NCBI RefSeq assembly: GCF_003319125.1
Contig: NZ_QOHG01000005.1
Span: forward strand, 124,001-188,000
Length of the DNA stretch: 64,000 nucleotides
DNA from: Blastococcus sp. TF02A-26
Lineage (GTDB): Bacteria; Actinomycetota; Actinomycetes; Mycobacteriales; Geodermatophilaceae
Direction of reading: 5' to 3'
A model generated the notes under the pieces. That model made no database searches, was not told the DNA's origin, and saw only the letters and a list, made by a program, of their open reading frames with translations. Position 1 is the stretch's first letter; each line of letters opens with the position of its first letter. The translations under genes were made by a program, and so were the position numbers. Shown here in pieces: positions 1 to 64,000 of the stretch.

Positions 1-2203
1 TGATCTCGCGCAGCACGGCCTCGGCGTCGGGGTCCTGGGTCTCCCCGTGCAGCGGGTAGTCCCAGGTCATGTGCAGCAGCGCCTGGTCCCGCGGGTCGGT
101 GGAGTCCTGGAGCCGCTCCCGCAGGATCCGGCCCAGGTGGTAGTAGAACCACAGGTCGCTGCGGGCGTCGCCCGGCGGCTCGACCGCCTTCTCCCGCCAC
201 TGCAGCATCCGCTGCGTCTGGGTGAAGGTGCCCTCCTTCTCCACGTGCGAGGCGCAGGGGAGGAAGAAGACCTCGGTGCCGATCGTCTCCGGCGCGAGCT
301 CCCCGGTCTCGACCTCCGGTGACTCGTTCCAGAAGGTGGCCGACTCGATCATCTGCAGGTCGCGGACGACCAGCCAGTCCAGGTTGGCCAGGCCGAAGCG
401 GTTCATCCGGCCGTTGGGGTGCCCGACCGTGGGGTTCTCGCCGACGAGGAAGTAGCCGGAGACCTTGCCCTCGATCATGTCGGCGATCGTCCGGTAGGAG
501 CTGTGGTCGCCGTTGATCTTCGGGATCCAGTCGAACCGGAAGTCGTTCTCCGGCTGCGCGGCGTCGCCGAACCAGGCCTTGAGCAGGCTCACCATGTACG
601 CCCGCTTGTTGCCCCAGAACCCGGCCTTGCCGGCCGCGTCGGCGCAGTACTCGTCCAGCGTCTGGTGCTGCATCGCGTGCGGCATCGGCAGGTAGCCGGG
701 CAGCAGGTTGAACAACGTCGGGACGTCGGTCGAGCCCTGGATGCTCGCGTGCCCGCGCAGCGCCATGATCCCGCCGCCGGGACGGCCGATGTTGCCCAGC
801 AGCGTCTGCAGGATCGACGCGGTGCGGATGTACTGCGCGCCGACGCTGTGCTGCGTCCAGCCCACCGAGTAGACCCACGCCGTCGTCCGCTCGCGGTTGG
901 AGTTCTCCGTGACCCACTTCGCGACCTGCTCGAACACCGCCGGCTCGATGCCGCACACCTCGGCGACCATCTCCGGGGTGTAGCGGGCGTAGTGCCGCTT
1001 GAGGATCTGGAAGACCGTCCGCGGGTGCTCCAGCGTCTCGTCGCGCTTGGGCTTCGCCGGGATCGGCGGGCCGCCGCTGCCGGCCGCCTGCGCCCGGTCG
1101 GAGTCCTTGACGTCGGGGTGCTGCTCGCTGCGGTCCTGCTCGGCTGCGCCGGCGGGGTCGTCGGACCCGGAGTGGGCCGGCTCCTCCGGCTCGTACTGCC
1201 AGCTGGCCTCGTCGTAGTGGTTGGTCTCCGGGTCGAAGCCGGAGAACAGCCCGTCGAGCTCCTCGGTGTCGACGAACTCCTCACCGACCAGCGCCGCGGC
1301 GTTCGTGTAGGCGACGACGTACTCGCGGAACCAGAGGTCGTTCTCCAGCACGTACCGGATCAGCCCGCCGAGGAACGCGATGTCGGTGCCGATCCGCAGC
1401 GGCACGTGCAGGTCGGCGACGGCGCTGGTCCGGGTGAACCGCGGGTCGATGTGCACGATCTTGGCGCCGCGCGCCTTGGCCTCCATCACCCACTGGAAAC
1501 CGACCGGGTGGCACTCGGCCATGTTCGAACCCTCGATGACGATGCAGTCGGAGTTCGAGAGGTCCTCCAGGAAGTTCGTGGCACCGCCACGACCGAACGA
1601 GGCACCCAGACCGGGCACCGTGGAGGAGTGCTATATGCGCGCCTGGTTCTCGATCTGGATCGCGCCCAGGGCGCTGTAGAGCTTCTTCATGAGGTAGTTC
1701 TCCTCGTTGTCGAGGGTCGCCCCTCCGAGGCTCGCTATCCCCATGGTCCGGTTCACCCGGTGCCGGTTCCCCGGCGGTCCGTCCTCGTCCTGCCAGTGCT
1801 TGCGCCGGGCCTCCAGCACGCGGTCGGCGATCATCTCCATAGCCGTGTCGAGCTCGAGGTCCTCCCACTCCGTCCCGTACGGACGGCGGTAGCGGACCTT
1901 CGTCACCCGGGACGGGCTGGTCACCAGCTGCTTGCTCGCCGCGCCCTTGGGGCACAGCCGGCCGCGGTTGACCGGCGAGTCCGGGTCGCCCTCGATCTGG
2001 GTGATCCGGCCGTCCTCGACGTAGACCTTCTGCGCGCAGCCGACGGCGCAGAACGGGCAGACGCTCTTCGCGACGTGGTCGGCGGTCGCGGTGCGGCTGA
2101 CCACCGCCTCGGTTCCCTTGCTGCGCGCGGCCTTGCCCCGCCCCAGCGGATCGGAGCCGGTGAGCTGCCGGAACACCGGCCACGCGTCGAGCCACGTCTT
2201 CAC
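1..2203 (-). CDS. fdhA: Formate dehydrogenase alpha subunit, selenoprotein with UAG-encoded Sec; 3' end beyond window
   Basis: Molybdopterin (bis-MGD) catalytic subunit that oxidises formate to CO2. Read from a GTG at 2203, it shows a [4Fe-4S] motif CPFCAVGC at residues 49-56 with the fourth Cys at 84 (LCPKG). The frame meets one stop, TAG at 1631-1633 (codon 191), in the context QARI-stop-HSSTVPGLG. In E. coli FdnG the selenocysteine lies in the same context (QARV-U-H). After the TAG the frame stays open for 543 codons to the left edge; I checked every in-frame codon. It continues with family-typical sequence (GSNMAECHPVGFQW, HIDPRFTRTSAVAD, GNIGRPGGG, GENPTVGHPNG). No Tat signal is seen, so it is probably cytoplasmic. 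An insert of about 45 residues rich in Asp, Glu, Ser and Pro lies near residues 290-335. A conventional reading would split this gene into an N-terminal fragment and an orphan C-terminus. It is divergent from the VanZ-like gene. Confidence 0.93.
1601..1633 (-). promoter_or_regulatory. Bacterial SECIS hairpin directly downstream of the UAG codon
   Basis: On the minus strand, 12 nt after the TAG, GGTGCCC (1619-1613) pairs with GGGTGCC (1607-1601), a 7-bp stem with two G-U pairs. It closes on the 5-nt loop GGTCT (1612-1608). The loop begins 18 nt after the stop codon. As I recall it, the E. coli fdhF SECIS has the same GGUCU loop at the same 18-nt distance, where the GU is contacted by SelB. The match in loop and spacing supports a functional SelB-binding element that acts on UAG instead of UGA. 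Confidence 0.82.
1631..1633 (-). other. In-frame TAG at the selenocysteine position of fdhA
   Basis: Read on the minus strand, the codons are CAG GCG CGC ATA TAG CAC TCC TCC. TAG takes the place held by TGA (Sec) or TGC (Cys) in other formate dehydrogenases. It is the only stop in 734 codons. Seen: the TAG and the flanking homology. Inference: it is decoded as selenocysteine by a tRNA-Sec with a CUA anticodon. That tRNA and the selA/selB/selD genes are not in this window. I recall a published report of UAG-directed selenocysteine in Geodermatophilus and Blastococcus, which fits, but I could not check it here. Confidence 0.85.
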
Positions 2204-2280
2204 CCCGCCGATGCTGCCACCGCAGGCGGCCACCCGCGCGGGGAGCGGGAACGGATCCGTCCGGCGGCTACCGTGCGCGC

Positions 2281-2685
2281 ATGGTCCGGGCGGCACGCAT
2301 CGCCCTGGCGCTGTACCTGCTCGCCGGTGCGGCGATCACCCTCGGTCCGACGCCGGACGGGGTGTTCGGCCGCGGGCAGCGGGCCGTCGGGGAGGTGACC
2401 GACGGGGCGCTGTCGGCGGGGGCCATCGAGGCCGGCGCCAACATCGCGGTCTTCGTCCCGCTCGGATTCCTGCTGTGCCAGGCGTTCCCCGCCGTGCGCC
2501 GCTCCCTGATGTGGCTGCTCTGCGTCACTGCCTCCGCGGGGATCGAGGCGTACCAGTACCTCTTGCCGGGCCGCGACGCATCGGTCCGCGACGTCGTCAT
2601 GAACGGTCTCGGCGCCGCGCTGGGCGTGCTGCTCAGCTGGGTCCTGGACGGCGTCCTCGCCCGTCGGCGGGCCCGCTCCGGATGA
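2281..2685 (+). CDS. VanZ-like membrane protein
   Basis: Small integral membrane protein (134 aa) with about four hydrophobic segments: an N-terminal one (ALALYLLAGAAITLGPTP), one near residues 55-70 (ANIAVFVPLGFLLCQAF), one near 78-92 and one near 110-128. VanZ-family proteins have this size and topology and the conserved pattern N-x-x-x-F-x-P-x-G, here NIAVFVPLGF. A second family landmark is an acidic EAYQ-like motif followed by DVVMNGLGAALG, also present (RDASVRDVVMNGLG). The founding member is associated with teicoplanin resistance, but most members have no known role and none is inferred here. The gene is divergent from fdhA with 77 bp between the starts. The ATG has only a weak ribosome-binding site. 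Confidence 0.75.
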   Translation: MVRAARIALALYLLAGAAITLGPTPDGVFGRGQRAVGEVTDGALSAGAIEAGANIAVFVPLGFLLCQAFPAVRRSLMWLLCVTASAGIEAYQYLLPGRDASVRDVVMNGLGAALGVLLSWVLDGVLARRRARSG

Positions 2686-2744
2686 CCGCCACCACATGTG
2701 TCGGAACGGACGCACCTCCAGGGGGTGAACCAGGGGAAACCCCG

Positions 2745-3587
2745 ATGTCCCTGTCGGTGGCGCGGAGGACACTGGTCCCCGTGACCGCCCCGGTGCTGCA
2801 CTTCCTGGGCCACTCGACCGTCCGCGTCGAGCTGGCCGGCCGCACCGTGCTCACCGACCCGGTCCTCACCTCCCGCGTCGGTCCGCTGCGGCGGGTGGTC
2901 CCGCTCCCGGACGCGGCCTCCTGGGCCGGCGTCGATCTGGTGCTGCTCAGCCACCAGCACGGCGACCACCTGCACCTGCCCTCGCTGCGGCTGCTCGGTC
3001 CGTCGGTGCGGATCGTCGCCCCGCGCGGGGCCGGGGCGTGGCTGCGCGCCCGCGGGTTCCGGCACGTCGACGAGCTGGCGCCCGGGGAGTCGCTCACCGA
3101 CGGCGGGCTCCGGGTGACCGCCGTCCCGGCCGCGCACAGCAGCCACCGCTGGGGGCCGCGGCTGACCCACGGCCCCGAGGCACCGGCCGTCGGGCACCTG
3201 CTCGAGGGCGGCGACCGGACCGTCTACGTCTCCGGGGACACCGACCTGTTCGACGGGATGTACCGGCTCGGCGACACCGGCATCGACGTGGCGCTGCTGC
3301 CGGTGTGGGGCTGGGGTCCCTCGCTCGGCCCCGGTCACCTGGACCCGACGCGCGCCGCGGAGGCCGTCGCCCGGGTCCGGCCGAGGGTCGTCGTCCCGGT
3401 GCACTGGGGCACCCTCGCGCTGCCCGGCAGCACCGTCGTCCCCCCGCTGCGCGCCCGGATGCGGCGGCTGCTGACCGAGCCGCCCCGCACGTTCGCCGAC
3501 GCCGTCACCGCCCGCGGCCTGGACACCCACGTCGCGCTCACCGAGCCCGGCGCCGCCGTCCTCCTCCCGACCGGGGACCGGACGTGA
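2745..3587 (+). CDS. MBL-fold metal-dependent hydrolase (UlaG-like)
   Basis: Predicted cytoplasmic metallo-hydrolase of the beta-lactamase fold. Metal ligands are visible: SHQHGDHLHL (HxHxDH), a later His in AAHSSHRWGP, VSGDTDLF (Asp bridging the metals) and PVHWGTL near the C-terminus. The N-terminal FLGHSTVRVELAGRTVLTDPVL is typical of UlaG/NAPE-PLD-like members that open with a GHST motif. The substrate is unknown. The ATG at 2745 follows AGGGGAA; a GTG at 2781, 12 nt after GGAGG, would remove 12 residues and is an equally plausible start that begins nearer the conserved fold. The stop overlaps the GTG of the next gene by 4 nt (GTGA), so the two are probably translationally coupled. Confidence 0.82.
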   Translation: MSLSVARRTLVPVTAPVLHFLGHSTVRVELAGRTVLTDPVLTSRVGPLRRVVPLPDAASWAGVDLVLLSHQHGDHLHLPSLRLLGPSVRIVAPRGAGAWLRARGFRHVDELAPGESLTDGGLRVTAVPAAHSSHRWGPRLTHGPEAPAVGHLLEGGDRTVYVSGDTDLFDGMYRLGDTGIDVALLPVWGWGPSLGPGHLDPTRAAEAVARVRPRVVVPVHWGTLALPGSTVVPPLRARMRRLLTEPPRTFADAVTARGLDTHVALTEPGAAVLLPTGDRT

Positions 3588-4246
3588 GCGCGCTCGCGTC
3601 GAGCTGGACCGACGCCTCCTCGCTCGGCTACCCCGTCGTCTTCGGCGGGGTGCTGCTCGGCTCGATCGTGCCGGTCGTCCCCACCGGCGCGGTGGTCGGC
3701 GCCGCGGCCGCGCTCGCCACGACCTCCGCCGGGCTGGACCTCGTCCTCGTGCTGCTCCTGGCCACCGTCGCGGCCTGGACCGGCGACGTCGTCACCTTCG
3801 CCGTCTGCCGGTTCGGCGGGCCGGCCGCCGTCCGCTGGGTCGCCCGCGGTCAGCACGCCGACCGGATCGCCGAGGTCCGCGAGCAGTTCCGGGCGCACGG
3901 CTGGCAGATCATCGTGGCCGGCCGGCTGCTGCCCGCCGGACGGATCCCGGTGCTGCTCGCCGCGGGGGCGCTGGCCTACCCGTGGCGGCGGCTGGTGCCG
4001 GCCAGCATGCTCGCCGCGCTCCTGTGGGCGGTGGCCTACGCGCTGCTCGGTGTGGTCAGCGGCGGGATCTTCGACAGCCCGCTCATCGCCACCCTCATCG
4101 CCACGCTGCTGGTCCTGCTCGTCGGCGCGCTGCTCAACGTGGCCGGCGCGGCCCGCCGCCGGACGGCCCGGCGGGCGGCAGCGCCGGAGCCCGTCGAACC
4201 GACGCCCGCGGCCTGCGGTCCCCGCGAGCGCAGCGGACCGGCATGA
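3584..4246 (+). CDS. DedA-family (VTT domain) membrane protein
   Basis: Polytopic membrane protein of about 220 aa. The core motif of the DedA/VTT family is present: a glycine-rich first hydrophobic region (VVFGGVLLGSIVPVVPTGAVVGAAAA), a central FR-x-x-G-W-x-I-I-V-A-G-R-LLPAGR-IP element (arginines at about 113 and 121, 125), then two strongly hydrophobic segments. Family members act in membrane homeostasis and lipid or undecaprenyl-phosphate flipping in several bacteria; the substrate here cannot be told. The C-terminal tail (residues 190-220) is Arg/Ala/Pro-rich and cytoplasmic. It starts at GTG inside the stop of the hydrolase gene and its own stop overlaps the next ATG (ATGA), making a tight operon. 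Confidence 0.75.
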   Translation: MSALASSWTDASSLGYPVVFGGVLLGSIVPVVPTGAVVGAAAALATTSAGLDLVLVLLLATVAAWTGDVVTFAVCRFGGPAAVRWVARGQHADRIAEVREQFRAHGWQIIVAGRLLPAGRIPVLLAAGALAYPWRRLVPASMLAALLWAVAYALLGVVSGGIFDSPLIATLIATLLVLLVGALLNVAGAARRRTARRAAAPEPVEPTPAACGPRERSGPA

Positions 4247-6462
4247 CCCGCCCCGCCGAGAGCGGTCGCGCCCTCCGGCGCGGCCGCACCCCCGCCCGCG
4301 TGCTGGTGACCTGGCTGGCCGCGACCGTCGCGCTCGGCCTGCTCGACGACCGGCTGGAGCGCTTCGACCTCGGCTCGTGGTGGCAGCCCCCGCTGGTCGC
4401 CCTGCTGCTCGGTCTGCTGACCGCGGTCGTCTGGCCGCTGGTCATGCGGATCGCCCTGCCGCTGGCCTTCCTCACCCTGGGCCTGGGCAGCTTCCTGCTG
4501 CTCGGGCTGGCCGTGCTCGGGCTGTCGTTCCTCGTCCCCGGCGTGGTGGTGGAGGACGTGCGCACCGGCGTGCTCGTCGCCGTCGTCATGGCCGCGGTCT
4601 CCGGGCTGGTCAGCAGCGCCCTGGCGATCGACGAGGACGAGCTGTTCTTCCGCCGCGCCCGCCGCCGGGCACGGCGGGGCGGGGACACCGGCGAGCGGCC
4701 GCCCGGCGTGCTCTTCCTGCAGATCGACGCGCTGTCGTACGAGACCGCGCGCCGCGCCGTCCGCGACGGGTCCATGCCCAACGTCGCCGCCTGGCTGCGC
4801 GAGGGCAGCCACGCGATGACCTCCTGGCACACCGACTGGAGCTCGCAGACCGGCGCCGAGGTCAGCGGCATCCTCCTGGGCAGCAACCACGACGTCTTCG
4901 GCTTCCGCTGGTACGAGAAGGACCGCGACCGGATCGTGCGCATCTCGCATCCGGAGGACGCGGCGATGGTGGAGCGCCGGCTCTCCGACGGGCGCGGTCT
5001 GCTCGCCGGGGGCGGCGCCGGCCGCGGCAACCTGTTCACCGGCGACGCGCCGCACGTCAGCCTCACGATGAGCTCGCTGGCGCACGTGGTCCCGGCCGGC
5101 AGCCGCCGCGCCCGCACCCTCGACCGCGTCGGCTCCGGCTACTACGCCTACTTCGCCAACCCGGTCAACGCGCTGCGCACCCTCGCGGTCTCGGCCGTGG
5201 ACATCGGCCGCGAGTTGGTCGCGGCCGCGCGCGAGCGCCGCGACGACGTCCGCCCGCGGGTCAACCGGGGCGGGCTGTGGCCGCTGCTGCGGCCGGGCAC
5301 CACGGTGATCAGCCGGGACGTCGTGGTCTTCGCCCTGCTCGAGGACATGCTCGCCGGCCGGCCGGTGGCCTACGCCGACTTCCTCGGCTACGACGAGGCC
5401 GGCCACCACGCCGGGCTCGAGCGCGCCGACACCCTCGCCGTGCTGCGCACCATCGACCAGCAGATCGGCCGGCTGCACCGGGCCGCCGCGCTCGCGCCGC
5501 GCGAGTACCACCTGGTCTGCCTCTCCGATCACGGCCTCACCCAGGGCGAGGCCTTCGAGGCGCGCTTCGGCGAGACCGTCGAGGAGCTGGTGGGCCGGCT
5601 GTGCGGCGCCGATCCGCGGACGGTCCGCACGGGCGGGCGGAGCAGCCGGCACCCCGCCGACGGCGGCTGGCAGATCGGCGCCGCGCTGGGCGAGGGCGCC
5701 GGACCGGTCGCCCGCCGGCTGCGCGCCCGCGTGCAGGCCGGCAGCGACCACGACCACGAGCTCCCCGCCGGCCGCGAGGGCGCCGTCCCGCGGGTGGCGC
5801 CGGGCGTGGTGGTCACCGTGTCCGGCCACACCGCCTCCGTCTCCTTCGCCGACGTTCCCGGCCGGGTGCCGCTGGAGGAGATCGAGCACCACTGGCCCGA
5901 CCTGCTGCCCGGCCTGGTCGACCACCCGGGGGTCGGCTTCCTCCTGGTCCGGTCCGCCGAGCACGGGCCGGTCGTCCTCGGCCGGGACGGCCTGCGCCGG
6001 CTGCGCACCGGCGAGGTGATCGGCAGCGACCCGCTGACGGCCTACGGCGAGCACGCCCCCGCGCTGGTGGCCCGGGTCTCGGAGTTCCCGCACTGCCCCG
6101 ACGTCGTGATCAACAGCGCCTACGACCCGGTCACCGACGAGGCCTCGCCGTTCGAGCCGCACGTGGGCTCGCACGGCGGGCTCGGCGGTCCGCAGCAGCG
6201 CGGCTTCCTCGTGTACCCGCGCTCGCTCACCCCGCCCGGCCAGGTCGTGGGGGCCGAGCAGCTGCACCGGGTGTTCCGCGGCTGGCTGACCGAGCTCGGC
6301 CATCCGGAGCCCGCCGCCGAGGGGGCGGAGATCGGTCCCGACAGCGTCACCGCCCGGGCGCTGGCGCGTGTGGCCGGTGACCGGACACACGGTGACCTGC
6401 AGGTGAATCCCGACGCCGGGGCCTGGCGGCCCGCGGGCACAGCACCGACAGTGGACCGGTGA
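4243..6462 (+). CDS. Membrane-anchored type I phosphodiesterase/alkaline phosphatase-superfamily protein
   Basis: A 739-aa protein with two parts. Residues 1-130 hold about four hydrophobic segments resembling phage-holin/DUF4229-like small membrane modules. Residues 155-680 form an alkaline-phosphatase-superfamily fold: LFLQIDALSYETARRAV near the start (metal-binding Asp), TSWHTDWSSQTGAEVSGIL (Thr/Ser nucleophile region), YADFLGYDEAGHHAG (metal-binding Asp, Asp and His), LVCLSDHGLTQGEAF (Asp-His pair) and EPHVGSHGGLGG (last His). This is the metal-ligand order of type I phosphodiesterases and nucleotide pyrophosphatases. The likely role is hydrolysis of a phosphodiester in the membrane or envelope; the substrate is unknown. 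It overlaps the DedA gene upstream (ATGA) and the glycosyltransferase downstream (GTGA). Confidence 0.75.
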   Translation: MTRPAESGRALRRGRTPARVLVTWLAATVALGLLDDRLERFDLGSWWQPPLVALLLGLLTAVVWPLVMRIALPLAFLTLGLGSFLLLGLAVLGLSFLVPGVVVEDVRTGVLVAVVMAAVSGLVSSALAIDEDELFFRRARRRARRGGDTGERPPGVLFLQIDALSYETARRAVRDGSMPNVAAWLREGSHAMTSWHTDWSSQTGAEVSGILLGSNHDVFGFRWYEKDRDRIVRISHPEDAAMVERRLSDGRGLLAGGGAGRGNLFTGDAPHVSLTMSSLAHVVPAGSRRARTLDRVGSGYYAYFANPVNALRTLAVSAVDIGRELVAAARERRDDVRPRVNRGGLWPLLRPGTTVISRDVVVFALLEDMLAGRPVAYADFLGYDEAGHHAGLERADTLAVLRTIDQQIGRLHRAAALAPREYHLVCLSDHGLTQGEAFEARFGETVEELVGRLCGADPRTVRTGGRSSRHPADGGWQIGAALGEGAGPVARRLRARVQAGSDHDHELPAGREGAVPRVAPGVVVTVSGHTASVSFADVPGRVPLEEIEHHWPDLLPGLVDHPGVGFLLVRSAEHGPVVLGRDGLRRLRTGEVIGSDPLTAYGEHAPALVARVSEFPHCPDVVINSAYDPVTDEASPFEPHVGSHGGLGGPQQRGFLVYPRSLTPPGQVVGAEQLHRVFRGWLTELGHPEPAAEGAEIGPDSVTARALARVAGDRTHGDLQVNPDAGAWRPAGTAPTVDR

Positions 6463-7430
6463 GACCCGACGCGCGCGCCTGGTTCGAGACGCGGACGACG
6501 TCGGCCCCCGGGCCGGCCGAGATCGACGCCGCGGCCCTGCTGCGCGCCAAGCGGCGCGGCGGGCACCGGATCAGCGTCGTCCTCCCGGCCCGCGACGAGG
6601 AGGCGACCGTCGGGGGCCTGGTCGCCGACATCGTCGAGCGGTGGATGCGCCGCGTGCCCCTGGTCGACGAGCTGCTCGTCGTCGACTCCGACTCCACCGA
6701 CCGCACCGCCGAGGTCGCCCGGGCCGCCGGCGCGGACGTCGTCGCCACCGCCGACGTGCTGCCCGCGCACGGCTCCCGCCCCGGCAAGGGCGAGGCGCTG
6801 TGGAAGTCGCTGGCCGCGACCACCGGCGACCTCGTCGTCTTCCACGACGCCGACCTGCTCGGCGACGTCTCCCACTACGTGCCCGCGCTGCTCGGTCCGC
6901 TGCTGACCGATCCCGCCGTCGGCTACGTGAAGGGCTGCTACACCCGCCCGCTGTCCGCCGACGGCGTGACCGCCCCGGGCGGGGGCGGGCGGGTCACCGA
7001 GCTCACCGCGCGGCCGCTGCTCAACGCCTGGTGGCCCGAGCTCGCCGGCGTCGTCCAGCCGCTGTCCGGCGAGTACGCCGGCCGCCGCGAGTTCCTCGAG
7101 CAGGTGCCGTTCTCCTCCGGCTACGGCGTCGAGGTCGGGCTGCTGCTCGACCTGCTGGAGCTCGTCGGCCTCTCCGGCCTGGCGCAGGTCGACCTCGGCG
7201 AGCGCCGACACACCTCGCAGACCCAGGACGCGCTGAGCCGGATGGCCGGCCAGGTCCTCTCCTCGATCCTGGCCCGCGCCGGGCACGGCCGGGCGGTCAG
7301 CGGGCTGCTCACCCAGTTCCGCCGTGACGGCGACGGCTTCGAGGCCTACAGCAGCCCGGTCGCGGTGGACGAGCGGCCGCCGATGGCCTCGATCCCGGAG
7401 TACCGCGCCCGACAGGCCGCCTCCAGCTGA
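6459..7430 (+). CDS. gpgS: Glucosyl-3-phosphoglycerate synthase-like glycosyltransferase
   Basis: GT-A glycosyltransferase (323 aa) of the GT81 type, which transfers glucose from an NDP-sugar to 3-phosphoglycerate, the first step of methylglucose-lipopolysaccharide or glucosylglycerate synthesis. Visible landmarks: SVVLPARDEEATVG at about 27-40, LLVVDSDSTDRT (nucleotide-binding Asp), RPGKGEALWKSL, VVFHDADL (DxD-like metal motif), VGYVKGCYTRPL, and PLSGEYAGRREFLEQVPFSSGYGVEVGLLLD, close to the GpgS acceptor region. The GTG start lies in the preceding stop (GTGA). It ends the five-gene plus-strand unit and converges on the HAD gene with 25 bp between. The five neighbours suggest envelope lipid or glycan work, which is an inference. 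Confidence 0.82.
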   Translation: MRPDARAWFETRTTSAPGPAEIDAAALLRAKRRGGHRISVVLPARDEEATVGGLVADIVERWMRRVPLVDELLVVDSDSTDRTAEVARAAGADVVATADVLPAHGSRPGKGEALWKSLAATTGDLVVFHDADLLGDVSHYVPALLGPLLTDPAVGYVKGCYTRPLSADGVTAPGGGGRVTELTARPLLNAWWPELAGVVQPLSGEYAGRREFLEQVPFSSGYGVEVGLLLDLLELVGLSGLAQVDLGERRHTSQTQDALSRMAGQVLSSILARAGHGRAVSGLLTQFRRDGDGFEAYSSPVAVDERPPMASIPEYRARQAASS

Positions 7431-7455
7431 AGGCCTTTCGCGCGCGACGTGCTCC

Positions 7456-8121
7456 TCAGGCGAGGGGGGTCTCGTCGAGGTTCGCGGCGAGGTCCCCCGG
7501 GGTGTCGAAGATGGCCACGGCGCCGGCGTCGTTCAGCTCGTCGTCCCCGAAACCGCCCGACCGCACCACGATGGCCGGCATCCCCGCGTTGTCGGCGGCC
7601 TTCACGTCCCAGACCGAGTCGCCGACCAGGACGGCGGCCGCGTCCTCCGGGGCGCCGATCTTCTGCAGCGCCACCTGCAGCAGGTCCGGCGCCGGCTTGG
7701 TCGCCTCGACGTCGTCGCTGGTGGTCCAGCCGTCGGCGACGTCGCGGGCGTCGAGCAGGTCCAGTGCCAGGTCCACGTGGTGCGGCTTGCCGGAGCTGGC
7801 CAGCACCACCCGGTGACCGCGCTCCTTGAGCGCCAGGAGCAGCTCGCGCCCGCCGGGCAGCACCGCGACCTCCTTCATGAGCGGGTCGGCCTCCTCGACC
7901 CACCGCTCCCGCAGCTCCGAGCCGATCCGCTCCTCGAGCTCGTCCCCGCCGATGGCCGCGACCAGCTGGTCCCCGCCCATGCCGATCAGCCGGTGGATCC
8001 GCCAGATCGGGAAGGTCTCCCCCATCGACCGGAACGCCCGGTACCAGGCCAGCGCGTGCTGGTAGTTGGTGTCGACGAGCGTGCCGTCGACGTCGAGGAC
8101 GGCGATCGCGGAAGCAGCCAT
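7456..8121 (-). CDS. HAD-superfamily phosphatase (beta-phosphoglucomutase/Gph-like)
   Basis: Haloacid-dehalogenase-type hydrolase of 221 aa. Motif I is VLDVDGTLVDTNYQHA at residues 8-23 (nucleophile Asp and acid/base Asp), motif II is VVLASSGKP, motif III Lys lies in ATKPAPDLL and motif IV is VLVGDSVWDVKAADNAGM. The insertion after motif I is alpha-helical (subclass I cap), as in phosphoglycolate phosphatases and sugar-phosphate phosphatases. The exact substrate is not given by sequence. It starts at ATG 8121, 41 bp from a long perfect hairpin that separates it from the alcohol dehydrogenase gene, so the two minus-strand genes are likely separate transcripts. Confidence 0.85.
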   Translation of the reverse strand: MAASAIAVLDVDGTLVDTNYQHALAWYRAFRSMGETFPIWRIHRLIGMGGDQLVAAIGGDELEERIGSELRERWVEEADPLMKEVAVLPGGRELLLALKERGHRVVLASSGKPHHVDLALDLLDARDVADGWTTSDDVEATKPAPDLLQVALQKIGAPEDAAAVLVGDSVWDVKAADNAGMPAIVVRSGGFGDDELNDAGAVAIFDTPGDLAANLDETPLA

Positions 8122-8162
8122 GGGCGCAGCACTGCCCGTCCCGCCGCCCCCGCAACCCCGCC

Positions 8163-8227
8163 CGAGGCATGGGAAGCGATCCCCACGTCTCGGGCGTCAG
8201 GACGTGGGGATCGCTTCCCATGCCTCG
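8163..8227. terminator. 27-bp perfect inverted repeat with 11-nt loop
   Basis: Positions 8163-8189 and 8201-8227 are exact reverse complements (27 bp, beginning CGAGGCATGG), with loop 8190-8200. The right arm abuts the stop of the alcohol dehydrogenase gene, so it most likely terminates that minus-strand transcript as a stem without a U-tract, common in actinobacteria. The perfect length is unusual for a terminator. Confidence 0.6.
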
Positions 8228-9340
8228 TCAGCCGTGGACGAGCAGGCCCCGCACCGTCTCGCCGGCCGCCTGGTCGCGGTAGCCCTGGGTCAGCTCGTCG
8301 AGCGAGTAGCGCCGGGTGATCAGCCGGTCGAGCTCCAGCCGGCCCTCCTCGTGCATGCGGAGCAGTCGCGGGATGTCGCTGAACGGGTTGCAGTGCCCGA
8401 AGAGCGTGCCCTGCACGCGGTGCTCGAACACCGTGGTCAGCTGCCCGTTGATGGTGCCCATCCCGTCGGCCGGGCGGTCGGCCAGCGCGGTCAGCACCAG
8501 CGTGCCACCCTTGCCCAGGCAGCGGCTGGCCCCGGCGTAGACCTCGCCGGACATCTTCCCGACGGTCACCACGACGACGTCGGCGCCGGTGCCTCGGGAG
8601 AGCTCGCGGGCCAGGCCCGCGGCCTCCGCGACGTCGGCGACGGTGTGCGTGGCACCCAGGGTCTCGGCGAACGAGCGCTTCATCTCCACCGGGTCGACGC
8701 CGATCACGTGCAGCGCCCCGGCGTGCGCGGCCCCCTGGACGGCGTTCACGCCGACGCCACCGAGGCCGACGACGACGACCGTGTCCCCCGGGGCGACTCC
8801 GCCCGCGTAGACCGACGACCCCCACCCGGTCGGCACGCTGCAGGCCAGCAGCGCCGCGGTGTCCAGCGGCACGTGGGCGTCGATGCGCACGCAGGAGAAC
8901 TCGTGCAGCACGGTGTGCCGGGCGAACGCCCCGACCATGCAGAACCCGCCGACCGGCTCGCCGTCCAGCCGGAAGGGGAAGGTGCCCGTGGGCAGCTGGC
9001 CGGTGGCGATGGTGGCGCCGGCGTCGCAGATGCTGGACCGGCCGGTCGCGCAGTAGCGGCAGTGGCCGCAGGCGGGCAGGAAGCTCGTGACGATGTGGTC
9101 GCCGGGCGCGACCCGCGTGACGCCCGGGCCGACGGCGAGGACGACACCCGAGCCCTCGTGCCCGCCGACGATCGGGTACGCGCCGCCGGGGTTGGCGTGC
9201 CGCATGTGCTCGTCGGAGTGGCAGAGCCCCGCGTAGGCCATCTCGACCAGCACCTCGCCCGGTCCCGGGTCGACCACCTCGAGGTCCACGACCCGGTAGT
9301 CGGTCTCGGGCTCGAACAGCACCGCTCCTGTGGTCCGCAC
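8228..9340 (-). CDS. Zinc-dependent (NDMA-dependent-type) alcohol dehydrogenase
   Basis: Medium-chain dehydrogenase of 370 aa. Catalytic zinc ligands: Cys in GLCHSDEH (about residue 39) and His in GGHEGSGVV. Structural zinc: a four-Cys lobe CGHCRYCATGRSSIC at about 91-105. Nucleotide binding: VVVVGLGGVGVNAVQGA (GxGxxG) at about 190-206 and Asp in VIGVDPVEMK, suggesting NAD. The overall sequence (PTGTFPFRLDGEPVGGFCMVGAFARHTV, ACSVPTGWGSSVYAGGV) is the actinobacterial NDMA-dependent class, whose NAD(H) is tightly bound and recycled by an electron carrier such as mycofactocin. No mycofactocin genes are in the window. It runs alone on the minus strand. Confidence 0.88.
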   Translation of the reverse strand: MRTTGAVLFEPETDYRVVDLEVVDPGPGEVLVEMAYAGLCHSDEHMRHANPGGAYPIVGGHEGSGVVLAVGPGVTRVAPGDHIVTSFLPACGHCRYCATGRSSICDAGATIATGQLPTGTFPFRLDGEPVGGFCMVGAFARHTVLHEFSCVRIDAHVPLDTAALLACSVPTGWGSSVYAGGVAPGDTVVVVGLGGVGVNAVQGAAHAGALHVIGVDPVEMKRSFAETLGATHTVADVAEAAGLARELSRGTGADVVVVTVGKMSGEVYAGASRCLGKGGTLVLTALADRPADGMGTINGQLTTVFEHRVQGTLFGHCNPFSDIPRLLRMHEEGRLELDRLITRRYSLDELTQGYRDQAAGETVRGLLVHG

Positions 9341-9466
9341 CGGGCACCGGCTCCTTCCGTACCTGCGACGACGTCGTCCTCAGCTTCCCCGGACGGCACG
9401 GCGGCCCGCCCACCGGGTCGGCCGGCGCCCCCGTGCGACCGGCGGGGTTCCGCCGGTCGGGGGACC

Positions 9467-9925
9467 ATGGGACGCGTGCCTGCTCCGGAACCCCCCGCCA
9501 CCCCGGCCGCCTGCCCCGGGTGCGGAGCCGTGCTCGCACCGCCGTCCGGTCTGACCGGTCCGGCCGGCGCCGCGGCCGCGTGCCGGCGACTGTTCGAGGA
9601 GACGACCCGCGGGATGCGCGAGGAGGCTGCCACCGACGCGCGCGCCGCCGCGACGGTGGGACTGGCCGACACCGCCTACGCCGCGCAGCACCCCGATCCC
9701 GACCACCCGGCGGCCGTCCACGCGGTGGTCGACGCCCTCGTCCGGCGGCTGGCCGACGACCCGAACCCCGACCCCGCGCCGCAGCGGCCGACCAGGTGGC
9801 AGATGACGCCGGCGGACGTGGCGGCCGACCTGGACGTCGTCGGGCTGGAGGCGCTGGTGGACACCTGGGCCCGCACCGTGGCCGAGGACTGGAGCCGCGC
9901 CGCCCGCTCCTCGAGTGGCCTGTGA
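9467..9925 (+). CDS. DUF5946-like small protein
   Basis: A 152-aa protein of unknown function. An N-terminal CPGCGAVL motif (Cys pair) is followed by a helical region with TAYAAQHPDPDHPAAVHAVVDALVRRL. This order, a CxxCGA start and then a Y-x-x-Q-H-P motif, is what I associate with the DUF5946 group. The C-terminal half (TPADVAADLDVVGLEALVDTWARTVAEDWS) is acidic and helical. The ATG at 9467 is weakly preceded by GGGG; a GTG at 9476 is an alternative. It reads toward the TetR gene 27 bp downstream. The first Cys pair hints at a metal site, but no function is assigned. Confidence 0.6.
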   Translation: MGRVPAPEPPATPAACPGCGAVLAPPSGLTGPAGAAAACRRLFEETTRGMREEAATDARAAATVGLADTAYAAQHPDPDHPAAVHAVVDALVRRLADDPNPDPAPQRPTRWQMTPADVAADLDVVGLEALVDTWARTVAEDWSRAARSSSGL

Positions 9926-9952
9926 TGACTCTCGGTTGATACGGTGCTCGCG

Positions 9953-10621
9953 ATGAGTGAGGGAGGCGACCGGCGGGCTCGAAAGAAGGCCGCGACGCGG
10001 GCCCTGGTCCTGCAGACCGCCCAGCGCCTCTTCGAGGAGCGCGGCTTCGACGCAGTGACCATCGCCGACATCGCCGGCACCGCCGATGTCGCCGTCCAGA
10101 CGGTGTTCAACCACTTCTCCACCAAGGAGGAGCTGTTCTTCGCCGACCGGGACGCGTGGGTCGCGGCATCGGCGGCGGCCGTCCGCGGGCGCGCGGCCGC
10201 CGAGGCACCCGAGGAGGCCCTGCGGCGCTCGTTGCTGGCCACGCTGGAGGACTACCTCGGTCGCCTGGGCGAGCCCTCGCACCGCAGCATGGTGGCGACC
10301 GTCGCAGCGACGCCGGCCCTCCAGGTGCACGAGCGCGAGCTGACGGAGAAGTCGCGGCGGCTGCTGCAGGAGGCACTGGTCGAGGCGTGGGCCGAGGTGG
10401 TCGAGCGGCGCAAGCCCGATGCGCTCCGCCGCGCCGCCGCACTCGTGGCCGCCACGTGGACCACGAGCGTGCGGACGGTGGCCGACGAGTACCGCGAGCC
10501 GATGCCCCCGCCGGAGGAGGCTCCGGCCCTCGCCCAGGAGGCCGTCGCGCTGCTCGATCGCGTGCTGCGCGGTCTGGAGAGCACGCTGCGGACCTGCGAG
10601 ACCCTCCACGGGAGGGACTGA
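9953..10621 (+). CDS. TetR-family transcriptional regulator
   Basis: A 222-aa repressor-type protein. The N-terminal helix-turn-helix is clear: RALVLQTAQRLFEERGFDAVTIADIAGTADVAVQTVFNHFSTKEELFF (split here across residues 15-62), with FNHF replacing the usual FYYHF/YYHF recognition helix end. The C-terminal ligand domain (about 80-215) has no recognisable specificity. Its targets could be itself or the neighbouring DUF5946-like gene. The ATG at 9953 is preferred to a TTG/GTG nearer 9944 because it lies directly before the conserved region. It converges with a second TetR gene 6 bp downstream. Confidence 0.85.
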   Translation: MSEGGDRRARKKAATRALVLQTAQRLFEERGFDAVTIADIAGTADVAVQTVFNHFSTKEELFFADRDAWVAASAAAVRGRAAAEAPEEALRRSLLATLEDYLGRLGEPSHRSMVATVAATPALQVHERELTEKSRRLLQEALVEAWAEVVERRKPDALRRAAALVAATWTTSVRTVADEYREPMPPPEEAPALAQEAVALLDRVLRGLESTLRTCETLHGRD

Positions 10622-10627
10622 GCCGGC

Positions 10628-11224
10628 TCAGACCGGGGCGGTCTCCCGCTCGGGGGCGACCAGGGGCATCAGGACGTCGTCGACCAGCCGGGCCAGCCGC
10701 TCGGGGGTGACCGATCCGTCGCCGGCCGCGGTGTACCGCTGCCAGTAGAAGGCCTCGACCACCGAGCGCAGCAGCGCCAGGCGCGCCTCGGGGACCGGCT
10801 CGTGCCGCGCGGCCGCACGCTCGCCGACCGCGGCGACGGCGAGGGTCAGGGGCCGCACGAGCGCGGCGTCCAGGCCGGCGCGCAGGTCGTCGTCGTGCCG
10901 GGCGGCGCCGACGATGCTCGCGACGGCGCACTCCTCGTGGGACAGCGGCCGGCGCAGCCGGTCGACCAGGGCGGCGACGTCACCGCGCAGCGACCCGGTG
11001 TCCTCGGGCGGGTCGACCAGCTGGAAGCGGCTGACCGCGTGCTTGGCCAGGGCCGACATGGTCGGCCAGCGGCGGTAGATGCCGGCCTTGCCGGCGCGGG
11101 CGCGGGCGGCGACCCGGTCGCTGTTCAGCCGCCCCCAGCCCTCCTCGGCGAGGATGTCGACCGCCACCGCGAGCAGCTGTTCGGAGAGTTCGGCACTCAG
11201 GGGTCTGCCGGGGGTCCCGCTCAC
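10628..11224 (-). CDS. TetR-family transcriptional regulator (TetR_C_16-like)
   Basis: A 198-aa regulator. The DNA-binding part is GRPLSAELSEQLLAVAVDILAEEGWGRLNSDRVAARARAGKAGIYRRWPTM (residues 5-55, written here in family order: helix 1, then AxxARAGKAGIYRRW as recognition helix). The IYRRWP ending is typical of the AcrR/TetR subgroup with an AAxAGVxxxxxYRRW pattern. The C-terminal domain ends MPLVAPERE. GTG at 11224 was chosen because the frame upstream lacks homology; a GTG at 11227 is possible. It is convergent with the other TetR gene and sits downstream of the MenB/hypothetical pair in the same orientation, about 100 bp away, so it may be independent. Confidence 0.82.
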   Translation of the reverse strand: MSGTPGRPLSAELSEQLLAVAVDILAEEGWGRLNSDRVAARARAGKAGIYRRWPTMSALAKHAVSRFQLVDPPEDTGSLRGDVAALVDRLRRPLSHEECAVASIVGAARHDDDLRAGLDAALVRPLTLAVAAVGERAAARHEPVPEARLALLRSVVEAFYWQRYTAAGDGSVTPERLARLVDDVLMPLVAPERETAPV

Positions 11225-11321
11225 GACGCGCTCCCGTCCGTGGCTGTGCGCACCGCGACATCCTGGCCGCTCGCTGGACCGACCACAAGGACGGATGGCG
11301 TCCAACCGGTTGTGTCCGGCG

Positions 11322-11630
11322 TCACGCTCCGGCGGCGCTCTCCACGCTGACCTGCAGCGGACCACCCGCGGCGGAGCCGACGAGCTCCTCCCACCGGGAG
11401 GCCCAGTCCGCCGTGGTCGCGCTCCCCTCGGCCGCCGCACGCAGCGCGTCCACGTGGAGCGAGGCCGTGTCCGCCCCGTCGAGCCGGCCGAGCCCCGCCG
11501 CCTGCAGCGCCTCGTCGGCCTCCGCGTCGGTCACCTCGCCGAGGGCCAGCACGACCCGGCTCAGCTCGTCGACGTCCACGACCCGGACCTCCGGGCGCTG
11601 GTCCGCGCCCCCGACCACCTCGACGATCAC
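11322..11630 (-). CDS. Hypothetical protein downstream of menB
   Basis: A 102-aa acidic protein starting at GTG 11630, 21 nt after the menB stop on the same strand, so probably co-transcribed with it. The sequence opens with a beta-type stretch (VIVEVVGGADQRPEVRVVDVDELSRVVLALG) and then has helices rich in Ala, Asp and Glu (EVTDAEADEALQAAGLG). It has no Cys motif, no membrane segment and no signal peptide. I do not recognise the family. Codon use is typical of the neighbourhood (strong G/C third-position bias), which supports real coding. Confidence 0.55.
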   Translation of the reverse strand: MIVEVVGGADQRPEVRVVDVDELSRVVLALGEVTDAEADEALQAAGLGRLDGADTASLHVDALRAAAEGSATTADWASRWEELVGSAAGGPLQVSVESAAGA

Positions 11631-11651
11631 GACGTCGTCCTCTCCCGTGCG

Positions 11652-12539
11652 TCAGACGTGCCAGGGGAACCGGGAGAAGTCCGGGTCCCGCTTCTCGAGG
11701 AAGGCGTCCCGGCCCTCCACGGCCTCCTCGGCCATGTAGGCCAGCCGGGTGGTCTCCCCGGCGAAGAGCTGCTGACCGACCAGACCGTCGTCGATCAGGT
11801 TGAACGAGTACTTGAGCATCCGCTGCGCGGTCGGGCTCTTGGCGACGATGCGCCGCCCCCAGTCCAGCGCGGTGGCCTCGAGCTCGGCGTGCGGCACCGC
11901 CCGGTTGACCATGCCCATCGCCACGGCGTCCGCGGCGGAGTACTCGTCGCCGAGGAAGAAGATCTCGCGGGCGAACTTCTGCCCGACCTGCCGGGCGAGG
12001 TAGGCCGATCCGAACCCGCCGTCGAAGCTGCCGACGTCGGCGTCGGTCTGCTTGAAGCGGGCGTGCTCGGCGCTGGCCAGCGTCAGGTCGCTGACCACGT
12101 GCAGGCTGTGCCCGCCGCCGGCCGCCCACCCCGGGACGACGCAGATGACCACCTTCGGCATGAAGCGGATGAGCCGCTGGGCCTCCAGGACGTGCAGCCG
12201 GCCGCTGGACCCCGCGGCGTGCTCGTAGCCGTACCGCCCGCGCACCCGCTGGTCGCCGCCGGAGCAGAAGGCCCAGCCCGCGTCCTTGGGGCTCGGGCCG
12301 TTGCCGGTCAGCAGCACGCAGCCGACGTCGGTGGACAGCCGGGCGTGCTCCAGCGCGGTGATCAGCTCGTCGACGGTCTGCGGGCGGAACGCGTTGCGGA
12401 CCTCGGGACGGTCGAAGGCGATCCGGACCACGCCGGCGTCGACCGCCCGGTGGTAGGTGATGTCGGCGAAGTCGAAGCCCTCGACCTGCCGCCACGCCGT
12501 CGGGTCGAAGATCTCCGAGACGTCCTCGCGCGCGCTCAT
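11652..12539 (-). CDS. menB: 1,4-dihydroxy-2-naphthoyl-CoA synthase
   Basis: Crotonase-fold enzyme (295 aa) that cyclises o-succinylbenzoyl-CoA in menaquinone synthesis. MenB-specific features: SGGDQRVRGRYGYEH near 95-110, VPGWAAGGGHSLHVVSDLTLAS with the oxyanion-hole glycines, KQTDADVGSFDGGFGSAYLARQVGQKFAREIFFLG (the MenB-specific SFDGG loop) and the C-terminal KRDPDFSRFPWHV, close to the mycobacterial MenB ending. The ATG at 12539 gives an N-terminus (MSAREDVSEIFDPTAWR) that matches the family. Length is normal. It appears to lead a two-gene unit with the 102-aa hypothetical. No other men gene is in the window. Confidence 0.93.
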   Translation of the reverse strand: MSAREDVSEIFDPTAWRQVEGFDFADITYHRAVDAGVVRIAFDRPEVRNAFRPQTVDELITALEHARLSTDVGCVLLTGNGPSPKDAGWAFCSGGDQRVRGRYGYEHAAGSSGRLHVLEAQRLIRFMPKVVICVVPGWAAGGGHSLHVVSDLTLASAEHARFKQTDADVGSFDGGFGSAYLARQVGQKFAREIFFLGDEYSAADAVAMGMVNRAVPHAELEATALDWGRRIVAKSPTAQRMLKYSFNLIDDGLVGQQLFAGETTRLAYMAEEAVEGRDAFLEKRDPDFSRFPWHV

Positions 12540-12594
12540 GACCGGCACGCTAGTGCCGGGTGGGCGCCCGGCTCCGGCCGGCTGCAGGTCGCGG

Positions 12595-13458
12595 TCACCC
12601 GCCGAGCAGTCCGCCGACCCCGTTGGTGACACCACCGACGACGGAGCCGACCCCGCCGGTCACCCCGCCCACGACCTGGCCGCCACCCTCGACGAGGCCA
12701 CCGACCGGGTCGCCGCCGGTCACGCCGCCGACCACCGAGCCGAGCCCGTCACCGACCCCGTCGACGACCTGGCCCAGACCGTCGGTGACGCCGCCGACCG
12801 GGCCCTGGACGACCGGCGGGAGCGCGGGAGGCGGCGGGACCGGAGCCGGCCCGGGCGGCGGCGGCGCCGCGGGACCGGAGGGCAGCGGAGCCGTGCTGCC
12901 GGGAGCCGGGGCCGGCGCCCCGGGAGCGGGGGCGGCCGGCGCGGGCGCGACCCCGGGCGCCGGAGCACCGGCCGTGCCCGGGAGCGGCGCGCCGGGGAGG
13001 ACCGCCGCACCGGCGCCGGACCCCGGCATGGCGAAGTCGACGAGGAAGCCCTGCAGCCGGGCGCCCGCGCGACCGATGCCCTGGACCTCCGCGGCGGAGA
13101 ACCCGCCGCTGACGGTGTTGAAGGGCCAGCCGTCGAGCCCGGCCGCGCCGAAGAGCGGGGAGAGCCGGCCGAACTGCTGCGGCGCCGTGGCGTCGGGGCC
13201 ACCGGCGACGGCACCCGCGCCGCCACCGGCACCGCCGGCAGCGCCGCTCGCGGCCGCGTCGGCGGCCTCGGCGCCGGGGCTCGCGGTGGCCAGCACCGGG
13301 GCCACGACCAGGCCCGCGACCGCTGCCGTCATGAGCACCCGCCAGGTGCGGCGGTCGGCCGCGGAACCGGCGGTGGCACGGGCGGCGGAGGAACGGTCGG
13401 ACGCGGTGCGCCCGGTGGGCTCGGACGCGCGGTGACGGGTGCTCACGGGCCCGCCCAT
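12595..13458 (-). CDS. Secreted or membrane-anchored Pro/Ala/Gly-rich protein
   Basis: A 287-aa low-complexity protein. It has a basic N-terminus, a single hydrophobic segment (VLMTAAVAGLVVAPVLATASP, about residues 42-62) consistent with a signal peptide with an AxA-like cleavage region, and then an unusual domain ending with FGRLSPLFGAAGLDGWPFNTVSGGFSAAEVQGIGR. A long Pro/Ala/Gly linker follows (about 150-210). The C-terminus is a glycine/valine repeat of the form GGVTxGxGxVVxGVGDGLG, ending GGLLGG. The repeats suggest a structural envelope protein, but no function is known. ATG 13458 and GTG 13446 are both possible starts. It is divergent from the endonuclease-fold gene. Confidence 0.6.
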   Translation of the reverse strand: MGGPVSTRHRASEPTGRTASDRSSAARATAGSAADRRTWRVLMTAAVAGLVVAPVLATASPGAEAADAAASGAAGGAGGGAGAVAGGPDATAPQQFGRLSPLFGAAGLDGWPFNTVSGGFSAAEVQGIGRAGARLQGFLVDFAMPGSGAGAAVLPGAPLPGTAGAPAPGVAPAPAAPAPGAPAPAPGSTAPLPSGPAAPPPPGPAPVPPPPALPPVVQGPVGGVTDGLGQVVDGVGDGLGSVVGGVTGGDPVGGLVEGGGQVVGGVTGGVGSVVGGVTNGVGGLLGG

Positions 13459-13520
13459 ACCCACCGTGCTACGTGTCACACATCGATGTCACGAAGGTCG
13501 GGTCCCGTAGCGTCGAGCGG

Positions 13521-14327
13521 GTGGCCGACGGCTCGGTGCTCCGCGTCGGCACCCTCAACCTGGCCTCCGGCCGCGGCCCGGCGGGCGCCGTCCTGCCGGC
13601 GGACCGGATCGCCCGCGCGGTCGCCGGGCTCGACGTCGACGTGCTCGCCGTCCAGGAGGTGGACGCCGCCCAGCCCCGCTCCGGCAGCACCGACCAGGCC
13701 GCGCTCGTCGCGGGTGCCCTCGACGCCGTCGACTGGCGCTTCGTGCCCACGGTGGCCGGGACGCCGAGCCCCGTGCGCAGCTGGTCCCCGGTCGAGCACC
13801 TCCTGCACGGCCCCGGGGACGAGCCGCGGGAACCGCACTACGGCGTCGCCCTGGTCAGCCGCCGGCCGGTGTTGGCGTGGTCGGTGCTCCCCCTCGGCGG
13901 CGGCCGGGGCCGGCTGCCGGTGCGCGCGACCGATCCCCGCACCGGCCGGCCGCGCTGGTGGTGGGTGCCCGACGAGCCCCGCGTCGCCGTCGCGGCCCGC
14001 CTCGCCGGACTGACCGTCGTCGGCACGCACCTGTCCTTCGCCCCGCCGACGGCCCTGCGGCAGCTGCGGGCGATCCACCGGTGGGCGGCGGGTCTGCCCG
14101 GACCGGTGGTGCTGGCCGGGGACCTCAACCTCCCGGGAGGACTGCCCGCGCGACTGCTGGGCGGCGTCCCCCTGGTGCGGACGGCGACCTTCCCCGGGCA
14201 CGACCCGCGCGTGCAGCTGGACCACCTGGTGTCCCTCGGCGCCTCGCCGGCCGGCCCCGGGGAGGCGGTCGGCCTCGACGTCGGCGACCACCGCGCCCTG
14301 GTGGCCCCGGTGCGTGGAGGAGGGTGA
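13521..14327 (+). CDS. Endonuclease/exonuclease/phosphatase-family protein
   Basis: EEP-fold hydrolase of 268 aa. Signature positions: RVGTLNLASGRG (Asn at the start of the fold), VDVLAVQEVDAAQPRSG (metal-binding Glu), VGTHLSFAPPTALRQLRAI (catalytic His region), VVLAGDLNLPGG (GDLN, Asp-Asn) and LDVGDHRALVAPV (Asp-His at the end). The set matches magnesium-dependent phosphodiesterases that act on nucleic acids, lipids or sugar phosphates. The substrate is unknown. GTG 13521 was chosen because the codons upstream (13473 on) overlap the divergent promoter region and carry no homology. It converges with the Nudix gene. Confidence 0.8.
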   Translation: MADGSVLRVGTLNLASGRGPAGAVLPADRIARAVAGLDVDVLAVQEVDAAQPRSGSTDQAALVAGALDAVDWRFVPTVAGTPSPVRSWSPVEHLLHGPGDEPREPHYGVALVSRRPVLAWSVLPLGGGRGRLPVRATDPRTGRPRWWWVPDEPRVAVAARLAGLTVVGTHLSFAPPTALRQLRAIHRWAAGLPGPVVLAGDLNLPGGLPARLLGGVPLVRTATFPGHDPRVQLDHLVSLGASPAGPGEAVGLDVGDHRALVAPVRGGG

Positions 14328-14355
14328 GGACCCCCGCAGATCTCCTCCGGGCCCG

Positions 14356-14835
14356 CTAGAGCAGCGGGAGCAGGCGGGGCAGCGAGGCGGCCAGCCCGGG
14401 ATGCAGCGGCACGCGGTCCAGCCCGGTCAGCGGGATCCAGCCGACCGCGGTGCTCTCGCCGTCCAGCCGCAGCTCCGCGGGGTCGATCGCCCGGGCCGGA
14501 CGGGCCAGCACGGTCGTGTAGGCCCAGCCGCCGTGGTCGTCGACCGAGCACTCGCCCAGGACGACGTCGTCCTCGGTGAGCCCGAGCTCCTCGTGCACCT
14601 CGCGGAGGGCGCCCCGCGCCGGCGCCTCGTCCAGGTGCAGGGCACCACCCGGGGTGCCCCACGTCCCGCCGTGGTGGGACCACTCCGCGCGGTGCTGCAG
14701 GAGGAGCTCCGGTCCGCCGACGCCGTCCCGGTGCAGCAGCAGCCCGGCGGCACCCGCGCGCCCCCAGTGCCGGTGGCCGAGGTCGCAGGTGGTCCAGCCG
14801 TCGGTCGGGGAGAACACCGCCCCAGTGAACCGCAC
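14356..14835 (-). CDS. Nudix hydrolase
   Basis: A 159-aa hydrolase of nucleoside-diphosphate-linked compounds. The Nudix box G-x5-E-x7-R-E-x2-E-E-x-G is visible as GGALHLDEAPARGALREVHEELGL (read across residues 72-95, with HLDEAP in place of the usual first Glu context). The N-terminal VRFTGAVFSPTDGWTTCDLGHRHWGR and LLLHRDG precede it. GTG 14835 is preferred to farther-upstream starts, since that sequence would overlap the promoter and the start of the divergent gene at 14860. It terminates with TAG at 14356-14358, so UAG is used here as an ordinary stop. Confidence 0.83.
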   Translation of the reverse strand: MRFTGAVFSPTDGWTTCDLGHRHWGRAGAAGLLLHRDGVGGPELLLQHRAEWSHHGGTWGTPGGALHLDEAPARGALREVHEELGLTEDDVVLGECSVDDHGGWAYTTVLARPARAIDPAELRLDGESTAVGWIPLTGLDRVPLHPGLAASLPRLLPLL

Positions 14836-14859
14836 GGCGGCGCTGGCAGGATCGAGCCG

Positions 14860-15162
14860 ATGACCACCGTGCAGCTGCGCCGCTACCGCGTCGAACCGGG
14901 CCGGATGGCCGAGTTCCTCGCCTGGTTCCCCACCGTGTTGCCCGTCCGCGAGCAGTTCGGCTTCCGGGTGGTGTTCGCCTACGCCGACCACGCGCTGGAC
15001 ACCTTCACCTGGGCGGTCGCCCACGACGGCGACGAGGCGGAGTTCACCGCCGCCGTGCAGGCCTACGACGCGTCGCCCGAGAAGGCGGCCGCGTTCGAGA
15101 CCTTCCCCCGGGTCATCGCCGAACAGGTGAACGGCTTCGTCGAGGACGTCCTCGCCCGATGA
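14860..15162 (+). CDS. NIPSNAP-like small protein
   Basis: A 100-aa protein beginning MTTVQLRRYRVEPGRMAEFLAWF. A short beta strand, a helix with W-F, and later VVFAYADHALDTFTWAVAHDG are the layout of the dimeric alpha/beta-barrel (NIPSNAP/ABM) fold: antiparallel strands with F-x-W-x-x-x-H. These are often small-molecule-binding or monooxygenase-like proteins; no catalytic assignment is possible. It starts 25 bp from the divergent Nudix start, and its stop overlaps the next start by 4 nt (ATGA at 15159-15162), so it is translationally coupled to the LOG-like gene. Confidence 0.6.
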   Translation: MTTVQLRRYRVEPGRMAEFLAWFPTVLPVREQFGFRVVFAYADHALDTFTWAVAHDGDEAEFTAAVQAYDASPEKAAAFETFPRVIAEQVNGFVEDVLAR

Positions 15163-15728
15163 GGGTCGCCGTCTTCACCGGCTCGCAGAGCGGCCCGGAG
15201 TCCCACCGCGCCGCCGCCGCGGCGCTGGCCACCGACCTCGCCCGGGCGGGGGTGGGCATCGTCTACGGCGGCGGGGACGTCGGGCTGATGGGCGTCGTCG
15301 CGGACGCGGCGCTGGCCGCCGGGGGCGAGGTGATCGGGGTGATCCCGCAGCACCTGGTCGACGACGAGGTCGCCCACCGCGGTCTCCCCCGCCTCGACGT
15401 CGTCGGCTCCATGCACGAGCGCAAGGCGCGGATGGCCGAGCTCTCCGACGCCTTCGTCGCGCTGCCCGGCGCCGCCGGCACCCTCGAGGAGCTGTTCGAG
15501 GCGTGGACCTGGGGGATGCTCGGCCTGCACGCCAAGCCGACGGTGCTGGTGGACGTCGACGGCTTCTGGCAGCCGCTGCTGATCCAGCTGCGCCGGATGG
15601 CCGACGACGGCTACCTCGACCGCCGTCGGCTGGACGCCCTGGGCGTGGTGTCCGACGCCGCGGGGCTGCTCGCGTTCGTCGAGGGCTACGAGCACCCGCC
15701 GCGGAAGTGGACGCCCACCCCGCCCTGA
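15159..15728 (+). CDS. LOG-family (TIGR00730) protein, cytokinin riboside 5'-monophosphate phosphoribohydrolase-like
   Basis: Rossmann-fold protein (189 aa) that in characterised members releases a base from a nucleoside 5'-monophosphate. Visible: VAVFTGSQSGPESH (N-terminal loop), GIVYGGGDVGLMGVVADAAL (GGG nucleotide loop), GSMHERKARMAELSDAFVALPG and FEAWTWGMLGLHAKPTVLVD. The catalytic signature is usually PGGxGTxxE; here it reads PGAAGTLEE, so the second Gly is Ala. The conserved Arg in MHERKA and the Glu are kept. Normal length. It is coupled to the NIPSNAP-like gene. The role in bacteria is often unclear, and cytokinin activation is not implied. Confidence 0.82.
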   Translation: MRVAVFTGSQSGPESHRAAAAALATDLARAGVGIVYGGGDVGLMGVVADAALAAGGEVIGVIPQHLVDDEVAHRGLPRLDVVGSMHERKARMAELSDAFVALPGAAGTLEELFEAWTWGMLGLHAKPTVLVDVDGFWQPLLIQLRRMADDGYLDRRRLDALGVVSDAAGLLAFVEGYEHPPRKWTPTPP

Positions 15729-15776
15729 CGGTGCGCGCGTAACGCCCGCGCAAAGGGACGGTGGTCCACTGGGCGG

Positions 15777-16685
15777 GTGGACGTCGAGGTGGTGCGCGAG
15801 ACGCGGGTGGTGCACGGGCACCGCCGGGCGTTCCTGCGCGCCGGCAGTGGCCCGGCGCTGCTGCTCGTGCACGGCATCGGCAACAACGCCCAGACGTGGG
15901 CGAGCGCGATCGGATCGCTCGCGGCGGAGCACACCGTCATCGCGCCCGACCTGCTCGGGCACGGGGAGTCGGACAAGCCCCGCGCCGACTACTCGATCGC
16001 GGGCTACGCCAACGGGATGCGCGACCTGCTCTCGGTGCTGGACGTCGAGCGGGTCACGGTGGTCGGCCACTCCCTCGGCGGCGGGATCGCGCTGCAGTTC
16101 GCCTACCAGTTCCCCGAGCGCTGCGAGCGGATCGTGCTCGTCGGCAGCGGCGGGCTCGGACCCGAGCTGTCGGCGGGGCTGCGGGCGGCCACCCTGCCGG
16201 GCGCGGAGCTGGTGCTCACTGGTCTGGCCGGCGTCTCCGGCGCCCTGCGGGCCGGGTTCAAGGCGATGGAGGGCCTGGGCCGGGTGGCCGGCTGGAAGCA
16301 GGCCCGCGACCTGGCCGAGGCCGGCGAGGCACTGCTGGCGCTGCGCGACGTCGAGGCGCGCCGGGCGTTCCTGCGCACGCTCCGCAGCGTCGTCGACGCC
16401 CGGGGCCAGGCGGTGACCGCCGTCGACCGGCTCTACCTGGCGAACGCGATCCCGATGCTCGTCATCTGGGGCAGCCGTGACCCGATCGTCCCGATCAGCC
16501 ACGCCGACATCGTCCGGGATCTGGTCCCGACGGCGCGGATCGAGGTATTCGAGGGGGCCGGGCACTGGCCGCACATCGACGACCCCGACCGCTTCTGCCG
16601 GGTGGTGACCGAGTTCCTGCGCGCCACCGAGCCCGCCGCGCACGACCGGGACAGCTGGCGCTCCCTGCTGGCCCAGGACCGCTGA
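15777..16685 (+). CDS. Alpha/beta-fold hydrolase
   Basis: A 302-aa serine hydrolase. Oxyanion loop: LLLVHGIGNNAQTW (HG) at about residues 24-37. Nucleophile elbow: VVGHSLGGGIALQFAYQFP (G-H-S-L-G-G). Acid: VIWGSRDPIVP. Base: FEGAGHWPHIDDPDRF. The helical cap between strands (about 145-200) is typical of the Pfam Abhydrolase_1 group including esterases, dioxygenase-like and C-C hydrolases; the substrate is not predictable. GTG at 15777 follows no strong Shine-Dalgarno but precedes conserved sequence (VDVEVVRETRVVHGHRRAF). It sits 48 bp after the LOG-like gene on the same strand. Confidence 0.86.
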   Translation: MDVEVVRETRVVHGHRRAFLRAGSGPALLLVHGIGNNAQTWASAIGSLAAEHTVIAPDLLGHGESDKPRADYSIAGYANGMRDLLSVLDVERVTVVGHSLGGGIALQFAYQFPERCERIVLVGSGGLGPELSAGLRAATLPGAELVLTGLAGVSGALRAGFKAMEGLGRVAGWKQARDLAEAGEALLALRDVEARRAFLRTLRSVVDARGQAVTAVDRLYLANAIPMLVIWGSRDPIVPISHADIVRDLVPTARIEVFEGAGHWPHIDDPDRFCRVVTEFLRATEPAAHDRDSWRSLLAQDR

Positions 16686-16711
16686 CCGGTCCGTCGTCTA
16701 GCGTTCCGGCG

Positions 16712-17824
16712 GTGGAGAGCTGGGACGTCGTGGTGGTCGGCGGCGGCCCGGCGGGGGCCGCGACGGCCCTCGCCGCCCGGCGCAGCGGCGCGTCCGTGCT
16801 CGTCCTCGACCGCGCCGACTTCCCCCGCGACAAGGTCTGCGGCGACGGGATCGCCCCGGAGGCGCTCGACGTCCTCGCCGTCCTCGGCGCCGACCCGGCC
16901 GCGCTCGTCGCCGGCCACCCGGAGGTGCCGCGCCTGTCGCTGCGGGCGCCGCGCGGGGCCGTGGTCGAGCGGGACACCCACCGCCCCTCCCACGTCGTGC
17001 CCCGGCAGGTGCTCGACGCGCGCATCCTGGACGCCGCCCTCGCCGCCGGCGCGACGTTCCGCCGGCACCGGGTCCGGTCGCTGGAGGTGGACGACGACGG
17101 CGTGGTCGTCGACGGCACCCTCCGGGCAGGGGTGCTCGTCGGGGCCGACGGAGCGGAGTCCGTCGTCCGCCGCGCGCTCGACCTGCCCCGCAACCCCGAC
17201 GACCGGATCGCCGTGGCGATCCGCGGCTACGCGCCCGAGCCGCGGCTGCGCCCCGGCACCCAGGTGCTGGTGACCACCGAGCAGCGGTGGCCGGCCTACG
17301 CGTGGTCGTTCCCGCTGGGGGACGGCCGCGCGAACGTCGGTTACGGGGAGCTGGTCCCCGGCGGGGCCAGCCGCGAGGCGCTCGTGGCGGGCCTGCACCG
17401 GCTGCTGCCCGACGTCGAGCCCGCGGACCTGCGCGCGCACCGGCTGCCGCTGTCCACCGGCCGGCCCCGCCAGCCCGACGGCCGGGTGCTGCTGGCCGGG
17501 GACGCGGCCTCGCTGATCAACCCGCTGACCGGGGAGGGCATCTTCTACGCGGTGCTCTCCGGAGCGCTGGCCGGCAGCGCCGCGGCGGCCGGCGCGGACG
17601 CCGGACGGGTGTACCGGCGGGCGCTGGGCCGGCGGCTGGGCGCGCACCTGCGGTCGACGAGGGCGGCCTCGCAGCTCTCCCGGTGGCCGCTGCTGATGGA
17701 CGCCGCCGTCCGCGGGGCGGCCGCCGACCAGCGGGTGTTCGACGACGTCGTCGCTCTCGGCCTGGCCGACGGACGGCTCGGGATGCGCACCCTCGCCGCC
17801 GCCGTGCGGCACCTGGGGCGCTAG
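16712..17824 (+). CDS. FAD-dependent geranylgeranyl-reductase-family oxidoreductase
   Basis: A 370-aa flavoprotein of the GGR family, which reduces isoprenoid double bonds in lipids or menaquinone side chains. N-terminal dinucleotide motif: VVVGGGPAGAATALAARRSG with acidic end VLVLDRADF. Family motif after it: PRDKVCGDGIAPEALD (catalytic Cys region). FAD-binding GD motif: VLLAGDAASLINPLTGEGIFYAVLSG. C-terminal helices include SRWPLLMD. GTG 16712 is 26 bp after the hydrolase stop, so the two likely form an operon. It ends with TAG in the palindrome CTAG at 17821-17824, which is also the stop of the convergent diguanylate cyclase gene. Confidence 0.85.
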   Translation: MESWDVVVVGGGPAGAATALAARRSGASVLVLDRADFPRDKVCGDGIAPEALDVLAVLGADPAALVAGHPEVPRLSLRAPRGAVVERDTHRPSHVVPRQVLDARILDAALAAGATFRRHRVRSLEVDDDGVVVDGTLRAGVLVGADGAESVVRRALDLPRNPDDRIAVAIRGYAPEPRLRPGTQVLVTTEQRWPAYAWSFPLGDGRANVGYGELVPGGASREALVAGLHRLLPDVEPADLRAHRLPLSTGRPRQPDGRVLLAGDAASLINPLTGEGIFYAVLSGALAGSAAAAGADAGRVYRRALGRRLGAHLRSTRAASQLSRWPLLMDAAVRGAAADQRVFDDVVALGLADGRLGMRTLAAAVRHLGR

Positions 17825-18897
17825 GCGGCGGCGACCTCGACGCGTCCGCGGCCGCCGTTCTTGGCCCGGTAGAGGGCGGCGTCGGCCGCCGCGTACAGGC
17901 CGCGCATGCCGCTCGCGTGCTGCGGCGCGTGCGCGACGCCGACGCTCACCGACAGCGCGAGCAGCGCACCGTCGGGCAGCGTCATGGGCGTCGACCGGAC
18001 CGCCTCGAGGAGCTCCCCGGCACGCTGCGTGGCCACCTCGGCCGGGCAGCCGGGCAGCAGGACGGCGAGCTCGTCACCGCCCAGCCGGCTCAGGACGGCG
18101 TCCCCGGCGCGGACGTGTCGGCGGACCAGGTCCGCCAGGTGCACCAGCGCGTCGTCGCCGACCGGATGGCCGTGGCGGTCGTTGATCTGCTTGAACGAGT
18201 CGACGTCGACGAGCACCAGCGCGGTGCCCTCGGGGCGCGGCGCCCGGTCCAGCGCGTGGCGCAGGGCCTCGTCCAGCACCCGGCGGTTGACCAGCCCGGT
18301 CAGCGCGTCGACGGTCGCCTGCTGCTGGAGGGCGGCGACCAGCGCCGCCTGCACGGCTCCGGCCCGGTCGAGCATGGCCGCGATCACGACGAGCACCGAC
18401 CCGAAGAAGACGACGTCGAAGAGGGCGTCCTCCAGCGGGAGGAGGAACGACAGCGCGACGAGGTCCCCGGCCACCGCGAGCGTCGTGACGGCGACGACCG
18501 CACCGCGCCGCAGGTGGGAGGCCGCCCACAGCACGGGGAAGGCGAAGAACGCCTGACCGGCCGCGGAGGGGTCGTCGGTGGCCACGTTGAGCGAGGCGGT
18601 GAGCAGGACCGCGCCGACCCCGATGCCGAGGAAGGCGCCGTACCGGTCGAGCGTGCGGGGACGGATCGACACCGCCGCCACGCCGAGGAGGCCGACCAGC
18701 CCCGCACCCACCCACGACGCCGTCCGGGTCGTGCTGCTGACGGAGTTGGGCCCGAAGACGGTGGAGACCGACAGCACGACGGCGCAGACGAGCGCGATCA
18801 CGGCACCCGAGCGGGCCGCGGTCCGCGGCTCGCGGGCGCGGAACGTCGTCGGCAGCCTCACGCGAGCAATATCGGCACGGATCCGTCCCCTGCCCAC
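17821..18897 (-). CDS. Membrane-bound diguanylate cyclase (GGDEF domain)
   Basis: A 358-aa signalling protein that makes cyclic di-GMP from two GTP. The N-terminal half has about six hydrophobic segments (residues 30-185), a MASE-like sensor with no recognised ligand. The GGDEF domain starts at DALTGLVNRRVLDEAL (about 203), with metal Asp in LVLVDVDSFKQINDRHGH and the active-site loop LSRLGGDELAVLLPG: GGDEL instead of GGDEF, usually still active. An I-site (RxxD) is not obvious before it. The start at 18897 could be shortened to a GTG near 18861 (RLPTTF). It ends in the shared CTAG with the convergent reductase gene. Confidence 0.85.
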   Translation of the reverse strand: MGRGRIRADIARVRLPTTFRAREPRTAARSGAVIALVCAVVLSVSTVFGPNSVSSTTRTASWVGAGLVGLLGVAAVSIRPRTLDRYGAFLGIGVGAVLLTASLNVATDDPSAAGQAFFAFPVLWAASHLRRGAVVAVTTLAVAGDLVALSFLLPLEDALFDVVFFGSVLVVIAAMLDRAGAVQAALVAALQQQATVDALTGLVNRRVLDEALRHALDRAPRPEGTALVLVDVDSFKQINDRHGHPVGDDALVHLADLVRRHVRAGDAVLSRLGGDELAVLLPGCPAEVATQRAGELLEAVRSTPMTLPDGALLALSVSVGVAHAPQHASGMRGLYAAADAALYRAKNGGRGRVEVAAA

Positions 18898-19018
18898 CGG
18901 GTGCTCCCTCCGGAGGGGGAGGCGCGGCGTCGCGCCGGGAGGCGTTCCGGCGCGGGCTCGCCCCTGGCAGAGTCGGGCACCCGCCGGGACGGTCCCGGCG
19001 ACGCCGGAGGGACATCCG

Positions 19019-19969
19019 ATGGTCGACGCGAACTGGCTGCCCGACCCGAGCGGGACCCACGAGCTGCGCTACTGGAACGGCACCGCCTGGACCGAGCACG
19101 TCTCGGACCAGGGGACGACGGGCGTCGACGCCCCGACCCGCGAGCTGCCGCTGCCCGGGGAGGCCGCTCCGCCACCGCCTCCGGCCCCCGGGGACACGAA
19201 CGTCCTCTACTACGGCTCCTCCGACGCCGGCTTCGGCGCCCCGCCGCCCGCGCAGGCGCCGGCCCCGGCCCCGGCCGGCAGGTCGAGCTGGAAGGACCGG
19301 CTCAAGCAGGTCGCCGACCAGGGCAAGGCGGTCGCCGAGCAGGGCAGGGCCAAGCTCGCCGAGCAGTCGGCCAAGCGGACCGAGCAGTGGGCCAACGACC
19401 CGACCACCCTCTGGTTCGGCGAGAGCAAGGGCGGGGCGACCGGCGCGGCGGGCGTGGCCAAGGCGCGCTACCGGATCACCCGCGACCGGATCTGGATCGA
19501 GAGCGGGCTGCTCGGGACCCGGACCGAGAGCGTCCCGCTGTGGGCGGTGCGGGACATGGACATCCGCCAGGCCGTCTGGCAGCGCGGCAAGGACGTCGGC
19601 GACCTCGTCCTCGGCCTGGACGACCCGGCGTACGGCGTCCAGCAGTCCACCTTCGACCTGAACGCCGTCCCGGAGCACGGGCACACCAGCGGGCAGGTGG
19701 TCCTCGACGACATCGAGGGCCCGCAGCAGGTCTACGACCTCCTCGCCCCGCTGGTCAGCGAGGCGCGGCAGAAGAAGACCGTCGAGCGGCAGTCGCAGTA
19801 CGTGCACCACATGACGCCGGGGCCGGCCACCACGCCGCCGCCCTCCGCCCCGGCCGCAGCGCCGCAGCCCGACCTCATCGAGCAGCTGCGCAGGCTGGGC
19901 GAGCTGCGCGACGCCGGGATCCTCACCGAGGAGGAGTTCGCCGCGCAGAAGGCCAAGCTGCTCGGCTGA
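19019..19969 (+). CDS. DUF2510/PH-domain/SHOCT protein
   Basis: A 316-aa cytoplasmic protein of modular type. Residues 1-30: a DUF2510-like WLPDPSGTHELRYWNGTAWTEH module, the Trp-rich short domain common in actinobacterial membrane-associated proteins. Residues 40-95: Pro/Ala linker. Residues 140-240: a bacterial pleckstrin-homology-like domain (RYRITRDRIWIESGLLGTRTESVPLWAVRDMDI). Residues 285-315: a SHOCT domain (QLRRLGELRDAGILTEEEFAAQKAKLL) that often mediates oligomerisation. The function is unknown. Its ATG at 19019 follows GGAGG with good spacing. It is monocistronic, with 95 bp to the next gene. Confidence 0.75.
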   Translation: MVDANWLPDPSGTHELRYWNGTAWTEHVSDQGTTGVDAPTRELPLPGEAAPPPPPAPGDTNVLYYGSSDAGFGAPPPAQAPAPAPAGRSSWKDRLKQVADQGKAVAEQGRAKLAEQSAKRTEQWANDPTTLWFGESKGGATGAAGVAKARYRITRDRIWIESGLLGTRTESVPLWAVRDMDIRQAVWQRGKDVGDLVLGLDDPAYGVQQSTFDLNAVPEHGHTSGQVVLDDIEGPQQVYDLLAPLVSEARQKKTVERQSQYVHHMTPGPATTPPPSAPAAAPQPDLIEQLRRLGELRDAGILTEEEFAAQKAKLLG

Positions 19970-20063
19970 GGCGCGCCGGGAGCCGCCCCACGGTGCCCGG
20001 AGCGGTGCCACCATCCACGGTGCGCCGAGCCGCCGGTCCGGGATCGACCGATGGGGGGACGAC

Positions 20064-21011
20064 GTGGCGCTGGCCGTCGTGGACGACGACACCCTGGTGA
20101 AGTCCTACCGCTATCTGCGCCTGGCGATGGTGGGGCTCCTGCTGTTCCTGGCCGCGGCGGTCCTCCGGCAGACCGTGGCGCAGGAGTGGGAGATCCTGTC
20201 GTCGATCAGCGCGTACTTCCACACACCCGCGCAGAGCGCCTTCGTCGCGGCGCTCGTCGGGCTCGGCGTCTGCATGATCGCGCTGCAGGGCACCACCCGT
20301 CGCGAGGACGCCGTGCTCAACGTCGGCGGCATGCTGGCCCCCGTCGTCGCGATCGTGCCGACGGCGCGGGACGGGGACTTCCGCCGGACGAAGGAGGTCT
20401 GCGAGAACGCCCGCGCTGCCGCCTTCGGCGTCCCGTCCGAGGCCGACTGCCCTCGTGTCAGGGCGCTGGAGGAGGCCTCCGAGGCGAGCGTCGCGACGAA
20501 CATGTGGGCGCTGCTCGTCATCGGGTTCATCGGCCTGTTCGCCGCGTACCTGCTCTCCCGGAAGGGCCGCCGGTGGAGCGAACGGTCCCGGACCACGCGG
20601 AGGGCGTTGCTCGTCGCGGGCGCCCTCTGGCTCCTCGCCGCGGGGACGTTCTGGTTCCGCCGGGACGACTTCATCGACGCGGCGCACTGGGTCGCGGCGG
20701 TCGGGCTCTTCCTGGCGATCATCGTCGTGGTCGTCGAGAACGCCCTGCGCAGTCCCGGCCCCGGGTCGCTCGGGACGATGACCCCTCGGCAGCGGATCCG
20801 CGCGGTGGTGACCGCGGCGCCGTCGGTGCGGCACCCCTATCCGGTGCTGGCCCTGACCATGGTGGCCGTCGGGATCGTGGGGCTGCTCCTGGTGGCCGGC
20901 GGTGCGCTCTCGGTCTTCTGGCTGGAGGCCGCCCTCATCGCCCTGTTCGCGGTGTTCTGGGGCTACCAGACGAAGGAGCGGTGGGACGACGACCCCGCGC
21001 CCACCTCCTGA
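20064..21011 (+). CDS. Hypothetical membrane protein with about seven TM segments
   Basis: A 315-aa integral membrane protein. TM segments are predicted near residues 22-40 (LAMVGLLLFLAAAVL), 60-78 (FVAALVGLGVCMIAL), 88-103, 148-166 (ALLVIGFIGLFAAYLL), 183-200, 210-230 (VAAVGLFLAIIVVVVE) and the two near the C-terminus (VLALTMVAVGIVGLLLVAG and FWLEAALIALFAVFWGYQ). A loop after TM3 has two Cys residues (about 112 and 132) that could pair outside. I do not recognise the family. GTG start 20064. It is the last gene before the copper island, and its codon use is normal chromosomal. Confidence 0.65.
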   Translation: MALAVVDDDTLVKSYRYLRLAMVGLLLFLAAAVLRQTVAQEWEILSSISAYFHTPAQSAFVAALVGLGVCMIALQGTTRREDAVLNVGGMLAPVVAIVPTARDGDFRRTKEVCENARAAAFGVPSEADCPRVRALEEASEASVATNMWALLVIGFIGLFAAYLLSRKGRRWSERSRTTRRALLVAGALWLLAAGTFWFRRDDFIDAAHWVAAVGLFLAIIVVVVENALRSPGPGSLGTMTPRQRIRAVVTAAPSVRHPYPVLALTMVAVGIVGLLLVAGGALSVFWLEAALIALFAVFWGYQTKERWDDDPAPTS

Positions 21012-21932
21012 GCGCCGTCCCGACGAGCAGCACCGTGCGGCCGAGGCCGGGGCGTCACGCGGGCGGTACGCGAAAGAGCAAAAGGCCAGGTCACCGGAGG
21101 CAACAACGAGTAGCCATCTCGACCCTCCACCGCCGCCAGGTGTGATTCTCCACTGGAGTGCAGGGATTCATACCTGCGGATGCGCCCGACGGTGAGCCTG
21201 AGCGAGCAGCGGAGCAGGGACGCGCCAGCGTCCTGACCTCTCGGTTTGGACCTCGGTGGACGGCCGAGCATCTAGTTCAGTCGTCGCCCGTCGCGTCGCG
21301 ACGATCCTCCTCGGTCCACGTCTCGGGCAGCCAGCGCGCCACACCGTCGCGACTTTGATGGCCCGCACCGAGTTGTCCGGCGTGTACAGCGCGGCGTTGA
21401 CAGCGTGCCCTGTTCCCGTCCGTGAGAAGTGCGGGGTCCGCGCACCGACTAGCGGTCACCGTGGCCACGCCACTGTCATGCCGGATGGCCCCGCTCCGAC
21501 CCCAGTCCTCTGGGGGCGGAGCGGGGTGCCCGAGTCGCGGTCATCTGACTCGGACAACCTTCTGGGCCGACCGCTACGCGGTCCAGAGGGTCCGTGAGCC
21601 CAGGCGCGGCCATCCACCCTGGGATCGCGGCGGAGCCGTCTGTCATCCGGCTCCGACCGGCCAGGACCGTAGTCCCCACCGGGGACAAGTTGCCTACCGG
21701 CGACCACCGTTCCGTGACGCAGCCACCGCGCCGCCTGCATGCCCACGCTGGTCCAAGACGCGGCGAAGGGGGCGGGGGCCGTCTACTGCGCCGAGGTTGC
21801 CTGCTCGCTGGGTGGCTGCTTACCCGCCCAGAGTCCGCGTTGCCAGTCAGACATCACGGGTAGGGGCTCGGAGTGCCAGTGGACCTCGCCGACGGCATAC
21901 GGGCCGTCGGGCGCTGGCCCTGAGGAGGGCTC
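21012..21932. other. 920-bp stretch without a confident gene; possible decayed ORF
   Basis: No intact gene is supported here. On the minus strand at about 21277-21420, one frame reads GVARWLPETWTEEDRRDATGDD and the next reads NAALYTPDNSVRAIKVATVWRA, as though a small protein gene had been frameshifted; this is weak. Several GC-rich inverted repeats occur around 21490-21520 and 21630-21670. The composition is a little less biased than the chromosomal side, and the stretch marks the boundary to the copper genes. A promoter for the Cys-rich protein at 21933 should lie near its right end, but no convincing -35/-10 pair was seen. Confidence 0.4.
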
Positions 21933-22340
21933 ATGACTGTCGCCGCCCAGATGCTCGACACCTACCCGAAGGACCTCGGCGGGGTCGACAAGGACAACTT
22001 GCGGGCCTGCATCGAGGCGTGTATCGAGTGCGCCCAGGCGTGTACCGCGTGCGCGGATGCCTGCCTGAGCGAGGACATGGTCGCGGACCTGTCCAAGTGC
22101 ATCCGCACCAATCTCGACTGCGCGGATGTCTGCGACGCCACCGGGAGGGTGTTGTCCCGGCACACCGGCTACGACGCCAACCTCACCCGCGCGGTCCTCG
22201 AAGCCTGCGCGGCGGCCTGCAAGGCGTGCGGGGACGAGTGCGAACAGCACGCCTCGATGCACGAGCACTGCCGGGTGTGCGCGGAGGCGTGCCGCCGCTG
22301 CGAGCAGGCGTGCCGTGACCTGATCGCCAGCCTGGGCTGA
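21933..22340 (+). CDS. Four-helix-bundle copper-binding protein (DUF326/Csp-like)
   Basis: A 135-aa Cys-rich protein. About 20 Cys residues are arranged along helices as CxxxC repeats (ACIEACIECAQACTACADAC, LDCADVCDATG, ACAAACKACGDECEQH, CRVCAEACRRCEQAC), the pattern of cytosolic copper-storage proteins that bind many Cu(I) inside a four-helix bundle, and of DUF326. There is no signal peptide, so storage would be cytosolic. The ATG follows GAGGAGGGCTC, a good ribosome-binding site. It lies next to a copper P-type ATPase and a DUF305 lipoprotein, which supports a copper role. Confidence 0.88.
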   Translation: MTVAAQMLDTYPKDLGGVDKDNLRACIEACIECAQACTACADACLSEDMVADLSKCIRTNLDCADVCDATGRVLSRHTGYDANLTRAVLEACAAACKACGDECEQHASMHEHCRVCAEACRRCEQACRDLIASLG

Positions 22341-22393
22341 CCACCAGCCGGTGCCCGGCGGCAGCGGGTTGCCCGCCACCGCCGGGCCGGGGC

Positions 22394-23017
22394 TCAGCCG
22401 CCCAGTTCGGTGAGCATCTGCCGCATCTCGGCGATCTCGGCGTTCTGCGTGTCGCGGATGTTGTTGGCCATCGCCAGCGCCTCGGTGTTCTGGCCCTCAC
22501 CGGCCTCGGTGGTGGCCATCTCCACGGCGCCGGTGTGGTGCTCGATCATCTGCTCCAGGAACAGGCGGTCGAACTCCGCGCCCGAGGCGCCCATCAGGGC
22601 GTGCATGTCCTCCTCGGACATCATTCCGCCGCCGTGGTCCATGCCGCCGTGGTCCATGCCAGCCATTCCGTCGTCCTCGACGCCCCACTCGTTCAGCCAG
22701 CCGGTGAGGGTGTCGATCTCGGGCTGCTGGGCGGCCTCGATGCGGCTGGCCAGGTCGAGCACACGCGGGTCCTGCGCCCGCTCGGACGCCATCTGCGCCA
22801 TCTCAATGGCCTGCTGGTGGTGCGGGATCATGCCCTGGGCGAAGGTGACGTCGGCGTCGTTGAACGCCGCGTTCTCGCTGGCGGACGTGCTGGTCGATTC
22901 GGCGCTGCCGCTGCCCATCGAGTCCGTGTGCGAGGCGCCGGGGTCATCGGAGCAGGCGGTGAGCGCGAGCGCGCCAGCGAGGAGGGCACCGGCGAGCAGA
23001 GTGGTCTTGCGGGTCAT
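22394..23017 (-). CDS. DUF305 lipoprotein
   Basis: A 207-aa exported lipoprotein. N-terminal signal: MTRKTTLLAGALLAGALALTAC with Cys as the lipidated residue. DUF305 core: FAQGMIPHHQQAIEMAQMA and a second copy MIEHHTGAVEMA, each with the HH motif thought to bind copper or other metals. Between them a Met/His-rich loop (MAGMDHGGMDHGGGMMSEEDMH) is also metal-binding in style. The ATG at 23017 is preferred over one at 23023 because the AGGAG lies 6 nt before it. It is probably an extracytoplasmic copper-handling protein of the island. It is separated by 87 bp from the upstream gene at 23105. Confidence 0.85.
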   Translation of the reverse strand: MTRKTTLLAGALLAGALALTACSDDPGASHTDSMGSGSAESTSTSASENAAFNDADVTFAQGMIPHHQQAIEMAQMASERAQDPRVLDLASRIEAAQQPEIDTLTGWLNEWGVEDDGMAGMDHGGMDHGGGMMSEEDMHALMGASGAEFDRLFLEQMIEHHTGAVEMATTEAGEGQNTEALAMANNIRDTQNAEIAEMRQMLTELGG

Positions 23018-23104
23018 TTCCATCTCCTGAGTACGGGTCTGAGGGAACGTGCGAAGGCGTCGCCGCAGCCGCGAGGGCTGGGGACGTGGAGCGCGACGTT
23101 CGGC

Positions 23105-23572
23105 CTAGATCCGCATCAGGCAGAGGGAGTAGAGGTCCGGCGGCCGGGGTGGGCGCAGCCAGGTCCAGGGGCCGCCGGGGGTGCGGCGGGTGAGTGGCAG
23201 CCGGAACTCGGCTATCCGGCGGGTCAGGACCAGGAGCATCGCGGCGAGCCCGGCGGCAAGGACGGCCAGGCACACCGCCCACAGGTGCCCGCCAGCGTGC
23301 GGCGCACTGTCGTGGCCTGCCGCGAGGGATGCGCCGATCGCCGTCCCGGCGGCGAGGGCGGCAGGGGCTGCTGCGGTCATGGCGTCGGCCGACTCCATGA
23401 CCAGCCCGGCCGTGTGCAGCGCGGGGTCGGGATCGGCCCGGCTCGTGTGGACGGTGCCATGTGCAGCGGTGGTGGTCCCGGAGTCCGCAGCGGCGCACTG
23501 GAGACCGTGCATGGCGAAGACGGCGGCCAGCAGCAGCAGGACCCATCCTCGTCGCCCGCGCATGCTGCTCAC
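23105..23572 (-). CDS. DUF6153-like membrane protein in copper island
   Basis: A 155-aa protein with an N-terminal hydrophobic segment (WVLLLLAAVFAMHGLQCAAAD, about 10-30) that could be a signal anchor, followed by a His-rich periplasmic stretch, a second hydrophobic segment (LWAVCLAVLAAGLAAMLLVL, about 98-117) and a basic tail with LRPPRPPDLYSLCLMRI. The MHGLQC start and LYxLCLxRI-type tail are what I recall from DUF6153 proteins found in actinobacterial copper clusters. Function unknown. It lies 37 bp downstream of the ATPase gene on the same strand, so the two probably share an operon controlled by the CsoR-like boxes. Confidence 0.62.
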   Translation of the reverse strand: MSSMRGRRGWVLLLLAAVFAMHGLQCAAADSGTTTAAHGTVHTSRADPDPALHTAGLVMESADAMTAAAPAALAAGTAIGASLAAGHDSAPHAGGHLWAVCLAVLAAGLAAMLLVLTRRIAEFRLPLTRRTPGGPWTWLRPPRPPDLYSLCLMRI

Positions 23573-23609
23573 CTCCGTCCTCGCGTCGTTGATCTCAGGT
23601 TAGGTCGGG

Positions 23610-26072
23610 TCAGCGCGACACCGGCTGCGGGGCTCGGGGCGCCGCCGGTTCCGGAGCGGGCGCCTCCGGAGCCTCGGGCAGCCGCAGCCGCTTGAGCAGC
23701 AGCGCGTTGACCGCGACTAGGAACGATGAGCCGGACATCGACAGCGCCGCGATCTCCGGCCGCAGCACCAGCCCGAACGGCGCGAACAGTCCGGCGGCGA
23801 TCGGCAGTGCGATCGCGTTGTAGCCGATCGCCCACCCGAGGTTCTGCCGCATCTTCCGCAGCGTTCCCCGGCCGATCTGCAACGCGATCGGCACGTCGAG
23901 CGGGTCGGACCGCATGAGGACCACGTCGGCGGTCTCGATGGCCACGTCGGTGCCCGCGCCGATGGCGATGCCGAGGTCGGCCTGCGCCAGCGCCGGGGCG
24001 TCGTTGACCCCGTCGCCGACCATGGCCACCCGCTTGCCCGCCTGCTGCAACTCGGTGATCTTGGCGGCCTTGTCGCCGGGCAGGACCTCTGCGATCACGG
24101 TGTCGATGCCCAACTGGTCGGCGATCCGCCGGGCCGTGGCCTGGTTGTCGCCGCTGAGCATGACGACCTGCACCCCGGCCTCGTGCAGTGCGACCACGGC
24201 CGCCGCAGCCGTCTCCCGAGGCGCGTCAGCGAGCGCGATGACACCCATGGCACGGCCATCGACGGCGACCAGCACAGCGGTCCGACCACTGCCCGCCAAC
24301 TCGTCCCGGCGCGCCCCCAGCGACCCGAGGTCGACGCCCTCGTCGGCCATCAACTTGGCGCTGCCCACCAGCACCCGGCGTCCGTTGACCTCGGCGCTCG
24401 CCCCGTGGCCGGGCACGTTGCGGAACCGCTCGGCGGCCAGGACCAGTACGCCACGGGCGTCGGCCTCGCGGACGACGGCCTCGGCCAGTGGGTGCTCCGA
24501 CTCACGCTCGACGGCGGCGGCCAGGGCGAGGACCTCGTCCTCATCCATGCCCTCCACGACCACGTCGGTGACCTCGGGCTCGCCCTTGGTCAGCGTGCCG
24601 GTCTTGTCCATCACCACGGTGTCGATCCGGGCGGCGGTCTCCAGCGCGGTGGCGTTCTTGAACAGCACGCCACGGCGGGCACCGAGCCCGGTGCCGACCA
24701 TGATCGCCGTTGGGGTGGCGAGGCCCAGGGCGTCGGGGCAGGTGATGACCACGACGGTGATCGCGAACAGCATCGCCTCGGAGAAGGAGGCCCCGGCGAG
24801 CAGCCATCCGATCAGGGTGGCCGCGCCGCCGATCAGGGCCACCAGCACCAGCCAGAAGGCTGCACGGTCTGCCAGCCGCTGTCCCGGCGCCTTGGAGTTC
24901 TGCGCCTGCTGCACCAGGGCCACGATCTGCGCCAGCGCGGTGTCCGCGCCGACCTTGGTGGCCCGCACACGCAGCGTGCCGGTGGTGTTCACCGAGCCGC
25001 CGATCACCGGGTCCCCAGGCGCCTTGTGCACCGGCATGCTCTCGCCGGTGACCATGGACTCGTCGACCTCGGACTCGCCGTCCTCCACGACGCCGTCGAC
25101 CGGGATCTTGGAGCCGGGCCGGATCAGCAGCAGGTCCCCGACGGCGACCTCGGCGGTGGGTACCTCGACCGGCTGGCCGTCGCGGATCACGACCGCCCGA
25201 GGTGGCGCCAACTCCAGCAGCGCCCGGATGGCGTCGTTCGCCCCGCCGCGGGCGCGCATCTCGAACCAGTGGCCGAGCAGTACGAACGCCGTCAGCACGG
25301 TGGCGGCCTCGTAGAAGACCTCACCGCCCCCGGTCAGCGTGACGACCAGGCTGTACAGCCAGCCCGCGCCGACCGCCACCGCGACCAGCACCATCATGTC
25401 CAGGGTGCGGGCGCGCAGCGCCCGATAGGCGCCGTCGAAGAAGATCCAGGCCGAGTAGAAGATCACCGGCAGCGACAGGATCAGCGAGAAGACGTCGTCG
25501 CGCAGTCCGAACGGCGCCGCCGCCTCGAATCCGAGCACCTCCCGGCCGATCGGGGACCACAGCAGGATCGGGATGGAGAGCAGCGCGGCGACCAGGAAGC
25601 GGTTGCGCATGTCGCGGGCCATGTCGTCCATCGACATCCCGGCGTGGTGACCGCCGTGACCCATCGCGTCCTGCGACGTCATCCCCGCATGCTCACCGTG
25701 CCCAGCGTGCTCGCCCTCGGCCTCGGTGAAGGGCGTCGTCATGGCCGCGTGGTCGTGTGGCCCTGCGCTCGCTGGCGGACGGTGACCGTCGTGAGCCATC
25801 GCGTGGTCGCGTGGCTCGGCGGCCGGGTCGCACACGTGCTGCGGGACCGACTGTCCAGCGCAGTGGTAGCCGCAGTCGCGCACCCAGCCCGCCAACTCCG
25901 CCACCGACGTGCGCGATGGGTCGTAGGTGACCGTTGCCGTCTGGGAGACCGGGTTCGCCTCGACGCTGAGCACGCCGGGCCGCCTGCCCAGCACCGTCTC
26001 CGTGACGGCCTTCTCCGAGGCCCAGTGCACGCCCGAGACCTCCAGCACGGTGGTCTGCTGCTGCGTTGGCAT
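23610..26072 (-). CDS. Heavy-metal P1B-type ATPase, CopB-like
   Basis: Membrane pump of 820 aa. N-terminal HMA-like domain (about 5-75) lacks CxxC: the loop reads [10 protein letters not shown] His/Met-rich linker follows (about 85-150, with GHGEHAG and HDGH clusters), probably cytosolic metal-binding. Eight TM segments are predicted. The ion motif in TM6 is [10 protein letters not shown], replacing CPC (CopA) and CPH (CopB). Actuator: VTGESMPV. Phosphorylation: [10 protein letters not shown]. Nucleotide-binding: SEHPLAEA (HP), [20 protein letters not shown]. Start 26072 has GAGGGAG 8 nt upstream; an ATG at 26087 has no such site. Transcription is probably controlled by the two CsoR-like boxes just upstream. 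Confidence 0.9.
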
Positions 26073-26119
26073 GACCCACTCCCTCATGTCGGTGTGCTCT
26101 GCGCCGCCTCAACGGCTGG

Positions 26120-26164
26120 TACCCCCTCGGGGTACCCGCCCAATACTAGTACCCCCTGGGGGTA
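26120..26164. promoter_or_regulatory. Two CsoR-like copper operator boxes
   Basis: TACCCCCTCGGGGTA (26120-26134) and TACCCCCTGGGGGTA (26150-26164) are two palindromes whose starts are 30 bp apart (about three helix turns), 48-92 bp upstream of the ATPase start. They resemble the TACCCCnnnGGGGTA core of CsoR/RicR-type Cu(I)-sensing repressors. The cognate repressor gene is not in this window. Control is inferred from position and sequence. Confidence 0.7.
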
Positions 26165-26333
26165 TTTCAACAGGCCAGGTTTTCACTTCGAGGTCACCAT
26201 TGGTCGGGCGCGAGAGCGAGCGGGCAGGCATCAGTACGGCAGCGGGACGTGGCCCCCACCCGAAGCGGTGAGCCCACATGACGAGCTACACCGTCCGGGC
26301 AGTCGCCTGCGGGAGTACCCAGGCACTGGGGGT

Positions 26334-26621
26334 TCAGCCCGAGTAGCGGGAGGCGAAGGAAGTGCCGCCATCGGTGCTGACGAGGATGGTCGCCGGAGAG
26401 ACCGCGACGTAGATGCTCTCGACACCGTCGCGGTTGTCGACGAGCAGCGCTTCGGGTTCTGCCTGGACCGACCCCTGCTCCTTCCGTGTCGTTCCGCCGT
26501 CGGTCGACTCGTGAACGGCGCCGTCCGGCGTGACTCCGTAGAGAGGCGAGGTCGCCGCCCAGCCGAGCAGGGCGATGGTCGGCGCTTCCGGCAGGCCACC
26601 GGCCGGTCTACGAGACGCAGA
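26334..26621 (-). pseudogene. Truncated BNR/Asp-box beta-propeller (exo-alpha-sialidase-like) fragment
   Basis: The minus frame from 26621 to the TGA at 26334 has no start codon and opens directly after an in-frame TGA (26622-26624), yet reads as a coherent 95-residue C-terminus: LPEAPTIALLGWAATSPLYG, then two Asp-boxes ESTDGGTTRK and VSTDGGTSFA, with PEALLVDNRDG between. Sequences of this type are the ends of BNR-repeat 'glycosylhydrolase' genes often found in actinobacterial copper clusters. The N-terminal two-thirds is gone. The first Asp-box has lost its Trp (TR in place of TW). This is a decayed relic next to the ATPase operator. Confidence 0.6.
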
Positions 26622-26677
26622 TCAACGGACGAACGGTAGGGCTCCTGGATCGGCCGATCGCTCGTGCCGACGAAACC

Positions 26678-26944
26678 GTGAGCACCGTCCTCGACCAGGT
26701 TCGGGACGAGGTGCCAGTTCCCGAGCCTGCGGACTACGGGTTCGACGACGACCGACTCAACCGGGTCTTGGCCTTGATGACCCCGGAGGAGCGCAAGGTC
26801 TGCCTGGCCCACACCGGTCCCGGCTGCACCTGGGCCGACGCAGCGGTCATCGCGGGTCTTCCCCCTGAGTTTGGCGAGACGGTCCGCCGCAAGCGGATCC
26901 GAGTCGTCAAGGAGGTCTCACGGCGAGCAACTGCCCGCCGCTGA
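26678..26944 (+). CDS. Small HTH-like protein
   Basis: An 88-aa protein from a GTG at 26678. The C-terminal half, MTPEERKVCLAHTGPG then TWADAAVIAGLPPEFGETVRRKRIRVVKEV, looks like a helix-turn-helix of sigma-region-4 type (T-W-x-x-A-A-x-x-A-G pattern), with a basic recognition helix. The N-terminus is acidic. The function is unknown; it may be a small DNA-binding protein of mobile origin. It is followed 33 bp later by a 54-aa gene with an excellent ribosome-binding site, so they form a likely pair. No family was recognised with certainty. Confidence 0.5.
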   Translation: MSTVLDQVRDEVPVPEPADYGFDDDRLNRVLALMTPEERKVCLAHTGPGCTWADAAVIAGLPPEFGETVRRKRIRVVKEVSRRATARR

Positions 26945-26977
26945 GCAGACATCGCGAGAGAGAAGGGAGGTGATGAG

Positions 26978-27142
26978 ATGGCCACCAACCCTGGGAAGGG
27001 CTATCGCCGCGGGAGCGTGACCGGGCGCAGCCAGACCAAGGCTCCCAACGGCAACTGGGTGAAGCGCGGCTCGAACGGGCGCTTCATGGACCAGAAGACG
27101 TCGTCGGCGACGCCGTTCAAGGGCGTCCGCCGGGAGAAGTGA
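26978..27142 (+). CDS. 54-aa basic small protein with near-perfect Shine-Dalgarno
   Basis: The frame MATNPGKGYRRG...KGVRREK ends at 27142 and lies behind AAGGGAGGTGAT at 26963-26974, about as strong an anti-Shine-Dalgarno match as can occur, 3 nt before the ATG. It is rich in Gly, Lys, Arg, Asn and Ser with the motif NGRFMDQK and TPFKGVRREK. Small proteins with an NGxFMDxK/PFKGVR pattern are known to me from other bacteria and phages, but no function is known. A palindrome follows directly after the stop, fitting a terminator. Too short for routine gene calling, but composition and start signal strongly support it. Confidence 0.68.
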   Translation: MATNPGKGYRRGSVTGRSQTKAPNGNWVKRGSNGRFMDQKTSSATPFKGVRREK

Positions 27143-27147
27143 CGGCC

Positions 27148-27165
27148 GGTCCCCCTAGGGGGACC
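27148..27165 (+). terminator. 18-bp perfect palindrome after the 54-aa gene
   Basis: GGTCCCCCTAGGGGGACC begins 5 nt after the stop codon. Perfect 9+9 symmetry with no loop and no T-run. It could be a terminator stem, or an operator, since its CCCCCTAGGGGG core resembles the CsoR-like boxes at 26120-26164 but lacks the flanking TA. Confidence 0.4.
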
Positions 27166-27461
27166 TGACACGTGGGCGGCGGGTTCGGAGATGAGGCAAG
27201 CACCTCCGGGCCCGCCGCTCGGTCCCTGCTTCCTATCACTCCGGTGAGCCGATCACAGCCCGAGACAGGCTGATGCCGGGTCCGCCCAGTGGCTGCTGGC
27301 GTCATAGCCACGCATAGTGCTGACGTTCCTCTAGCGCCCGGCGACTTCTCGCGGCCTCCGGTTTCAGGGTTTCTCGACACCCCTTCGAGCCGCCCAGCAG
27401 GGCGAGAGCGGATCGAGAGTTTCCCGTATCCACGGCCTCGGCTTACGCGTAGCCGCCCACG
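27166..27461. other. Intergenic stretch between small genes and tRNA-Ser
   Basis: About 300 bp without a supported gene. Frames here are short and unlike known proteins. It is the chromosomal flank (3' side of the tRNA on the minus strand) adjoining the integrated element; nothing else was seen. Confidence 0.4.
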
Positions 27462-27549
27462 CGGAGGGCGTGGGATTCGAACCCACGAAGAGGGGTTACC
27501 TCTTAGCGGTTTTCAAGACCGCCGCACTAGGCCGCTATGCGAGCCCTCC
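27462..27549 (-). tRNA. tRNA-Ser(UGA), chimeric: 5' half from the integrated element
   Basis: Minus strand, 88 nt. Acceptor GGAGGGC pairs with GCCCTCC; discriminator G; no encoded CCA. Anticodon arm GCGGT-CTTGAAA-ACCGC gives anticodon TGA, serine. The long variable arm (AAGAGGTAACCCCTCTT) marks a class II tRNA, and the T arm is GTGGG-TTCGAAT-CCCAC. The 39 nt from 27549 to 27511 (5' half) belong to the element side of attL; the rest is chromosome. The chromosomal 5' half it replaced is at 51986-51948 and differs at 5 of 39 positions, all in the D-arm and the stretch just 3' of it, leaving acceptor and anticodon stems intact. Confidence 0.95.
27511..27525. other. attL core inside tRNA-Ser
   Basis: TTTCAAGACCGCCGC is identical to 51948-51962. 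It covers the anticodon loop and the 5' side of the anticodon stem of the tRNA. Left of it is chromosome; right of it is element. Confidence 0.85.
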
Positions 27550-27646
27550 TAGCAGCACAGATGCGCTCTGGCCTGCATCAATGCCACGTCAGCGTGCAAC
27601 TGGTGCTGCCCTCTGTTGACCGCCAGGAGCCGCTTCGTGCCACTGC

Positions 27647-27668
27647 TTGTTGCACGAGTTGTTGCACG
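27647..27668 (+). repeat. Left arm-type repeats, candidate integrase sites
   Basis: TTGTTGCACG occurs at 27647-27656 and 27659-27668, 12 bp apart, about 120 bp inside attL. A related pair lies near attR (51865-51886), also 12 bp apart and in the same orientation. Their placement suggests arm-type binding sites of the integrase or excisionase; this is inferred. Confidence 0.45.
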
Positions 27669-27692
27669 CCACGGCCATGCTACGGAGGCCCG

Positions 27693-27911
27693 TCAGCAAG
27701 CGGCTAGCAAGCCTTCGTCTTGCGAGTCCCCGGTGGCGCGGCGCTCGGCGAGTTCGCGGTCGAAGCGCGCGAAGCCTCCGACTTCGTCGAGCTGCCAAGC
27801 GGACTCGGCGGCCAAGCAGGCCTCACAGAGGCGTCCCTCTTCGCCACACACCTCGCCTGTCGCCTCGTCGGTTGCGGGGTCGTGAAGGTCGCTGATGCAC
27901 TGACCCCCCAC
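27693..27911 (-). CDS. Small Cys-containing protein at left end of element
   Basis: A 72-aa protein from GTG 27911, 10 nt after the stop of the gene before it (27922-28404). It carries a possible zinc site: Cys5, then EVCGEEGRLCEACLAAESAW (three Cys), followed by an acidic helix DEVGGFARFDRELAERRA. Function unknown. The longer frame upstream (to 28157) overlaps the neighbouring gene in another frame and looks non-coding, so the GTG at 27911 is preferred. It is likely co-transcribed with the coiled-coil gene. Confidence 0.5.
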   Translation of the reverse strand: MGGQCISDLHDPATDEATGEVCGEEGRLCEACLAAESAWQLDEVGGFARFDRELAERRATGDSQDEGLLAAC

Positions 27912-27921
27912 GCGCAGGAAG

Positions 27922-28404
27922 TCAGCGCTCAAGGCCCTGCTCACGGTCGCGGTCGAGCTGCCAGGCGTCGGCTGGTTCAGGCAGGCCGAGGCTCCGGCGA
28001 GCATCGACGGCTGCCTGATACTCCTCCACCACCTCGGCCGTGAACTCAACGCTGAGGTCATCGACGCGAGCGCGAGCGGCTCGCTCGCGCTCCTGCGCCT
28101 GGTAGCGAGCGTCGTTGGCGACGGCCAAGCGCCGTGCCGCAGCTGTGCGGTCATCACCGCTCATGCCGGGGGCCCGCTCGTAGAGGGCATCGTGATAGGC
28201 CGACTCGGCCTCGTCGAAGCGAATCTGGGCAGCATCAATGAGCCGAAGCTGCTCGTGTGCCCGGTCCTCAGGCAGCGGCTGCCTGGCTTCTGCGAGAGCC
28301 CGCCGGGCTGCTTCGTAGTCAGCCTTGAGTCGGTCGAGCCTGCGGAGCTGATGCACGACCATTGCCCTTCGACCGACGCTGTTGCTGCCAAGTGTGCGAC
28401 GCAC
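27922..28404 (-). CDS. Coiled-coil protein of unknown function
   Basis: A 160-aa Ala/Arg/Glu-rich protein that is almost wholly helical: residues 20-60 (LDRLKADYEAARRALAEARQ, PEDRAHEQLRLIDAAQIRFDEAESAYHD) and 85-135 (RRLAVANDARYQAQERERAARARVDDL, EYQAAVDARRS) show heptad-like spacing. There is no Cys, membrane segment or known motif. The Met/Arg-rich N-terminus up to about residue 14 may not be translated; an ATG at about 28362 (MVVHQLRRL) is an alternative start. Probably an element-specific accessory protein. Confidence 0.55.
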   Translation of the reverse strand: MRRTLGSNSVGRRAMVVHQLRRLDRLKADYEAARRALAEARQPLPEDRAHEQLRLIDAAQIRFDEAESAYHDALYERAPGMSGDDRTAAARRLAVANDARYQAQERERAARARVDDLSVEFTAEVVEEYQAAVDARRSLGLPEPADAWQLDRDREQGLER

Positions 28405-28472
28405 CCTCGCCGGCGGTCATGCCCGAGCCCACCGCCCGCGGGAGCGTGCAACCCGGAGTTTGAAGTACCGCG

Positions 28473-28499
28473 GGTGTCTTAGGTACCTCAGGCACCCGC
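28473..28499. repeat. 9-bp tandem repeat cluster A (three units)
   Basis: GGTGTCTTA, GGTACCTCA and GGCACCCGC lie back to back between the divergent genes at 28404 and 28539. They fit the shared consensus GRYACCYGA and its complement-like variants. Four more clusters occur at 41397, 42823, 43122 and 44071, all in the element. Confidence 0.6.
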
Positions 28500-28538
28500 T
28501 CGCCACAGACCGCGACAGGACGACAGTCGATTACGATC

Positions 28539-28811
28539 TTGATGGCTGATCGCAGCCTGGCCCACAAGATCGCCAACATGCCTGAACTCGCCTTCTCTCC
28601 CCCAGTCCCTCCGCCAGACACCGACGCGCATCGCGTCTGCCACATCAGATGCGCCTGCACGGTCGCCATGGCCATGTGCGGGCTGCTCCTCAACGGCGAG
28701 GACTGCTGCGGATGCGCCAATCAGGAGCCCCACGACGGTAAGGACTGTCCTGACTGCTGCATCGTGTGCGCGGACGTTGAGGCCATGGGCTGTCCTCGCT
28801 GCGGCTGGTAG
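28539..28811 (+). CDS. Cysteine-rich small protein
   Basis: A 90-aa protein with 15 Cys residues in the second half: VCHIRCACTVAMAMC, GEDCCGCANQ, CPDCCIVCADVEAMGCPRCGW. The pairing of CxxC/CC motifs suggests a zinc-ribbon or other metal-binding fold, but the arrangement is not one I recognise. The ATG is 40 bp after repeat cluster A and has no strong ribosome-binding site, so the true start may be at 28542 or 28578. It is one of the element's small accessory genes, divergent from the coiled-coil gene. Confidence 0.55.
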   Translation: MMADRSLAHKIANMPELAFSPPVPPPDTDAHRVCHIRCACTVAMAMCGLLLNGEDCCGCANQEPHDGKDCPDCCIVCADVEAMGCPRCGW

Positions 28812-28917
28812 GCGCAGACGGGTTGCCGGAAATCCGACCTGCGCTCACGGTCAGGCGGTGGCAGTACCCGCTTGGCAGCTCGAGCTGGTCGTGGCTGGCT
28901 GGTCTCCACCTCGGGCG

Positions 28918-29691
28918 ATGCGCACGCCAGAGTTCGTCCGCGAAGCGGTGGTCGCCCTCACCGTCGTGAACGCCCATGGCTGCTGGGTCTGGCAACGAAA
29001 GACGCGCAAGGGCTACGGCTACTTGTGGGGCCACATGGCCCATCGGCTCACCTATGAGGCCTTCATGGGCCCCATCCCCCGAGGCTTCCACCTGGACCAC
29101 CTTTGTCGGGTCCGAGCCTGTGTGAACCCCAAGCACGTCGAGCCAGTAACGCCGGCAGAGAACAACCGCCGCGCCATGGCCGTCGTCCAGCAGCACCCCG
29201 GCGAACGCGTCCATCACGCTGCGAAGCGGTGGTGCACCCACGGCCACGCCTTCGACGAGGAGAACACCGGACGGGACCGCCACGGCAAGCGCTACTGCCG
29301 GGCCTGTCGTCGAGATGCCACCCGACGAACCAGGCAGAAGCAGGGCCAAGCGCCCCGTGGACGCCAGTGGCATATCGACGAGGCCAAGTGGGCCGACCTG
29401 CGGTCATCTGTCGATCGCAGCGGTCCCACGGTCACCCGCGTCGAGTTCGCGAAACTGGCCGGCATCACACCCCAGGTCCTGGCTCAGTGGTTCAAGAACC
29501 ACAAGGGCCTGATTTGGCCCGTGGCTTCCTCCCGTCCTCTGCGCTACTACCGCTCCGAGGCCGAGCTGCTCATCGAGTGCCGCACCGACGAGAACTGGCC
29601 GAAGACTGGCCGCAGCTACCAAGACCATGCAGCCAAGCGCGGACGAGGAGGGCTTTCCTCCGATCGCACTCATGTCGTAGTTCTGTCCTGA
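28918..29691 (+). CDS. HNH endonuclease
   Basis: A 257-aa protein with an HNH nuclease core: CWVWQRKTRKGYGY, then HRLTYEAFMGPIPRGFHLDHLCR (H-x-D-H), ACVNPKHVEPVTPAENNRR (N and H). A second zinc-like module follows: CTHGHAF and YCRACRR (CxH...CxxC). The C-terminal third (VTRVEFAKLAGITPQVLAQWFKNHK) has an HTH-like appearance, a DNA-binding element that fits a homing or element-encoded nuclease. ATG 28918 is chosen because the conserved region begins there. Codon use is less biased than in flanking chromosome. Confidence 0.78.
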   Translation: MRTPEFVREAVVALTVVNAHGCWVWQRKTRKGYGYLWGHMAHRLTYEAFMGPIPRGFHLDHLCRVRACVNPKHVEPVTPAENNRRAMAVVQQHPGERVHHAAKRWCTHGHAFDEENTGRDRHGKRYCRACRRDATRRTRQKQGQAPRGRQWHIDEAKWADLRSSVDRSGPTVTRVEFAKLAGITPQVLAQWFKNHKGLIWPVASSRPLRYYRSEAELLIECRTDENWPKTGRSYQDHAAKRGRGGLSSDRTHVVVLS

Positions 29692-29704
29692 CACGGCACT
29701 ACGT

Positions 29705-30298
29705 TCACCGCAACGCCCGCCGAGCCATGGCGATACTCGCAATAGGGCTGGGGGGTGACTCGATGGTGGCCGAGTCGCTGTCTCCTTCAGAACTCAACCT
29801 CGATCGGAAGGGACTCCCAGGCGCGAAGTCGTCATCAGTGAAGCCAGGATCAAGGATCAGAACATTTCCCGACGAGGTTTGTACTGTTCCGTTAGGAACA
29901 GAGGGGTTTGACCGGACGTCGATGTCCGGTCGGTCTGACCTGCGTTTGCGCCGCTCTAACGGTTCCACGACGAACTGGTAGACGTTGGTGAACATGCGCC
30001 CGATGACCCCGCCAGCACGTCGCTCGAAGGGCGCCCGGACCGTCCGGATGAGCCCAGCGCGCTCCAACTCCGCGCGGTAGCGCCGAACCTGACGATCCGA
30101 GCAGCCGATCTCCTCTGCCTGGCCGGTCTGCAAGCCCCACACGGGCTTGGCCATGGCGTTGGAGCGCTTGGCCAGCGCCACAGCCCAGGCGACCGCGCCG
30201 CGGCTGACCCCTGAGCTGACGACTGCATCAAGCCAGCGCCCACGACGGCTCTTGTCACCGCCGCGGCGGTACGAACGATTCTCTTTGTTGGACGACAC
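29705..30298 (-). CDS. HTH protein, replication-initiator-like
   Basis: A 197-aa DNA-binding protein. Residues 15-35 (GRWLDAVVSSGVSRGAVAWAVALAKRSN) and 45-75 (WGLQTGQAEEIGCSDRQVRRYRAELERAGLI, with ERRAGGVIGRMFTNVYQF) form a winged-helix like those at the N-terminus of RepA/HTH_36-type initiators and MarR-like actinobacterial plasmid regulators. The C-terminal part (about 110-197) is Ser/Asp-rich and probably disordered. The GTG start 30298 follows GGAGATGTCCC with spacing 6-8. A role in element replication or regulation is an inference. Confidence 0.6.
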   Translation of the reverse strand: MSSNKENRSYRRGGDKSRRGRWLDAVVSSGVSRGAVAWAVALAKRSNAMAKPVWGLQTGQAEEIGCSDRQVRRYRAELERAGLIRTVRAPFERRAGGVIGRMFTNVYQFVVEPLERRKRRSDRPDIDVRSNPSVPNGTVQTSSGNVLILDPGFTDDDFAPGSPFRSRLSSEGDSDSATIESPPSPIASIAMARRALR

Positions 30299-30467
30299 GG
30301 GACATCTCCATGATGAAGGAACCCGGCGTTTGGCAACTGCGCTGCCGATTGGGCGCGTACATCTAGCCCTACGGCAACGAAAGCCTGCACACAGGTGAAC
30401 GTGTGCGCTAGAGTCGTCAGTAACTGATGGTGACGACCGGGGTGGCTTTTGCGCCAAGGTCTCTATG

Positions 30468-30498
30468 CGAGGGCTGGTCTTTGGCGGACCGGCCCTCG
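30468..30498. terminator. 12-bp stem with one G-U, hairpin after RHH gene
   Basis: CGAGGGCTGGTC (30468-30479) pairs with GACCGGCCCTCG (30487-30498), loop 7 nt. It lies downstream of the RHH gene that ends at 30521 on the minus strand; a bidirectional terminator for the two convergent or adjacent units is likely. Confidence 0.5.
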
Positions 30499-30520
30499 TT
30501 GCATTTCGTTGGCTGGTTGG

Positions 30521-30715
30521 CTAGCTCGCCTTCGCCGAGACCTCCTGCGAGGACTTGTTCTCAAGGTCCGACAGCAGCAGGGATCGCAGATACTGCGCTG
30601 GGGTCATGTTCTCCCGGTTAGCCACCTCGGCAAGACGTTGCTTCGTTCCACGAGGAAAGCGAGTCGCAACAAGGTCGCCTCGACCGCCCTCTGGGCTGAT
30701 TGCTTTTTGAGACAT
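30521..30715 (-). CDS. Ribbon-helix-helix DNA-binding protein
   Basis: A 64-aa protein (MSQKAISPEGGRGDLVATRFPRGTKQRLAEVANRENM, then TPAQYLRSLLLSDLENK) with the RHH pattern: a strand with LVATRFPRGTK, a helix QRLAEVANRENM, a turn and a helix TPAQYLRSLLLS. Typical of Arc/MetJ or MobC-type proteins that bind operator or nic regions. In a mobilizable element it could be the relaxase accessory or an autoregulator, but it is 14 kb from the relaxase. Its stop is followed by a strong hairpin. Confidence 0.65.
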   Translation of the reverse strand: MSQKAISPEGGRGDLVATRFPRGTKQRLAEVANRENMTPAQYLRSLLLSDLENKSSQEVSAKAS

Positions 30716-30822
30716 GGGTTAACCATCACGCGAAAAGCAGCCGCGCGCGCGGATGGTTGCGCTCATGCCGAGCGAGCAACGCGAGCGAGGCCCGGCCAAA
30801 TCCAGCCGAGCCCCGCCATATC

Positions 30823-31170
30823 CTAGAAGGGCCACCCCGGAAGGCGGCAGTCCCCAGCAGGCCGTGGCCGCCAGTACAGGTCTCGCTCAACGACGTTCCT
30901 ACCGCAGATCAAGAGTTGCTCCAGCTCAGCAAGGCTGACGTAGCCCCACTCTGCGCTTATTGGATCGCTGAGGCAGGCGTACCCGAACGCCAGCGCCTCT
31001 TCCTCGTCGTACTCGATGACCCACCAGTCGCAACTTCCGAAGAAATAGTGCTCCGTCACAACCCGCTCCCTGAGCGGGATGCGCTCGGTCCGGTGGAGAC
31101 CTGGCGTAGTGCCCGGCTTCGGATAGAACTCATGGCCTCGCCGCTCACGGTGAATCTCCGGGCGGCTCAT
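30823..31170 (-). CDS. DUF2958-like protein
   Basis: A 115-aa protein. The region RVVTEHYFFGSCDWWVIEYDEEEALAFGYACLSD then AEWGYVSLAELEQLL has the hallmark pattern W-x-E-Y/F-D...FG...E-x-G-Y-x-S-L-x-E-L of DUF2958. The family is linked to plasmids and integrative elements, and its role is unknown. The ATG 31170 overlaps the stop of the gene at 31167 by 4 nt (ATGA), so the two are translationally coupled. A longer start at 31233 adds residues with no homology. Confidence 0.65.
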   Translation of the reverse strand: MSRPEIHRERRGHEFYPKPGTTPGLHRTERIPLRERVVTEHYFFGSCDWWVIEYDEEEALAFGYACLSDPISAEWGYVSLAELEQLLICGRNVVERDLYWRPRPAGDCRLPGWPF

Positions 31171-31322
31171 CGCTCGCCTTCCAATGTTGGCGAGGCGAGC
31201 AGGACATCTAGCTCCAACTCCCAATCCAGGCACACGAGTCGCCTCGCTCGCGCAGGTTCGCGAACATTCATTTCTTGCGATAATTTCAGCTCAGTAACCA
31301 AGGCTGTCTCCTTGTTGCTCAT
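31167..31322 (-). CDS. Small protein coupled to the DUF2958-like gene
   Basis: A 51-aa protein (MSNKETALVTELKL, then SQEMNVREPARARRLVCLDW, ELELDVLLASPTLEGER). Acidic, no recognised motif, no membrane segment. It overlaps the next gene by 4 nt. The ATG at 31322 immediately abuts a G+C-rich hairpin at 31323-31353, so translation may start very close to the transcript end or be regulated by that structure. Small size lowers confidence, but the coupling supports it. Confidence 0.45.
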   Translation of the reverse strand: MSNKETALVTELKLSQEMNVREPARARRLVCLDWELELDVLLASPTLEGER

Positions 31323-31751
31323 GGCCCCGGCCGAATCCACCCGGCGCGGGGCCCTTTTCTCTTCGCGGAAGCGCCTCCGCTTCTTTGGCGGAGGCGCCAA
31401 AGGCTCTTGCGTCCTGCCGGAACGGCGGGTCAAGCAGCGGGAGCCGAGCTGTTGCTGCCGGAGTTGAGAAGCAACCGGGGCGCGAAGCGCCACCGCAGAT
31501 GCCGGCGCGAGAGGTCGGCGGGAGCGCTTGACGCGTCGGGCCGTCAGGACCACGACGCCGAAGGCGTCGTCACGCCAGGTCACGACGCGCCAGGGCTGAC
31601 CGCGGTAGCTGTACTGCTACGTCTCGCGCGTCTCCCGCGTCGCGAGGCCTGCACGGACGGTCGCGACTGGCCGATTAGTCTTGCCTTCGCCACTGGCCGA
31701 GGTTCGGCCGACGGAGGAGCGGTCGCGGCCGCTATCAGGGGGGAACGCTTC
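31323..31751. other. 430-bp non-coding region with hairpins ahead of the Mod gene
   Basis: Two hairpins are clear: GGCCCCG/CGGGGCC (31323-31329 with 31347-31353) followed by CTTTTCT on the plus strand, and a 10-bp perfect stem GCGCCTCCGC/GCGGAGGCGC (31371-31380 with 31388-31397). Several CG-rich short palindromes (for example TCTCGCGCGTCTCCCGCGTCGCGAG near 31623-31650, read in pieces) follow. No gene is supported. The promoter of the restriction-modification operon should lie in its right part. Confidence 0.45.
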
Positions 31752-33830
31752 GTGCCGAGGTATGAGGGTCGCCTAGAGCTGACCTGGACCAACAAGCACG
31801 AGCAGCTTCTTGCTCACGAGGACGGCACCTACGAGTGGTTGCCAGCGTCCGACTATCGGGTCGCAGAGGTGCGGCTTCTGCGCGAAACCGAATCAGTTGG
31901 AGACGTCAGCGAGCGCAGAGCGGGCGACAACCTTCTTATCCGCGGTGACGCGCTGCACGCACTTAAGAGCCTCTCGAAGCTGCCCGAGTTCTCGCGCGAA
32001 TACGTCGGCAAGGTCCGTCTCTGCTACATCGACCCACCCTTCAACACCGAGCAAGCCTTCCCGGACTACGACGACAACCTCGAGCACTCCGTTTGGCTCA
32101 CGATGCTGCGTGACCGCCTGATGGAGATTTACCCGCTGCTTACCGATGACGGATCCGTGTGGGTACACCTCGACGATGCAGAAGTACACCGCTGCCGGGC
32201 CGTACTGGACGAAGTGTTTGGGGCAAAGAATTTCGTCGCGACCGTCATCTGGCAAAAGGCTTACTCACCTAAGAACGACGCGCCTGCTCTGAGCACAGAC
32301 CAGGACTACATCCTCGTCTACTCGAAGAACCCGGACTGGCGTTCCAACCGACTGCCACGACTGGCCTCTCGCGATGCGCTCTACACAACGCCTGACGGCG
32401 ACCCGCATCCGTGGGTCTCAGGCGACCCCGCCGCGCCCAGCGCTCACCGCAATCAAACTTGGGTATACGCCATCCAGTCACCATTCACGGGCGATCTGGT
32501 GTACCCAGCAGACGGCCGGTGCTGGGGATCGAAGCAAGAAACCATGAAGGAACTCGTCGAGGAGTGGGGAGTTCCCTACGAGGTTCGCGAGATCGGCGAC
32601 GATGAGCGTCGAGCGCATATCTGCGGCGTCTCTGTAGAAGACGTCCGTAAGGGCATCGGCGCTCTCATGGTCAAAGGCGACCTCGACGAAGCACGAGAGA
32701 CCGTAAGGGAGCGATACGACGCGGGCTCCTGGCCGAGGCTCTACTTCACTCGAGGCGGCCGCGGTGGCCTGAAGCTAAAGCGCTACCTCGGCGAGATCAG
32801 CCAGAGCCGAGTGCCACAAACGTTGTGGCTGAACGACGAAGTAGGTCACAACCGAACGGCGAAGGCGGAGATCAAGGCTCTTTTCCCTCAGCTGAACCCG
32901 TTTGCGACGCCCAAGCCAGAGCGGCTCATTCAGCGCATTCTGCAGATCGCCACAGACCCCGGCGACATTGTCTTGGACTGTTTCGCAGGGTCCGGCACAA
33001 CCCCGGCTGTCGCTCACAAGATGGGACGACGCTGGATCGCCGTTGAGCGGTCGCCCGAGACCATCGGCAAGTTCACCCTGCCCCGCCTCACCAAGGTTGT
33101 CCTCGGTGAAGATCCGGGCGGGGTCAGCACCGTCAAGGTGCCAGCGGGAGAAGACCTCCCCGAGGGGGTCTTCCCAGGCCAAGCAAAGGCCGCGGCCAAG
33201 GTTGTGAGCACCTTCCTCGAAGCGGGCGCCCTCGACGACGTCGAGGGCATCGAGGCTGGTGCGGCCAAGGCGCTGGTGGCTCTGCTGCGCAAGGCGGACA
33301 AGACAACCACCGAGGTTCTCTGGGAGGGCGGTGGTGGATTCCGCGTTCTGGCTGTCAGTGAGTCGATGTTCGAGAGCGACCCCGATGGCCTTGTCTACCT
33401 GTCGGATTCGATCAGCAACGGTGAACTGGCCGAGGCAACAGCTGCGCAGCTGGGCTACGAGTACAGGTCAGATCCTCCCTTCGCCGGCATCAAGGGGAGG
33501 ACCCGCCTGGCAGTAGTGGACGGCGTGGTGAACGACGACGTCGTTCGCCTCCTCGTGTCAGCACTAGCCGATGACGAGCGGGTGCTGGTCTGCGGGACCG
33601 GCATCGATCCCCAGGCACGAACCCTGCTAAAGGACCTTCGCCCCGGCTCCACGCTGCGCAAGGTGCCCGCCGCGCTCCTGCAGCGCTACCGCAATGCGCA
33701 ACGTCGGGAGCGCCGCGCTGGACTCGAGCGCCGATCGACGGAGCCTTCACAGCAGACGACGGAGCCCGAGGCGACGGCCTCGAGTAGCGACCCGACACAA
33801 ACAGCGACGGCAACGGGGGCGAGCGCTTAA
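31752..33830 (+). CDS. Type III restriction-modification methyltransferase (Mod)
   Basis: A 692-aa N6-adenine (or N4-cytosine) methyltransferase. Motif IV comes first, LCYIDPPFNTEQAF (DPPF), near residue 90; a target-recognition region spans about 150-370; motif I comes later, VLDCFAGSGTTPAVAHKMGRRWIAVERS. This order is the beta class used by type III Mod subunits. The C-terminus (about 590-692) is Ser/Thr/Glu-rich, possibly disordered. GTG 31752 is preceded by AGGGGGGAA at 8 nt and begins where the homology does; the frame is open upstream without similarity. The Res gene starts within its stop codon (TAATG). Confidence 0.88.
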   Translation: MPRYEGRLELTWTNKHEQLLAHEDGTYEWLPASDYRVAEVRLLRETESVGDVSERRAGDNLLIRGDALHALKSLSKLPEFSREYVGKVRLCYIDPPFNTEQAFPDYDDNLEHSVWLTMLRDRLMEIYPLLTDDGSVWVHLDDAEVHRCRAVLDEVFGAKNFVATVIWQKAYSPKNDAPALSTDQDYILVYSKNPDWRSNRLPRLASRDALYTTPDGDPHPWVSGDPAAPSAHRNQTWVYAIQSPFTGDLVYPADGRCWGSKQETMKELVEEWGVPYEVREIGDDERRAHICGVSVEDVRKGIGALMVKGDLDEARETVRERYDAGSWPRLYFTRGGRGGLKLKRYLGEISQSRVPQTLWLNDEVGHNRTAKAEIKALFPQLNPFATPKPERLIQRILQIATDPGDIVLDCFAGSGTTPAVAHKMGRRWIAVERSPETIGKFTLPRLTKVVLGEDPGGVSTVKVPAGEDLPEGVFPGQAKAAAKVVSTFLEAGALDDVEGIEAGAAKALVALLRKADKTTTEVLWEGGGGFRVLAVSESMFESDPDGLVYLSDSISNGELAEATAAQLGYEYRSDPPFAGIKGRTRLAVVDGVVNDDVVRLLVSALADDERVLVCGTGIDPQARTLLKDLRPGSTLRKVPAALLQRYRNAQRRERRAGLERRSTEPSQQTTEPEATASSSDPTQTATATGASA

Positions 33831-36292
33831 TGGCCGGTGACCTGGAGCTCCACGAGGACGTTATCGCTGAGGTGGCAGCGCGACTTGCCCTCCGCGAGCC
33901 GAACAAGCTGGCCGTCGAGACCCTCGACGCTGAGCTCTCACAGCACTACGACGTGGACGCGCAGCAAGAGCCGCTGGAGGTCGTCTTCGACGTGGCCACC
34001 GGCGTTGGCAAGACCTTCATCCTTGCCGGTGCCATGGAGTTGTTGGTCGAGGCGTATGGCGTCCGCGACTTCGTGATCATTACTCCGGGCAGCACGATTC
34101 TTAACAAGACTCGCGACAACTTCACCGTAGGGCACCGGAAAAGTCTGCTGGGCCCCATGTGCTTTCAGCCGGTCGTAATCACCGCCGAGAACTTCGCGAC
34201 GCCAGCCATGCGCGCGTCGATGGAGGATCAAGACAAGGTCAAGGTCTACCTGTTCACGGTGCAGTCCCTACTGCGGCCGACGGCGAAGACCAACCGCAAG
34301 GTGTATCGGTACGAAGAGGGCCTTGGGGCGGAGTTCTACGAGCACCTGCGGAGCACCAAGCCCCTGGCCGTGTTCGCCGACGAGCATCACGCTTACTACG
34401 GCAAAGCCTTTTCTGCGGCGGTGCGAGACCTCAACCCATGGCTGCTCCTCGGCCTCACGGCGACTCCGCATAAGCAAACCCCGAGGGAAGCCATCGTCTA
34501 CCGGTATCCGCTAGCGGCCGCGATCGCGGACAAGCTGGTCAAGACACCGGTCATCGTCGGGCGCAAGGATGACCGCACCGACTCGCTGACGAAGCTGGCC
34601 GACGGAGTAACGCTGCTGCAAGCGAAGGCCGAGGCCATCGCATCGCACGTCGCCACGCTCGACGCCGAGGTCGTCAACCCGGTGATGCTTGTGGTCGCTA
34701 AAACGATCGAGGAGGCGGACGAGTACGGCGAGATCCTCCGCTCGGATGAGTTCTTCGCAGGTGCATACGCCGACGCGGTTCTTGTCGTGCACTCGGAGTC
34801 CCCGGACGAAGCCCTGGCTGCGCTGGACAAGGTTGAGGACGCCGGCTCCCCCGTGCGCGTCATCATCTCGGTCGGGATGCTCAAAGAAGGCTGGGATGTT
34901 CGCAACGTCTACGTCATCGCCTCGATGCGAGCCAGCGTCTCAGAGATTCTGACCGAACAGACTCTCGGCCGCGGCATGCGCCTGCCCTTTGGCAGCTACA
35001 CCGGCATCGAGATTCTGGACACGGTCGAGGTCATCGCGCACGAGCGGTATCAGGACTTGCTGAAGAAGGCCGGCGTGCTCAACGAGGCCTTCGTCGATCA
35101 CCGCACCCGCGCCGTCGTGCGGAGGAACGCCCAGGGGCAGCAGGTCGTCGTCACCGAGACGACCACCGCGAGCGTTGAGCCCGTAGTCGCCGGTGCCGAC
35201 GAGGAGGCGCCGGCTCCCAATCCTGATGACAACCCCGCTCCGGTCGTGACCACGGTTCAAGACCGAACGAAGCAGGCGACCGAGGCAGTCACGAAGCTGA
35301 AGCAAGAGATCGCTCGACTGCCCGAGGCACCCGCCATCAAGCTTCCGGTGCTGCGGATGACGGCTGTTCAGAGCAAGTTCTCGCTTGCGGACATCACCGA
35401 CACAGACGGCTTTCGCAAGCTCGGGGTGTCTTTGGCTGCCGACCCTGCCGGCGAGCTGAGTCGAACACTGCTCAGTGCCCGCATCGTCAAGGGACGGGAC
35501 GGAATGCGCCGCACGGAGCTCGTCACGAGCACCGCTGCAGATCGCGTCCGTTCCGCCCCGACGCTGGTCCCCGCGGACGAGCTGCGGACCAACCTGGCGG
35601 AGCTGGTGCTCGCGTCGCCATCCGTGCCCGCTCGCAGAGGCGAGCGGGCCGCACTTCAGCCGCTGCTCGACACGTTCTTCGAGGGCCTGGGAGACAAGGC
35701 TGTCGAGATTCTGTCCGCCAACCTCGGCCGCGCGGGCGCTCGACTGGTTCGGCTGGTCGAGCAGGAGCAGCGTCGATTCATGGCCAAGCCGAGCTACGAC
35801 GAGGTCATCGAGCTGGCCAGCTTCAGCCCCATCCGAGTCACGGACCGAGACGTGTCGGGCGACCGCCACGGGGCCTTCTCGCGGTCTGTCGCCTACGAGG
35901 GCTGGGCGCGAGGCATGTTCCCCCTCGCCTGGTTCGACTCAGCTCCCGAGCGAGCCGTCGCCAACATCGTTGATGACGATGACGGGGTTGCCTGGTGGGT
36001 ACGTCTCCACAACGGTGACCTGCCCATCCTTTGGAACTCGGGCGGCCAGCAGTACAACCCCGACCTGATCGTGATCGAGACCGATGGCACCCACTGGGTG
36101 GTGGAGGTCAAGATGGACAAGGAAGTCACCTCGGCCGATGTCCAAGCCAAGCGTGAGGCAGCTAAGCGCTGGGCGAATCACGTCTCCGCGGACGCGAGCG
36201 TTAACACTCGCTGGCGGTACCTGCTCATCTCCGAGGCCGATGTTTCCGATGCAAAGGGCTCCTGGCCCGCGCTGAAGGGTCTGGGAACGTAA
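33830..36292 (+). CDS. Type III restriction enzyme helicase/nuclease (Res)
   Basis: An 820-aa superfamily 2 helicase-nuclease. Walker A: VVFDVATGVGKTFILAGAM (about 50-68). DEAH-like box: AVFADEHHAYYGKAF. Motif III: LGLTATPHK. Motif VI: TEQTLGRGMRLPFG. The C-terminal nuclease of PD-(D/E)xK type: QYNPDLIVIETDGTHWVVEVKMDKE (about 741-765), matching the EcoP15I Res layout. The region 440-480 is Ala/Glu/Pro-rich linker. Both active sites are intact, so cleavage is expected after convergent translocation with Mod. Length is shorter than the 950+ aa of some type III Res subunits but within the family's range. Confidence 0.88.
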   Translation: MAGDLELHEDVIAEVAARLALREPNKLAVETLDAELSQHYDVDAQQEPLEVVFDVATGVGKTFILAGAMELLVEAYGVRDFVIITPGSTILNKTRDNFTVGHRKSLLGPMCFQPVVITAENFATPAMRASMEDQDKVKVYLFTVQSLLRPTAKTNRKVYRYEEGLGAEFYEHLRSTKPLAVFADEHHAYYGKAFSAAVRDLNPWLLLGLTATPHKQTPREAIVYRYPLAAAIADKLVKTPVIVGRKDDRTDSLTKLADGVTLLQAKAEAIASHVATLDAEVVNPVMLVVAKTIEEADEYGEILRSDEFFAGAYADAVLVVHSESPDEALAALDKVEDAGSPVRVIISVGMLKEGWDVRNVYVIASMRASVSEILTEQTLGRGMRLPFGSYTGIEILDTVEVIAHERYQDLLKKAGVLNEAFVDHRTRAVVRRNAQGQQVVVTETTTASVEPVVAGADEEAPAPNPDDNPAPVVTTVQDRTKQATEAVTKLKQEIARLPEAPAIKLPVLRMTAVQSKFSLADITDTDGFRKLGVSLAADPAGELSRTLLSARIVKGRDGMRRTELVTSTAADRVRSAPTLVPADELRTNLAELVLASPSVPARRGERAALQPLLDTFFEGLGDKAVEILSANLGRAGARLVRLVEQEQRRFMAKPSYDEVIELASFSPIRVTDRDVSGDRHGAFSRSVAYEGWARGMFPLAWFDSAPERAVANIVDDDDGVAWWVRLHNGDLPILWNSGGQQYNPDLIVIETDGTHWVVEVKMDKEVTSADVQAKREAAKRWANHVSADASVNTRWRYLLISEADVSDAKGSWPALKGLGT

Positions 36293-36414
36293 CGTCTGCG
36301 CGAGGCTCGCCGAGATGCCCGGGGTCTCGGACCACAACCCGTTAGGGACGCCGCAGGTTGAAGCGGTGGCTAACGTCAAGCCATGCACTCGCCTGGCCGT
36401 AGCGACCTGACCTA

Positions 36415-37242
36415 ATGGACCTCATCGAGTTAGGTGCTGCCCTTGGCGACTTCTTCGAGCGTGACGGCAAGCACGGTCACGCCGGGCCATCACACGACCA
36501 ACTCACCTTCGCCATCCGTCGCACTGGCCTCGAGGCTCATGACCCTCGAAACCTTGAGCCCATGGTTGGCAAGACGCGGCGTCTTCGTCGGATTCTCACC
36601 GAAGCGACAGACCACAACCCGGCCGCCGGCTTTAACTTGGCCAAGCATGTGATCGCGGAGCTTCGTGCCGCAGGCGCCTTCGACCCCCGCCTCTCGGACT
36701 ACGCCGGGGATGCCAAGGTGGCCAAGCTCCGGAACGCGCTCGACGCCCTGGGCTACGACCTCTCCCCCAGCGGGACCGTGCATGCAAAGGTCATCGACAA
36801 CTTGCACGGCAGCGAGCTCACCGCTGCCCTGCAAGCCATCGTGCGGCGCATGAACGTCAATGCCGACGACGCCGAACTGCACATCGGGAGCGGCAAGGAG
36901 CTTGACGAGGCTGCTGCGCGACACGTCCTAGAAGAGCGGACCGGAAGCTATCCGGTTGGGGGCCCTGCGGGAAACTTTCCGGTGACCTTGGCAAACGCCT
37001 TCACGGTCCTGGGGCTAGCTGTGCCTACTACGCTGCCGCCACTGGACAGCGACCCGCATAGAGAGGTGCAGCAGTGTCTGTACCTGCTAGCCGTCGCCGT
37101 CAACCGACTGCGCAACGACGCCGGCACGGGTCATGGTCACCCCAGCGGTCCCAGGAAGACGGCGCCCCTGACGCCAGAGGAGGGTCGCGTGGTTGCACGG
37201 GCGACAGCCCTCATAGCGGGAACTCTCCTTGACAAGCTGTAG
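36415..37242 (+). CDS. Abortive-infection (Abi_C-like) family protein
   Basis: A 275-aa protein placed 122 bp after Res. The C-terminal third carries the hallmark of the abortive-infection Abi_C group: NRLRNDAGTGHGHPSGP (R-N-x-x-G-x-G-H) followed by EGRVVARATALIAGTLLDKL. The N-terminal half is helical, with MDLIELGAALGDFFERDG, and the middle part (about 100-170) has no known signature. RN-x5-H motifs in this group resemble HEPN nucleases. It probably adds a second layer of phage defence; activity has not been shown by sequence. A separate promoter cannot be excluded. Confidence 0.75.
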   Translation: MDLIELGAALGDFFERDGKHGHAGPSHDQLTFAIRRTGLEAHDPRNLEPMVGKTRRLRRILTEATDHNPAAGFNLAKHVIAELRAAGAFDPRLSDYAGDAKVAKLRNALDALGYDLSPSGTVHAKVIDNLHGSELTAALQAIVRRMNVNADDAELHIGSGKELDEAAARHVLEERTGSYPVGGPAGNFPVTLANAFTVLGLAVPTTLPPLDSDPHREVQQCLYLLAVAVNRLRNDAGTGHGHPSGPRKTAPLTPEEGRVVARATALIAGTLLDKL

Positions 37243-37329
37243 CCCAACCGACCGAGTCGCTCCACCTCGGCGTCGCGCACCGGCCAGCTTGACGACGCCG
37301 TCGCCCGTCACCGCTGCGGGAGGCTCGGT

Positions 37330-38091
37330 ATGGCGCTAAGGGATCAAGTCCTCACGTACCTCGTCACTCCCGGCCGCGACACGCGGTTCAGCGAGTCCTA
37401 CCTCGTCTCACAGATCTGTAGCGAGGCCAGCTGCCGACCACATGAAGTTTGGGAAGCGCTCTGGGCCCTGGTAGCCGACGGCCTCATCTATCTCAACCCG
37501 AGCGGCCAACGGTCAAGCACCGACAACTGGCGTTGGCAGGTCAGCGCGATTGGCCAGAGGGTCGCAACCTCTGGGCGTTGGGAGCCCCACGATCCCGACG
37601 GCTATCTGCGCCGGTTGCGCCGCGAGGAGCCAGCCATCGACGCAGCTGCCCTCGGATACCTCGAAGAAGCACTGCGCGCCTTCAACGCCCGGTGCTATCT
37701 GGCGTCGTCGGTCATGCTCGGGGTCGCCTCGGAGCGGGTCTTTGACACGCTCTCGCGCAGCTTCGTCGCAGCCAGCGGTCCGGCCGGCGCGAGATTGGGC
37801 GAGATGCTCGATAGCCCTGCGACGAGTCAGTCTCGACGTTTCACCGAGCTACGGAAGCGCCTTGAGCCGATGCGTCCAAACCTGCCTGCGGAATTGGCGG
37901 ACAACCTGACGCTCGACGCAGTCGCAGAGCTGCTCCGAATCACCCGCAATGACGCTGGGCACCCTACCGGGGCGCTGGTCGATGAGGACACGGCCTACAC
38001 GCATCTGCAGATGGCAGCCAACTACCTCAAGAAGATGACTCGCCTGAAAGCACACTTCGACTCAGTGGCTCATCGAAGCCAACAGCCGTAA
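37330..38091 (+). CDS. DUF4145-like protein, HEPN-type motif
   Basis: A 253-aa protein. The N-terminal part (LRDQVLTYLVTPGRDTRF...SEASCRPHEVWEALWALVADGLIYL) looks like a winged helix. The C-terminal part (about 110-240, EEALRAFNARCYLASSVMLGVASERVFDTLSRSF and LLRITRNDAGHPTGALVD) is a DUF4145-like helical domain, with RNDAGHP at the position of the Rx4-6H motif of HEPN RNases. DUF4145 domains occur fused to or beside restriction enzymes. It is the last gene of the plus-strand defence block and is followed by a 9-bp-stem terminator and then the IS. Confidence 0.68.
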   Translation: MALRDQVLTYLVTPGRDTRFSESYLVSQICSEASCRPHEVWEALWALVADGLIYLNPSGQRSSTDNWRWQVSAIGQRVATSGRWEPHDPDGYLRRLRREEPAIDAAALGYLEEALRAFNARCYLASSVMLGVASERVFDTLSRSFVAASGPAGARLGEMLDSPATSQSRRFTELRKRLEPMRPNLPAELADNLTLDAVAELLRITRNDAGHPTGALVDEDTAYTHLQMAANYLKKMTRLKAHFDSVAHRSQQP

Positions 38092-38111
38092 CCCACAACT
38101 TCGACAATGAT

Positions 38112-38137
38112 CCTCAGATAAAGGACGTTATCTGAGG
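38112..38137 (+). terminator. Terminator-like hairpin after the DUF4145-like gene
   Basis: CCTCAGATA (38112-38120) pairs perfectly with TATCTGAGG (38129-38137), with an 8-nt loop, 20 bp after the stop codon. No T-run. The IS begins 18 bp further on. Confidence 0.6.
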
Positions 38138-38164
38138 GTGGCTGTCTCACCCCCTTGTCCCGCG

Positions 38165-39160
38165 TCAAGTAGCTGGCAGATCTTCGGTCTCGGGAAAGTT
38201 GGGGATCAGCGGGTCGGCCAGGCCGAGGTGGACGTCTCGGGGCCGGTTCCAGGCCAGCGCCTCGTGCGGCCGGATGGTGTTGTAGTCGAGCCGGTAGTCC
38301 TCGGCGTGGGCGATGAGGTCCAGGGCGTCGGGGATCTCTTCGAGGAACAGCTTCTCGTACTTCAGCGAGCCGAAGCCGCGCTCCCGTGAGCCGTTCTGCC
38401 CGGGGGTCTTGACCCGGGTGCGGACGTGGCGCAGCTCGGGGTGGGTGGCGATGAACGCCTCGAACCGGAAGGACCGGAACGGTCCGCCGTTGTCAGTCAC
38501 GATCGTGACCAGCGGAACCACGTTGCCCTCGGCATCGCGCTGGGCAAGGTCGATCAGCCGGCGGCCAGCCAGCTGCTCGGCCTCGGCCAGTGCTAGCTCG
38601 ATGGCGGCGATCGCGTCGTGCTGGTTCGCCGTCGGGGCGATGTGCCAGCCCAGCTCGTACTTGGACCAGTAGTCCCGGCAGCCGGCCAGCCGCCACGTGC
38701 CCCCGGCGGTGGTCTCGAATTCGGAGAAATCCAGCTGCCACACCTGGTTCGGGCCGGTCGGCTCGGTAGCGAACGCGGCCTTGCGGCGAGCGGCCAGCGC
38801 CCGGCGTTCTCGCTGGTAGTTCGCCTCCAGCAGCAGTCCCTCGTCGCGCAGAAGCCGCAGCACGGTCGCCTGGGAGACCCGGCGGCCGTCGTGGCGGCAC
38901 ATCGCCCACACCTTGCGGTGCCCCCACGCCGGATGAGCCAGCGCGTGCCGCCGGGCGGCGTCCCGGACGCGCTCGCGGGCCGGCCGCGGCCACGGACCCC
39001 GCGCCGGCCGGTCGGCCCGGGTCCGGGCTTGGTAGCGGCGCCAGGTGCGCTCGGGCACGCCGATCAGAGAGCAGAACCTCGTGGTCGGCATGCCCGCCTC
39101 GACGCGGATCACCTCGAGGTCCGCGAAGGGCCCAGGCGACCCTCGGCGGACTTCTTCCAC
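38165..39160 (-). CDS. IS3 transposase OrfB, DDE catalytic domain
   Basis: A 331-aa transposase part with the DDE retroviral-integrase fold. First Asp: NQVWQLDFSEFETTAGG. Second: VTIVTDNGGPFRSFRFEAF. Glu: NGSRERGFGSLKYEKLF, with spacing typical of IS3 (about 60 and 35 residues). N-terminal part has an HTH_21-like region (HPAWGHRKVWAMCRHDGRRVS). It may start from GTG 39160, but most active enzyme should come from a -1 frameshift on the heptamer at 39127-39133. The stop codon lies inside the left terminal repeat. Confidence 0.9.
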   Translation of the reverse strand: MEEVRRGSPGPFADLEVIRVEAGMPTTRFCSLIGVPERTWRRYQARTRADRPARGPWPRPARERVRDAARRHALAHPAWGHRKVWAMCRHDGRRVSQATVLRLLRDEGLLLEANYQRERRALAARRKAAFATEPTGPNQVWQLDFSEFETTAGGTWRLAGCRDYWSKYELGWHIAPTANQHDAIAAIELALAEAEQLAGRRLIDLAQRDAEGNVVPLVTIVTDNGGPFRSFRFEAFIATHPELRHVRTRVKTPGQNGSRERGFGSLKYEKLFLEEIPDALDLIAHAEDYRLDYNTIRPHEALAWNRPRDVHLGLADPLIPNFPETEDLPAT

Positions 39161-39426
39161 ACCCGCAGCTCGACCGCGGCCTCACCCAGGGCCTGGGTCA
39201 GCTCGGAGACCTCGGCCTCCAGCTGCGCCTCCCGGGTCGAGGGACCGGACTTGCCGGCCAGCAGTCCCGTCTTGCCCGCGTCGAGGAACTGGCGCTTCCA
39301 GTTCCCGACCGACTGCTCGGACACCTTCGCCCGCCGCGCGGCCTCGGCGACGGTCACCTCACCGGCCAGGATCGACAGCACGATCCGGACCTTTTCCTCA
39401 GCCGGGAACGCCGGCGGTCTCGCCAT
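39109..39426 (-). CDS. IS3 transposase OrfA, helix-turn-helix
   Basis: A 105-aa protein with the IS3 HTH_Tnp_1 pattern: FPAEEKVRIVLSILAGEVTVAEAARRAKVSEQSVGNWKRQF. A leucine-zipper-like tail follows (AQLEAEVSELTQALGEAAVELRVWKK). It overlaps OrfB by 52 nt in a different frame; the OrfA frame ends at 39109 just beyond the heptamer GGGCCCT, in the usual IS3 arrangement. Confidence 0.9.
   Translation of the reverse strand: MARPPAFPAEEKVRIVLSILAGEVTVAEAARRAKVSEQSVGNWKRQFLDAGKTGLLAGKSGPSTREAQLEAEVSELTQALGEAAVELRVWKKSAEGRLGPSRTSR
39127..39133 (-). other. Programmed -1 frameshift heptamer GGGCCCT
   Basis: In the OrfA frame the codons are CTG GGC CCT; after a -1 slip the tRNAs re-pair to GGG CCC T, matching the OrfB frame. 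The form X XXY YYZ fits the classical slippery site. A downstream stimulatory structure was not worked out. Confidence 0.6.
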
Positions 39427-39516
39427 GAACGATCAGACTCCTTGCCAGGTCAGACCCGCAAGCAACGGGCCCTGCCAGAAAGTCTGACGCGCGACACCCT
39501 GAGTAGCGTGGCGGGC

Positions 39517-40413
39517 GTGACTGAGTCTCCCAAAGGCGAAGAGCCCGAAGTCGTCTCCCTCGTTCTGGCCACTCTCTTCTCCGGGGTGCAACCGGACCCG
39601 TGGCCCGATCCGCACCCGCTGGCAGTACGTACTGCGCTTGAGTGGCAGCAGGTCGGGACTCACGCCGTCTTTGCCGAGCTACATGGGACCACGCACGGGC
39701 TGCCTCGTGGTCGCCTCGCCGAACTAATCGGCCGGATCGCTTCCACGGGCGAGCAGCTTGGGCTCTCTTGGACATGCGAGCAGGACATGCGGCGCTGGCT
39801 TGCCCCCGACGCGCAAGAGCGAGACAGCTGGGCTGTGCCCGCGCGCGCGCTCGCAGAGATCACCGGCTACTACGCGATCAGCGCTGGACACGGCGTTGCC
39901 AACGTGACGCTGAGGTCGCTGCTGGTCCAGCCTGAAGCGGCTGCGGTCATCAACCAAGACAAGGACCTCAAGCGTGCCAAGGGCTTCGACCCCTTCAGCA
40001 CCGTTCCGGCCGCTTGGGTACCGCTGAACGAGAAGGTCGCAACGGTGCTGCTTAACGCTGCAGCGGGACGGGGCGCAGCGCAGGAGATGGCCGAACTGGT
40101 CGTGGCCCTAACTCGGGACGCGCGGTGGGTGGCCCTGACGAATCGCCGCCACGTGGACTTCCATCGCTGGCGCCCTCAAAGCGTCAGCGGTGGTGTGGCC
40201 ACAAGCAACCCGTGGGAAAGCACTGACACCGGGTCCTACTCGCTGACGATGTACGGCAGAAGTCAGCACGAGCCGCCCAACACCTCCGAGCTGATCGCGG
40301 AAGCGTCGGATGGCCTCGAGGCGTTGGCCGAATGCATGGAGCGCTGGTTGGACGTCTGGCCGAGCGCGATCCGTGACCTCGGCGTGCCGCTCTTCAAGGA
40401 CGAGGAGGCATGA
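39517..40413 (+). CDS. Hypothetical protein coupled to a tyrosine recombinase
   Basis: A 298-aa protein of unknown family. The sequence is mostly helical, with regions such as TALEWQQVGTHAVFAELHGTTHGLPRGRLAELI, WTCEQDMRRWLAPDAQERDSWAVPARALAEITGYYAIS and RAKGFDPFSTVPAAWVPLNEKVATVLLNAAAGRG. There is no obvious catalytic motif, membrane segment or Cys site. It overlaps the recombinase start (ATGA at 40410-40413). The GTG 39517 (VTESPKGEEPEVV) lies 20 bp from the IS end, so its native promoter was probably cut off by the insertion. A role in controlling the recombinase is possible but only inferred from the coupling. Confidence 0.6.
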   Translation: MTESPKGEEPEVVSLVLATLFSGVQPDPWPDPHPLAVRTALEWQQVGTHAVFAELHGTTHGLPRGRLAELIGRIASTGEQLGLSWTCEQDMRRWLAPDAQERDSWAVPARALAEITGYYAISAGHGVANVTLRSLLVQPEAAAVINQDKDLKRAKGFDPFSTVPAAWVPLNEKVATVLLNAAAGRGAAQEMAELVVALTRDARWVALTNRRHVDFHRWRPQSVSGGVATSNPWESTDTGSYSLTMYGRSQHEPPNTSELIAEASDGLEALAECMERWLDVWPSAIRDLGVPLFKDEEA

Positions 40414-41405
40414 CGCTTGTCCCCATCGCCGCGGCGCTCGACGCGCCACTCCCCACCTTCCGTGCGGACCCTCTGGGTCGCTTGCCGGGCACCAACGACG
40501 ACGACCCGTTCCTGCGCTTGGCTGCTGGGTGGCTCGTCGGCTACCCGAAGAACACAGCAACCGCCTACCGCCGCGACCTCGAAGGCTGGGCAAAGTGGTG
40601 CAGCAGCCTCGGGGTGCATCCCCTCGTGGCCGAGCGCCACCACGTCGATCTGTGGGTACGGCATCTGACGACGGAACCCCAGCCGCGCACCGAGCGCCCT
40701 GCTTCGCCGGCCACCGTGGCCCGCAAGCTTTCCGCGCTGTCGGGGTTCTACGACTACGGCGTCCATGACGCCGAGGTGCTGACCCACTCCCCCGTGGCCT
40801 CTGTGCGCCGGCCCAAAGTGTCGGATGAGTCCCAGGCCATCGGCCTCACCGCCGATGAGCTGAAGCGCCTACTCGTGGTGGCCTCGGCTCACTCTGGCCG
40901 CTCCGCTGCGCTCGTGACGCTGCTGACCTTCTGCGGGTTGCGCATCTCTGAAGCACTCGGGGCCGACGTGCGCGACTACGGCTACGACCATGGTCACCGC
41001 GTCCTCAAGGTGACGCGCAAGGGCGGCAAGGCTGCGCGGGTTGCCCTTGCTCCCCCAGTTGTCCGAGCGCTCGACGAGTACCTCGACGGGCGCGACGGCG
41101 GGCCCCTGTTCCTGTCGGCATCTGGCGGCCGATACGGCTACCACGTGGCCTACGAGCAGCTTGGTCGGCTGTGTCGCTCCGCGGGGCTCCCCAAGGGAGT
41201 CACGCCCCACAGTCTGCGTCACTCTTACGCAACCGAGTCGCTCCGCCTGGGAGCGGCCCTCCAAGACGTGCAGGACGCGCTCGGCCACGCCGACCCTCGG
41301 ACCACCCGCCGCTACGACCGCAGTCGGAACAACCTCGACCGCTCCCCGAACTACTTGCTGGCCTCGGCGCTCACCGCCGAGGCGGACTCGTTGCCAGACA
41401 CCTGA
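40410..41405 (+). CDS. Tyrosine recombinase/integrase (XerC/D-like)
   Basis: A 331-aa phage-integrase-family enzyme. N-terminal SAM-like domain: NTATAYRRDLEGWAKWCSSLG, with ERHHVDLWVRHL. Catalytic residues: Arg in LLTFCGLRISEALG, Lys in KVTRKGGKAARVAL, HxxR in THSLRHSYATESL, His in LGHADPRTTRRYD (GH...), and Tyr in RRYDRSRNN. All are present. It is distinct in sequence from the element's right-end integrase at 50133. The native target is unknown; it may resolve dimers, act on the 9-bp repeats or belong to a nested remnant. Its stop codon TGA is the last three bases of the first 9-bp repeat unit of cluster B. Confidence 0.88.
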   Translation: MTLVPIAAALDAPLPTFRADPLGRLPGTNDDDPFLRLAAGWLVGYPKNTATAYRRDLEGWAKWCSSLGVHPLVAERHHVDLWVRHLTTEPQPRTERPASPATVARKLSALSGFYDYGVHDAEVLTHSPVASVRRPKVSDESQAIGLTADELKRLLVVASAHSGRSAALVTLLTFCGLRISEALGADVRDYGYDHGHRVLKVTRKGGKAARVALAPPVVRALDEYLDGRDGGPLFLSASGGRYGYHVAYEQLGRLCRSAGLPKGVTPHSLRHSYATESLRLGAALQDVQDALGHADPRTTRRYDRSRNNLDRSPNYLLASALTAEADSLPDT

Positions 41406-41423
41406 GGTACCCGAGGCACCGAA
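41397..41423. repeat. 9-bp tandem repeat cluster B (three units)
   Basis: GACACCTGA, GGTACCCGA and GGCACCGAA follow each other without gaps. The first unit contains the recombinase stop codon. The cluster is directly followed by the convergent toxin gene. Confidence 0.6.
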
Positions 41424-41442
41424 CGAAGCTCGCGAACGCTCC

Positions 41443-41883
41443 TCAGGGGTGCAGGCGGTCGATTCGGCCCTCGTATACGCCGTAGATGAATGGCCCAGGC
41501 TTCCTGGCTTGGCGCGAGATTCGGGCCAGGTTGTCCAGGTAACGCTGCGCCATCACTGCGCCCACCAAGTTGCCATTGGTGATGACGAACATGCGCAAAC
41601 CATGGGCAACGACGGCAGCGATCTCGTCAGCCTTGCGCCGGATGTTGTCGTCTTTGTGGAACGCCACCCAGCCTCGGTCGCCGACGTCGGCGATCCAGTC
41701 AACGTCAGCCATTTGGGCGCCGGCTTCCTCGCCGTAATGCTCGCGCATGGTGACCACGGTGAGACCCTGCTGGCGCAGAGCATCGGGGACCACAGCGCCA
41801 CCCAGACTTCGGTCAACGAAGATCGTCTCGCGGTAGATCGGTAGGGACTGGTCCCCCGCTGCCCGCTTACGCGCTGACGGCAA
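41443..41883 (-). CDS. PIN-like (VapC45/DUF5615-type) toxin
   Basis: A 146-aa protein, probably a PIN-like RNase toxin: IFVDRSLGGAVVPDALRQQGL (first acidic), then VDWIADVGDRGWVAFHKDDNIRRK with two acidic residues, and FVITNGNLVGAVMAQRYLDNL. The spacing follows the PIN-like VapC45 group paired with a large HTH antitoxin. The likely start is TTG 41883, overlapping the antitoxin by 17 nt. Its mRNA substrate is unknown. Confidence 0.68.
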   Translation of the reverse strand: MPSARKRAAGDQSLPIYRETIFVDRSLGGAVVPDALRQQGLTVVTMREHYGEEAGAQMADVDWIADVGDRGWVAFHKDDNIRRKADEIAAVVAHGLRMFVITNGNLVGAVMAQRYLDNLARISRQARKPGPFIYGVYEGRIDRLHP

Positions 41884-42559
41884 GGGCCGCGCGGAGCTCA
41901 GGAACCCGGAGGCCGAAGTCCTTGGCCGTCACCTCGAGGGGCTCGCCGGCCCGGAGGCGGCCCAAGACGTTCTCCACCTCGACACCAGCACGGTCGAAGA
42001 TGGGATGCCCGTAGCTGCGCGTGGGGTCCATAACCACGTCAGCACCTTGGTACTGACGCAGGTGAATAAGCCCCGCGTAACCGTCATCGAAGCTGATCTC
42101 CCGCAGGAAGCTCTCCACGACCTCCGTGAAGACCACCTGGCCCGAGCGCGGGACGACCAAGCGCCGGACGTTGTCCCCTTCACCCATGTGCTGCGCCACG
42201 TCCCAAAGAACCTCCGCACCATCGGTGCTGAGCTTCTCGCTGGCAAGCGCGTACGGGCCAACTTCGGCGATAAGAGCGTCGAGCGAAGCACGGATGCGCT
42301 GCAGCGGGACGCCAGCAGCGCGGAACGCATTGAGTACGTAGGCCTCGGCGAAGCCGACGAAGGGAAGCCGCGGGTACCCAGGACGGCTCTGGGCTGCCGC
42401 GGTGACAAGCGGCTTGCCGACCACGGTTCGTCCCTCAGGATGACGGACGTACCCATCGACCCAGGTCTTGAGCGTCGCCCGAGGGACGCCGAGGTACTGG
42501 GCGGCTTCGGTCACCGAGTACAGCGGCAACGTGAACCGACGATCGTCGAGTTTTCCCAT
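41867..42559 (-). CDS. HTH antitoxin (DUF433/VapB45-type) of the PIN-like toxin
   Basis: A 230-aa protein whose N-terminus is a MerR-like HTH: LPLYSVTEAAQYLGVPRATLKTWVDGYVRHP. The remainder (RLPFVGFAEAYVLNAFRAAGVPLQRIRASLDAL and SGQVVFTEVVESFLREISFDDGYAGLIHLRQYQGADVVMDP, ending GHPIFDRAGVEVENVLGRLRAGEPLEVTAKDFGL) matches the DUF433-bearing antitoxins of VapB45 type. ATG 42559 follows GGAGGGACGCAG. It precedes the toxin as usual for such pairs; autoregulation through the HTH is expected. Confidence 0.72.
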   Translation of the reverse strand: MGKLDDRRFTLPLYSVTEAAQYLGVPRATLKTWVDGYVRHPEGRTVVGKPLVTAAAQSRPGYPRLPFVGFAEAYVLNAFRAAGVPLQRIRASLDALIAEVGPYALASEKLSTDGAEVLWDVAQHMGEGDNVRRLVVPRSGQVVFTEVVESFLREISFDDGYAGLIHLRQYQGADVVMDPTRSYGHPIFDRAGVEVENVLGRLRAGEPLEVTAKDFGLRVPELRAALAVSA

Positions 42560-42822
42560 CTGCGTCCCTCCTTCCTCTCGCTTAGCAGGCACGGTGCAGG
42601 GCCACGTGACCGCCAACAACGTGGCGCAGTCTTGCACCAACGCGCAAGGTGACGTCGCATGCCTGATCGGCGCTGCGTAGCACCCTCTTAAGGCCAACGC
42701 TCAAGGCCACAAGGGCTCTCCCCGCCGGACCGTCCGCGCCGTCGTAGCGCCGACGAGGCATCAGCTTGGTCGTGACTGCAGTAGATCGAACAGGGCTCGA
42801 CCAGCCCCGCAGCCTTCGACAG

Positions 42823-42866
42823 GGTGTCTCGGGAACCTCAGACACCTGGGTGCCCGAGACACCCGG
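42823..42866. repeat. 9-bp tandem repeat cluster C (five units) in a 316-bp gap
   Basis: GGTGTCTCG, GGAACCTCA, GACACCTGG, GGTGCCCGA and GACACCCGG, the last two offset by one base. It lies between the antitoxin (start 42559) and the RHH gene end (42876), in the 42560-42875 gap where nothing else was found besides possible promoter sequence for the antitoxin. Confidence 0.65.
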
Positions 42867-42875
42867 CGGTAGCGA

Positions 42876-43241
42876 CTACCGAAGACGGCCGCGGGCAGGG
42901 AAGTCTTTGCCTTCGTTGTGCTCAGCCTTCGCCGCCGCCAGCCATGCCTCGACCGCCTCGTCGAGTAGCTCGCCGAGTTGGACTCGCGGCCGGCCATGCT
43001 CGGATAGGAACCAGACGGCGGCCCGAACCTCGTCGGCAAGGTCACGGCGCAACTTGACGTGATCCCGAGCTGACGGGCGCCGGGGTGCTCCCGAGGCACC
43101 TCGGTCCTCCGCAGGCCCTCGGGTATCCGAGACACCTGAGGTGTCCGAGGTACCTCGTGGGTCGGTAAGCGTGTCCAGGGTCCGGTCAATGGGGCGCACA
43201 TAGCCGTCGCTGCGACGGGGGAGTGCGTTACGCGGAGACAC
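42876..43241 (-). CDS. Ribbon-helix-helix partner of ParA (ParB-like)
   Basis: A 121-aa protein. The C-terminal domain (VKLRRDLADEVRAAVWFLSEHGRPRVQLGELLDEAVEAWLAAA, about 66-110) is a ribbon-helix-helix: strand VKLRRDL, helix ADEVRAAVWFLSE, helix QLGELLDEAVEAWL. The N-terminal half is a linker that includes 12 residues (GTSDTSGVSDTR) encoded by four copies of the 9-bp repeat at 43122-43157. The GTG start overlaps the ParA stop region, so both genes are coupled. It is the arrangement of type Ib partition systems, where a small RHH protein binds a repeated centromere. Confidence 0.68.
   Translation of the reverse strand: MSPRNALPRRSDGYVRPIDRTLDTLTDPRGTSDTSGVSDTRGPAEDRGASGAPRRPSARDHVKLRRDLADEVRAAVWFLSEHGRPRVQLGELLDEAVEAWLAAAKAEHNEGKDFPARGRLR
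43095..43157. repeat. 9-bp repeat cluster D inside the RHH gene
   Basis: GGTATCCGA, GACACCTGA, GGTGTCCGA and GGTACCTCG run uninterrupted at 43122-43157 (36 bp), and a lone copy GGCACCTCG lies at 43095-43103. Because nine is three codons, the reading frame is preserved; the array codes a Ser/Thr/Asp/Gly-rich linker. Confidence 0.7.
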
Positions 43242-44007
43242 CAGCCACCTCCCGGCTGCGCAATTCGGCCAGCACCGCGCGATAATCCTGATCGCCCTTG
43301 CCGTCAGGATCGAAGAGTGCCATTGGCTTACGCCAGGCAGGTGCCTCGCGGAAGCGGTTGTCATCGCGGATGACAGTGTCCAAAACCTCACCCGAGGCAA
43401 ACTCGCGACGGAGTTCGTCACCGGCCTCTCGGCCCAAGACGGATGTATGACGACCATAGATGCGCACTTGAGTGAGAAGGACCCCAGCGATCTGTAGCGC
43501 GGAGTTGAGGCGACTCTGCACCTTTTCAACTGTGGCGCGGACTTTGGGCACCTCGTCGAGTTCCATCGCGCCGGCTGGGACGGGGATGAGCACATCAGTC
43601 GCCGCAGTGAGCGCCATGATCGTGAGCGGCCCGAGATCACCCGGGGCGTCAAGAAAGACCCAGTCGCGATCGGTCGTCTTGGCCAATGACTCTCGCAGCA
43701 AGAACTGATGGCCCGGTTCGGCGGTAAGGCGTTCCGTCTGCGCCAGCGTGATCGATGCGGGAACTAGCTCCAGCCCGGTCACCATTGTCTCGACGGCTAT
43801 CTCGTCAAGGGAACGTCCCTCAATCAATGCCGCCATGAGGTCATCGTTGTCCGGGGAGTGATCCAACCACTGGGTCGCTGACCCTTGCTTATCGAGATCG
43901 ACCAAGAGCGCCCTGTGGCCAGCCAGCGCAGCCGACGTGGCCAGATTGACCGCTGTCGTCGTCTTGCCGGTCCCTCCCTTCGAATTCACGACTGCAGTGA
44001 TGCGCAT
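43228..44007 (-). CDS. parA: ParA-family partition ATPase
   Basis: A 259-aa Walker-type ATPase. Deviant Walker A at the N-terminus: VVNSKGGTGKTTTAVNLAT (KGGTGKTT with the signature lysine). Walker B-like segment: RDWVFLDAPGDLG. It is short, without the N-terminal HTH of type Ia ParA, so it belongs with type Ib/ParA-Soj-like proteins. ATG 44007 has the conserved MRITAVVNSKGG. It segregates DNA by forming nucleoid-bound gradients, with the RHH protein as its stimulator. Upstream, cluster E of the 9-bp repeat lies at 44071-44123, where a centromere would be expected. Confidence 0.85.
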   Translation of the reverse strand: MRITAVVNSKGGTGKTTTAVNLATSAALAGHRALLVDLDKQGSATQWLDHSPDNDDLMAALIEGRSLDEIAVETMVTGLELVPASITLAQTERLTAEPGHQFLLRESLAKTTDRDWVFLDAPGDLGPLTIMALTAATDVLIPVPAGAMELDEVPKVRATVEKVQSRLNSALQIAGVLLTQVRIYGRHTSVLGREAGDELRREFASGEVLDTVIRDDNRFREAPAWRKPMALFDPDGKGDQDYRAVLAELRSREVAGVSA

Positions 44008-44070
44008 GTCTCCACCTTTCCCAGAGCAGCCGTCTAGCCGCCTTGTGATCTTGGTTAGAGACGCTAGCCA

Positions 44071-44123
44071 GGTGCCTGAGGTACCTGGGGGACCCAAGGC
44101 ACCCGAGACACCGAGGCACCGCC
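44071..44123. repeat. 9-bp tandem repeat cluster E (six units) upstream of parA
   Basis: GGTGCCTGA, GGTACCTGG, GGGACCCAA, GGCACCCGA, GACACCGA (8 bp) and GGCACCGCC. It is the longest array and lies 64 bp before the parA start. Candidate centromere or operator for the ParA/RHH pair. Confidence 0.68.
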
Positions 44124-44274
44124 ACGTCGCGTCGGCTACCGGCAAAGCGCGCCAGGTAGACGGAGATTTGGTGACGTTGCGTGATGAACAACGGTTCGCG
44201 CGAGGCGGCAGTGGGGAGCCATGGCGAACGGTGGGCTACATCGGTAAGCAGTGGTCAAAACCCCTGGTAGTTCA

Positions 44275-44305
44275 GCATTCGGCGCAGCCGAATGCGTCTA
44301 TGTGC
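44275..44305 (+). other. Candidate oriT: inverted repeat and nic-like sequence
   Basis: GCATTCGGC (44275-44283) and GCCGAATGC (44287-44295) form a 9-bp perfect inverted repeat with a 3-nt centre. Directly after it is GTCTATG (44296-44302), similar to the TGTCT^ATAG nic site of the R388-type MobF relaxases, which lies after an inverted repeat too. It sits 109 bp before the relaxase gene, in the 44008-44403 gap. Inferred from position and similarity only. Confidence 0.4.
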
Positions 44306-44403
44306 GCTTCTTCATTTCGCTCTTGACGGCGGCCCGCAGGGGCGACAGGCTGCGGGCATCAGTCACTTAGCGTGCTTGGCGGGCGAGGAGGGGAGCAGCG
44401 GCC

Positions 44404-47400
44404 GTGGCGACCAGAAGCAGCAAACTCACCGGGTCTGCCGCGTCCGTCTTCAAGTACCTGAAGGACGACGAGAAGGTGCTCGGCTACTACGACGTTGCCG
44501 AGGGCTTTAACGACGTGTGGGGGGATCTCGCCCAAGAACTCGGGCTTGAATCCGGCATCACGAAAGAGCAGTGGTCCGAATTGTTCGATGGGCGCTGGAA
44601 CGGCGAAAAGCTCGTTTCCAGCGGCTATCGCCAGGTTCGTGATTCCGAAACGAAGGAGATCATCGGTCGAGAACTTGGCGTGCGTACACCCATGATCGAC
44701 GTCGTATTCGCCGTCCCCAAGGGCATCAGCGAACTCTACGCCCGGGCCCACTCAGAGGCAGAGGCCAAAGCCATAGCTGACGCGGTGCTGGCTGCGGCCA
44801 AGGTTGCTTGGACCGAAGGGGTCGAGAGTCACGCACGAGTCGCCCGCGTACCCGCTGGCCGGAATCCCGTCACCGGAAAGCCCGCCAGTGAGCGAGTGAC
44901 CGCCAAACTGCTCTGCACACCGGCTCTGCAATTCACCGCACGACCTACACAAGACACCATCGACCGCGGATCGCCCGCTGATCCGCATCTGCACGTCCAC
45001 TGCGCCACCTTCACCGCCTGCCAGGCCCACGGGCGCTGGCTAACGGCTGATGAAGCTGGCATTAAGCGCTCAGCGGTGTTTCGGGACGCAATCTTCATGG
45101 GCGAGGTGTCCCGCAACATCGAGAACCTCGGCTACAAGCTCGACTACAGCGACTTGCACTCCTCGCGCTCGGGTCGCATCTCCTTCGAGCCTCAGGCGTC
45201 TGATCCGAAGCTGCGGAAGTTCTGGTCCACCAATCACGAACGGACCTACTCCATCGTCCGCGACTTCGAGGAAAAGTGGCACCGGCCGCCAACGGATGCC
45301 GAGCTAAACCAGATCATGAGCGTCACCCGGGGACGCAAGGCCGATAAGGAGATGGACAGCCGCCCGGTGCGCCAGCGTTGGCTCGACAGCGCTCGGGCTC
45401 AGGGCCTCGATGCGGGCTTGGTTCCGCCCGGCACCTTCGAGCGAGCGGACTACGACGACCGAGCCGTCGAGCTGTGGGACCGGCTGATGTCAGCCAAGGG
45501 GCTGTGCATCAAGGACGCCACCTTCAGCGGCGACACCATCGCGATCGCCATAGCCCGCAACGCCATCGGTCTCGGCTTCACCCGCGAGGAGCTACGCCGC
45601 TACGAAGCTGAGCTCCGCGAAGCGCTGGTGGTGGTGCGCCCAGCAGCTGACGATCGACACCAGCTCTACACCACCCACGTCCAGTTAGACCGCGAGCACT
45701 TCATCACCGCTCGGCGGCGCGAGAAGGCCCGCCAGGGCTTGCCGCGGGTCCCTGAGGCGCTCGTGCGGCGGGCTCTGGCCCGCCAGCCGGTGCGCCTCGA
45801 TGCCGAACAGCAGCGCGGCGTTGCCGCCGCCTGTGGGGCTTCCGGCTGGGTCCACATCGAGGGCTATGCCGGCAGTGGCAAGACGACCCTGCTGGCCGCT
45901 GCTCGCGACGCCCATCGGCTCGCTGGGACCGCGGACCGCTTCATCGTGGCCTCCACGGCAGCAGCAACCGCCGAGCGCACGGGCCGCAAGCTCGAAGCCG
46001 ACGACTGGGGATCGGTCGAAAGCCTGGCCGGGCGCATCGACGCCGGCAGGCTCACCGTCACCGCAAGAACGGTCTGGTTCGTCGATGAGGCGGCCATGAT
46101 GGACACCGCTCGCATGGCCGAGCTACTGCGGATCGCTGGCTCAGGACGCGTCGTGCTCGTGGGCGACGCGAAGCAGCTCTCGCCCATTGGACCTGCAGGC
46201 TGGTACGGCGAATCGGTGGCCGAACACGGCTCGGTCCTGCTCACCAGGGTGCATCGCCACCGCGATGCTGCCGACATCCGCGACTACGAGCTGCTCCGAG
46301 TTGGCAAGGCCCCGGAGGCCGTGGCCAACCTCGATGAGCGCCAGCGCATCCACATCGATGAGGACCGCTCTGCTCGCCTGCAGCGGGTCATGCGCGACTA
46401 CACCAACATGCGGGACCTCGGCAGCTACACGGCCGAACAGATTCGCCAGGTCATCGAGACGTCGAACCACGACGTGGACACCATGAACCGCTTCATCCAG
46501 CGTGACCGCCTGACCCGCAGAGAACTCGCCGGCCAAGGATTCGAGGTGGAAGACGTCGAGCAGGGCCGTCGCTGGCTGATTCACCGGGGCGACCAGGTGA
46601 TCTTCTTACGCACCTACCAGGGCGACGATGCGCCGATCCGAAACGGCACCGCGGGCACGGTCGTCGGCCTCGACCCCGCCACAGGACGCGCACAGATCGC
46701 TCTCGGCGACCGCCTGGCCACGGTCTGGCTACAGGCCAGCGAACACCGCCAGCCAGTAGGGCTGGCCTATGCCCAGCACGCGAACAAGCTGCAGGGCGGC
46801 GAAGTTGAGATGGTGCAGGTGATGCCCGGCGGCATCGCCACGGCGAACGCGAACTCGGGCTACTCCCAGCTGACCCGCGCCCGCCACGAAGCCCACGTCT
46901 ATCTCGACCGGGACACCTTGGGCGACGAGCCCTTCGACGCCTTGGCCCGCGCCTGGTCGGTCCCTTACGAGAAGCGCTCAGCGACGTGGCACCAGCGCCA
47001 TGAGCCAACCGAGCCGGCTCGCAAGCCTTTCGACCGCGACGTCGCGGCCACTGCGGCCGACGAACGAGCGGACTGGATTGCCGAGCACTACGGCGAGGAC
47101 TTGGCTCGGGTCATCTCCCAGTCGCCGGCGTACCCCGGCCTCGTCGCCACCCTCCAAGAGCTGAAAGACCAGGGCAACGACGCGACGGCGATGCTGGCCG
47201 AGGCCATCGAGGACCGGGAGCTGAGAAGCGCCAAGGACCCCGCCGCGGTCATCTCCTGGCGTCTCGACCAGGTGCCCGAGAGGGATGTCGAAGCCGAGCT
47301 GCCTGTCGTTGCACCCGCGAGGCCCTCCACCGACATAGCGCCCGAGCCGGCTCGGCCGAGCCGGTTCACGATCCGTCGCTCCACAGAGCAAGAGATCGAT

Positions 47401-47418
47401 CGCGGCATCAGCTACTAG
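44404..47418 (+). CDS. MobF-family relaxase/helicase (TraA/TrwC-like)
   Basis: A 1004-aa conjugative relaxase. N-terminal TrwC domain: start MATRSSKLTGSAASVFKYLKD, with one candidate catalytic Tyr pair in LGYYDVAEGFND, and the metal-binding His triad PADPHLHVHCATF (HxHxH). A C-terminal helicase follows: Walker A GYAGSGKTTLLAAARDAH, Walker B WFVDEAAMM, and later motifs (VLVGDAKQLSPIGPAGW, AYAQHANKLQGGEVEMV). The far C-terminus is Pro/Glu-rich. It nicks at oriT, stays bound to the 5' end and unwinds DNA during transfer. GTG 44404 has GAGGAGGGGAGC upstream. Stop is TAG. Confidence 0.92.
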   Translation: MATRSSKLTGSAASVFKYLKDDEKVLGYYDVAEGFNDVWGDLAQELGLESGITKEQWSELFDGRWNGEKLVSSGYRQVRDSETKEIIGRELGVRTPMIDVVFAVPKGISELYARAHSEAEAKAIADAVLAAAKVAWTEGVESHARVARVPAGRNPVTGKPASERVTAKLLCTPALQFTARPTQDTIDRGSPADPHLHVHCATFTACQAHGRWLTADEAGIKRSAVFRDAIFMGEVSRNIENLGYKLDYSDLHSSRSGRISFEPQASDPKLRKFWSTNHERTYSIVRDFEEKWHRPPTDAELNQIMSVTRGRKADKEMDSRPVRQRWLDSARAQGLDAGLVPPGTFERADYDDRAVELWDRLMSAKGLCIKDATFSGDTIAIAIARNAIGLGFTREELRRYEAELREALVVVRPAADDRHQLYTTHVQLDREHFITARRREKARQGLPRVPEALVRRALARQPVRLDAEQQRGVAAACGASGWVHIEGYAGSGKTTLLAAARDAHRLAGTADRFIVASTAAATAERTGRKLEADDWGSVESLAGRIDAGRLTVTARTVWFVDEAAMMDTARMAELLRIAGSGRVVLVGDAKQLSPIGPAGWYGESVAEHGSVLLTRVHRHRDAADIRDYELLRVGKAPEAVANLDERQRIHIDEDRSARLQRVMRDYTNMRDLGSYTAEQIRQVIETSNHDVDTMNRFIQRDRLTRRELAGQGFEVEDVEQGRRWLIHRGDQVIFLRTYQGDDAPIRNGTAGTVVGLDPATGRAQIALGDRLATVWLQASEHRQPVGLAYAQHANKLQGGEVEMVQVMPGGIATANANSGYSQLTRARHEAHVYLDRDTLGDEPFDALARAWSVPYEKRSATWHQRHEPTEPARKPFDRDVAATAADERADWIAEHYGEDLARVISQSPAYPGLVATLQELKDQGNDATAMLAEAIEDRELRSAKDPAAVISWRLDQVPERDVEAELPVVAPARPSTDIAPEPARPSRFTIRRSTEQEIDRGISY

Positions 47419-47566
47419 AAGCACCTCGCTCCACTACCTGGTGTAGGGGCCTCAGGGGGAAGAAACTCCTCACCCTTGAGGGGGACGCGACATCTCCCTC
47501 CTCGGTGTGAATCTCATGGCTGCAACTTCAACGCAGCGTTACCGAGACGATCACGGAGGGCTACTC

Positions 47567-49294
47567 ATGGCACGCTCACGGTGGAAGTGGTCCGACTCGG
47601 ATGAGATCGAGCCAGAGACCGCCGCTGCCGGCATCGAGAGCTACCACCACCTGTACTCCTGGCGGGCTCACAACCCCGATCGCTTGCCCGACAATTGCGT
47701 CTACATCGGCATTGCGGGCGACCTCATCATGTCGCAGCCGAACACCAACCTGTTGGTTCTCGGGCCGTCCCAGGGAGTAGGTAAGACGTCGGGCAACGTG
47801 GTTGCCCAGGTGCTCTGCGCCCGGGGTCCTGTCATCGTCACCAGCTCCAAGGGGGACATCATCGCGCCGCTGGTCATGGCACGAGCCCTCGTGGGCACCG
47901 TCTGGTTCTACTCCCTCGACGGCGATGCCGTGCCGCCCGGTATGAATGAGCTGCGTTACTCACCAGTCCCAATGTGTCGAGACTGGGGCACAGCCCAACT
48001 GACAGCGACCGCCATTGTGAAGTCCTCGAAGGAGCCCGGTCAGGCCAGTAGCGACACCAACGCCTTCTTCGATGACCAGGCCGCCTTCACCTTGGCCTGC
48101 TTCCTCTTCTACGCAGCGCGCCTCGGCCATGACATGGCGTGGGTCGTCTCCATGATCAACAACCCACGCGATGGCGGGGACGGCCAGCCGTGGGGCATGG
48201 CCGAGATGTTGGCTGTCCTCGAGGAGCGGGGCCATGAGGACGTCGCTGACGCACTCGCCGGTCTCGCTAACGCCCCCGATCGCCAGCGTGCCAGCGTCTT
48301 TGCCACCGCGTCACGAGCCCTGCGCGCCTATTCGCTGCCGTCGGTGCTGGCCACCACCAAGGATCCCAATTTCAGCATCGATGCGTTCGTGGCCGGACAG
48401 CCGGAAGCGGAGCAAGAGTCCATGAACTGGGACGGCGACTGCCAGTTGGAGGGCGCCTACGACACCGTCTTCATCACCGCGGCCGAACAGACCCTGGTCA
48501 TGGGGCCAGTGGTTGCTGCCTTTCTCGCCCAGGCTCGCAGCCGACGCCGCAAGCTCTTCCGAGCTGACACCGATCCTGATCGTCCAGGCTTGGCGCATAG
48601 GCCGCCGCTGACCTTCATGCTCGACGAGCTGGCCACCATGGCTCCGATCTACGACCTGCCGGACCAGCTCGCCATCGGCAACGAAGGCATGGTCACCGTC
48701 GGCGTGCTGCAGGACATCAGCCAGGCCAAGCGCATCTGGGGTGCCGAGCTGGGCAAGGGGCTGCTCACCTTGTTCCAGAACGTCTTGATCTTCCGGGGTA
48801 TCCGAGACTCCGAGACGTTGCAGGCCATCAGCGCGATTGCCGGCCAGGCCTGGATCGAGGTTCAGGGCTCCAACCAGGGCACCTCGTCTTCCGGACTGTT
48901 CGACCCGGTCACCCAGTCCTCTGGCATGAGCGTGACCCAGCAGCTCGTGCCCGCTCTTCCCCTCGATGCCATCGTGCAAGGACACCCCCAGCACCCGGAC
49001 GCGGTGCTGTGGCTGCGCCCCGACGGCTCGCACCAGTGGGTCCACAACGCGCCCTACTACCGGGCTCGGCCGTGGGTGCCAATCCTGGTTCAGACGATGG
49101 AAGACATCGCCCGTCTGCCCCTCGATGACCCCCGGCGTCTGCTGCGGGTACCGAACCTCTTCGACGGCTACGTGGGCCACACCTTCGGCCTTGGGCACTG
49201 GGAACAGCGCTACTGGAACGCCCGCCAGCAGCTCGATCGGACCCGTCGATCCATTCTCGGCCGCAACGCCGCTGAGATGGGTGCTTCTCAGTGA
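47567..49294 (+). CDS. Type IV coupling protein (TraG/TraD-like)
   Basis: A 575-aa ATPase that links the relaxase complex to a secretion channel. Walker A: LLVLGPSQGVGKTSGNVV (about 61-78). Walker B: PLTFMLDELATMAPIYDLP. A TraM-recognition-like region (LPDQLAIGNEGMVTVGVLQDISQAKRIWG and FQNVLIFRGIRDSETLQAIS) is present. The N-terminal TM segments of TraG are absent; the protein starts with charged residues (MARSRWKWSDSDEIEPE), a soluble form common in actinobacteria where the membrane part is a separate protein, perhaps the next gene. ATG 47567 has CACGGAGGGC 6 nt before. Confidence 0.87.
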   Translation: MARSRWKWSDSDEIEPETAAAGIESYHHLYSWRAHNPDRLPDNCVYIGIAGDLIMSQPNTNLLVLGPSQGVGKTSGNVVAQVLCARGPVIVTSSKGDIIAPLVMARALVGTVWFYSLDGDAVPPGMNELRYSPVPMCRDWGTAQLTATAIVKSSKEPGQASSDTNAFFDDQAAFTLACFLFYAARLGHDMAWVVSMINNPRDGGDGQPWGMAEMLAVLEERGHEDVADALAGLANAPDRQRASVFATASRALRAYSLPSVLATTKDPNFSIDAFVAGQPEAEQESMNWDGDCQLEGAYDTVFITAAEQTLVMGPVVAAFLAQARSRRRKLFRADTDPDRPGLAHRPPLTFMLDELATMAPIYDLPDQLAIGNEGMVTVGVLQDISQAKRIWGAELGKGLLTLFQNVLIFRGIRDSETLQAISAIAGQAWIEVQGSNQGTSSSGLFDPVTQSSGMSVTQQLVPALPLDAIVQGHPQHPDAVLWLRPDGSHQWVHNAPYYRARPWVPILVQTMEDIARLPLDDPRRLLRVPNLFDGYVGHTFGLGHWEQRYWNARQQLDRTRRSILGRNAAEMGASQ

Positions 49295-49893
49295 ACTACG
49301 GCGAGATCAACAACGACTGGGTGCAGAGGCGTCGGCGCAAGGCAACGTCTGGTCCGCTTCCCAAGCTCATGCGCGCGGAACGTCCCGGCCGCTATTACCT
49401 GGGGATGCGCCTGCCGTCGAAGGGCCGCCGCCTCTTCACCGGCGCACTGGTCTACGCACCTGCGTGGCTCTGCTGGCTCTTCGTCATGAACAACCAGGAC
49501 GACATGTACGCGTCGGCCGACTCGGCCTTCTGGCGGTTCAATGCCGCCTTCCTCGCCTTCGCAGTAACGCTGGCTGGCTACTGGTTCTGCCTGTGCGTGG
49601 CCCCTCAACATGAGGGCCAGAACCTCTGGGCTCGCCGGATCATGGGCACGCGGGTGGTTTCGGTGCGCCAGGACGAATCCGGGGAAGTGCGCGTCTTCTA
49701 CCCGTCCAACTGGCAGCTCATGGTCCGCGCCGTGATGGTGATCTTCGTCGATGCCTACGTTGGCTGGCTGAGCGTGTGGTTCTCGAGGACGAACCGCTCC
49801 TGGGGAGACCGAGTGGCTCGCACCATCGTGATTCGTGAAGGAGAAGCCGAGCCGGAGTTGCCCTACGACTACGCGCGCTCCGAGTGGACCTGA
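49291..49893 (+). CDS. RDD-like membrane protein coupled to the coupling protein
   Basis: A 200-aa protein overlapping the previous stop (GTGA). It has TM segments near residues 50-66 (LFTGALVYAPAWLCWLFVM), 84-104 (FNAAFLAFAVTLAGYWFCLCV) and 147-165 (VRAVMVIFVDAYVGWLSVWF). The last is followed by RTNRSWGDRVARTIVIRE, a tail like the RDD family's (R-x-W-x-D-x-x-A-x-T-x-V). RDD proteins are of unknown function. Here, since the coupling protein lacks its own TM region, this gene may supply the membrane anchor; an inference from coupling. Confidence 0.62.
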   Translation: MNYGEINNDWVQRRRRKATSGPLPKLMRAERPGRYYLGMRLPSKGRRLFTGALVYAPAWLCWLFVMNNQDDMYASADSAFWRFNAAFLAFAVTLAGYWFCLCVAPQHEGQNLWARRIMGTRVVSVRQDESGEVRVFYPSNWQLMVRAVMVIFVDAYVGWLSVWFSRTNRSWGDRVARTIVIREGEAEPELPYDYARSEWT

Positions 49894-49901
49894 GGTAACC
49901 C

Positions 49902-50090
49902 TTGGACGCAGGCGACCGGCTGCTCTCGGTGGAGGAGGCCGCTGAGTACCTCAACGTCGGAGTGCGCTTCATCCGTCGGGTCGTAGCGGATCGACGCATC
50001 CCCTACGTCAAGGTCGGCAAGTACGTGCGCATCAAGAAGTCCGCCCTCGATGCCTTCATCGCGGCCAACACCATCGATCCTGTCGCATGA
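49902..50090 (+). CDS. xis: Excisionase-type HTH protein (Xis)
   Basis: A 62-aa protein with an HTH_17 motif: RLLSVEEAAEYLNVGVRFIRRVVADRRIPYVKVGKYVRIKKSALDAFI, the typical winged-helix of recombination directionality factors of actinobacterial elements. It starts at TTG 49902, 6 nt after GAGGTAA, and lies 42 bp before the integrase gene. It probably binds near the att sites to favour excision. Confidence 0.85.
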   Translation: MDAGDRLLSVEEAAEYLNVGVRFIRRVVADRRIPYVKVGKYVRIKKSALDAFIAANTIDPVA

Positions 50091-50132
50091 CCGCGCGACA
50101 CTGAGCGCCCCCTCAAAGGCTCGGAGGCTCTC

Positions 50133-51221
50133 ATGGCGCGGAGAAGCTTCGGCTCAGTGCGGCGCTTGCCCTCGGGGCGCTACCAGGCCAGCTACCTGGG
50201 CCCTGACGGCAAGCGTCGCACCGGGCCGCAGACCTTCATCGCCAAAGGCGATGCCACTCGGTGGCTGTCTCGCATCGAGACCGAGCTGTCGGCTGGCACC
50301 TGGGTCGATCCTGTCGCTGGCCAAGTGACCCTGCGCGCCTACGCCGCGGCCTGGCTGGCCCAGCGCACCGTGAGAGGCCGGCCGCTCGCGCCCCGGACCC
50401 TGCAGACCTACCAGCACAGCCTCGACGCGTGGCTGCTCCCGCCCCTCGGCGACCATCGACTCAGCGCGATCACCCCCGCTGTCGTGCGGACCTGGCACGC
50501 AGCAACGCTTAGCGCAACGGGCCCGACGGCGACACGACAGGCCTACGCTCTCCTGCGCTCCATCCTCAGCACCGCGATGGCCGACGACGCCATTGCCCGC
50601 AACCCCTGTCGCATTACGGGCGCGGGTCAGCCGTCGAGCCCCGAGCGCCCGCTGCTCGACCTGGACACCGTCCTCGCGCTCATCGACGCCATGCCCGTCT
50701 ACCTCCGGACGGCAACAGCCACGATCTTCTGGGCGCACCTGCGCATCGGCGAAGCCGTGGCCCTACAGCGTCGCGACGTCGATTTGAGCGCAGCAACGCT
50801 GCGCATCGAGCGCCAGCACGTCGAGATTCGCAGTCAGGGTCCTGTGGAGACGGCCCCCAAGGTCGCCAGTCAGCGCACTATCGCTCTGCCCAACCAAGCC
50901 GTTGCGCTCCTTGGCCAGCATCTGCACGACCACCCGGGCCTGCCTCAGTCGTATCTCTTCACGCGCCGCGATGGCAGCCAGCTGCGGGCCATGCACGTGC
51001 AGAACGCCTGGCAGACCGCTCGCAAGAAGGTCGCGCGACCCGACGTGCATCTCCATGACCTCCGCCATGCCGGCTTGACGCTCACCGCACAGTTGGGCGG
51101 CACCCTCGCCGAGGTGCAGCGTCGAGCAGGCCATGCCAGCGCTCGGGCCGCGTTGATCTACCAGCACGCTGCTGCCAGTCGGGATCAGGACCTGGCGGCA
51201 TTGCTGTCGAAGCTGGGCTGA
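50133..51221 (+). CDS. int: Tyrosine integrase of the element
   Basis: A 362-aa site-specific recombinase. N-terminal arm-binding part with an AP2-like three-strand (SFGSVRRLPSGRYQASYLGPDGKRR, about 5-30), core-binding SAM-like domain (TLQTYQHSLDAWLLPPLGDHRLSAITPAVVRTWH), catalytic domain with Arg in FWAHLRIGEAVAL, Lys in TAPKVASQRTIAL, HxxR in LHDLRHAGLTL, His in RAGHASARAALIY and Tyr in YQH. It lies about 730 bp from attR and is co-directional with Xis. Target: tRNA-Ser anticodon loop. Confidence 0.9.
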   Translation: MARRSFGSVRRLPSGRYQASYLGPDGKRRTGPQTFIAKGDATRWLSRIETELSAGTWVDPVAGQVTLRAYAAAWLAQRTVRGRPLAPRTLQTYQHSLDAWLLPPLGDHRLSAITPAVVRTWHAATLSATGPTATRQAYALLRSILSTAMADDAIARNPCRITGAGQPSSPERPLLDLDTVLALIDAMPVYLRTATATIFWAHLRIGEAVALQRRDVDLSAATLRIERQHVEIRSQGPVETAPKVASQRTIALPNQAVALLGQHLHDHPGLPQSYLFTRRDGSQLRAMHVQNAWQTARKKVARPDVHLHDLRHAGLTLTAQLGGTLAEVQRRAGHASARAALIYQHAAASRDQDLAALLSKLG

Positions 51222-51814
51222 TCCCCAGGGGCCTTGGCTGTTTCCTCGAGAACCTCCGCCAGGTCTCGGCGAGCTGCTTGAACGGCCTCGATCGCGGCGT
51301 CCACCCGCGCCCGCCACGGCCGCCCGAGAGGGCCGGCCAGCAGCACCTCGGGGACGCGTAAGGGGATCGAGCTAACAGCGGTCGTCGCGACCTCGAAGGC
51401 ATCAGCGACCGCTGACACGGCATCGCGCACGGACGGTCGCGCCGTGAGTCGCACCCGCGACAGCGGAACCGCGAACTCGGCGGCAGCCTCGAAGACCTCT
51501 CGATGCCACTGCTGAGCCCACGCTGGCCCAAGGAGCCGGCGACGAACCGCTGGGCGTCCCACCAACCCGACCATGGTCCGCAGGCGTCCCAGCGCCATTG
51601 CCACTGCAGCGTCGAAGGCCACGCAGGCTTCGACTTCGCTGGTCCACGCCGCGCGGCGCTGTTCGGACCCACGCACCGCGGCTTGCTCAGCGAACTCCGC
51701 TCGTTGGATTCGGAGTTGCTGACGGCCGTTGCGCCACACCACGTAGATCGAGCCCGCCACTGCGATCACTGCTGCCAGCAGCGTTGCGAGCGCCGGGATG
51801 CGCACGTCACCCAT
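51185..51814 (-). CDS. Single-TM hypothetical protein at right end of element
   Basis: A 209-aa protein: a TM segment near the N-terminus (IPALATLLAAVIAVAGSIYVVW, about 5-26), then a basic and Ala-rich cytoplasmic helical part (RNGRQQLRIQRAEFAEQAAVRGS). It resembles other short membrane proteins beside actinobacterial integrases. It overlaps the 3' end of int by 37 bp on the opposite strand. No function is known. Its role may be element maintenance or entry exclusion; this is only a guess. Confidence 0.55.
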   Translation of the reverse strand: MGDVRIPALATLLAAVIAVAGSIYVVWRNGRQQLRIQRAEFAEQAAVRGSEQRRAAWTSEVEACVAFDAAVAMALGRLRTMVGLVGRPAVRRRLLGPAWAQQWHREVFEAAAEFAVPLSRVRLTARPSVRDAVSAVADAFEVATTAVSSIPLRVPEVLLAGPLGRPWRARVDAAIEAVQAARRDLAEVLEETAKAPGDQPSFDSNAARS

Positions 51815-51864
51815 GGCGACTTCCTACGCGACACAGCTGCGTTGACCCGGCACGCAGGCGAAGC

Positions 51865-51886
51865 GTTGTCGCACAGCCGTTGCACG
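51865..51886 (+). repeat. Right arm-type repeats, candidate integrase sites
   Basis: GTTGTCGCAC (51865-51874) and CCGTTGCACG (51877-51886) share the core TTGYYGCACG in the same direction, 12 bp apart, like the pair at 27647-27668. They lie 62-83 bp inside attR, fitting arm-type sites. Confidence 0.4.
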
Positions 51887-51947
51887 GCGAGCCAACGAGC
51901 GGTACTAACGAGGCGCTGACCAGGGACATTGCTCAATGCCTAGCAGC

Positions 51948-51986
51948 TTTCAAGACCGCCGCCATCGGCCACTAGGCGAGCCCTCC
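51948..51986 (-). pseudogene. Displaced chromosomal 5' half of tRNA-Ser with attR core
   Basis: Minus strand GGAGGGCTCG...GGCGGTCTTGAAA, 39 nt, matches the 5' half of the tRNA at 27549-27511 at 34 of 39 positions. It breaks off in the anticodon loop at 51948; beyond it the 3' partner stem has GCTGC where ACCGC is needed, so it cannot form a tRNA. The 15-bp core 51948-51962 equals attL. Beyond 51986 is chromosomal flank. This is the original 5' half left after integration. Confidence 0.85.
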
Positions 51987-52025
51987 TGGCCGGTCGAGGC
52001 TAGCGCCCGCACGGGGACCGCAGCG

Positions 52026-52796
52026 TCACCCGGTGAGCAGCATGCCGCCGTTGACGTCGATGACCTGCCCGTTGATCCAGGCACCGGCGTCGGAGAGGAG
52101 CAGCGCGGCCAGCCCCGCGACGTCGTCGGGCTCGCCCAGCCGCGGGCTCCACGTCTGCGCCAGCGCCGCGGCGAGGAACGCTGGTGACAGCTGCGCCCGG
52201 GCGTTGTCGGTCAGCACCACCCCGTAGCTCAGCGCGTTGCAGCGGACGCCCCGCTTGCCCCAGGTGGCGGCCACGTGCCGGGTCAGCGTCTCCACCCCGG
52301 CCTTCGCCGCCTGGTAGGCGATCCGGGTCGTGCCGGCGCCACGGGCGGCGTTGGACGACGTGTTGACGATCGACCCGCCACCCCCGTCCAGCATGAGCGG
52401 GATCGCCGTCCGGCAGGTCGCGGCGTAGGCCAGCAGGTGGGAGCGCAACTGCAGGTCCCACGTCCCGTCGGGCGTGGAGACGACGTCACCGTCGTGCCGG
52501 TGCGCGGCGGGGTTGCCGGCCACGTTGTGCAGCCCGTCGAGCCGGCCGTAGCGCTCGACCGCCGTCCCGATGAGGGCGGCGCTGCTGGCCGGGTCGCCCA
52601 TGTCGAACGCGACGGCCACCGCCTCGCCGCCGCCGGCCCGGATCGCCGCGGCGACCTCCTCGGCCCGGTCGACGTCGATGTCGCCGACCACGACCCGGGC
52701 ACCGGAGGCGCCGAGCAGGCGGGCCGTCGCCCGGCCGGTCCCCCCGCCACCGCCGGCGACCACGACGACCCTGCCCTCGAGACCGTCCACGCGCAC
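52026..52796 (-). CDS. SDR-family oxidoreductase
   Basis: A 256-aa classical short-chain dehydrogenase. TGxxxGxG replaced by GGGGGTGRATA (VVVAGGGGGTGRATARLLG, residues 10-28), NAG region present as HNVAGNPA, catalytic Ser in SIVNTSSNAARG, YxxxK as YQAAKAGVETL, and NGQVIDVNGGML near the end. NAD(H) binding is suggested by Asp in VVVGDIDVDRAEE. Substrate unknown. It is the first chromosomal gene after attR, and its stop lies 40 bp from the tRNA remnant. Divergent from the SDR gene at 52862. Confidence 0.85.
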   Translation of the reverse strand: MRVDGLEGRVVVVAGGGGGTGRATARLLGASGARVVVGDIDVDRAEEVAAAIRAGGGEAVAVAFDMGDPASSAALIGTAVERYGRLDGLHNVAGNPAAHRHDGDVVSTPDGTWDLQLRSHLLAYAATCRTAIPLMLDGGGGSIVNTSSNAARGAGTTRIAYQAAKAGVETLTRHVAATWGKRGVRCNALSYGVVLTDNARAQLSPAFLAAALAQTWSPRLGEPDDVAGLAALLLSDAGAWINGQVIDVNGGMLLTG

Positions 52797-52861
52797 CCCT
52801 CCACTGCTAATGATTGACCCGCAGCGGAGCGGAGCCTCCGCGCCGTGTCAAGGGAGGAACC

Positions 52862-53620
52862 GTGGACGGACGGCTGACCGGCCGCGTGGCGATCGTGACC
52901 GGGGCGGGCCAGGGCGCCGGCCGGGGCTGTGCCCTGGCGCTGGCCGCCGAGGGTGCGTCGGTGGTCTGCGTGGGGCGCACCCGCGCGCCGCTGGAGTCGG
53001 TCGCCGCGCAGATCGCCGCGGCCGGCGGCACGGCGCGCGTCTCCCCGGCCGACGTCACCGGCGCGGCGGCTCGGCTCGCGGTCGTGGACGACACCGTCGC
53101 GGCGTTCGGCCGGCTCGACGTCCTCGTCAACGCCGCGCAGGCGCCCGCGATGCGGGCGGCCGACCTGCTCGACGTCACCGACGCGGAGATCGCCGAGCTG
53201 TGGACGTCGGGCCCGGTGGCCACGCTCGCCCTCATGCGCGCCTGCCACCCGCACATGAAGGCGGCCGGCGGGGGGTCGATCGTCAACTTCGCCAGCGGCG
53301 CGCTGCGCCGGCCCGCCCACTACGGCGTCTACGCCGGCGTGAAGGCGGCCATCGAGACGATCGGCGTCGCCGCGGCGGTCGAGTGGGGACCCGACGGCAT
53401 CCGCACCAACACCGTCGTCCCGATCGTCGAGTCGCCGTCGCTGGACCTCGACCTCACGGCCGAGCAGCGCGAGCGGTACCGCGCCGGGATCCCGCTGGGC
53501 CGGATCGGCCGGCCGGAGGAGGACGTCGGCCGGGCCGTCGCCTTCCTGGCCGGGGACGACGCCGCCTACGTCAGCGGGAACACGCTGCGACTGGACGGAG
53601 CCGCCTGGAGCGCCCGCTGA
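52862..53620 (+). CDS. SDR-family oxidoreductase
   Basis: A 252-aa short-chain dehydrogenase. TGxxxGxG: VTGAGQGAGRG (residues 10-20), Asp-like switch VCVGRTRAP (Arg, suggesting NADP), NAG replaced by VNAAQAPA, catalytic Ser in VNFASGALRR, YxxxK as YAGVKAAIETI. The family ends with GNTLRLDGAAW. GTG 52862 has GGGAGGA 6 nt upstream. The two divergent SDR genes, 65 bp apart, may share one pathway; the substrate is unknown. Confidence 0.85.
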   Translation: MDGRLTGRVAIVTGAGQGAGRGCALALAAEGASVVCVGRTRAPLESVAAQIAAAGGTARVSPADVTGAAARLAVVDDTVAAFGRLDVLVNAAQAPAMRAADLLDVTDAEIAELWTSGPVATLALMRACHPHMKAAGGGSIVNFASGALRRPAHYGVYAGVKAAIETIGVAAAVEWGPDGIRTNTVVPIVESPSLDLDLTAEQRERYRAGIPLGRIGRPEEDVGRAVAFLAGDDAAYVSGNTLRLDGAAWSAR

Positions 53621-53676
53621 GCGGTCCGGGCCCGTGGCATGCTGCGCGCACTCCCGAACGACCGGCAGGAGAGCGC

Positions 53677-56157
53677 GTGCCCACCCCGTATGCCAGCGTC
53701 GGCGGCAGCGATCCCGGCCTGCGCGAGCACGCCGCCGAGGTGCGCCGCCGCGGACTGCCCCTGGTGCCGGCGGCGGAGGGGGTCACCTTCCGCCTCGACG
53801 TCGACGCCGGCGGCGGGCTGCTCGGCGTGACCTCGGCCGACGCCGGGGAGGACAGCGCCGTCCCCGGGTTCTGGGCCGGCCCGGTCACCACCGTCGTCTG
53901 CCGGGAGCTCCTGGCCGACCACGAGGACTTCTGGCGCTCCCGCCTGGTCGCCGACCTCCCCGGCGCGGACGACGTGCAGCTGGTCACCGGCCTCGTCGAC
54001 CTCGCGCACGCCGGACCGGGTGCCTACCGCCGCGGCCGCACCACCCGGCTGCGGCTGTCGCTGGCCGCGGAGCGCGTCTCGACCGGAGACGCGGAGCCCG
54101 CGCTCTCCTGCCCGCCCGGGGAGCCCCTCGCCGCGGTGACCGGCGTCGTCCGCGCGGCGCAGCGCCGGACGTCGGGCCGCACCGGGCGCTCGTTCGCGGT
54201 GCTCACCGTGGACACCGCCGGACTGGCCCTCGACGTCTGCGCCGCGCCGGAGGTCCTCGCCGACCTGCCGGCGGAGGGGTCGACCGTCACCGCGGTCGGC
54301 CGGCTCGTCGGCGTCTTCGCCGGCACCGTCGGCGAGCTGGCACCGGAGCTGTCCCCCGACGTCGAGCCGCCCCTGGTCGTCACCGCCCGGCCCGTGGTGG
54401 TCCCGCGCGCGCCCGTGCCGCTGCTCGCACCCGCCGACGCCGCCGACCGGCCGGCGAGCACCCCCCTGCTGGAGCTCCCCCGCAGCGCCCAGGTGCTCGC
54501 GCCGATGGTGCACACCGCAGGCGCGACCGACGCCGGGGTCGTCGCCTGCTGCGTCGACTGGGACGGCCGCTGGCAGCTGCGCCGCTTCGCCCCCGGCGCG
54601 GTCGTCCCCGACGGCGTCGTCGACCTCGCCGGGCACCCCGAGCAGTGCGTCGTCCACCGCGGCGGCGTCGCCGTCGTCGTCGGCCGGGAGCTGCTGGTGC
54701 TCGACGCCGGCCTGCAGCTGCTGCACCGGACCGCGTTCCCCCCGCACGGGCTGCTGCACCTGGTCGCCTCGCCGTCGGCCGTGCACGTGCTGGTCACCGA
54801 GCCCGCCGGGCCGGCCGACGCGCCCGACGACGCCGGGCGCCGTGCCGTGGCCCAGGGCGCGACGGTGCACCGCTACCGGCTGCACCGGCTGGACCTCGTC
54901 CGCCTCGGCGACCCCGCGGCCGACCCGTGGCAGCGGATGCAGCTGCCGGTCAGCGGGATCTACCCGCCGACCGCGCCGAGCGAGGTGCCCGGCTGGGTCG
55001 AGCCGACGGCGGCCGACACCCGGGGCGAGGGCCTCTGGTTCGCCGTCCCCGGACGCGACGCCTGGGACCGGCCGGCCCAGCACCACCTGACCGTCTCCGC
55101 CGAGGGCGCGCTGGCCATGCAGACCGACCCCGACGGCCCGCCGTGGGCCACCGGCCGGCTCCGGCACGGGGAGGTGCTGCTCACCGCCGACTCCTCGGGA
55201 CCGGCGGTGGACGGCCGGCGACCGGCGTCGACCGGCCCGGTCGCCGCCCGGCTGCTGACCGGGGAGGTGCCGGCCGCGGTCGCCACCCGGTTCGACGGGC
55301 AGGGCACGGTCCTGTTCGAGCTCCGCGCCGGCGGGTGGACGCAGGTGGCCGCCACCCCGCGCGCGGTGCTGGTCAGCTCGGCGGTGGACCGGCGCACCGC
55401 CGCCCGCTGGTACGGCTTCTCCGGCTCCGACTCCCCCGGCGTCCTCGGTGTGGTGACCGGCGAGGGCGCCCTCCGCCCGGTCCTGCAGACGCGGGAGCCG
55501 TTCGCGCTCGTCGCCGTCGCCGCCGACGCCGCGGTCGCGACGACGCCCTCCCCCGGCGCACCCGTGTTGGACCTGCGCGACGGCCGGTTGCGGGCGTCCG
55601 CCGGTCCCGGCGACGCGACCGCCCGCCCTGGTCCAGGTGGGGACGTCGTGGTGAGCGGGCCGGAGTGGACCGACAGCCGGCTGCGGGCACGGGTGCCCGA
55701 CGGGTGGTCGGTCGCCGAGAGCTGGACCCTGCGGGCGCCCGACGGGCAGTCGACCGTCGTCGTCTCCCGGGAACCGCTGCCGCCGGGCGTCGGGGCCGAG
55801 CAGTACGCCCAGGGCCACGGCGACCGGCTGGTCGCAGAGTTCCCGCAGTACCAGCAGCACGTGCTCACGGTGCTGCCGCTGGCCTCGGGGCCGGCCTACG
55901 CGCGGCTGTTCTCCTGGGCCGCGCCGGGCGGCGCGCGGATCACCCAGGTGCAGGTGTACGCGACCGCGCCGGGCACCGGGTTCACCGCGTCGGCCACCAC
56001 GTCCGCGGCGTCGTTCGGCGCCGTCGCCCAGGTGGTCGACGACGTCCTGCGCTCCCTGGATTTCGACACGGGCGCGCCCCGGGGTGCCCCCGCACCGACG
56101 GGCGGGTCGACGGCGGCCACCGTCCTCGCCCAGCTGCCACCCCGTCCCCCGGCCTGA
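53677..56157 (+). CDS. Large protein of unknown function with DcrB-like C-terminus
   Basis: An 826-aa soluble protein without a signal peptide. Residues 120-215 (PLAAVTGVVRAAQRRTSGRTGRSFAVLTVDTAG and AEGSTVTAVGRLVGVFAG) look like an OB-type fold. Residues 270-660 are rich in short strands with repeated W, H and D, suggesting a beta-propeller-like body. Residues 680-800 (DGWSVAESWTLRAPDGQSTVVVSREPLPPG, EQYAQGHGDRLVAEFPQYQQHVLTVLPLASGPAYARLFSW, AVAQVVDDVLRSLDF) match the DcrB/DUF1795 layout of a PsbP-like module. It is not close to any protein I know by name. GTG 53677 follows GGCAGGAGAG. Confidence 0.65.
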   Translation: MPTPYASVGGSDPGLREHAAEVRRRGLPLVPAAEGVTFRLDVDAGGGLLGVTSADAGEDSAVPGFWAGPVTTVVCRELLADHEDFWRSRLVADLPGADDVQLVTGLVDLAHAGPGAYRRGRTTRLRLSLAAERVSTGDAEPALSCPPGEPLAAVTGVVRAAQRRTSGRTGRSFAVLTVDTAGLALDVCAAPEVLADLPAEGSTVTAVGRLVGVFAGTVGELAPELSPDVEPPLVVTARPVVVPRAPVPLLAPADAADRPASTPLLELPRSAQVLAPMVHTAGATDAGVVACCVDWDGRWQLRRFAPGAVVPDGVVDLAGHPEQCVVHRGGVAVVVGRELLVLDAGLQLLHRTAFPPHGLLHLVASPSAVHVLVTEPAGPADAPDDAGRRAVAQGATVHRYRLHRLDLVRLGDPAADPWQRMQLPVSGIYPPTAPSEVPGWVEPTAADTRGEGLWFAVPGRDAWDRPAQHHLTVSAEGALAMQTDPDGPPWATGRLRHGEVLLTADSSGPAVDGRRPASTGPVAARLLTGEVPAAVATRFDGQGTVLFELRAGGWTQVAATPRAVLVSSAVDRRTAARWYGFSGSDSPGVLGVVTGEGALRPVLQTREPFALVAVAADAAVATTPSPGAPVLDLRDGRLRASAGPGDATARPGPGGDVVVSGPEWTDSRLRARVPDGWSVAESWTLRAPDGQSTVVVSREPLPPGVGAEQYAQGHGDRLVAEFPQYQQHVLTVLPLASGPAYARLFSWAAPGGARITQVQVYATAPGTGFTASATTSAASFGAVAQVVDDVLRSLDFDTGAPRGAPAPTGGSTAATVLAQLPPRPPA

Positions 56158-56244
56158 CCGCGGGCCGGGCGGCGGCCCTCGGCGACACGGGCGGCACCGC
56201 GCCTCGAGGGCCGGGTCAGCGGCGGACCGGCCCGTCGCAGGAGC

Positions 56245-57330
56245 TCAGCGTCGCTCGCGTCCGGCGTCCCGGGGCGCGCGGGCGGCGTCCCCCGGCGTCG
56301 GCCCCTCGGGCACGTCGTCCTCCCGCGACACCGGCGTGCCCACCACGCCGTGCAGGTGGCAGGCGGCGAGGTGCCCGTCGGCGGGGCCGACCGGCTGCAG
56401 CGCGGGGTCGACGTCGGGGCACGGCTCGAACGCCTGCGGGCAGCGGGTCCGGAAGCGGCAACCCGACGGCACCGCCGCCGGGGAGGGGACGTCGCCGCGC
56501 AGCACGATCCGCTGCCGGTTGCGCTCCAGCTCCGGGTGCGGAACGGGCACGGCCGACAGCAGCGCCTGCGTGTACGGCATCTGCGGATGGGTCCCGACCG
56601 CCTCCGCCGGGCCGACCTCGACCACCCGGCCCAGGTACATGACGGCGATGCGGTCCGCGACGTGCCGGACGGCGGAGAGGTCGTGGGAGATGAACAGCAG
56701 CGTCAGCCCCAGCTGCTGCTGCAGACGGCGGAGGAGGTTGAGCACCTGCGCCTGCACGCTCACGTCGAGCGAGGCGATGGCCTCGTCGCAGACCAGGAAG
56801 TCCGGCTCGCCGGCCAGCGCGCGGGCGATGCCGACCCGCTGCCGCTGGCCGCCGGAGAACTCGTGCGGGTAGCGGTCGGCCACCGCCGGGTCGAGGCCGA
56901 CCAGCTCGAGCAGCTCGCCGACCCGCGCCGTCCGCTCCCGGCGGCCGCCGTGCAGGCCGTGCACCTCGAGCGGCTCGGACACCGTCTGGGCGACCGTGCG
57001 CCGCGGGTCGAGCGAGGCGAACGGGTCCTGGAAGACCATCCCGGCCCGGCGGCGCAGCTCGCGCAGCTGGCGCCGGCCGAGCGCGGTGACGTCGGTGCCG
57101 TCGAAGGTGACCGTGCCGCCGGTGGGCTCGACCAACCGGAGCAGCGCGTTGCCCAGCGTGGACTTGCCGCACCCGGACTCACCGACCAGGCCGAGGGTCT
57201 CGCCGCGGTGGATGTCGAGGTCGACGCCGTCGACGGCCCGGACGGCACCGGTCGTCCGCCGGAGGGCCCCGCCGGACCGGATCGGGAAGTGCACCTCGAG
57301 CCCGCGGGCCGAGAGCAGGACGTCGCTCAT
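56245..57330 (-). CDS. Oligopeptide/dipeptide ABC transporter ATP-binding protein (OppF/DppF-like)
   Basis: A 361-aa ATPase. Walker [19 protein letters not shown]-loop [12 protein letters not shown], signature [26 protein letters not shown] (with Walker B), H-loop [15 protein letters not shown]. The C-terminal oligopeptide-transporter domain has the Cys pattern [16 protein letters not shown], found in the last subunit of Opp/Dpp/Nik systems. ATG 57330 overlaps the next gene's stop by 4 nt. The Arg/Pro/Asp-rich tail after residue 340 is not conserved. Part of the five-gene importer 56245-61742. Confidence 0.9.
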
Positions 57331-58346
57331 CGGGCGCCCTCCCCGCACCACGTCGCCGCGCGGTGCGGCAGGGAGGAGCCTGTCGCGCGCGACAGGCTCT
57401 CCACGAACGCCAGCGGCGGCTGCTCGGTCTCGCAGCGGGCGTCGCCGCGCACCGGGCAGCGGGGCCAGAACACGCAGCCGGCCGGAAGGTCGGTCGGCGG
57501 CGGCGGGACGCCGGGGATGGTCGCGAGGTCCGGGCGCCGGCCGTCGGACAGCGGCTCGGCGAGGTCGGGCAGCGCCCCCAGCAACCCGCGGGTGTACGGG
57601 TGCGCCGGCCGCTCCAGGACGTCGTCCACGGTGCCGTCCTCGACGCACCGGCCGCCGTACATGACCAGCACCCGGTCGGCGATGCCGGCGACGACGCCGA
57701 GGTCGTGGGTGATCCAGACGACGCCGGTGCCGTGCTCGCTCTGCAGCCGCTCGACCAAGTCGATGATCTGCGCCTGCACGGTGACGTCGAGGGCGGTCGT
57801 GGCCTCGTCGGCGACCAGCAGCGCCGGGGAGTTGCTCAGCGCGATCGCGATGACGACCCGCTGCCGCATGCCGCCCGACAGCTCGTGCGGGTACCGGTCG
57901 ACCGCCCGCTGCGGATCGGGCAGCCCGACCTCGGCCAGCAGCTCCACCGCCCGCGCCCGGGCCGCCTGCCTGGTCACCTGCTGGTGCGCCCGGATGCCCT
58001 CGACCAGTTGCCGGCCGACGGTCAGCACCGGGTTGAGGGAGGTCATCGGGTCCTGGAAGACCATCCCGATGCCGGGGCCGCGGACCTGCCGCAGCCGGTC
58101 CGGGGACATCGCCAGGAGGTCCTCCCCCTGCAGCAGCGCCCGCCCGGTCACGGTCGCCGTCCGCGCCGGCAGCAGACCCATCAGCGCGAGCACCGAGACG
58201 CTCTTGCCGCTGCCGGACTCCCCCACCACCGCGACCGTCTCGCCGGGCCCGACGGTGTAGTCGAGCCCGTTGACCACGTGCGCGGTGCCACGCGGCGTGC
58301 GCAGCTGCACCCGCAGGTCCTCGACCGCCAGCACCGGCGCCGTCAT
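57327..58346 (-). CDS. Oligopeptide/dipeptide ABC transporter ATP-binding protein (OppD/DppD-like)
   Basis: A 339-aa ATPase. Walker [20 protein letters not shown]-loop [11 protein letters not shown], signature [32 protein letters not shown]-loop [16 protein letters not shown]-terminal oligopeptide domain with [15 protein letters not shown], fitting the pair partner of the OppF-like subunit. The two ATPases form a heterodimer under the permeases. Start and stop overlap with both neighbours by 4 nt. Confidence 0.9.
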
Positions 58347-59281
58347 CTGCCGCTCCCGGCCGTCAGCGTCCGCTGTCGCGGGTCGAGCACGTCGCGCAGG
58401 CCGTCGCCCAGGAGGTTGAAGCACAGCACCGTGAGCACGATGGCCAGGCCCGGGAACACCGAGTACCACCAGGCCTGCTCGATGAAGCCGCGCCCGTCGG
58501 CGAGCATCAGGCCCCAGGAGGGGTTGGGGCGGCGCGGGCCCAGGCCGAGGAACGACAGCGCCGCCTCGGCCAGGACGGCGAACGCGAGGCTGATCGAGGT
58601 CTGCACGATGATCGGCGGTGCGGCGTTGGGCAGCACGTGCCGGGTGAGCAACCGGAAGTCCGACGCCCCGATCGAGCGGGAGGCGCGGACGTACACCTCC
58701 TCCCGCACACCGAGCACGCTGGCGCGGGTCACCCGGGCGAAGATCGGCACGTAGACGATGCCGATGGCGAGGATGGCGTTGGCCGGCCCGGTGCCGCGGA
58801 TGGCCACGACCGCGATGGCCAGCAGCACCGCCGGGAAGGCGAAGAGCATGTCCATCAGCCGCATCAGGACGTCGTCGACCCACTTGCCGTAGAAGCCGGC
58901 GAGCAGGCCGATCAGCGTGCCCACGACCAGGGCGAAGGCCACGGAGAGGAAGCCGACCCGCAGCGACGTCCCGGCTCCCAGGACCACCCGGCTGAGGATG
59001 TCCCGGCCGAACTCGTCGGTGCCGAACGGGTGGCTCCAGCTCGGTGGCTGCAGCGCGATCGACTGGTCCTGGTCGTTGGGGCCGTCGGGAGCCAGCGTCT
59101 CGTCGAACAGCGCCACGAGGACGATCAGCACGAGGACGACCGCGGAGACGGCGGCGGTCGGGTTGCGGGCCAGCAGGCCCAGCGTCTCCCGCCACCGCGG
59201 GCGGGCGGGGCGGCTCGGCGGGATCGGCTCCGCGGGCGGGGGCTCGGCCGGGTTCGCCCCGGGGGTCGGCAGCTGGGTCAT
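58343..59281 (-). CDS. Oligopeptide/dipeptide ABC transporter permease (OppC/DppC-like)
   Basis: A 312-aa permease. A soluble Pro-rich N-terminus of about 25 residues precedes the first TM ([18 protein letters not shown]), typical of OppC-type subunits. [23 protein letters not shown] and the EAA loop region ([34 protein letters not shown]) are clear. Five or six TM segments in total. Its ATG overlaps the OppB-like gene's stop region (59278-59281). Confidence 0.9.
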
Positions 59282-60222
59282 CGGCGGGAGATCCTCGGGT
59301 CGATCCGGCTGTAGAGCAGGTCCACCAGCAGGTTGATCACCAGGAAGACGAGCGCGAAGAGCAGCACCGCGCCCTGCAGGACCGGGAAGTCACGGTCGCG
59401 GACGGCCTGCAGCGCCAGCTGACCGAGCCCGGGCCAGGAGAAGACGATCTCCACGACGACGACGCCCGACAGCAGGTAGGCCAGCTGCACCCCGGTCACG
59501 GTGACCAGCGGCAGCAGGGCGTTGCGGAGCACGTGCCAGCTGAGCACCTGGCGGGTGGGCAGGCCCTTCGCCTCCGCCGTCCGCACGTGGTCCGAGCCCA
59601 GCGCCTCGAGCATGCTCGACCGCACGAACCGGGTGATGACCGAGCCGGAGACCACGCCGGTGGCGACCGCGGGCAGGATCAGCCGCTGGAACCAGCCCCA
59701 CGGGTCCTCGGTGAGCGGCACGTAGCCGCCCGAGGGCAGCCAGCCGAGGGTCCCGGCGAAGATCAGGATCAGCATGATCGACAGCCAGAAGTCCGGCACC
59801 GAGATGCCGAGCTGGCTGACCACCGTCGCGAAGCGGTCGACCAGCGAGCGCGGGTGCAGCGCCGACAGCATGCCCAGCGGCAGTGCGATCAGCAGGGCCA
59901 CGACGAGCGCGGCGACCGCCAGCGTCAGCGTGGCCGGCAGCCGCTCGGCGATCAGCGACGTCACCGTCTCGCCGCTGCGGAAGCTGACCCCGAGGTCGCC
60001 GGTCACCGCGTTGCCCGCCCAGCGGAAGTACTGCTCCACCAGCGGCAGGTCCAGCCCGTTGCGCTCCCGCAGCGCGTCGTAGGTCTCCTGCGAGTAGCGG
60101 GTGCCCAGGGCCAGCCGGACGGGGTCGCCCCGGACCAGGTGGATCAGCGAGAAGACGAGGACGCTGACCCCGGCCAGGACGACGAGCGCCTGGCCGACCC
60201 GCCGGAGCAGGTAGCCGGTCAG
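59278..60222 (-). CDS. Oligopeptide/dipeptide ABC transporter permease (OppB/DppB-like), CTG start
   Basis: A 314-aa permease. First TM: GYLLRRVGQALVVLAGVSVLVFSLIHLVRGDPVRL, with the family's early Asp-Pro. EAA loop: FVRSSMLEALGSDHVRTAEAKGLPTRQVLSWHVLRNALLPLV. Six TM segments. In frame, the first plausible start is a CTG at 60222-60220, giving LTGYLLRRVGQ where relatives start MTGYLLRR. It forms CTGA with the binding protein's TGA, the same 4-nt overlap that joins every other pair here. No ATG, GTG or TTG is available before residue 18. Confidence 0.85.
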   Translation of the reverse strand: MTGYLLRRVGQALVVLAGVSVLVFSLIHLVRGDPVRLALGTRYSQETYDALRERNGLDLPLVEQYFRWAGNAVTGDLGVSFRSGETVTSLIAERLPATLTLAVAALVVALLIALPLGMLSALHPRSLVDRFATVVSQLGISVPDFWLSIMLILIFAGTLGWLPSGGYVPLTEDPWGWFQRLILPAVATGVVSGSVITRFVRSSMLEALGSDHVRTAEAKGLPTRQVLSWHVLRNALLPLVTVTGVQLAYLLSGVVVVEIVFSWPGLGQLALQAVRDRDFPVLQGAVLLFALVFLVINLLVDLLYSRIDPRISRR

Positions 60223-61742
60223 GGCAGCTCCACGTTCTCGAAGTTGATCGCGGCGTCGGCCCGGATCGTGTAGCCGGTCAGCCCGGGCGCCCACGCCTGC
60301 ACGACGTCGGGGTTGAACAGGTAGATGTAGGACGCGTCGTCGACGATGATCCGCGCGGCCTGGTCGTACAGGTCCTTGCGGGCGGCCTGGTCGGTCTCCG
60401 TGGAGGCCCGGGTCAGCAGGTCGTCGACCTGCGGGTTGCTGTAGCCCTGGTAGTTGCTGCCGCCGGTGGACAGGTGCTGCTGCTCGTAGAAGTCGGCCGG
60501 GTCGATGTTGCCGATCCAGCTGAACAGGAACGAGTCCATGTCGCCCTGGGCCTCGCGGTCGAGCCAGGTGGCGAGGTCCTCCTCCTCGATCTCCACGTTC
60601 ACGCCGATCGGCTCCAGCTGGCTGGCGATGACCTGCGCGGCCGCGACGGACTCGGCGTCCTCGTCGGTGACCATCAGGCCCAGCGTGATCGGCGTCGGGA
60701 CGCCGGACTGCTCGATGAGCTGGCGGGCGGCGTCCTCGTCGGGGGTGTAGGGCGCGTAGTCGAGGTAGTAGGCGCTGCCCTCGGGGATCGCGGTCTGGTT
60801 GGGCTGCGCGGCGCCGAAGCGGGCCGCCTGGGCGATCTCCTCGCGGTCGAGGGCGGTGGCGATCGCGCGCCGGACCTGGGGGTTGTCGAACGGCGCCCGG
60901 TCGTAGTTCAGCGACAGGTAGTAGTACTCGACGCTGGTGGCCGAGCCGAGCTCCACGCTGTCGTCGTCGGCGAGCGACTCGATGTTCTGCGGCGGCACGT
61001 TGTCGGTCCACTGCACCTCGCCGTTCTGCAGCGCGGTGAGTGCGGCGGTGCCCTCGGAGATGTAGCGGAACTCGACGCCGTCGACGCTCGGCGCGCCGTC
61101 CCAGTAGTCCTCGTACGCGGTCAGCACGGTGCTGTTCGCGTCGGAGCTCTCCAACCGGAAGGGCCCGGTGCCGTTGGCCTCGGTCTGCAGGTCGAACTCC
61201 TCCGCGGCGTTCTCCGAGACGATCGACATGCCCTTGAACGCGCCGATCTGCTCGAGCAGGTTCGGAGTGGGCTGGGTCAGCGTGATGACGACGGTCCGCG
61301 GATCCGGCGCGGCGATGTCGGCGACGGTGGCGAACCGGTAGGAGTTGGCCAGCTCCTCGTCGATGATCCGCCGGTAGCTGTAGACGACGTCGGCGGAGTC
61401 GAACTCGCTGCCGTCGTGGAAGGTCACCCCGTCGCGCAGGGTGAACGTCCAGGTCAGGCCGTCCTCGCTGGTCTCCCACGACTCGGCCAGACTCGGCTCC
61501 ATCGTGAGGTCGTCGGGGTTGGGGACGATGAGGGTGTCGTAGACGTTCTCGAGGACCTGGAAGCTGGCGTAGGCCGTCGTCGCGTGCGGGTCGAACTGGT
61601 CGGGCTGTGCGGCGACCGCCGCGACGAGCACGTTGTCCCCGCCCCCGCCTCCGCCGCCGGTGTCGACGTCCTCGCCTCCGCCGCAACTGGCCAGCAGCAG
61701 CACGCCGGCGGTGAGCAGGGGCAGCAGTCGGGTCGTGCGCAC
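60219..61742 (-). CDS. ABC transporter substrate-binding lipoprotein, family 5
   Basis: A 507-aa lipoprotein. Signal: VRTTRLLPLLTAGVLLLASCGGG with lipobox LASC and a poly-Gly spacer (about 24-34) before the folded part. SBP_bac_5 features: PDQFDPHATTAYASFQVLENVYDTL, PSLAESWETSEDGLTWTFTLRDGVTFHDG, ANGTGPFRLE and LYDQAARIIVDDASYIYLF. The ligand (peptide, nickel-chelator, opine or other) is not indicated. GTG 61742 has CGGAGGTCCCC just upstream. First gene of the importer. Confidence 0.92.
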   Translation of the reverse strand: MRTTRLLPLLTAGVLLLASCGGGEDVDTGGGGGGGDNVLVAAVAAQPDQFDPHATTAYASFQVLENVYDTLIVPNPDDLTMEPSLAESWETSEDGLTWTFTLRDGVTFHDGSEFDSADVVYSYRRIIDEELANSYRFATVADIAAPDPRTVVITLTQPTPNLLEQIGAFKGMSIVSENAAEEFDLQTEANGTGPFRLESSDANSTVLTAYEDYWDGAPSVDGVEFRYISEGTAALTALQNGEVQWTDNVPPQNIESLADDDSVELGSATSVEYYYLSLNYDRAPFDNPQVRRAIATALDREEIAQAARFGAAQPNQTAIPEGSAYYLDYAPYTPDEDAARQLIEQSGVPTPITLGLMVTDEDAESVAAAQVIASQLEPIGVNVEIEEEDLATWLDREAQGDMDSFLFSWIGNIDPADFYEQQHLSTGGSNYQGYSNPQVDDLLTRASTETDQAARKDLYDQAARIIVDDASYIYLFNPDVVQAWAPGLTGYTIRADAAINFENVELP

Positions 61743-61848
61743 GGGGACCTCCGGGCAGCTCGGCGACGTCGTCCGTCCCCGACCTTGCTCCCGGTCGTCC
61801 GACCTCGCAGGTCGAGCCAGGGATCGTTGCACCGTCGTCACACACGCA

Positions 61849-61884
61849 CAGCGGCCGCCGTCCCGGGAGGGACGACGGCCGCTG
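61849..61884. terminator. 16-bp hairpin between acyl-CoA dehydrogenase and importer operon
   Basis: CAGCGGCCGCCGTCCC (61849-61864) pairs with GGGACGACGGCCGCTG (61869-61884), one mismatch, 4-nt loop. It lies 17 bp past the acyl-CoA dehydrogenase stop on the minus strand and separates that gene from the promoter region of the importer. Confidence 0.65.
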
Positions 61885-61900
61885 CGCGGTGGAGCCGGCC

Positions 61901-63115
61901 TCAGCGCACGTGCACGCCGGAGATCGTGCGCGCGATGACCAGCCGCTGGATCTCCGAGGTGCCCTCGAAGATCGTGTAGATCTTGGCGTCGCGGGCCATC
62001 CGCTCCACCGGGTACTCGCGGGTGAACCCGTTGCCGCCGAGGATCTGCATCGCCTTCTCCGTGACCCGGACGGCGGTCTCGCCGGCGACGAGCTTGGACA
62101 TGGAACCCTCGGCGGCGGTGAACTGCTTGCCGACCCGCGCCATCCACGCCGCGCGCCAGACCAGCAGCCGGGCAGCGTCGATGGAGGTCTTCATGTCGGC
62201 GAGCATGAAGGCGATCGACTGGTTCTCGATGATCGCCCGGCCGAACTGCTCCCGGGTCTTGGCGTACTCCAGCGCGTAGTCGTACGCCGCCCGCGCCACG
62301 CCGACCGCCTGGGCGCCGACCGCCGGCCGGGTGCGCTCGAAGGTCGCCATCGACGGCTGGGTGCGGCCGCTCTTCAGACCCTCGCGGGCGCGGGCCAGCC
62401 GCTCGTCGAGCTTCTCGCGGCCGCCGAGCAGGCAGTCGGCGGGCACGCGGCAGTCCTCGAGCACGACCTCGGCGGTGTGCGAGGCCCGGATGCCGTGCTT
62501 GAGGAACTTCTGCCCCTGGCTGATGCCCGGCGTCCCCGGCGGGACGACGAAGCTGGCGTGCCCGCGCGCCTTGAGCTCGGGGTCGACGACGGCGTTGACC
62601 ACGTGGATGTCGGCGATGCCGCCGTTGGTGGCCCAGGTCTTGGTGCCGTTGAGCACCCACTCGTCGGTCTTCTCGTCGTAGACCGCGCGGGTGCGCATGG
62701 CGCCGACGTCGGACCCGGCATCGGGCTCGCTCGAGCAGAAGGCCGCGACCTTCGGCTCGGTCTCGGTCCCGAACATCGCCGGGATCCACTGGCCGACCTG
62801 CTCGTCGGTGCCGTTGGCCCGCACGCTGGCCGCGGCCAGCGTGGTGCCGACGATCGCCAGCCCGATCCCGGCGTCACCCCAGAAGAGCTCCTCCATGGTG
62901 ATCGGGATGCCGAGCCCGGACTCGTCGAACCACTGGGTGGCGAAGAAGTCCAGCGAGTAGAGACCGATCTTGGCGGCCTCCTGCAGCACCGGCCACGGGA
63001 ACTCCTCCCGCTCGTCCCACTCGTTCGCGGCCGGACGCACGACGTTCGCGGCGAACTCGTGCACCCACTTCTGCAGCTCGAGCTGGTCCTCGGTGAGGTC
63101 GAACGAGACGGGCAT
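61901..63115 (-). CDS. Acyl-CoA dehydrogenase
   Basis: A 404-aa FAD enzyme of beta-oxidation type. Signature 1: CSSEPDAGSDVGAMRTRA. FAD/substrate loop: TWATNGGIADIHVV. Signature 2: FGRAIIENQSIAFMLADM and QILGGNGFTREYPVERMARDAKIYTIFEGTSEIQRLVIAR, with the catalytic Glu in the EGTSE motif. The N-terminal half (SFDLTEDQLELQKWVHEFA) matches. Start ATG 63115 begins the conserved sequence. It lies 14 bp downstream of the MaoC-like gene, forming one operon with it; substrate chain length is not determined. Confidence 0.92.
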   Translation of the reverse strand: MPVSFDLTEDQLELQKWVHEFAANVVRPAANEWDEREEFPWPVLQEAAKIGLYSLDFFATQWFDESGLGIPITMEELFWGDAGIGLAIVGTTLAAASVRANGTDEQVGQWIPAMFGTETEPKVAAFCSSEPDAGSDVGAMRTRAVYDEKTDEWVLNGTKTWATNGGIADIHVVNAVVDPELKARGHASFVVPPGTPGISQGQKFLKHGIRASHTAEVVLEDCRVPADCLLGGREKLDERLARAREGLKSGRTQPSMATFERTRPAVGAQAVGVARAAYDYALEYAKTREQFGRAIIENQSIAFMLADMKTSIDAARLLVWRAAWMARVGKQFTAAEGSMSKLVAGETAVRVTEKAMQILGGNGFTREYPVERMARDAKIYTIFEGTSEIQRLVIARTISGVHVR

Positions 63116-63129
63116 GCGGGGGGCCTCTC

Positions 63130-63984
63130 TCAGAGGGGGCGGATGGTGGCGAGCAGGTGGTCGGTGCCGGTCTTCGCGTTGCGGACCGCGGCGTCCCAGC
63201 CGCCGTCGCGCTCGACGGTGGCGAGGGTGACGGTCGAGGGCAGGAACAGCGGCTTGCGGAAGGCGACGTCGACGGTGAACGCCTCGGGCAGCCGGTTCTC
63301 CACCGCCGCCAGGACGCGCGCCTTGACCCACATGCCGTGCGCGATGGCCCGCTTGAACCCGAACGCCTTCGCGGTGAGGCCCGACAGGTGGATCGGGTTC
63401 ACGTCGCCGGAGACCTTCGCGTAGCGGCGGCCGGCGTCGTCGGGGATCCGCCAGGTGATGGTCCCCGGGGGCAGCTCCCCCACCTCGACGTCGACGTCGG
63501 CCTCCGGCGCTCCCTCCGGGGCCTTCGCGCCGCGGGCCAGGTAGGTCGACCGGCTGCGCCAGACCTCGGCGCCGTCGGCCGAGACCGAGGCGCACAGGTC
63601 CACCGTCGCCCCGCTGCGGTGCCGCGCGAAGCGCTCGGCCCAGACCTCGAGGTCCAGCTGCTCACCGAGGCCGATCGGCCGGAGCAGGTCGACGGTGTTG
63701 CGGACGTGCACCAGCCCCGGCAGCGCGAGCGGGAAGGAGCGGTCGCTCATCAGGGCCATCTGCAGCGGGAACGTGAGCATGTGCGGGTACGTCGCCGGCA
63801 GGGTGTCGGCGAACGGGAACCGGCACACCCGCGCGTAGGCCGCCACCTCGGCGGGGTCGACGGCGACGCCGGTGCGCGCCAGCCGGGTCTCCGGCAGGTC
63901 CCCCCCGCGGCCGCGCGCGGTCAGCGCGGCCTTGGCGAAGAGCGCCGCCATGTTCGGCGGCGCATCGAGCACGGTCGTGGCCAT
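63130..63984 (-). CDS. MaoC-like (hot-dog) acyl-CoA dehydratase, HtdX/Y-like
   Basis: A 284-aa protein with two hot-dog halves. The second half contains the hydratase 2 motif YAKVSGDVNPIHLSGLTAKAFGFKRAIAHGMW, with the catalytic Asp and His. The first half (ALMSDRSFPLALPGLVHVRNTVDLLRPIGLGEQLDLEVWAE) has lost it. This is the layout of mycobacterial R-specific 3-hydroxyacyl dehydratases of the HtdX group. It supports fatty-acid synthesis or oxidation with the acyl-CoA dehydrogenase. It begins one base after the stop of a gene upstream (TGAGATG). Confidence 0.85.
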   Translation of the reverse strand: MATTVLDAPPNMAALFAKAALTARGRGGDLPETRLARTGVAVDPAEVAAYARVCRFPFADTLPATYPHMLTFPLQMALMSDRSFPLALPGLVHVRNTVDLLRPIGLGEQLDLEVWAERFARHRSGATVDLCASVSADGAEVWRSRSTYLARGAKAPEGAPEADVDVEVGELPPGTITWRIPDDAGRRYAKVSGDVNPIHLSGLTAKAFGFKRAIAHGMWVKARVLAAVENRLPEAFTVDVAFRKPLFLPSTVTLATVERDGGWDAAVRNAKTGTDHLLATIRPL

Positions 63985-63985
63985 C

Positions 63986-64000
63986 TCACGCCCCCAGCAT
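63986..64000 (-). CDS. C-terminal end of an upstream gene, probably FabG4-like; partial
   Basis: Only the last five codons are visible on the minus strand: ATG CTG GGG GCG TGA, in whatever frame the gene uses. The stop overlaps the MaoC-like gene spacing (TGAGATG). In mycobacteria the HtdX-type gene follows a 3-oxoacyl reductase (fabG4), so the same order is likely here, but five codons cannot prove it. Confidence 0.3.
   Translation of the reverse strand: MLGA

Follow-up and report, generated by a model that had tools for sequence, protein, structure and literature searches.

An in-frame UAG codon, very probably read as selenocysteine, in a Blastococcus formate dehydrogenase gene, and the change of selenocysteine codon within the Geodermatophilaceae

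The locus described here raises the question of what an in-frame TAG means in fdhA, the gene for the major subunit of formate dehydrogenase, and, if the codon is read, as which amino acid. The gene lies at the left end of the window, by which we mean the whole stretch of 64,000 nucleotides from Blastococcus sp. TF02A-26 that was analysed, and a standard-code reading would truncate the enzyme at residue 190. An earlier note, made from the letters of the window, had described a single internal stop in this minus-strand frame, a TAG at the selenocysteine position. On re-reading, its position, the codon number, the flanking residues (QIENQARI-[TAG]-HSSTVPGLGA) and the 543 stop-free codons that follow in the window all proved correct, as did the identity of the stop (Table 1). 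The number 191 for the codon follows from the start selected (Table 1), because the mechanical frame opens 234 codons upstream of the TAG. With the adjoining DNA (L009), the stop-free run after the TAG extends to 910 codons; the gene continues about 1.1 kb past the left edge of the window, the second stop of the frame is a TGA at codon 1102, outside the window, and the product with the UAG read has 1,101 residues. Residues 4-1074 of these match NCBIfam NF041513 (formate_DH_Act) with 1899 bits against a cut-off of 1400. Next to fdhA are genes for a 4Fe-4S subunit and then an NrfD-type membrane subunit, and among named fdhA loci the closest, with 93-95% identity to that of the window, come from Blastococcus. 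When the product was aligned with two formate dehydrogenases of solved structure, 1kqf and 1h0h, the UAG column fell on a residue given as X (modified residue) in both, which we take to be selenocysteine; the TAG stands in the selenocysteine column.

Table 1. Positions of the features discussed (window coordinates unless a genome and contig are named)
Feature	Position	Strand	Remark
fdhA, formate dehydrogenase major subunit, first 734 codons	1..2203	minus	GTG start 2201-2203
In-frame UAG, codon 191 of fdhA, read as selenocysteine (predicted)	1631..1633	minus	column alignment
SECIS-like hairpin, 7-bp stem, loop GGUCU	1601..1619	minus	stem starts 14 nt after the codon's first base
Type III restriction-modification pair	31752-36292		
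TrwC-type relaxase	44404-47418		
TraG/VirD4-type coupling protein	47507-49294		
tRNA-Sec, anticodon CTA, full length	G000:C10:51319-51410		genome of the window
Second-lineage fdhA copies	L146 (G098:C475), L147 (G099:C464); G033:C150, G053:C19, G093:C1		
G059 island, tRNA-Sec(UCA) and UGA-containing AhpD-like gene	L040:1169-2157 (G059:C17:1169-2157)		among transposase genes

The selenocysteine column was compared across fdhA loci of named genomes, and in the best 80 of at least 593 loci it held TAG in 28, TGA in 50 and TGC in 2. The 28 TAG loci are titled Blastococcus, Geodermatophilus, Modestobacter or Klenkia, all genera of the Geodermatophilaceae, plus one 'Frankiales' MAG; relatives outside the family, within the same best 80 of at least 593, mostly carry TGA and some TGC. 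We also surveyed 112 genomes taken as Geodermatophilaceae, with genus groups coded g1-g12. Using a query from the second fdhA lineage discussed below, we obtained 118 formate dehydrogenase matches in 98 of the 112 genomes at E 1e-50 or better, some of them fragments at contig ends, and each with a single TAG.

The genome of the window (4.68 Mb, 99.98% complete) encodes the machinery expected of a selenocysteine user. Its tRNA-Sec with anticodon CTA scores 64.2 bits against the cut-off of 47 for Rfam RF01852; selA and selB come next, in the orientation of the tRNA gene, and selD is located on its other flank. SelA matches PF03841 with 326 bits, SelB has the GTPase (GTP_EFTU), beta-barrel and SelB-wing_3 domains, and SelD, assigned by its AIRS domains, position and sequence, is of the Cys form. 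The fdh genes are on contig C45 and the sel genes on contig C10. A tRNA-Sec with anticodon UCA was not seen in this genome; ARAGORN assigns the six remaining RF01852 hits to tRNA-Ser, Tyr, Leu and Met, although one of these, a tRNA-Ser(TGA) in the window, also exceeds the cut-off, with 51.5 bits. The earlier note had proposed decoding by a tRNA-Sec with a CUA anticodon, had suggested a genome search for that tRNA, selA, selB and selD and a comparison of the codon across the family, and had named a UCA-only tRNA-Sec as one of several observations that would speak against it; all four genes are present, TAG occurs in every close formate dehydrogenase match found in the family, and the proposal is supported.

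Just after the fdhA UAG stands a hairpin of bacterial SECIS form, a putative SelB target. In an alignment of 96 fdh rows (40 TAG, 54 TGA and 2 TGC; the window enters twice, the second time as its own locus), in which the TAG column was inspected directly in the 40 TAG rows, the loop GGUCU is present in all 40 TAG rows and in 47 of the 54 TGA rows. A stem of at least 6 bp closing a 5-nt loop is found in 40/40 TAG and 53/54 TGA rows; it is absent from both TGC (Cys) rows, where selenocysteine recoding is unneeded. Across the 31 distinct sequences, the third bases of a Val and a Gly codon (columns 18 and 30) covary synonymously with five pair types, a covariation score equalled in none of 500 shuffles, and the outermost pair is broken in 13. 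The stability of the hairpin is not above that of shuffles (z = +0.51). When all 1,631 TAG and TGA triplets of the window were screened for an RGUYU-loop hairpin of at least 6 bp at this spacing, with a loop motif derived from the same fdh set, only the fdhA TAG had one.

Taken together, the UAG in the catalytic column, the tRNA-Sec(CUA), the SelA, SelB and SelD genes and the hairpin of SECIS form indicate that the fdhA UAG is very probably a selenocysteine codon, and from these sequence data we put the probability at roughly 0.97. By analogy with the known bacterial pathway, SerRS would load serine onto tRNA-Sec(CUA), SelA would turn it into selenocysteine on the tRNA with selenophosphate supplied by SelD, and SelB, the selenocysteine-specific elongation factor, would bring the charged tRNA to the ribosome and bind the hairpin. 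The codon would then be decoded against competing RF1, not RF2 as at UGA, while other UAGs would remain stops. Mukai et al. 2016 are said to have confirmed selenocysteine at UAG by 75Se labelling and mass spectrometry.

The alternative that survives best is a mixed decoding, with Cys or Ser inserted beside selenocysteine or with frequent stopping, in which much of the product would be truncated or selenium-free. Selenocysteine insertion and release factors do compete in known systems (RF2; passages of PMC8124441), but it is TAG, and not a Cys codon, that is conserved in the family, which argues for a functional selenocysteine, and we consider extensive mixing unlikely. Far less probable is that fdhA has decayed and really stops at the TAG, or that the codon is an artefact of sequencing or assembly. 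Such an origin would account for a frame interrupted by a stop codon, but chance or base error is rejected because the same column carries TAG in 28 of the best 80 named loci, and the single TAG in each of the 118 family matches speaks against it as well. NG86 dN/dS between the window fdhA and 12 chosen relatives is 0.13-0.49 before the TAG and 0.16-0.60 after it, below 1 on both sides for all 12. Against the three nearest relatives the two sides are alike (0.13-0.19 before and 0.16-0.18 after), and in several relatives the value is somewhat higher after the TAG (e.g. 0.55 versus 0.33 for L070). Purifying selection acts on fdhA on both sides of the TAG, and a pseudogene or base error was rejected on these values and on the conservation of the codon. 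Reading of the UAG by pyrrolysine or an ordinary amber suppressor has hardly any probability left: ARAGORN does label the CUA tRNA 'tRNA-Pyl(cta)', but Rfam scores it well above cut-off as a full-length tRNA-Sec, selA adjoins it, the best PylS (TIGR02367) match in the genome reaches 23.2 bits against a cut-off of 178.15, which 1 of 14 control genomes exceeded, and UAG still terminates other genes of the window.

The preferred reading of the fdhA codon as selenocysteine does not extend to UAG as a whole. UAG is the terminator of 8 of 51 roughly called genes in the window (the calls are crude, and two are wrong-strand shadows), and UAG is thus not reassigned everywhere. In the genome of the window, the UGSC family gave 0 matches, and the five AhpC-TSA and four CMD matches contained no internal stop; fdhA is therefore the only UAG selenoprotein found among the four families tested.

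Elsewhere in the window, the region of about 26000-52000 has a lower GC content (63-69%) around the tRNA-Ser(TGA) gene (27461-27549) and contains an HNH nuclease together with the restriction-modification, relaxase and coupling protein genes listed in Table 1; it looks like an integrated conjugative element. Two large open frames of 1195 and 636 aa (crude gene call) occupy 52570-58260 and gave no Pfam match at E 1e-6 and no PADLOC match at 1e-3.

Of the 112 genomes surveyed in the family, 101 showed the CUA tRNA-Sec pattern. It was missing from 11, namely every member of g6, g7 and g8, nine in all, and the incomplete g10 genomes G098 and G099. The nine g6-g8 genomes are fragmented (190-550 contigs, 74-98% complete); seven of them have a tRNA-Sec with anticodon TCA, at least one per genus group (L011-L016, L019), and a tRNA-Sec was not read in the other two (G068 and G072). 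These nine are also among the 14 genomes with no formate dehydrogenase match at E 1e-50, the others being G034, G035, G080, G095 and G097. At E 1e-20, two g8 genomes have a divergent formate dehydrogenase (35%) with TGA at the selenocysteine column, and none was found in the other seven of the nine. In a SelA tree of 42 rows, built by a quick method, all 34 CUA rows fall on one side of a branch scored 99; opposite them stand the rows of g7 and g8, from three genomes with two loci apiece, and an outgroup of two plasmid rows, with no usable row for g6. Rooted on the plasmid rows, this tree indicates that a UCA anticodon became CUA within the family, once the CUA clade had separated from g7 and g8. 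The predicted change thus falls within the Geodermatophilaceae, and genus groups g6-g8, which appear to keep UCA, bracket the change of codon.

Two candidate exceptions were set aside. Outside the family, the CUA pattern occurred in one of 322 sampled genomes of the same order, G230, which belongs to another family and in which both fdhA copies carry TGA. Its CUA tRNA-Sec is on a contig of 4,845 bases (L154, G230:C194) with a selD 90% identical to that of the window's genome, and we read this as a probably misbinned Geodermatophilaceae contig rather than as a true CUA user. With it set aside, anticodon and codon vary in step, CUA with TAG inside the family and mostly TGA in relatives outside it, in support of selenocysteine at the fdhA UAG. 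G037 and G096 were considered as dual-code genomes and rejected, the second tRNA-Sec pattern match being CUA in both.

A second fdhA lineage, with TAG in every copy, is present in five of the 112 family genomes (G098, G099, G033, G053 and G093). In a tree of 93 formate dehydrogenase rows, again built by a quick method, TAG requires two changes: the main family TAG clade comprises 37 rows and is scored 99, and L146 and L147 fall in a clade scored 100 with TGA genes of Amycolatopsis and Streptomyces. The copies of G033, G053 and G093 (95-99% complete) are 87-92% identical to L146 and were assigned by identity, outside the tree. The neighbours of the second lineage in the tree are UGA genes from other families, so its gene was probably transferred with UGA and then changed to UAG. 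Transfer followed by recoding is the simplest reading, and the direction may also have been the reverse.

A different situation is suggested by G059, a g4 genome listed as 100% complete and 1% contaminated. Its native system consists of a CUA tRNA-Sec with selA, selB and selD, an fdhA with TAG and a UGSC-family gene with TAG; a hairpin by the RGUYU rule was not found in the latter, which does have a 7-bp stem around AGUGU when the loop sequence is left free. On contig C17 of the same genome, a tRNA-Sec gene whose anticodon is TCA (81.8 bits) is separated by 315 nt from an AhpD-like gene (TIGR01926, 112.6 bits versus 81.8). This gene has one in-frame TGA, at the position where solved relatives have the second Cys of their CxxC motif (CxxU), and passages of PMC13188914 count CxxU proteins of this family among the known selenoproteins. 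The TGA is followed by a 6-bp stem with the loop AGUUU, whose stability does not exceed that of shuffles (z 0.04). Lying between transposase genes, the first 6 kb of C17 have 61-68% GC against 70-81% in the rest, and selA, selB and selD are absent from this 69-kb contig. Compared with the 25 other genomes of g4, a 3-kb piece of the C17 body matches three at 67-86% along hundreds of bases and the remainder in short stretches only; plain contamination is argued against because the body matches g4 genomes, and C17 may still be a chimeric assembly. As to a donor, the AhpD-like gene had no match in 246 genomes of the class (E 1e-25; a search without a positive control) or in viral contigs, and its plasmid relatives are all below 60% identity; four plasmid records contain stretches that match the tRNA-Sec(UCA) at 79-84%, covering 82-100% of the tRNA, and there was no phage match. 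G059 may, judging from these genes, read both UAG and UGA as selenocysteine, and it would then use two stop codons for this amino acid probably via one shared SelA and SelB. No report of one organism using UAG and UGA for selenocysteine was found in a literature lacking most subscription papers.

If the selenocysteine codon of crown Geodermatophilaceae moved from UGA to UAG, foreign UGA selenoprotein genes would face a code barrier there. We regard it as an even bet that such a barrier exists and has been crossed both by recoding, as in the second fdhA lineage, and by a gene that brought its own decoder, as in the G059 island. More generally, the anticodon of tRNA-Sec together with the codon context, and not UGA itself, would determine the selenocysteine codon, which would be changeable within one bacterial family. 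The family survey offers a testable case, with UCA beside CUA groups, an apparently recoded acquired gene and a possible two-codon genome.

Among known systems, pyrrolysine decoding shares the CUA anticodon and the UAG codon with the window's genome, which differs from it in having no PylS above cut-off and a tRNA that scores as tRNA-Sec. The canonical UGA/SelB/SECIS system of other actinobacteria has the same gene set by the tRNA (fdh-selD-tRNA-selA-selB on Arthrobacter and Tsukamurella plasmids) and, in most TGA rows of our alignment, the same loop; it combines a UGA codon with a UCA anticodon, whereas the window's genome combines UAG with CUA and has fdh and sel on separate contigs. The closest likeness is to the UAG-directed selenocysteine of Geodermatophilus and Blastococcus, with which the window shares family, codon, CUA tRNA-Sec and a formate dehydrogenase selenoprotein, and from which it differs as another strain of a known group. 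This code is already published for the Geodermatophilaceae: section 17 of PMC5330540, in agreement with the earlier note, describes three genomes with CUA tRNA-Sec and UAG selenoproteins comprising formate dehydrogenase, UGSC and, in one, AhpC, and credits the finding to Mukai et al. 2016 (Angew Chem); selenocysteine at UAG is also mentioned in passages of PMC10778597 and PMC8124441. The passages of PMC5330540 are without UCA genus groups, a second TAG fdhA lineage or a genome with two kinds of tRNA-Sec, whereas the survey presented here has all three, and these results, all from outside the window, may be new.
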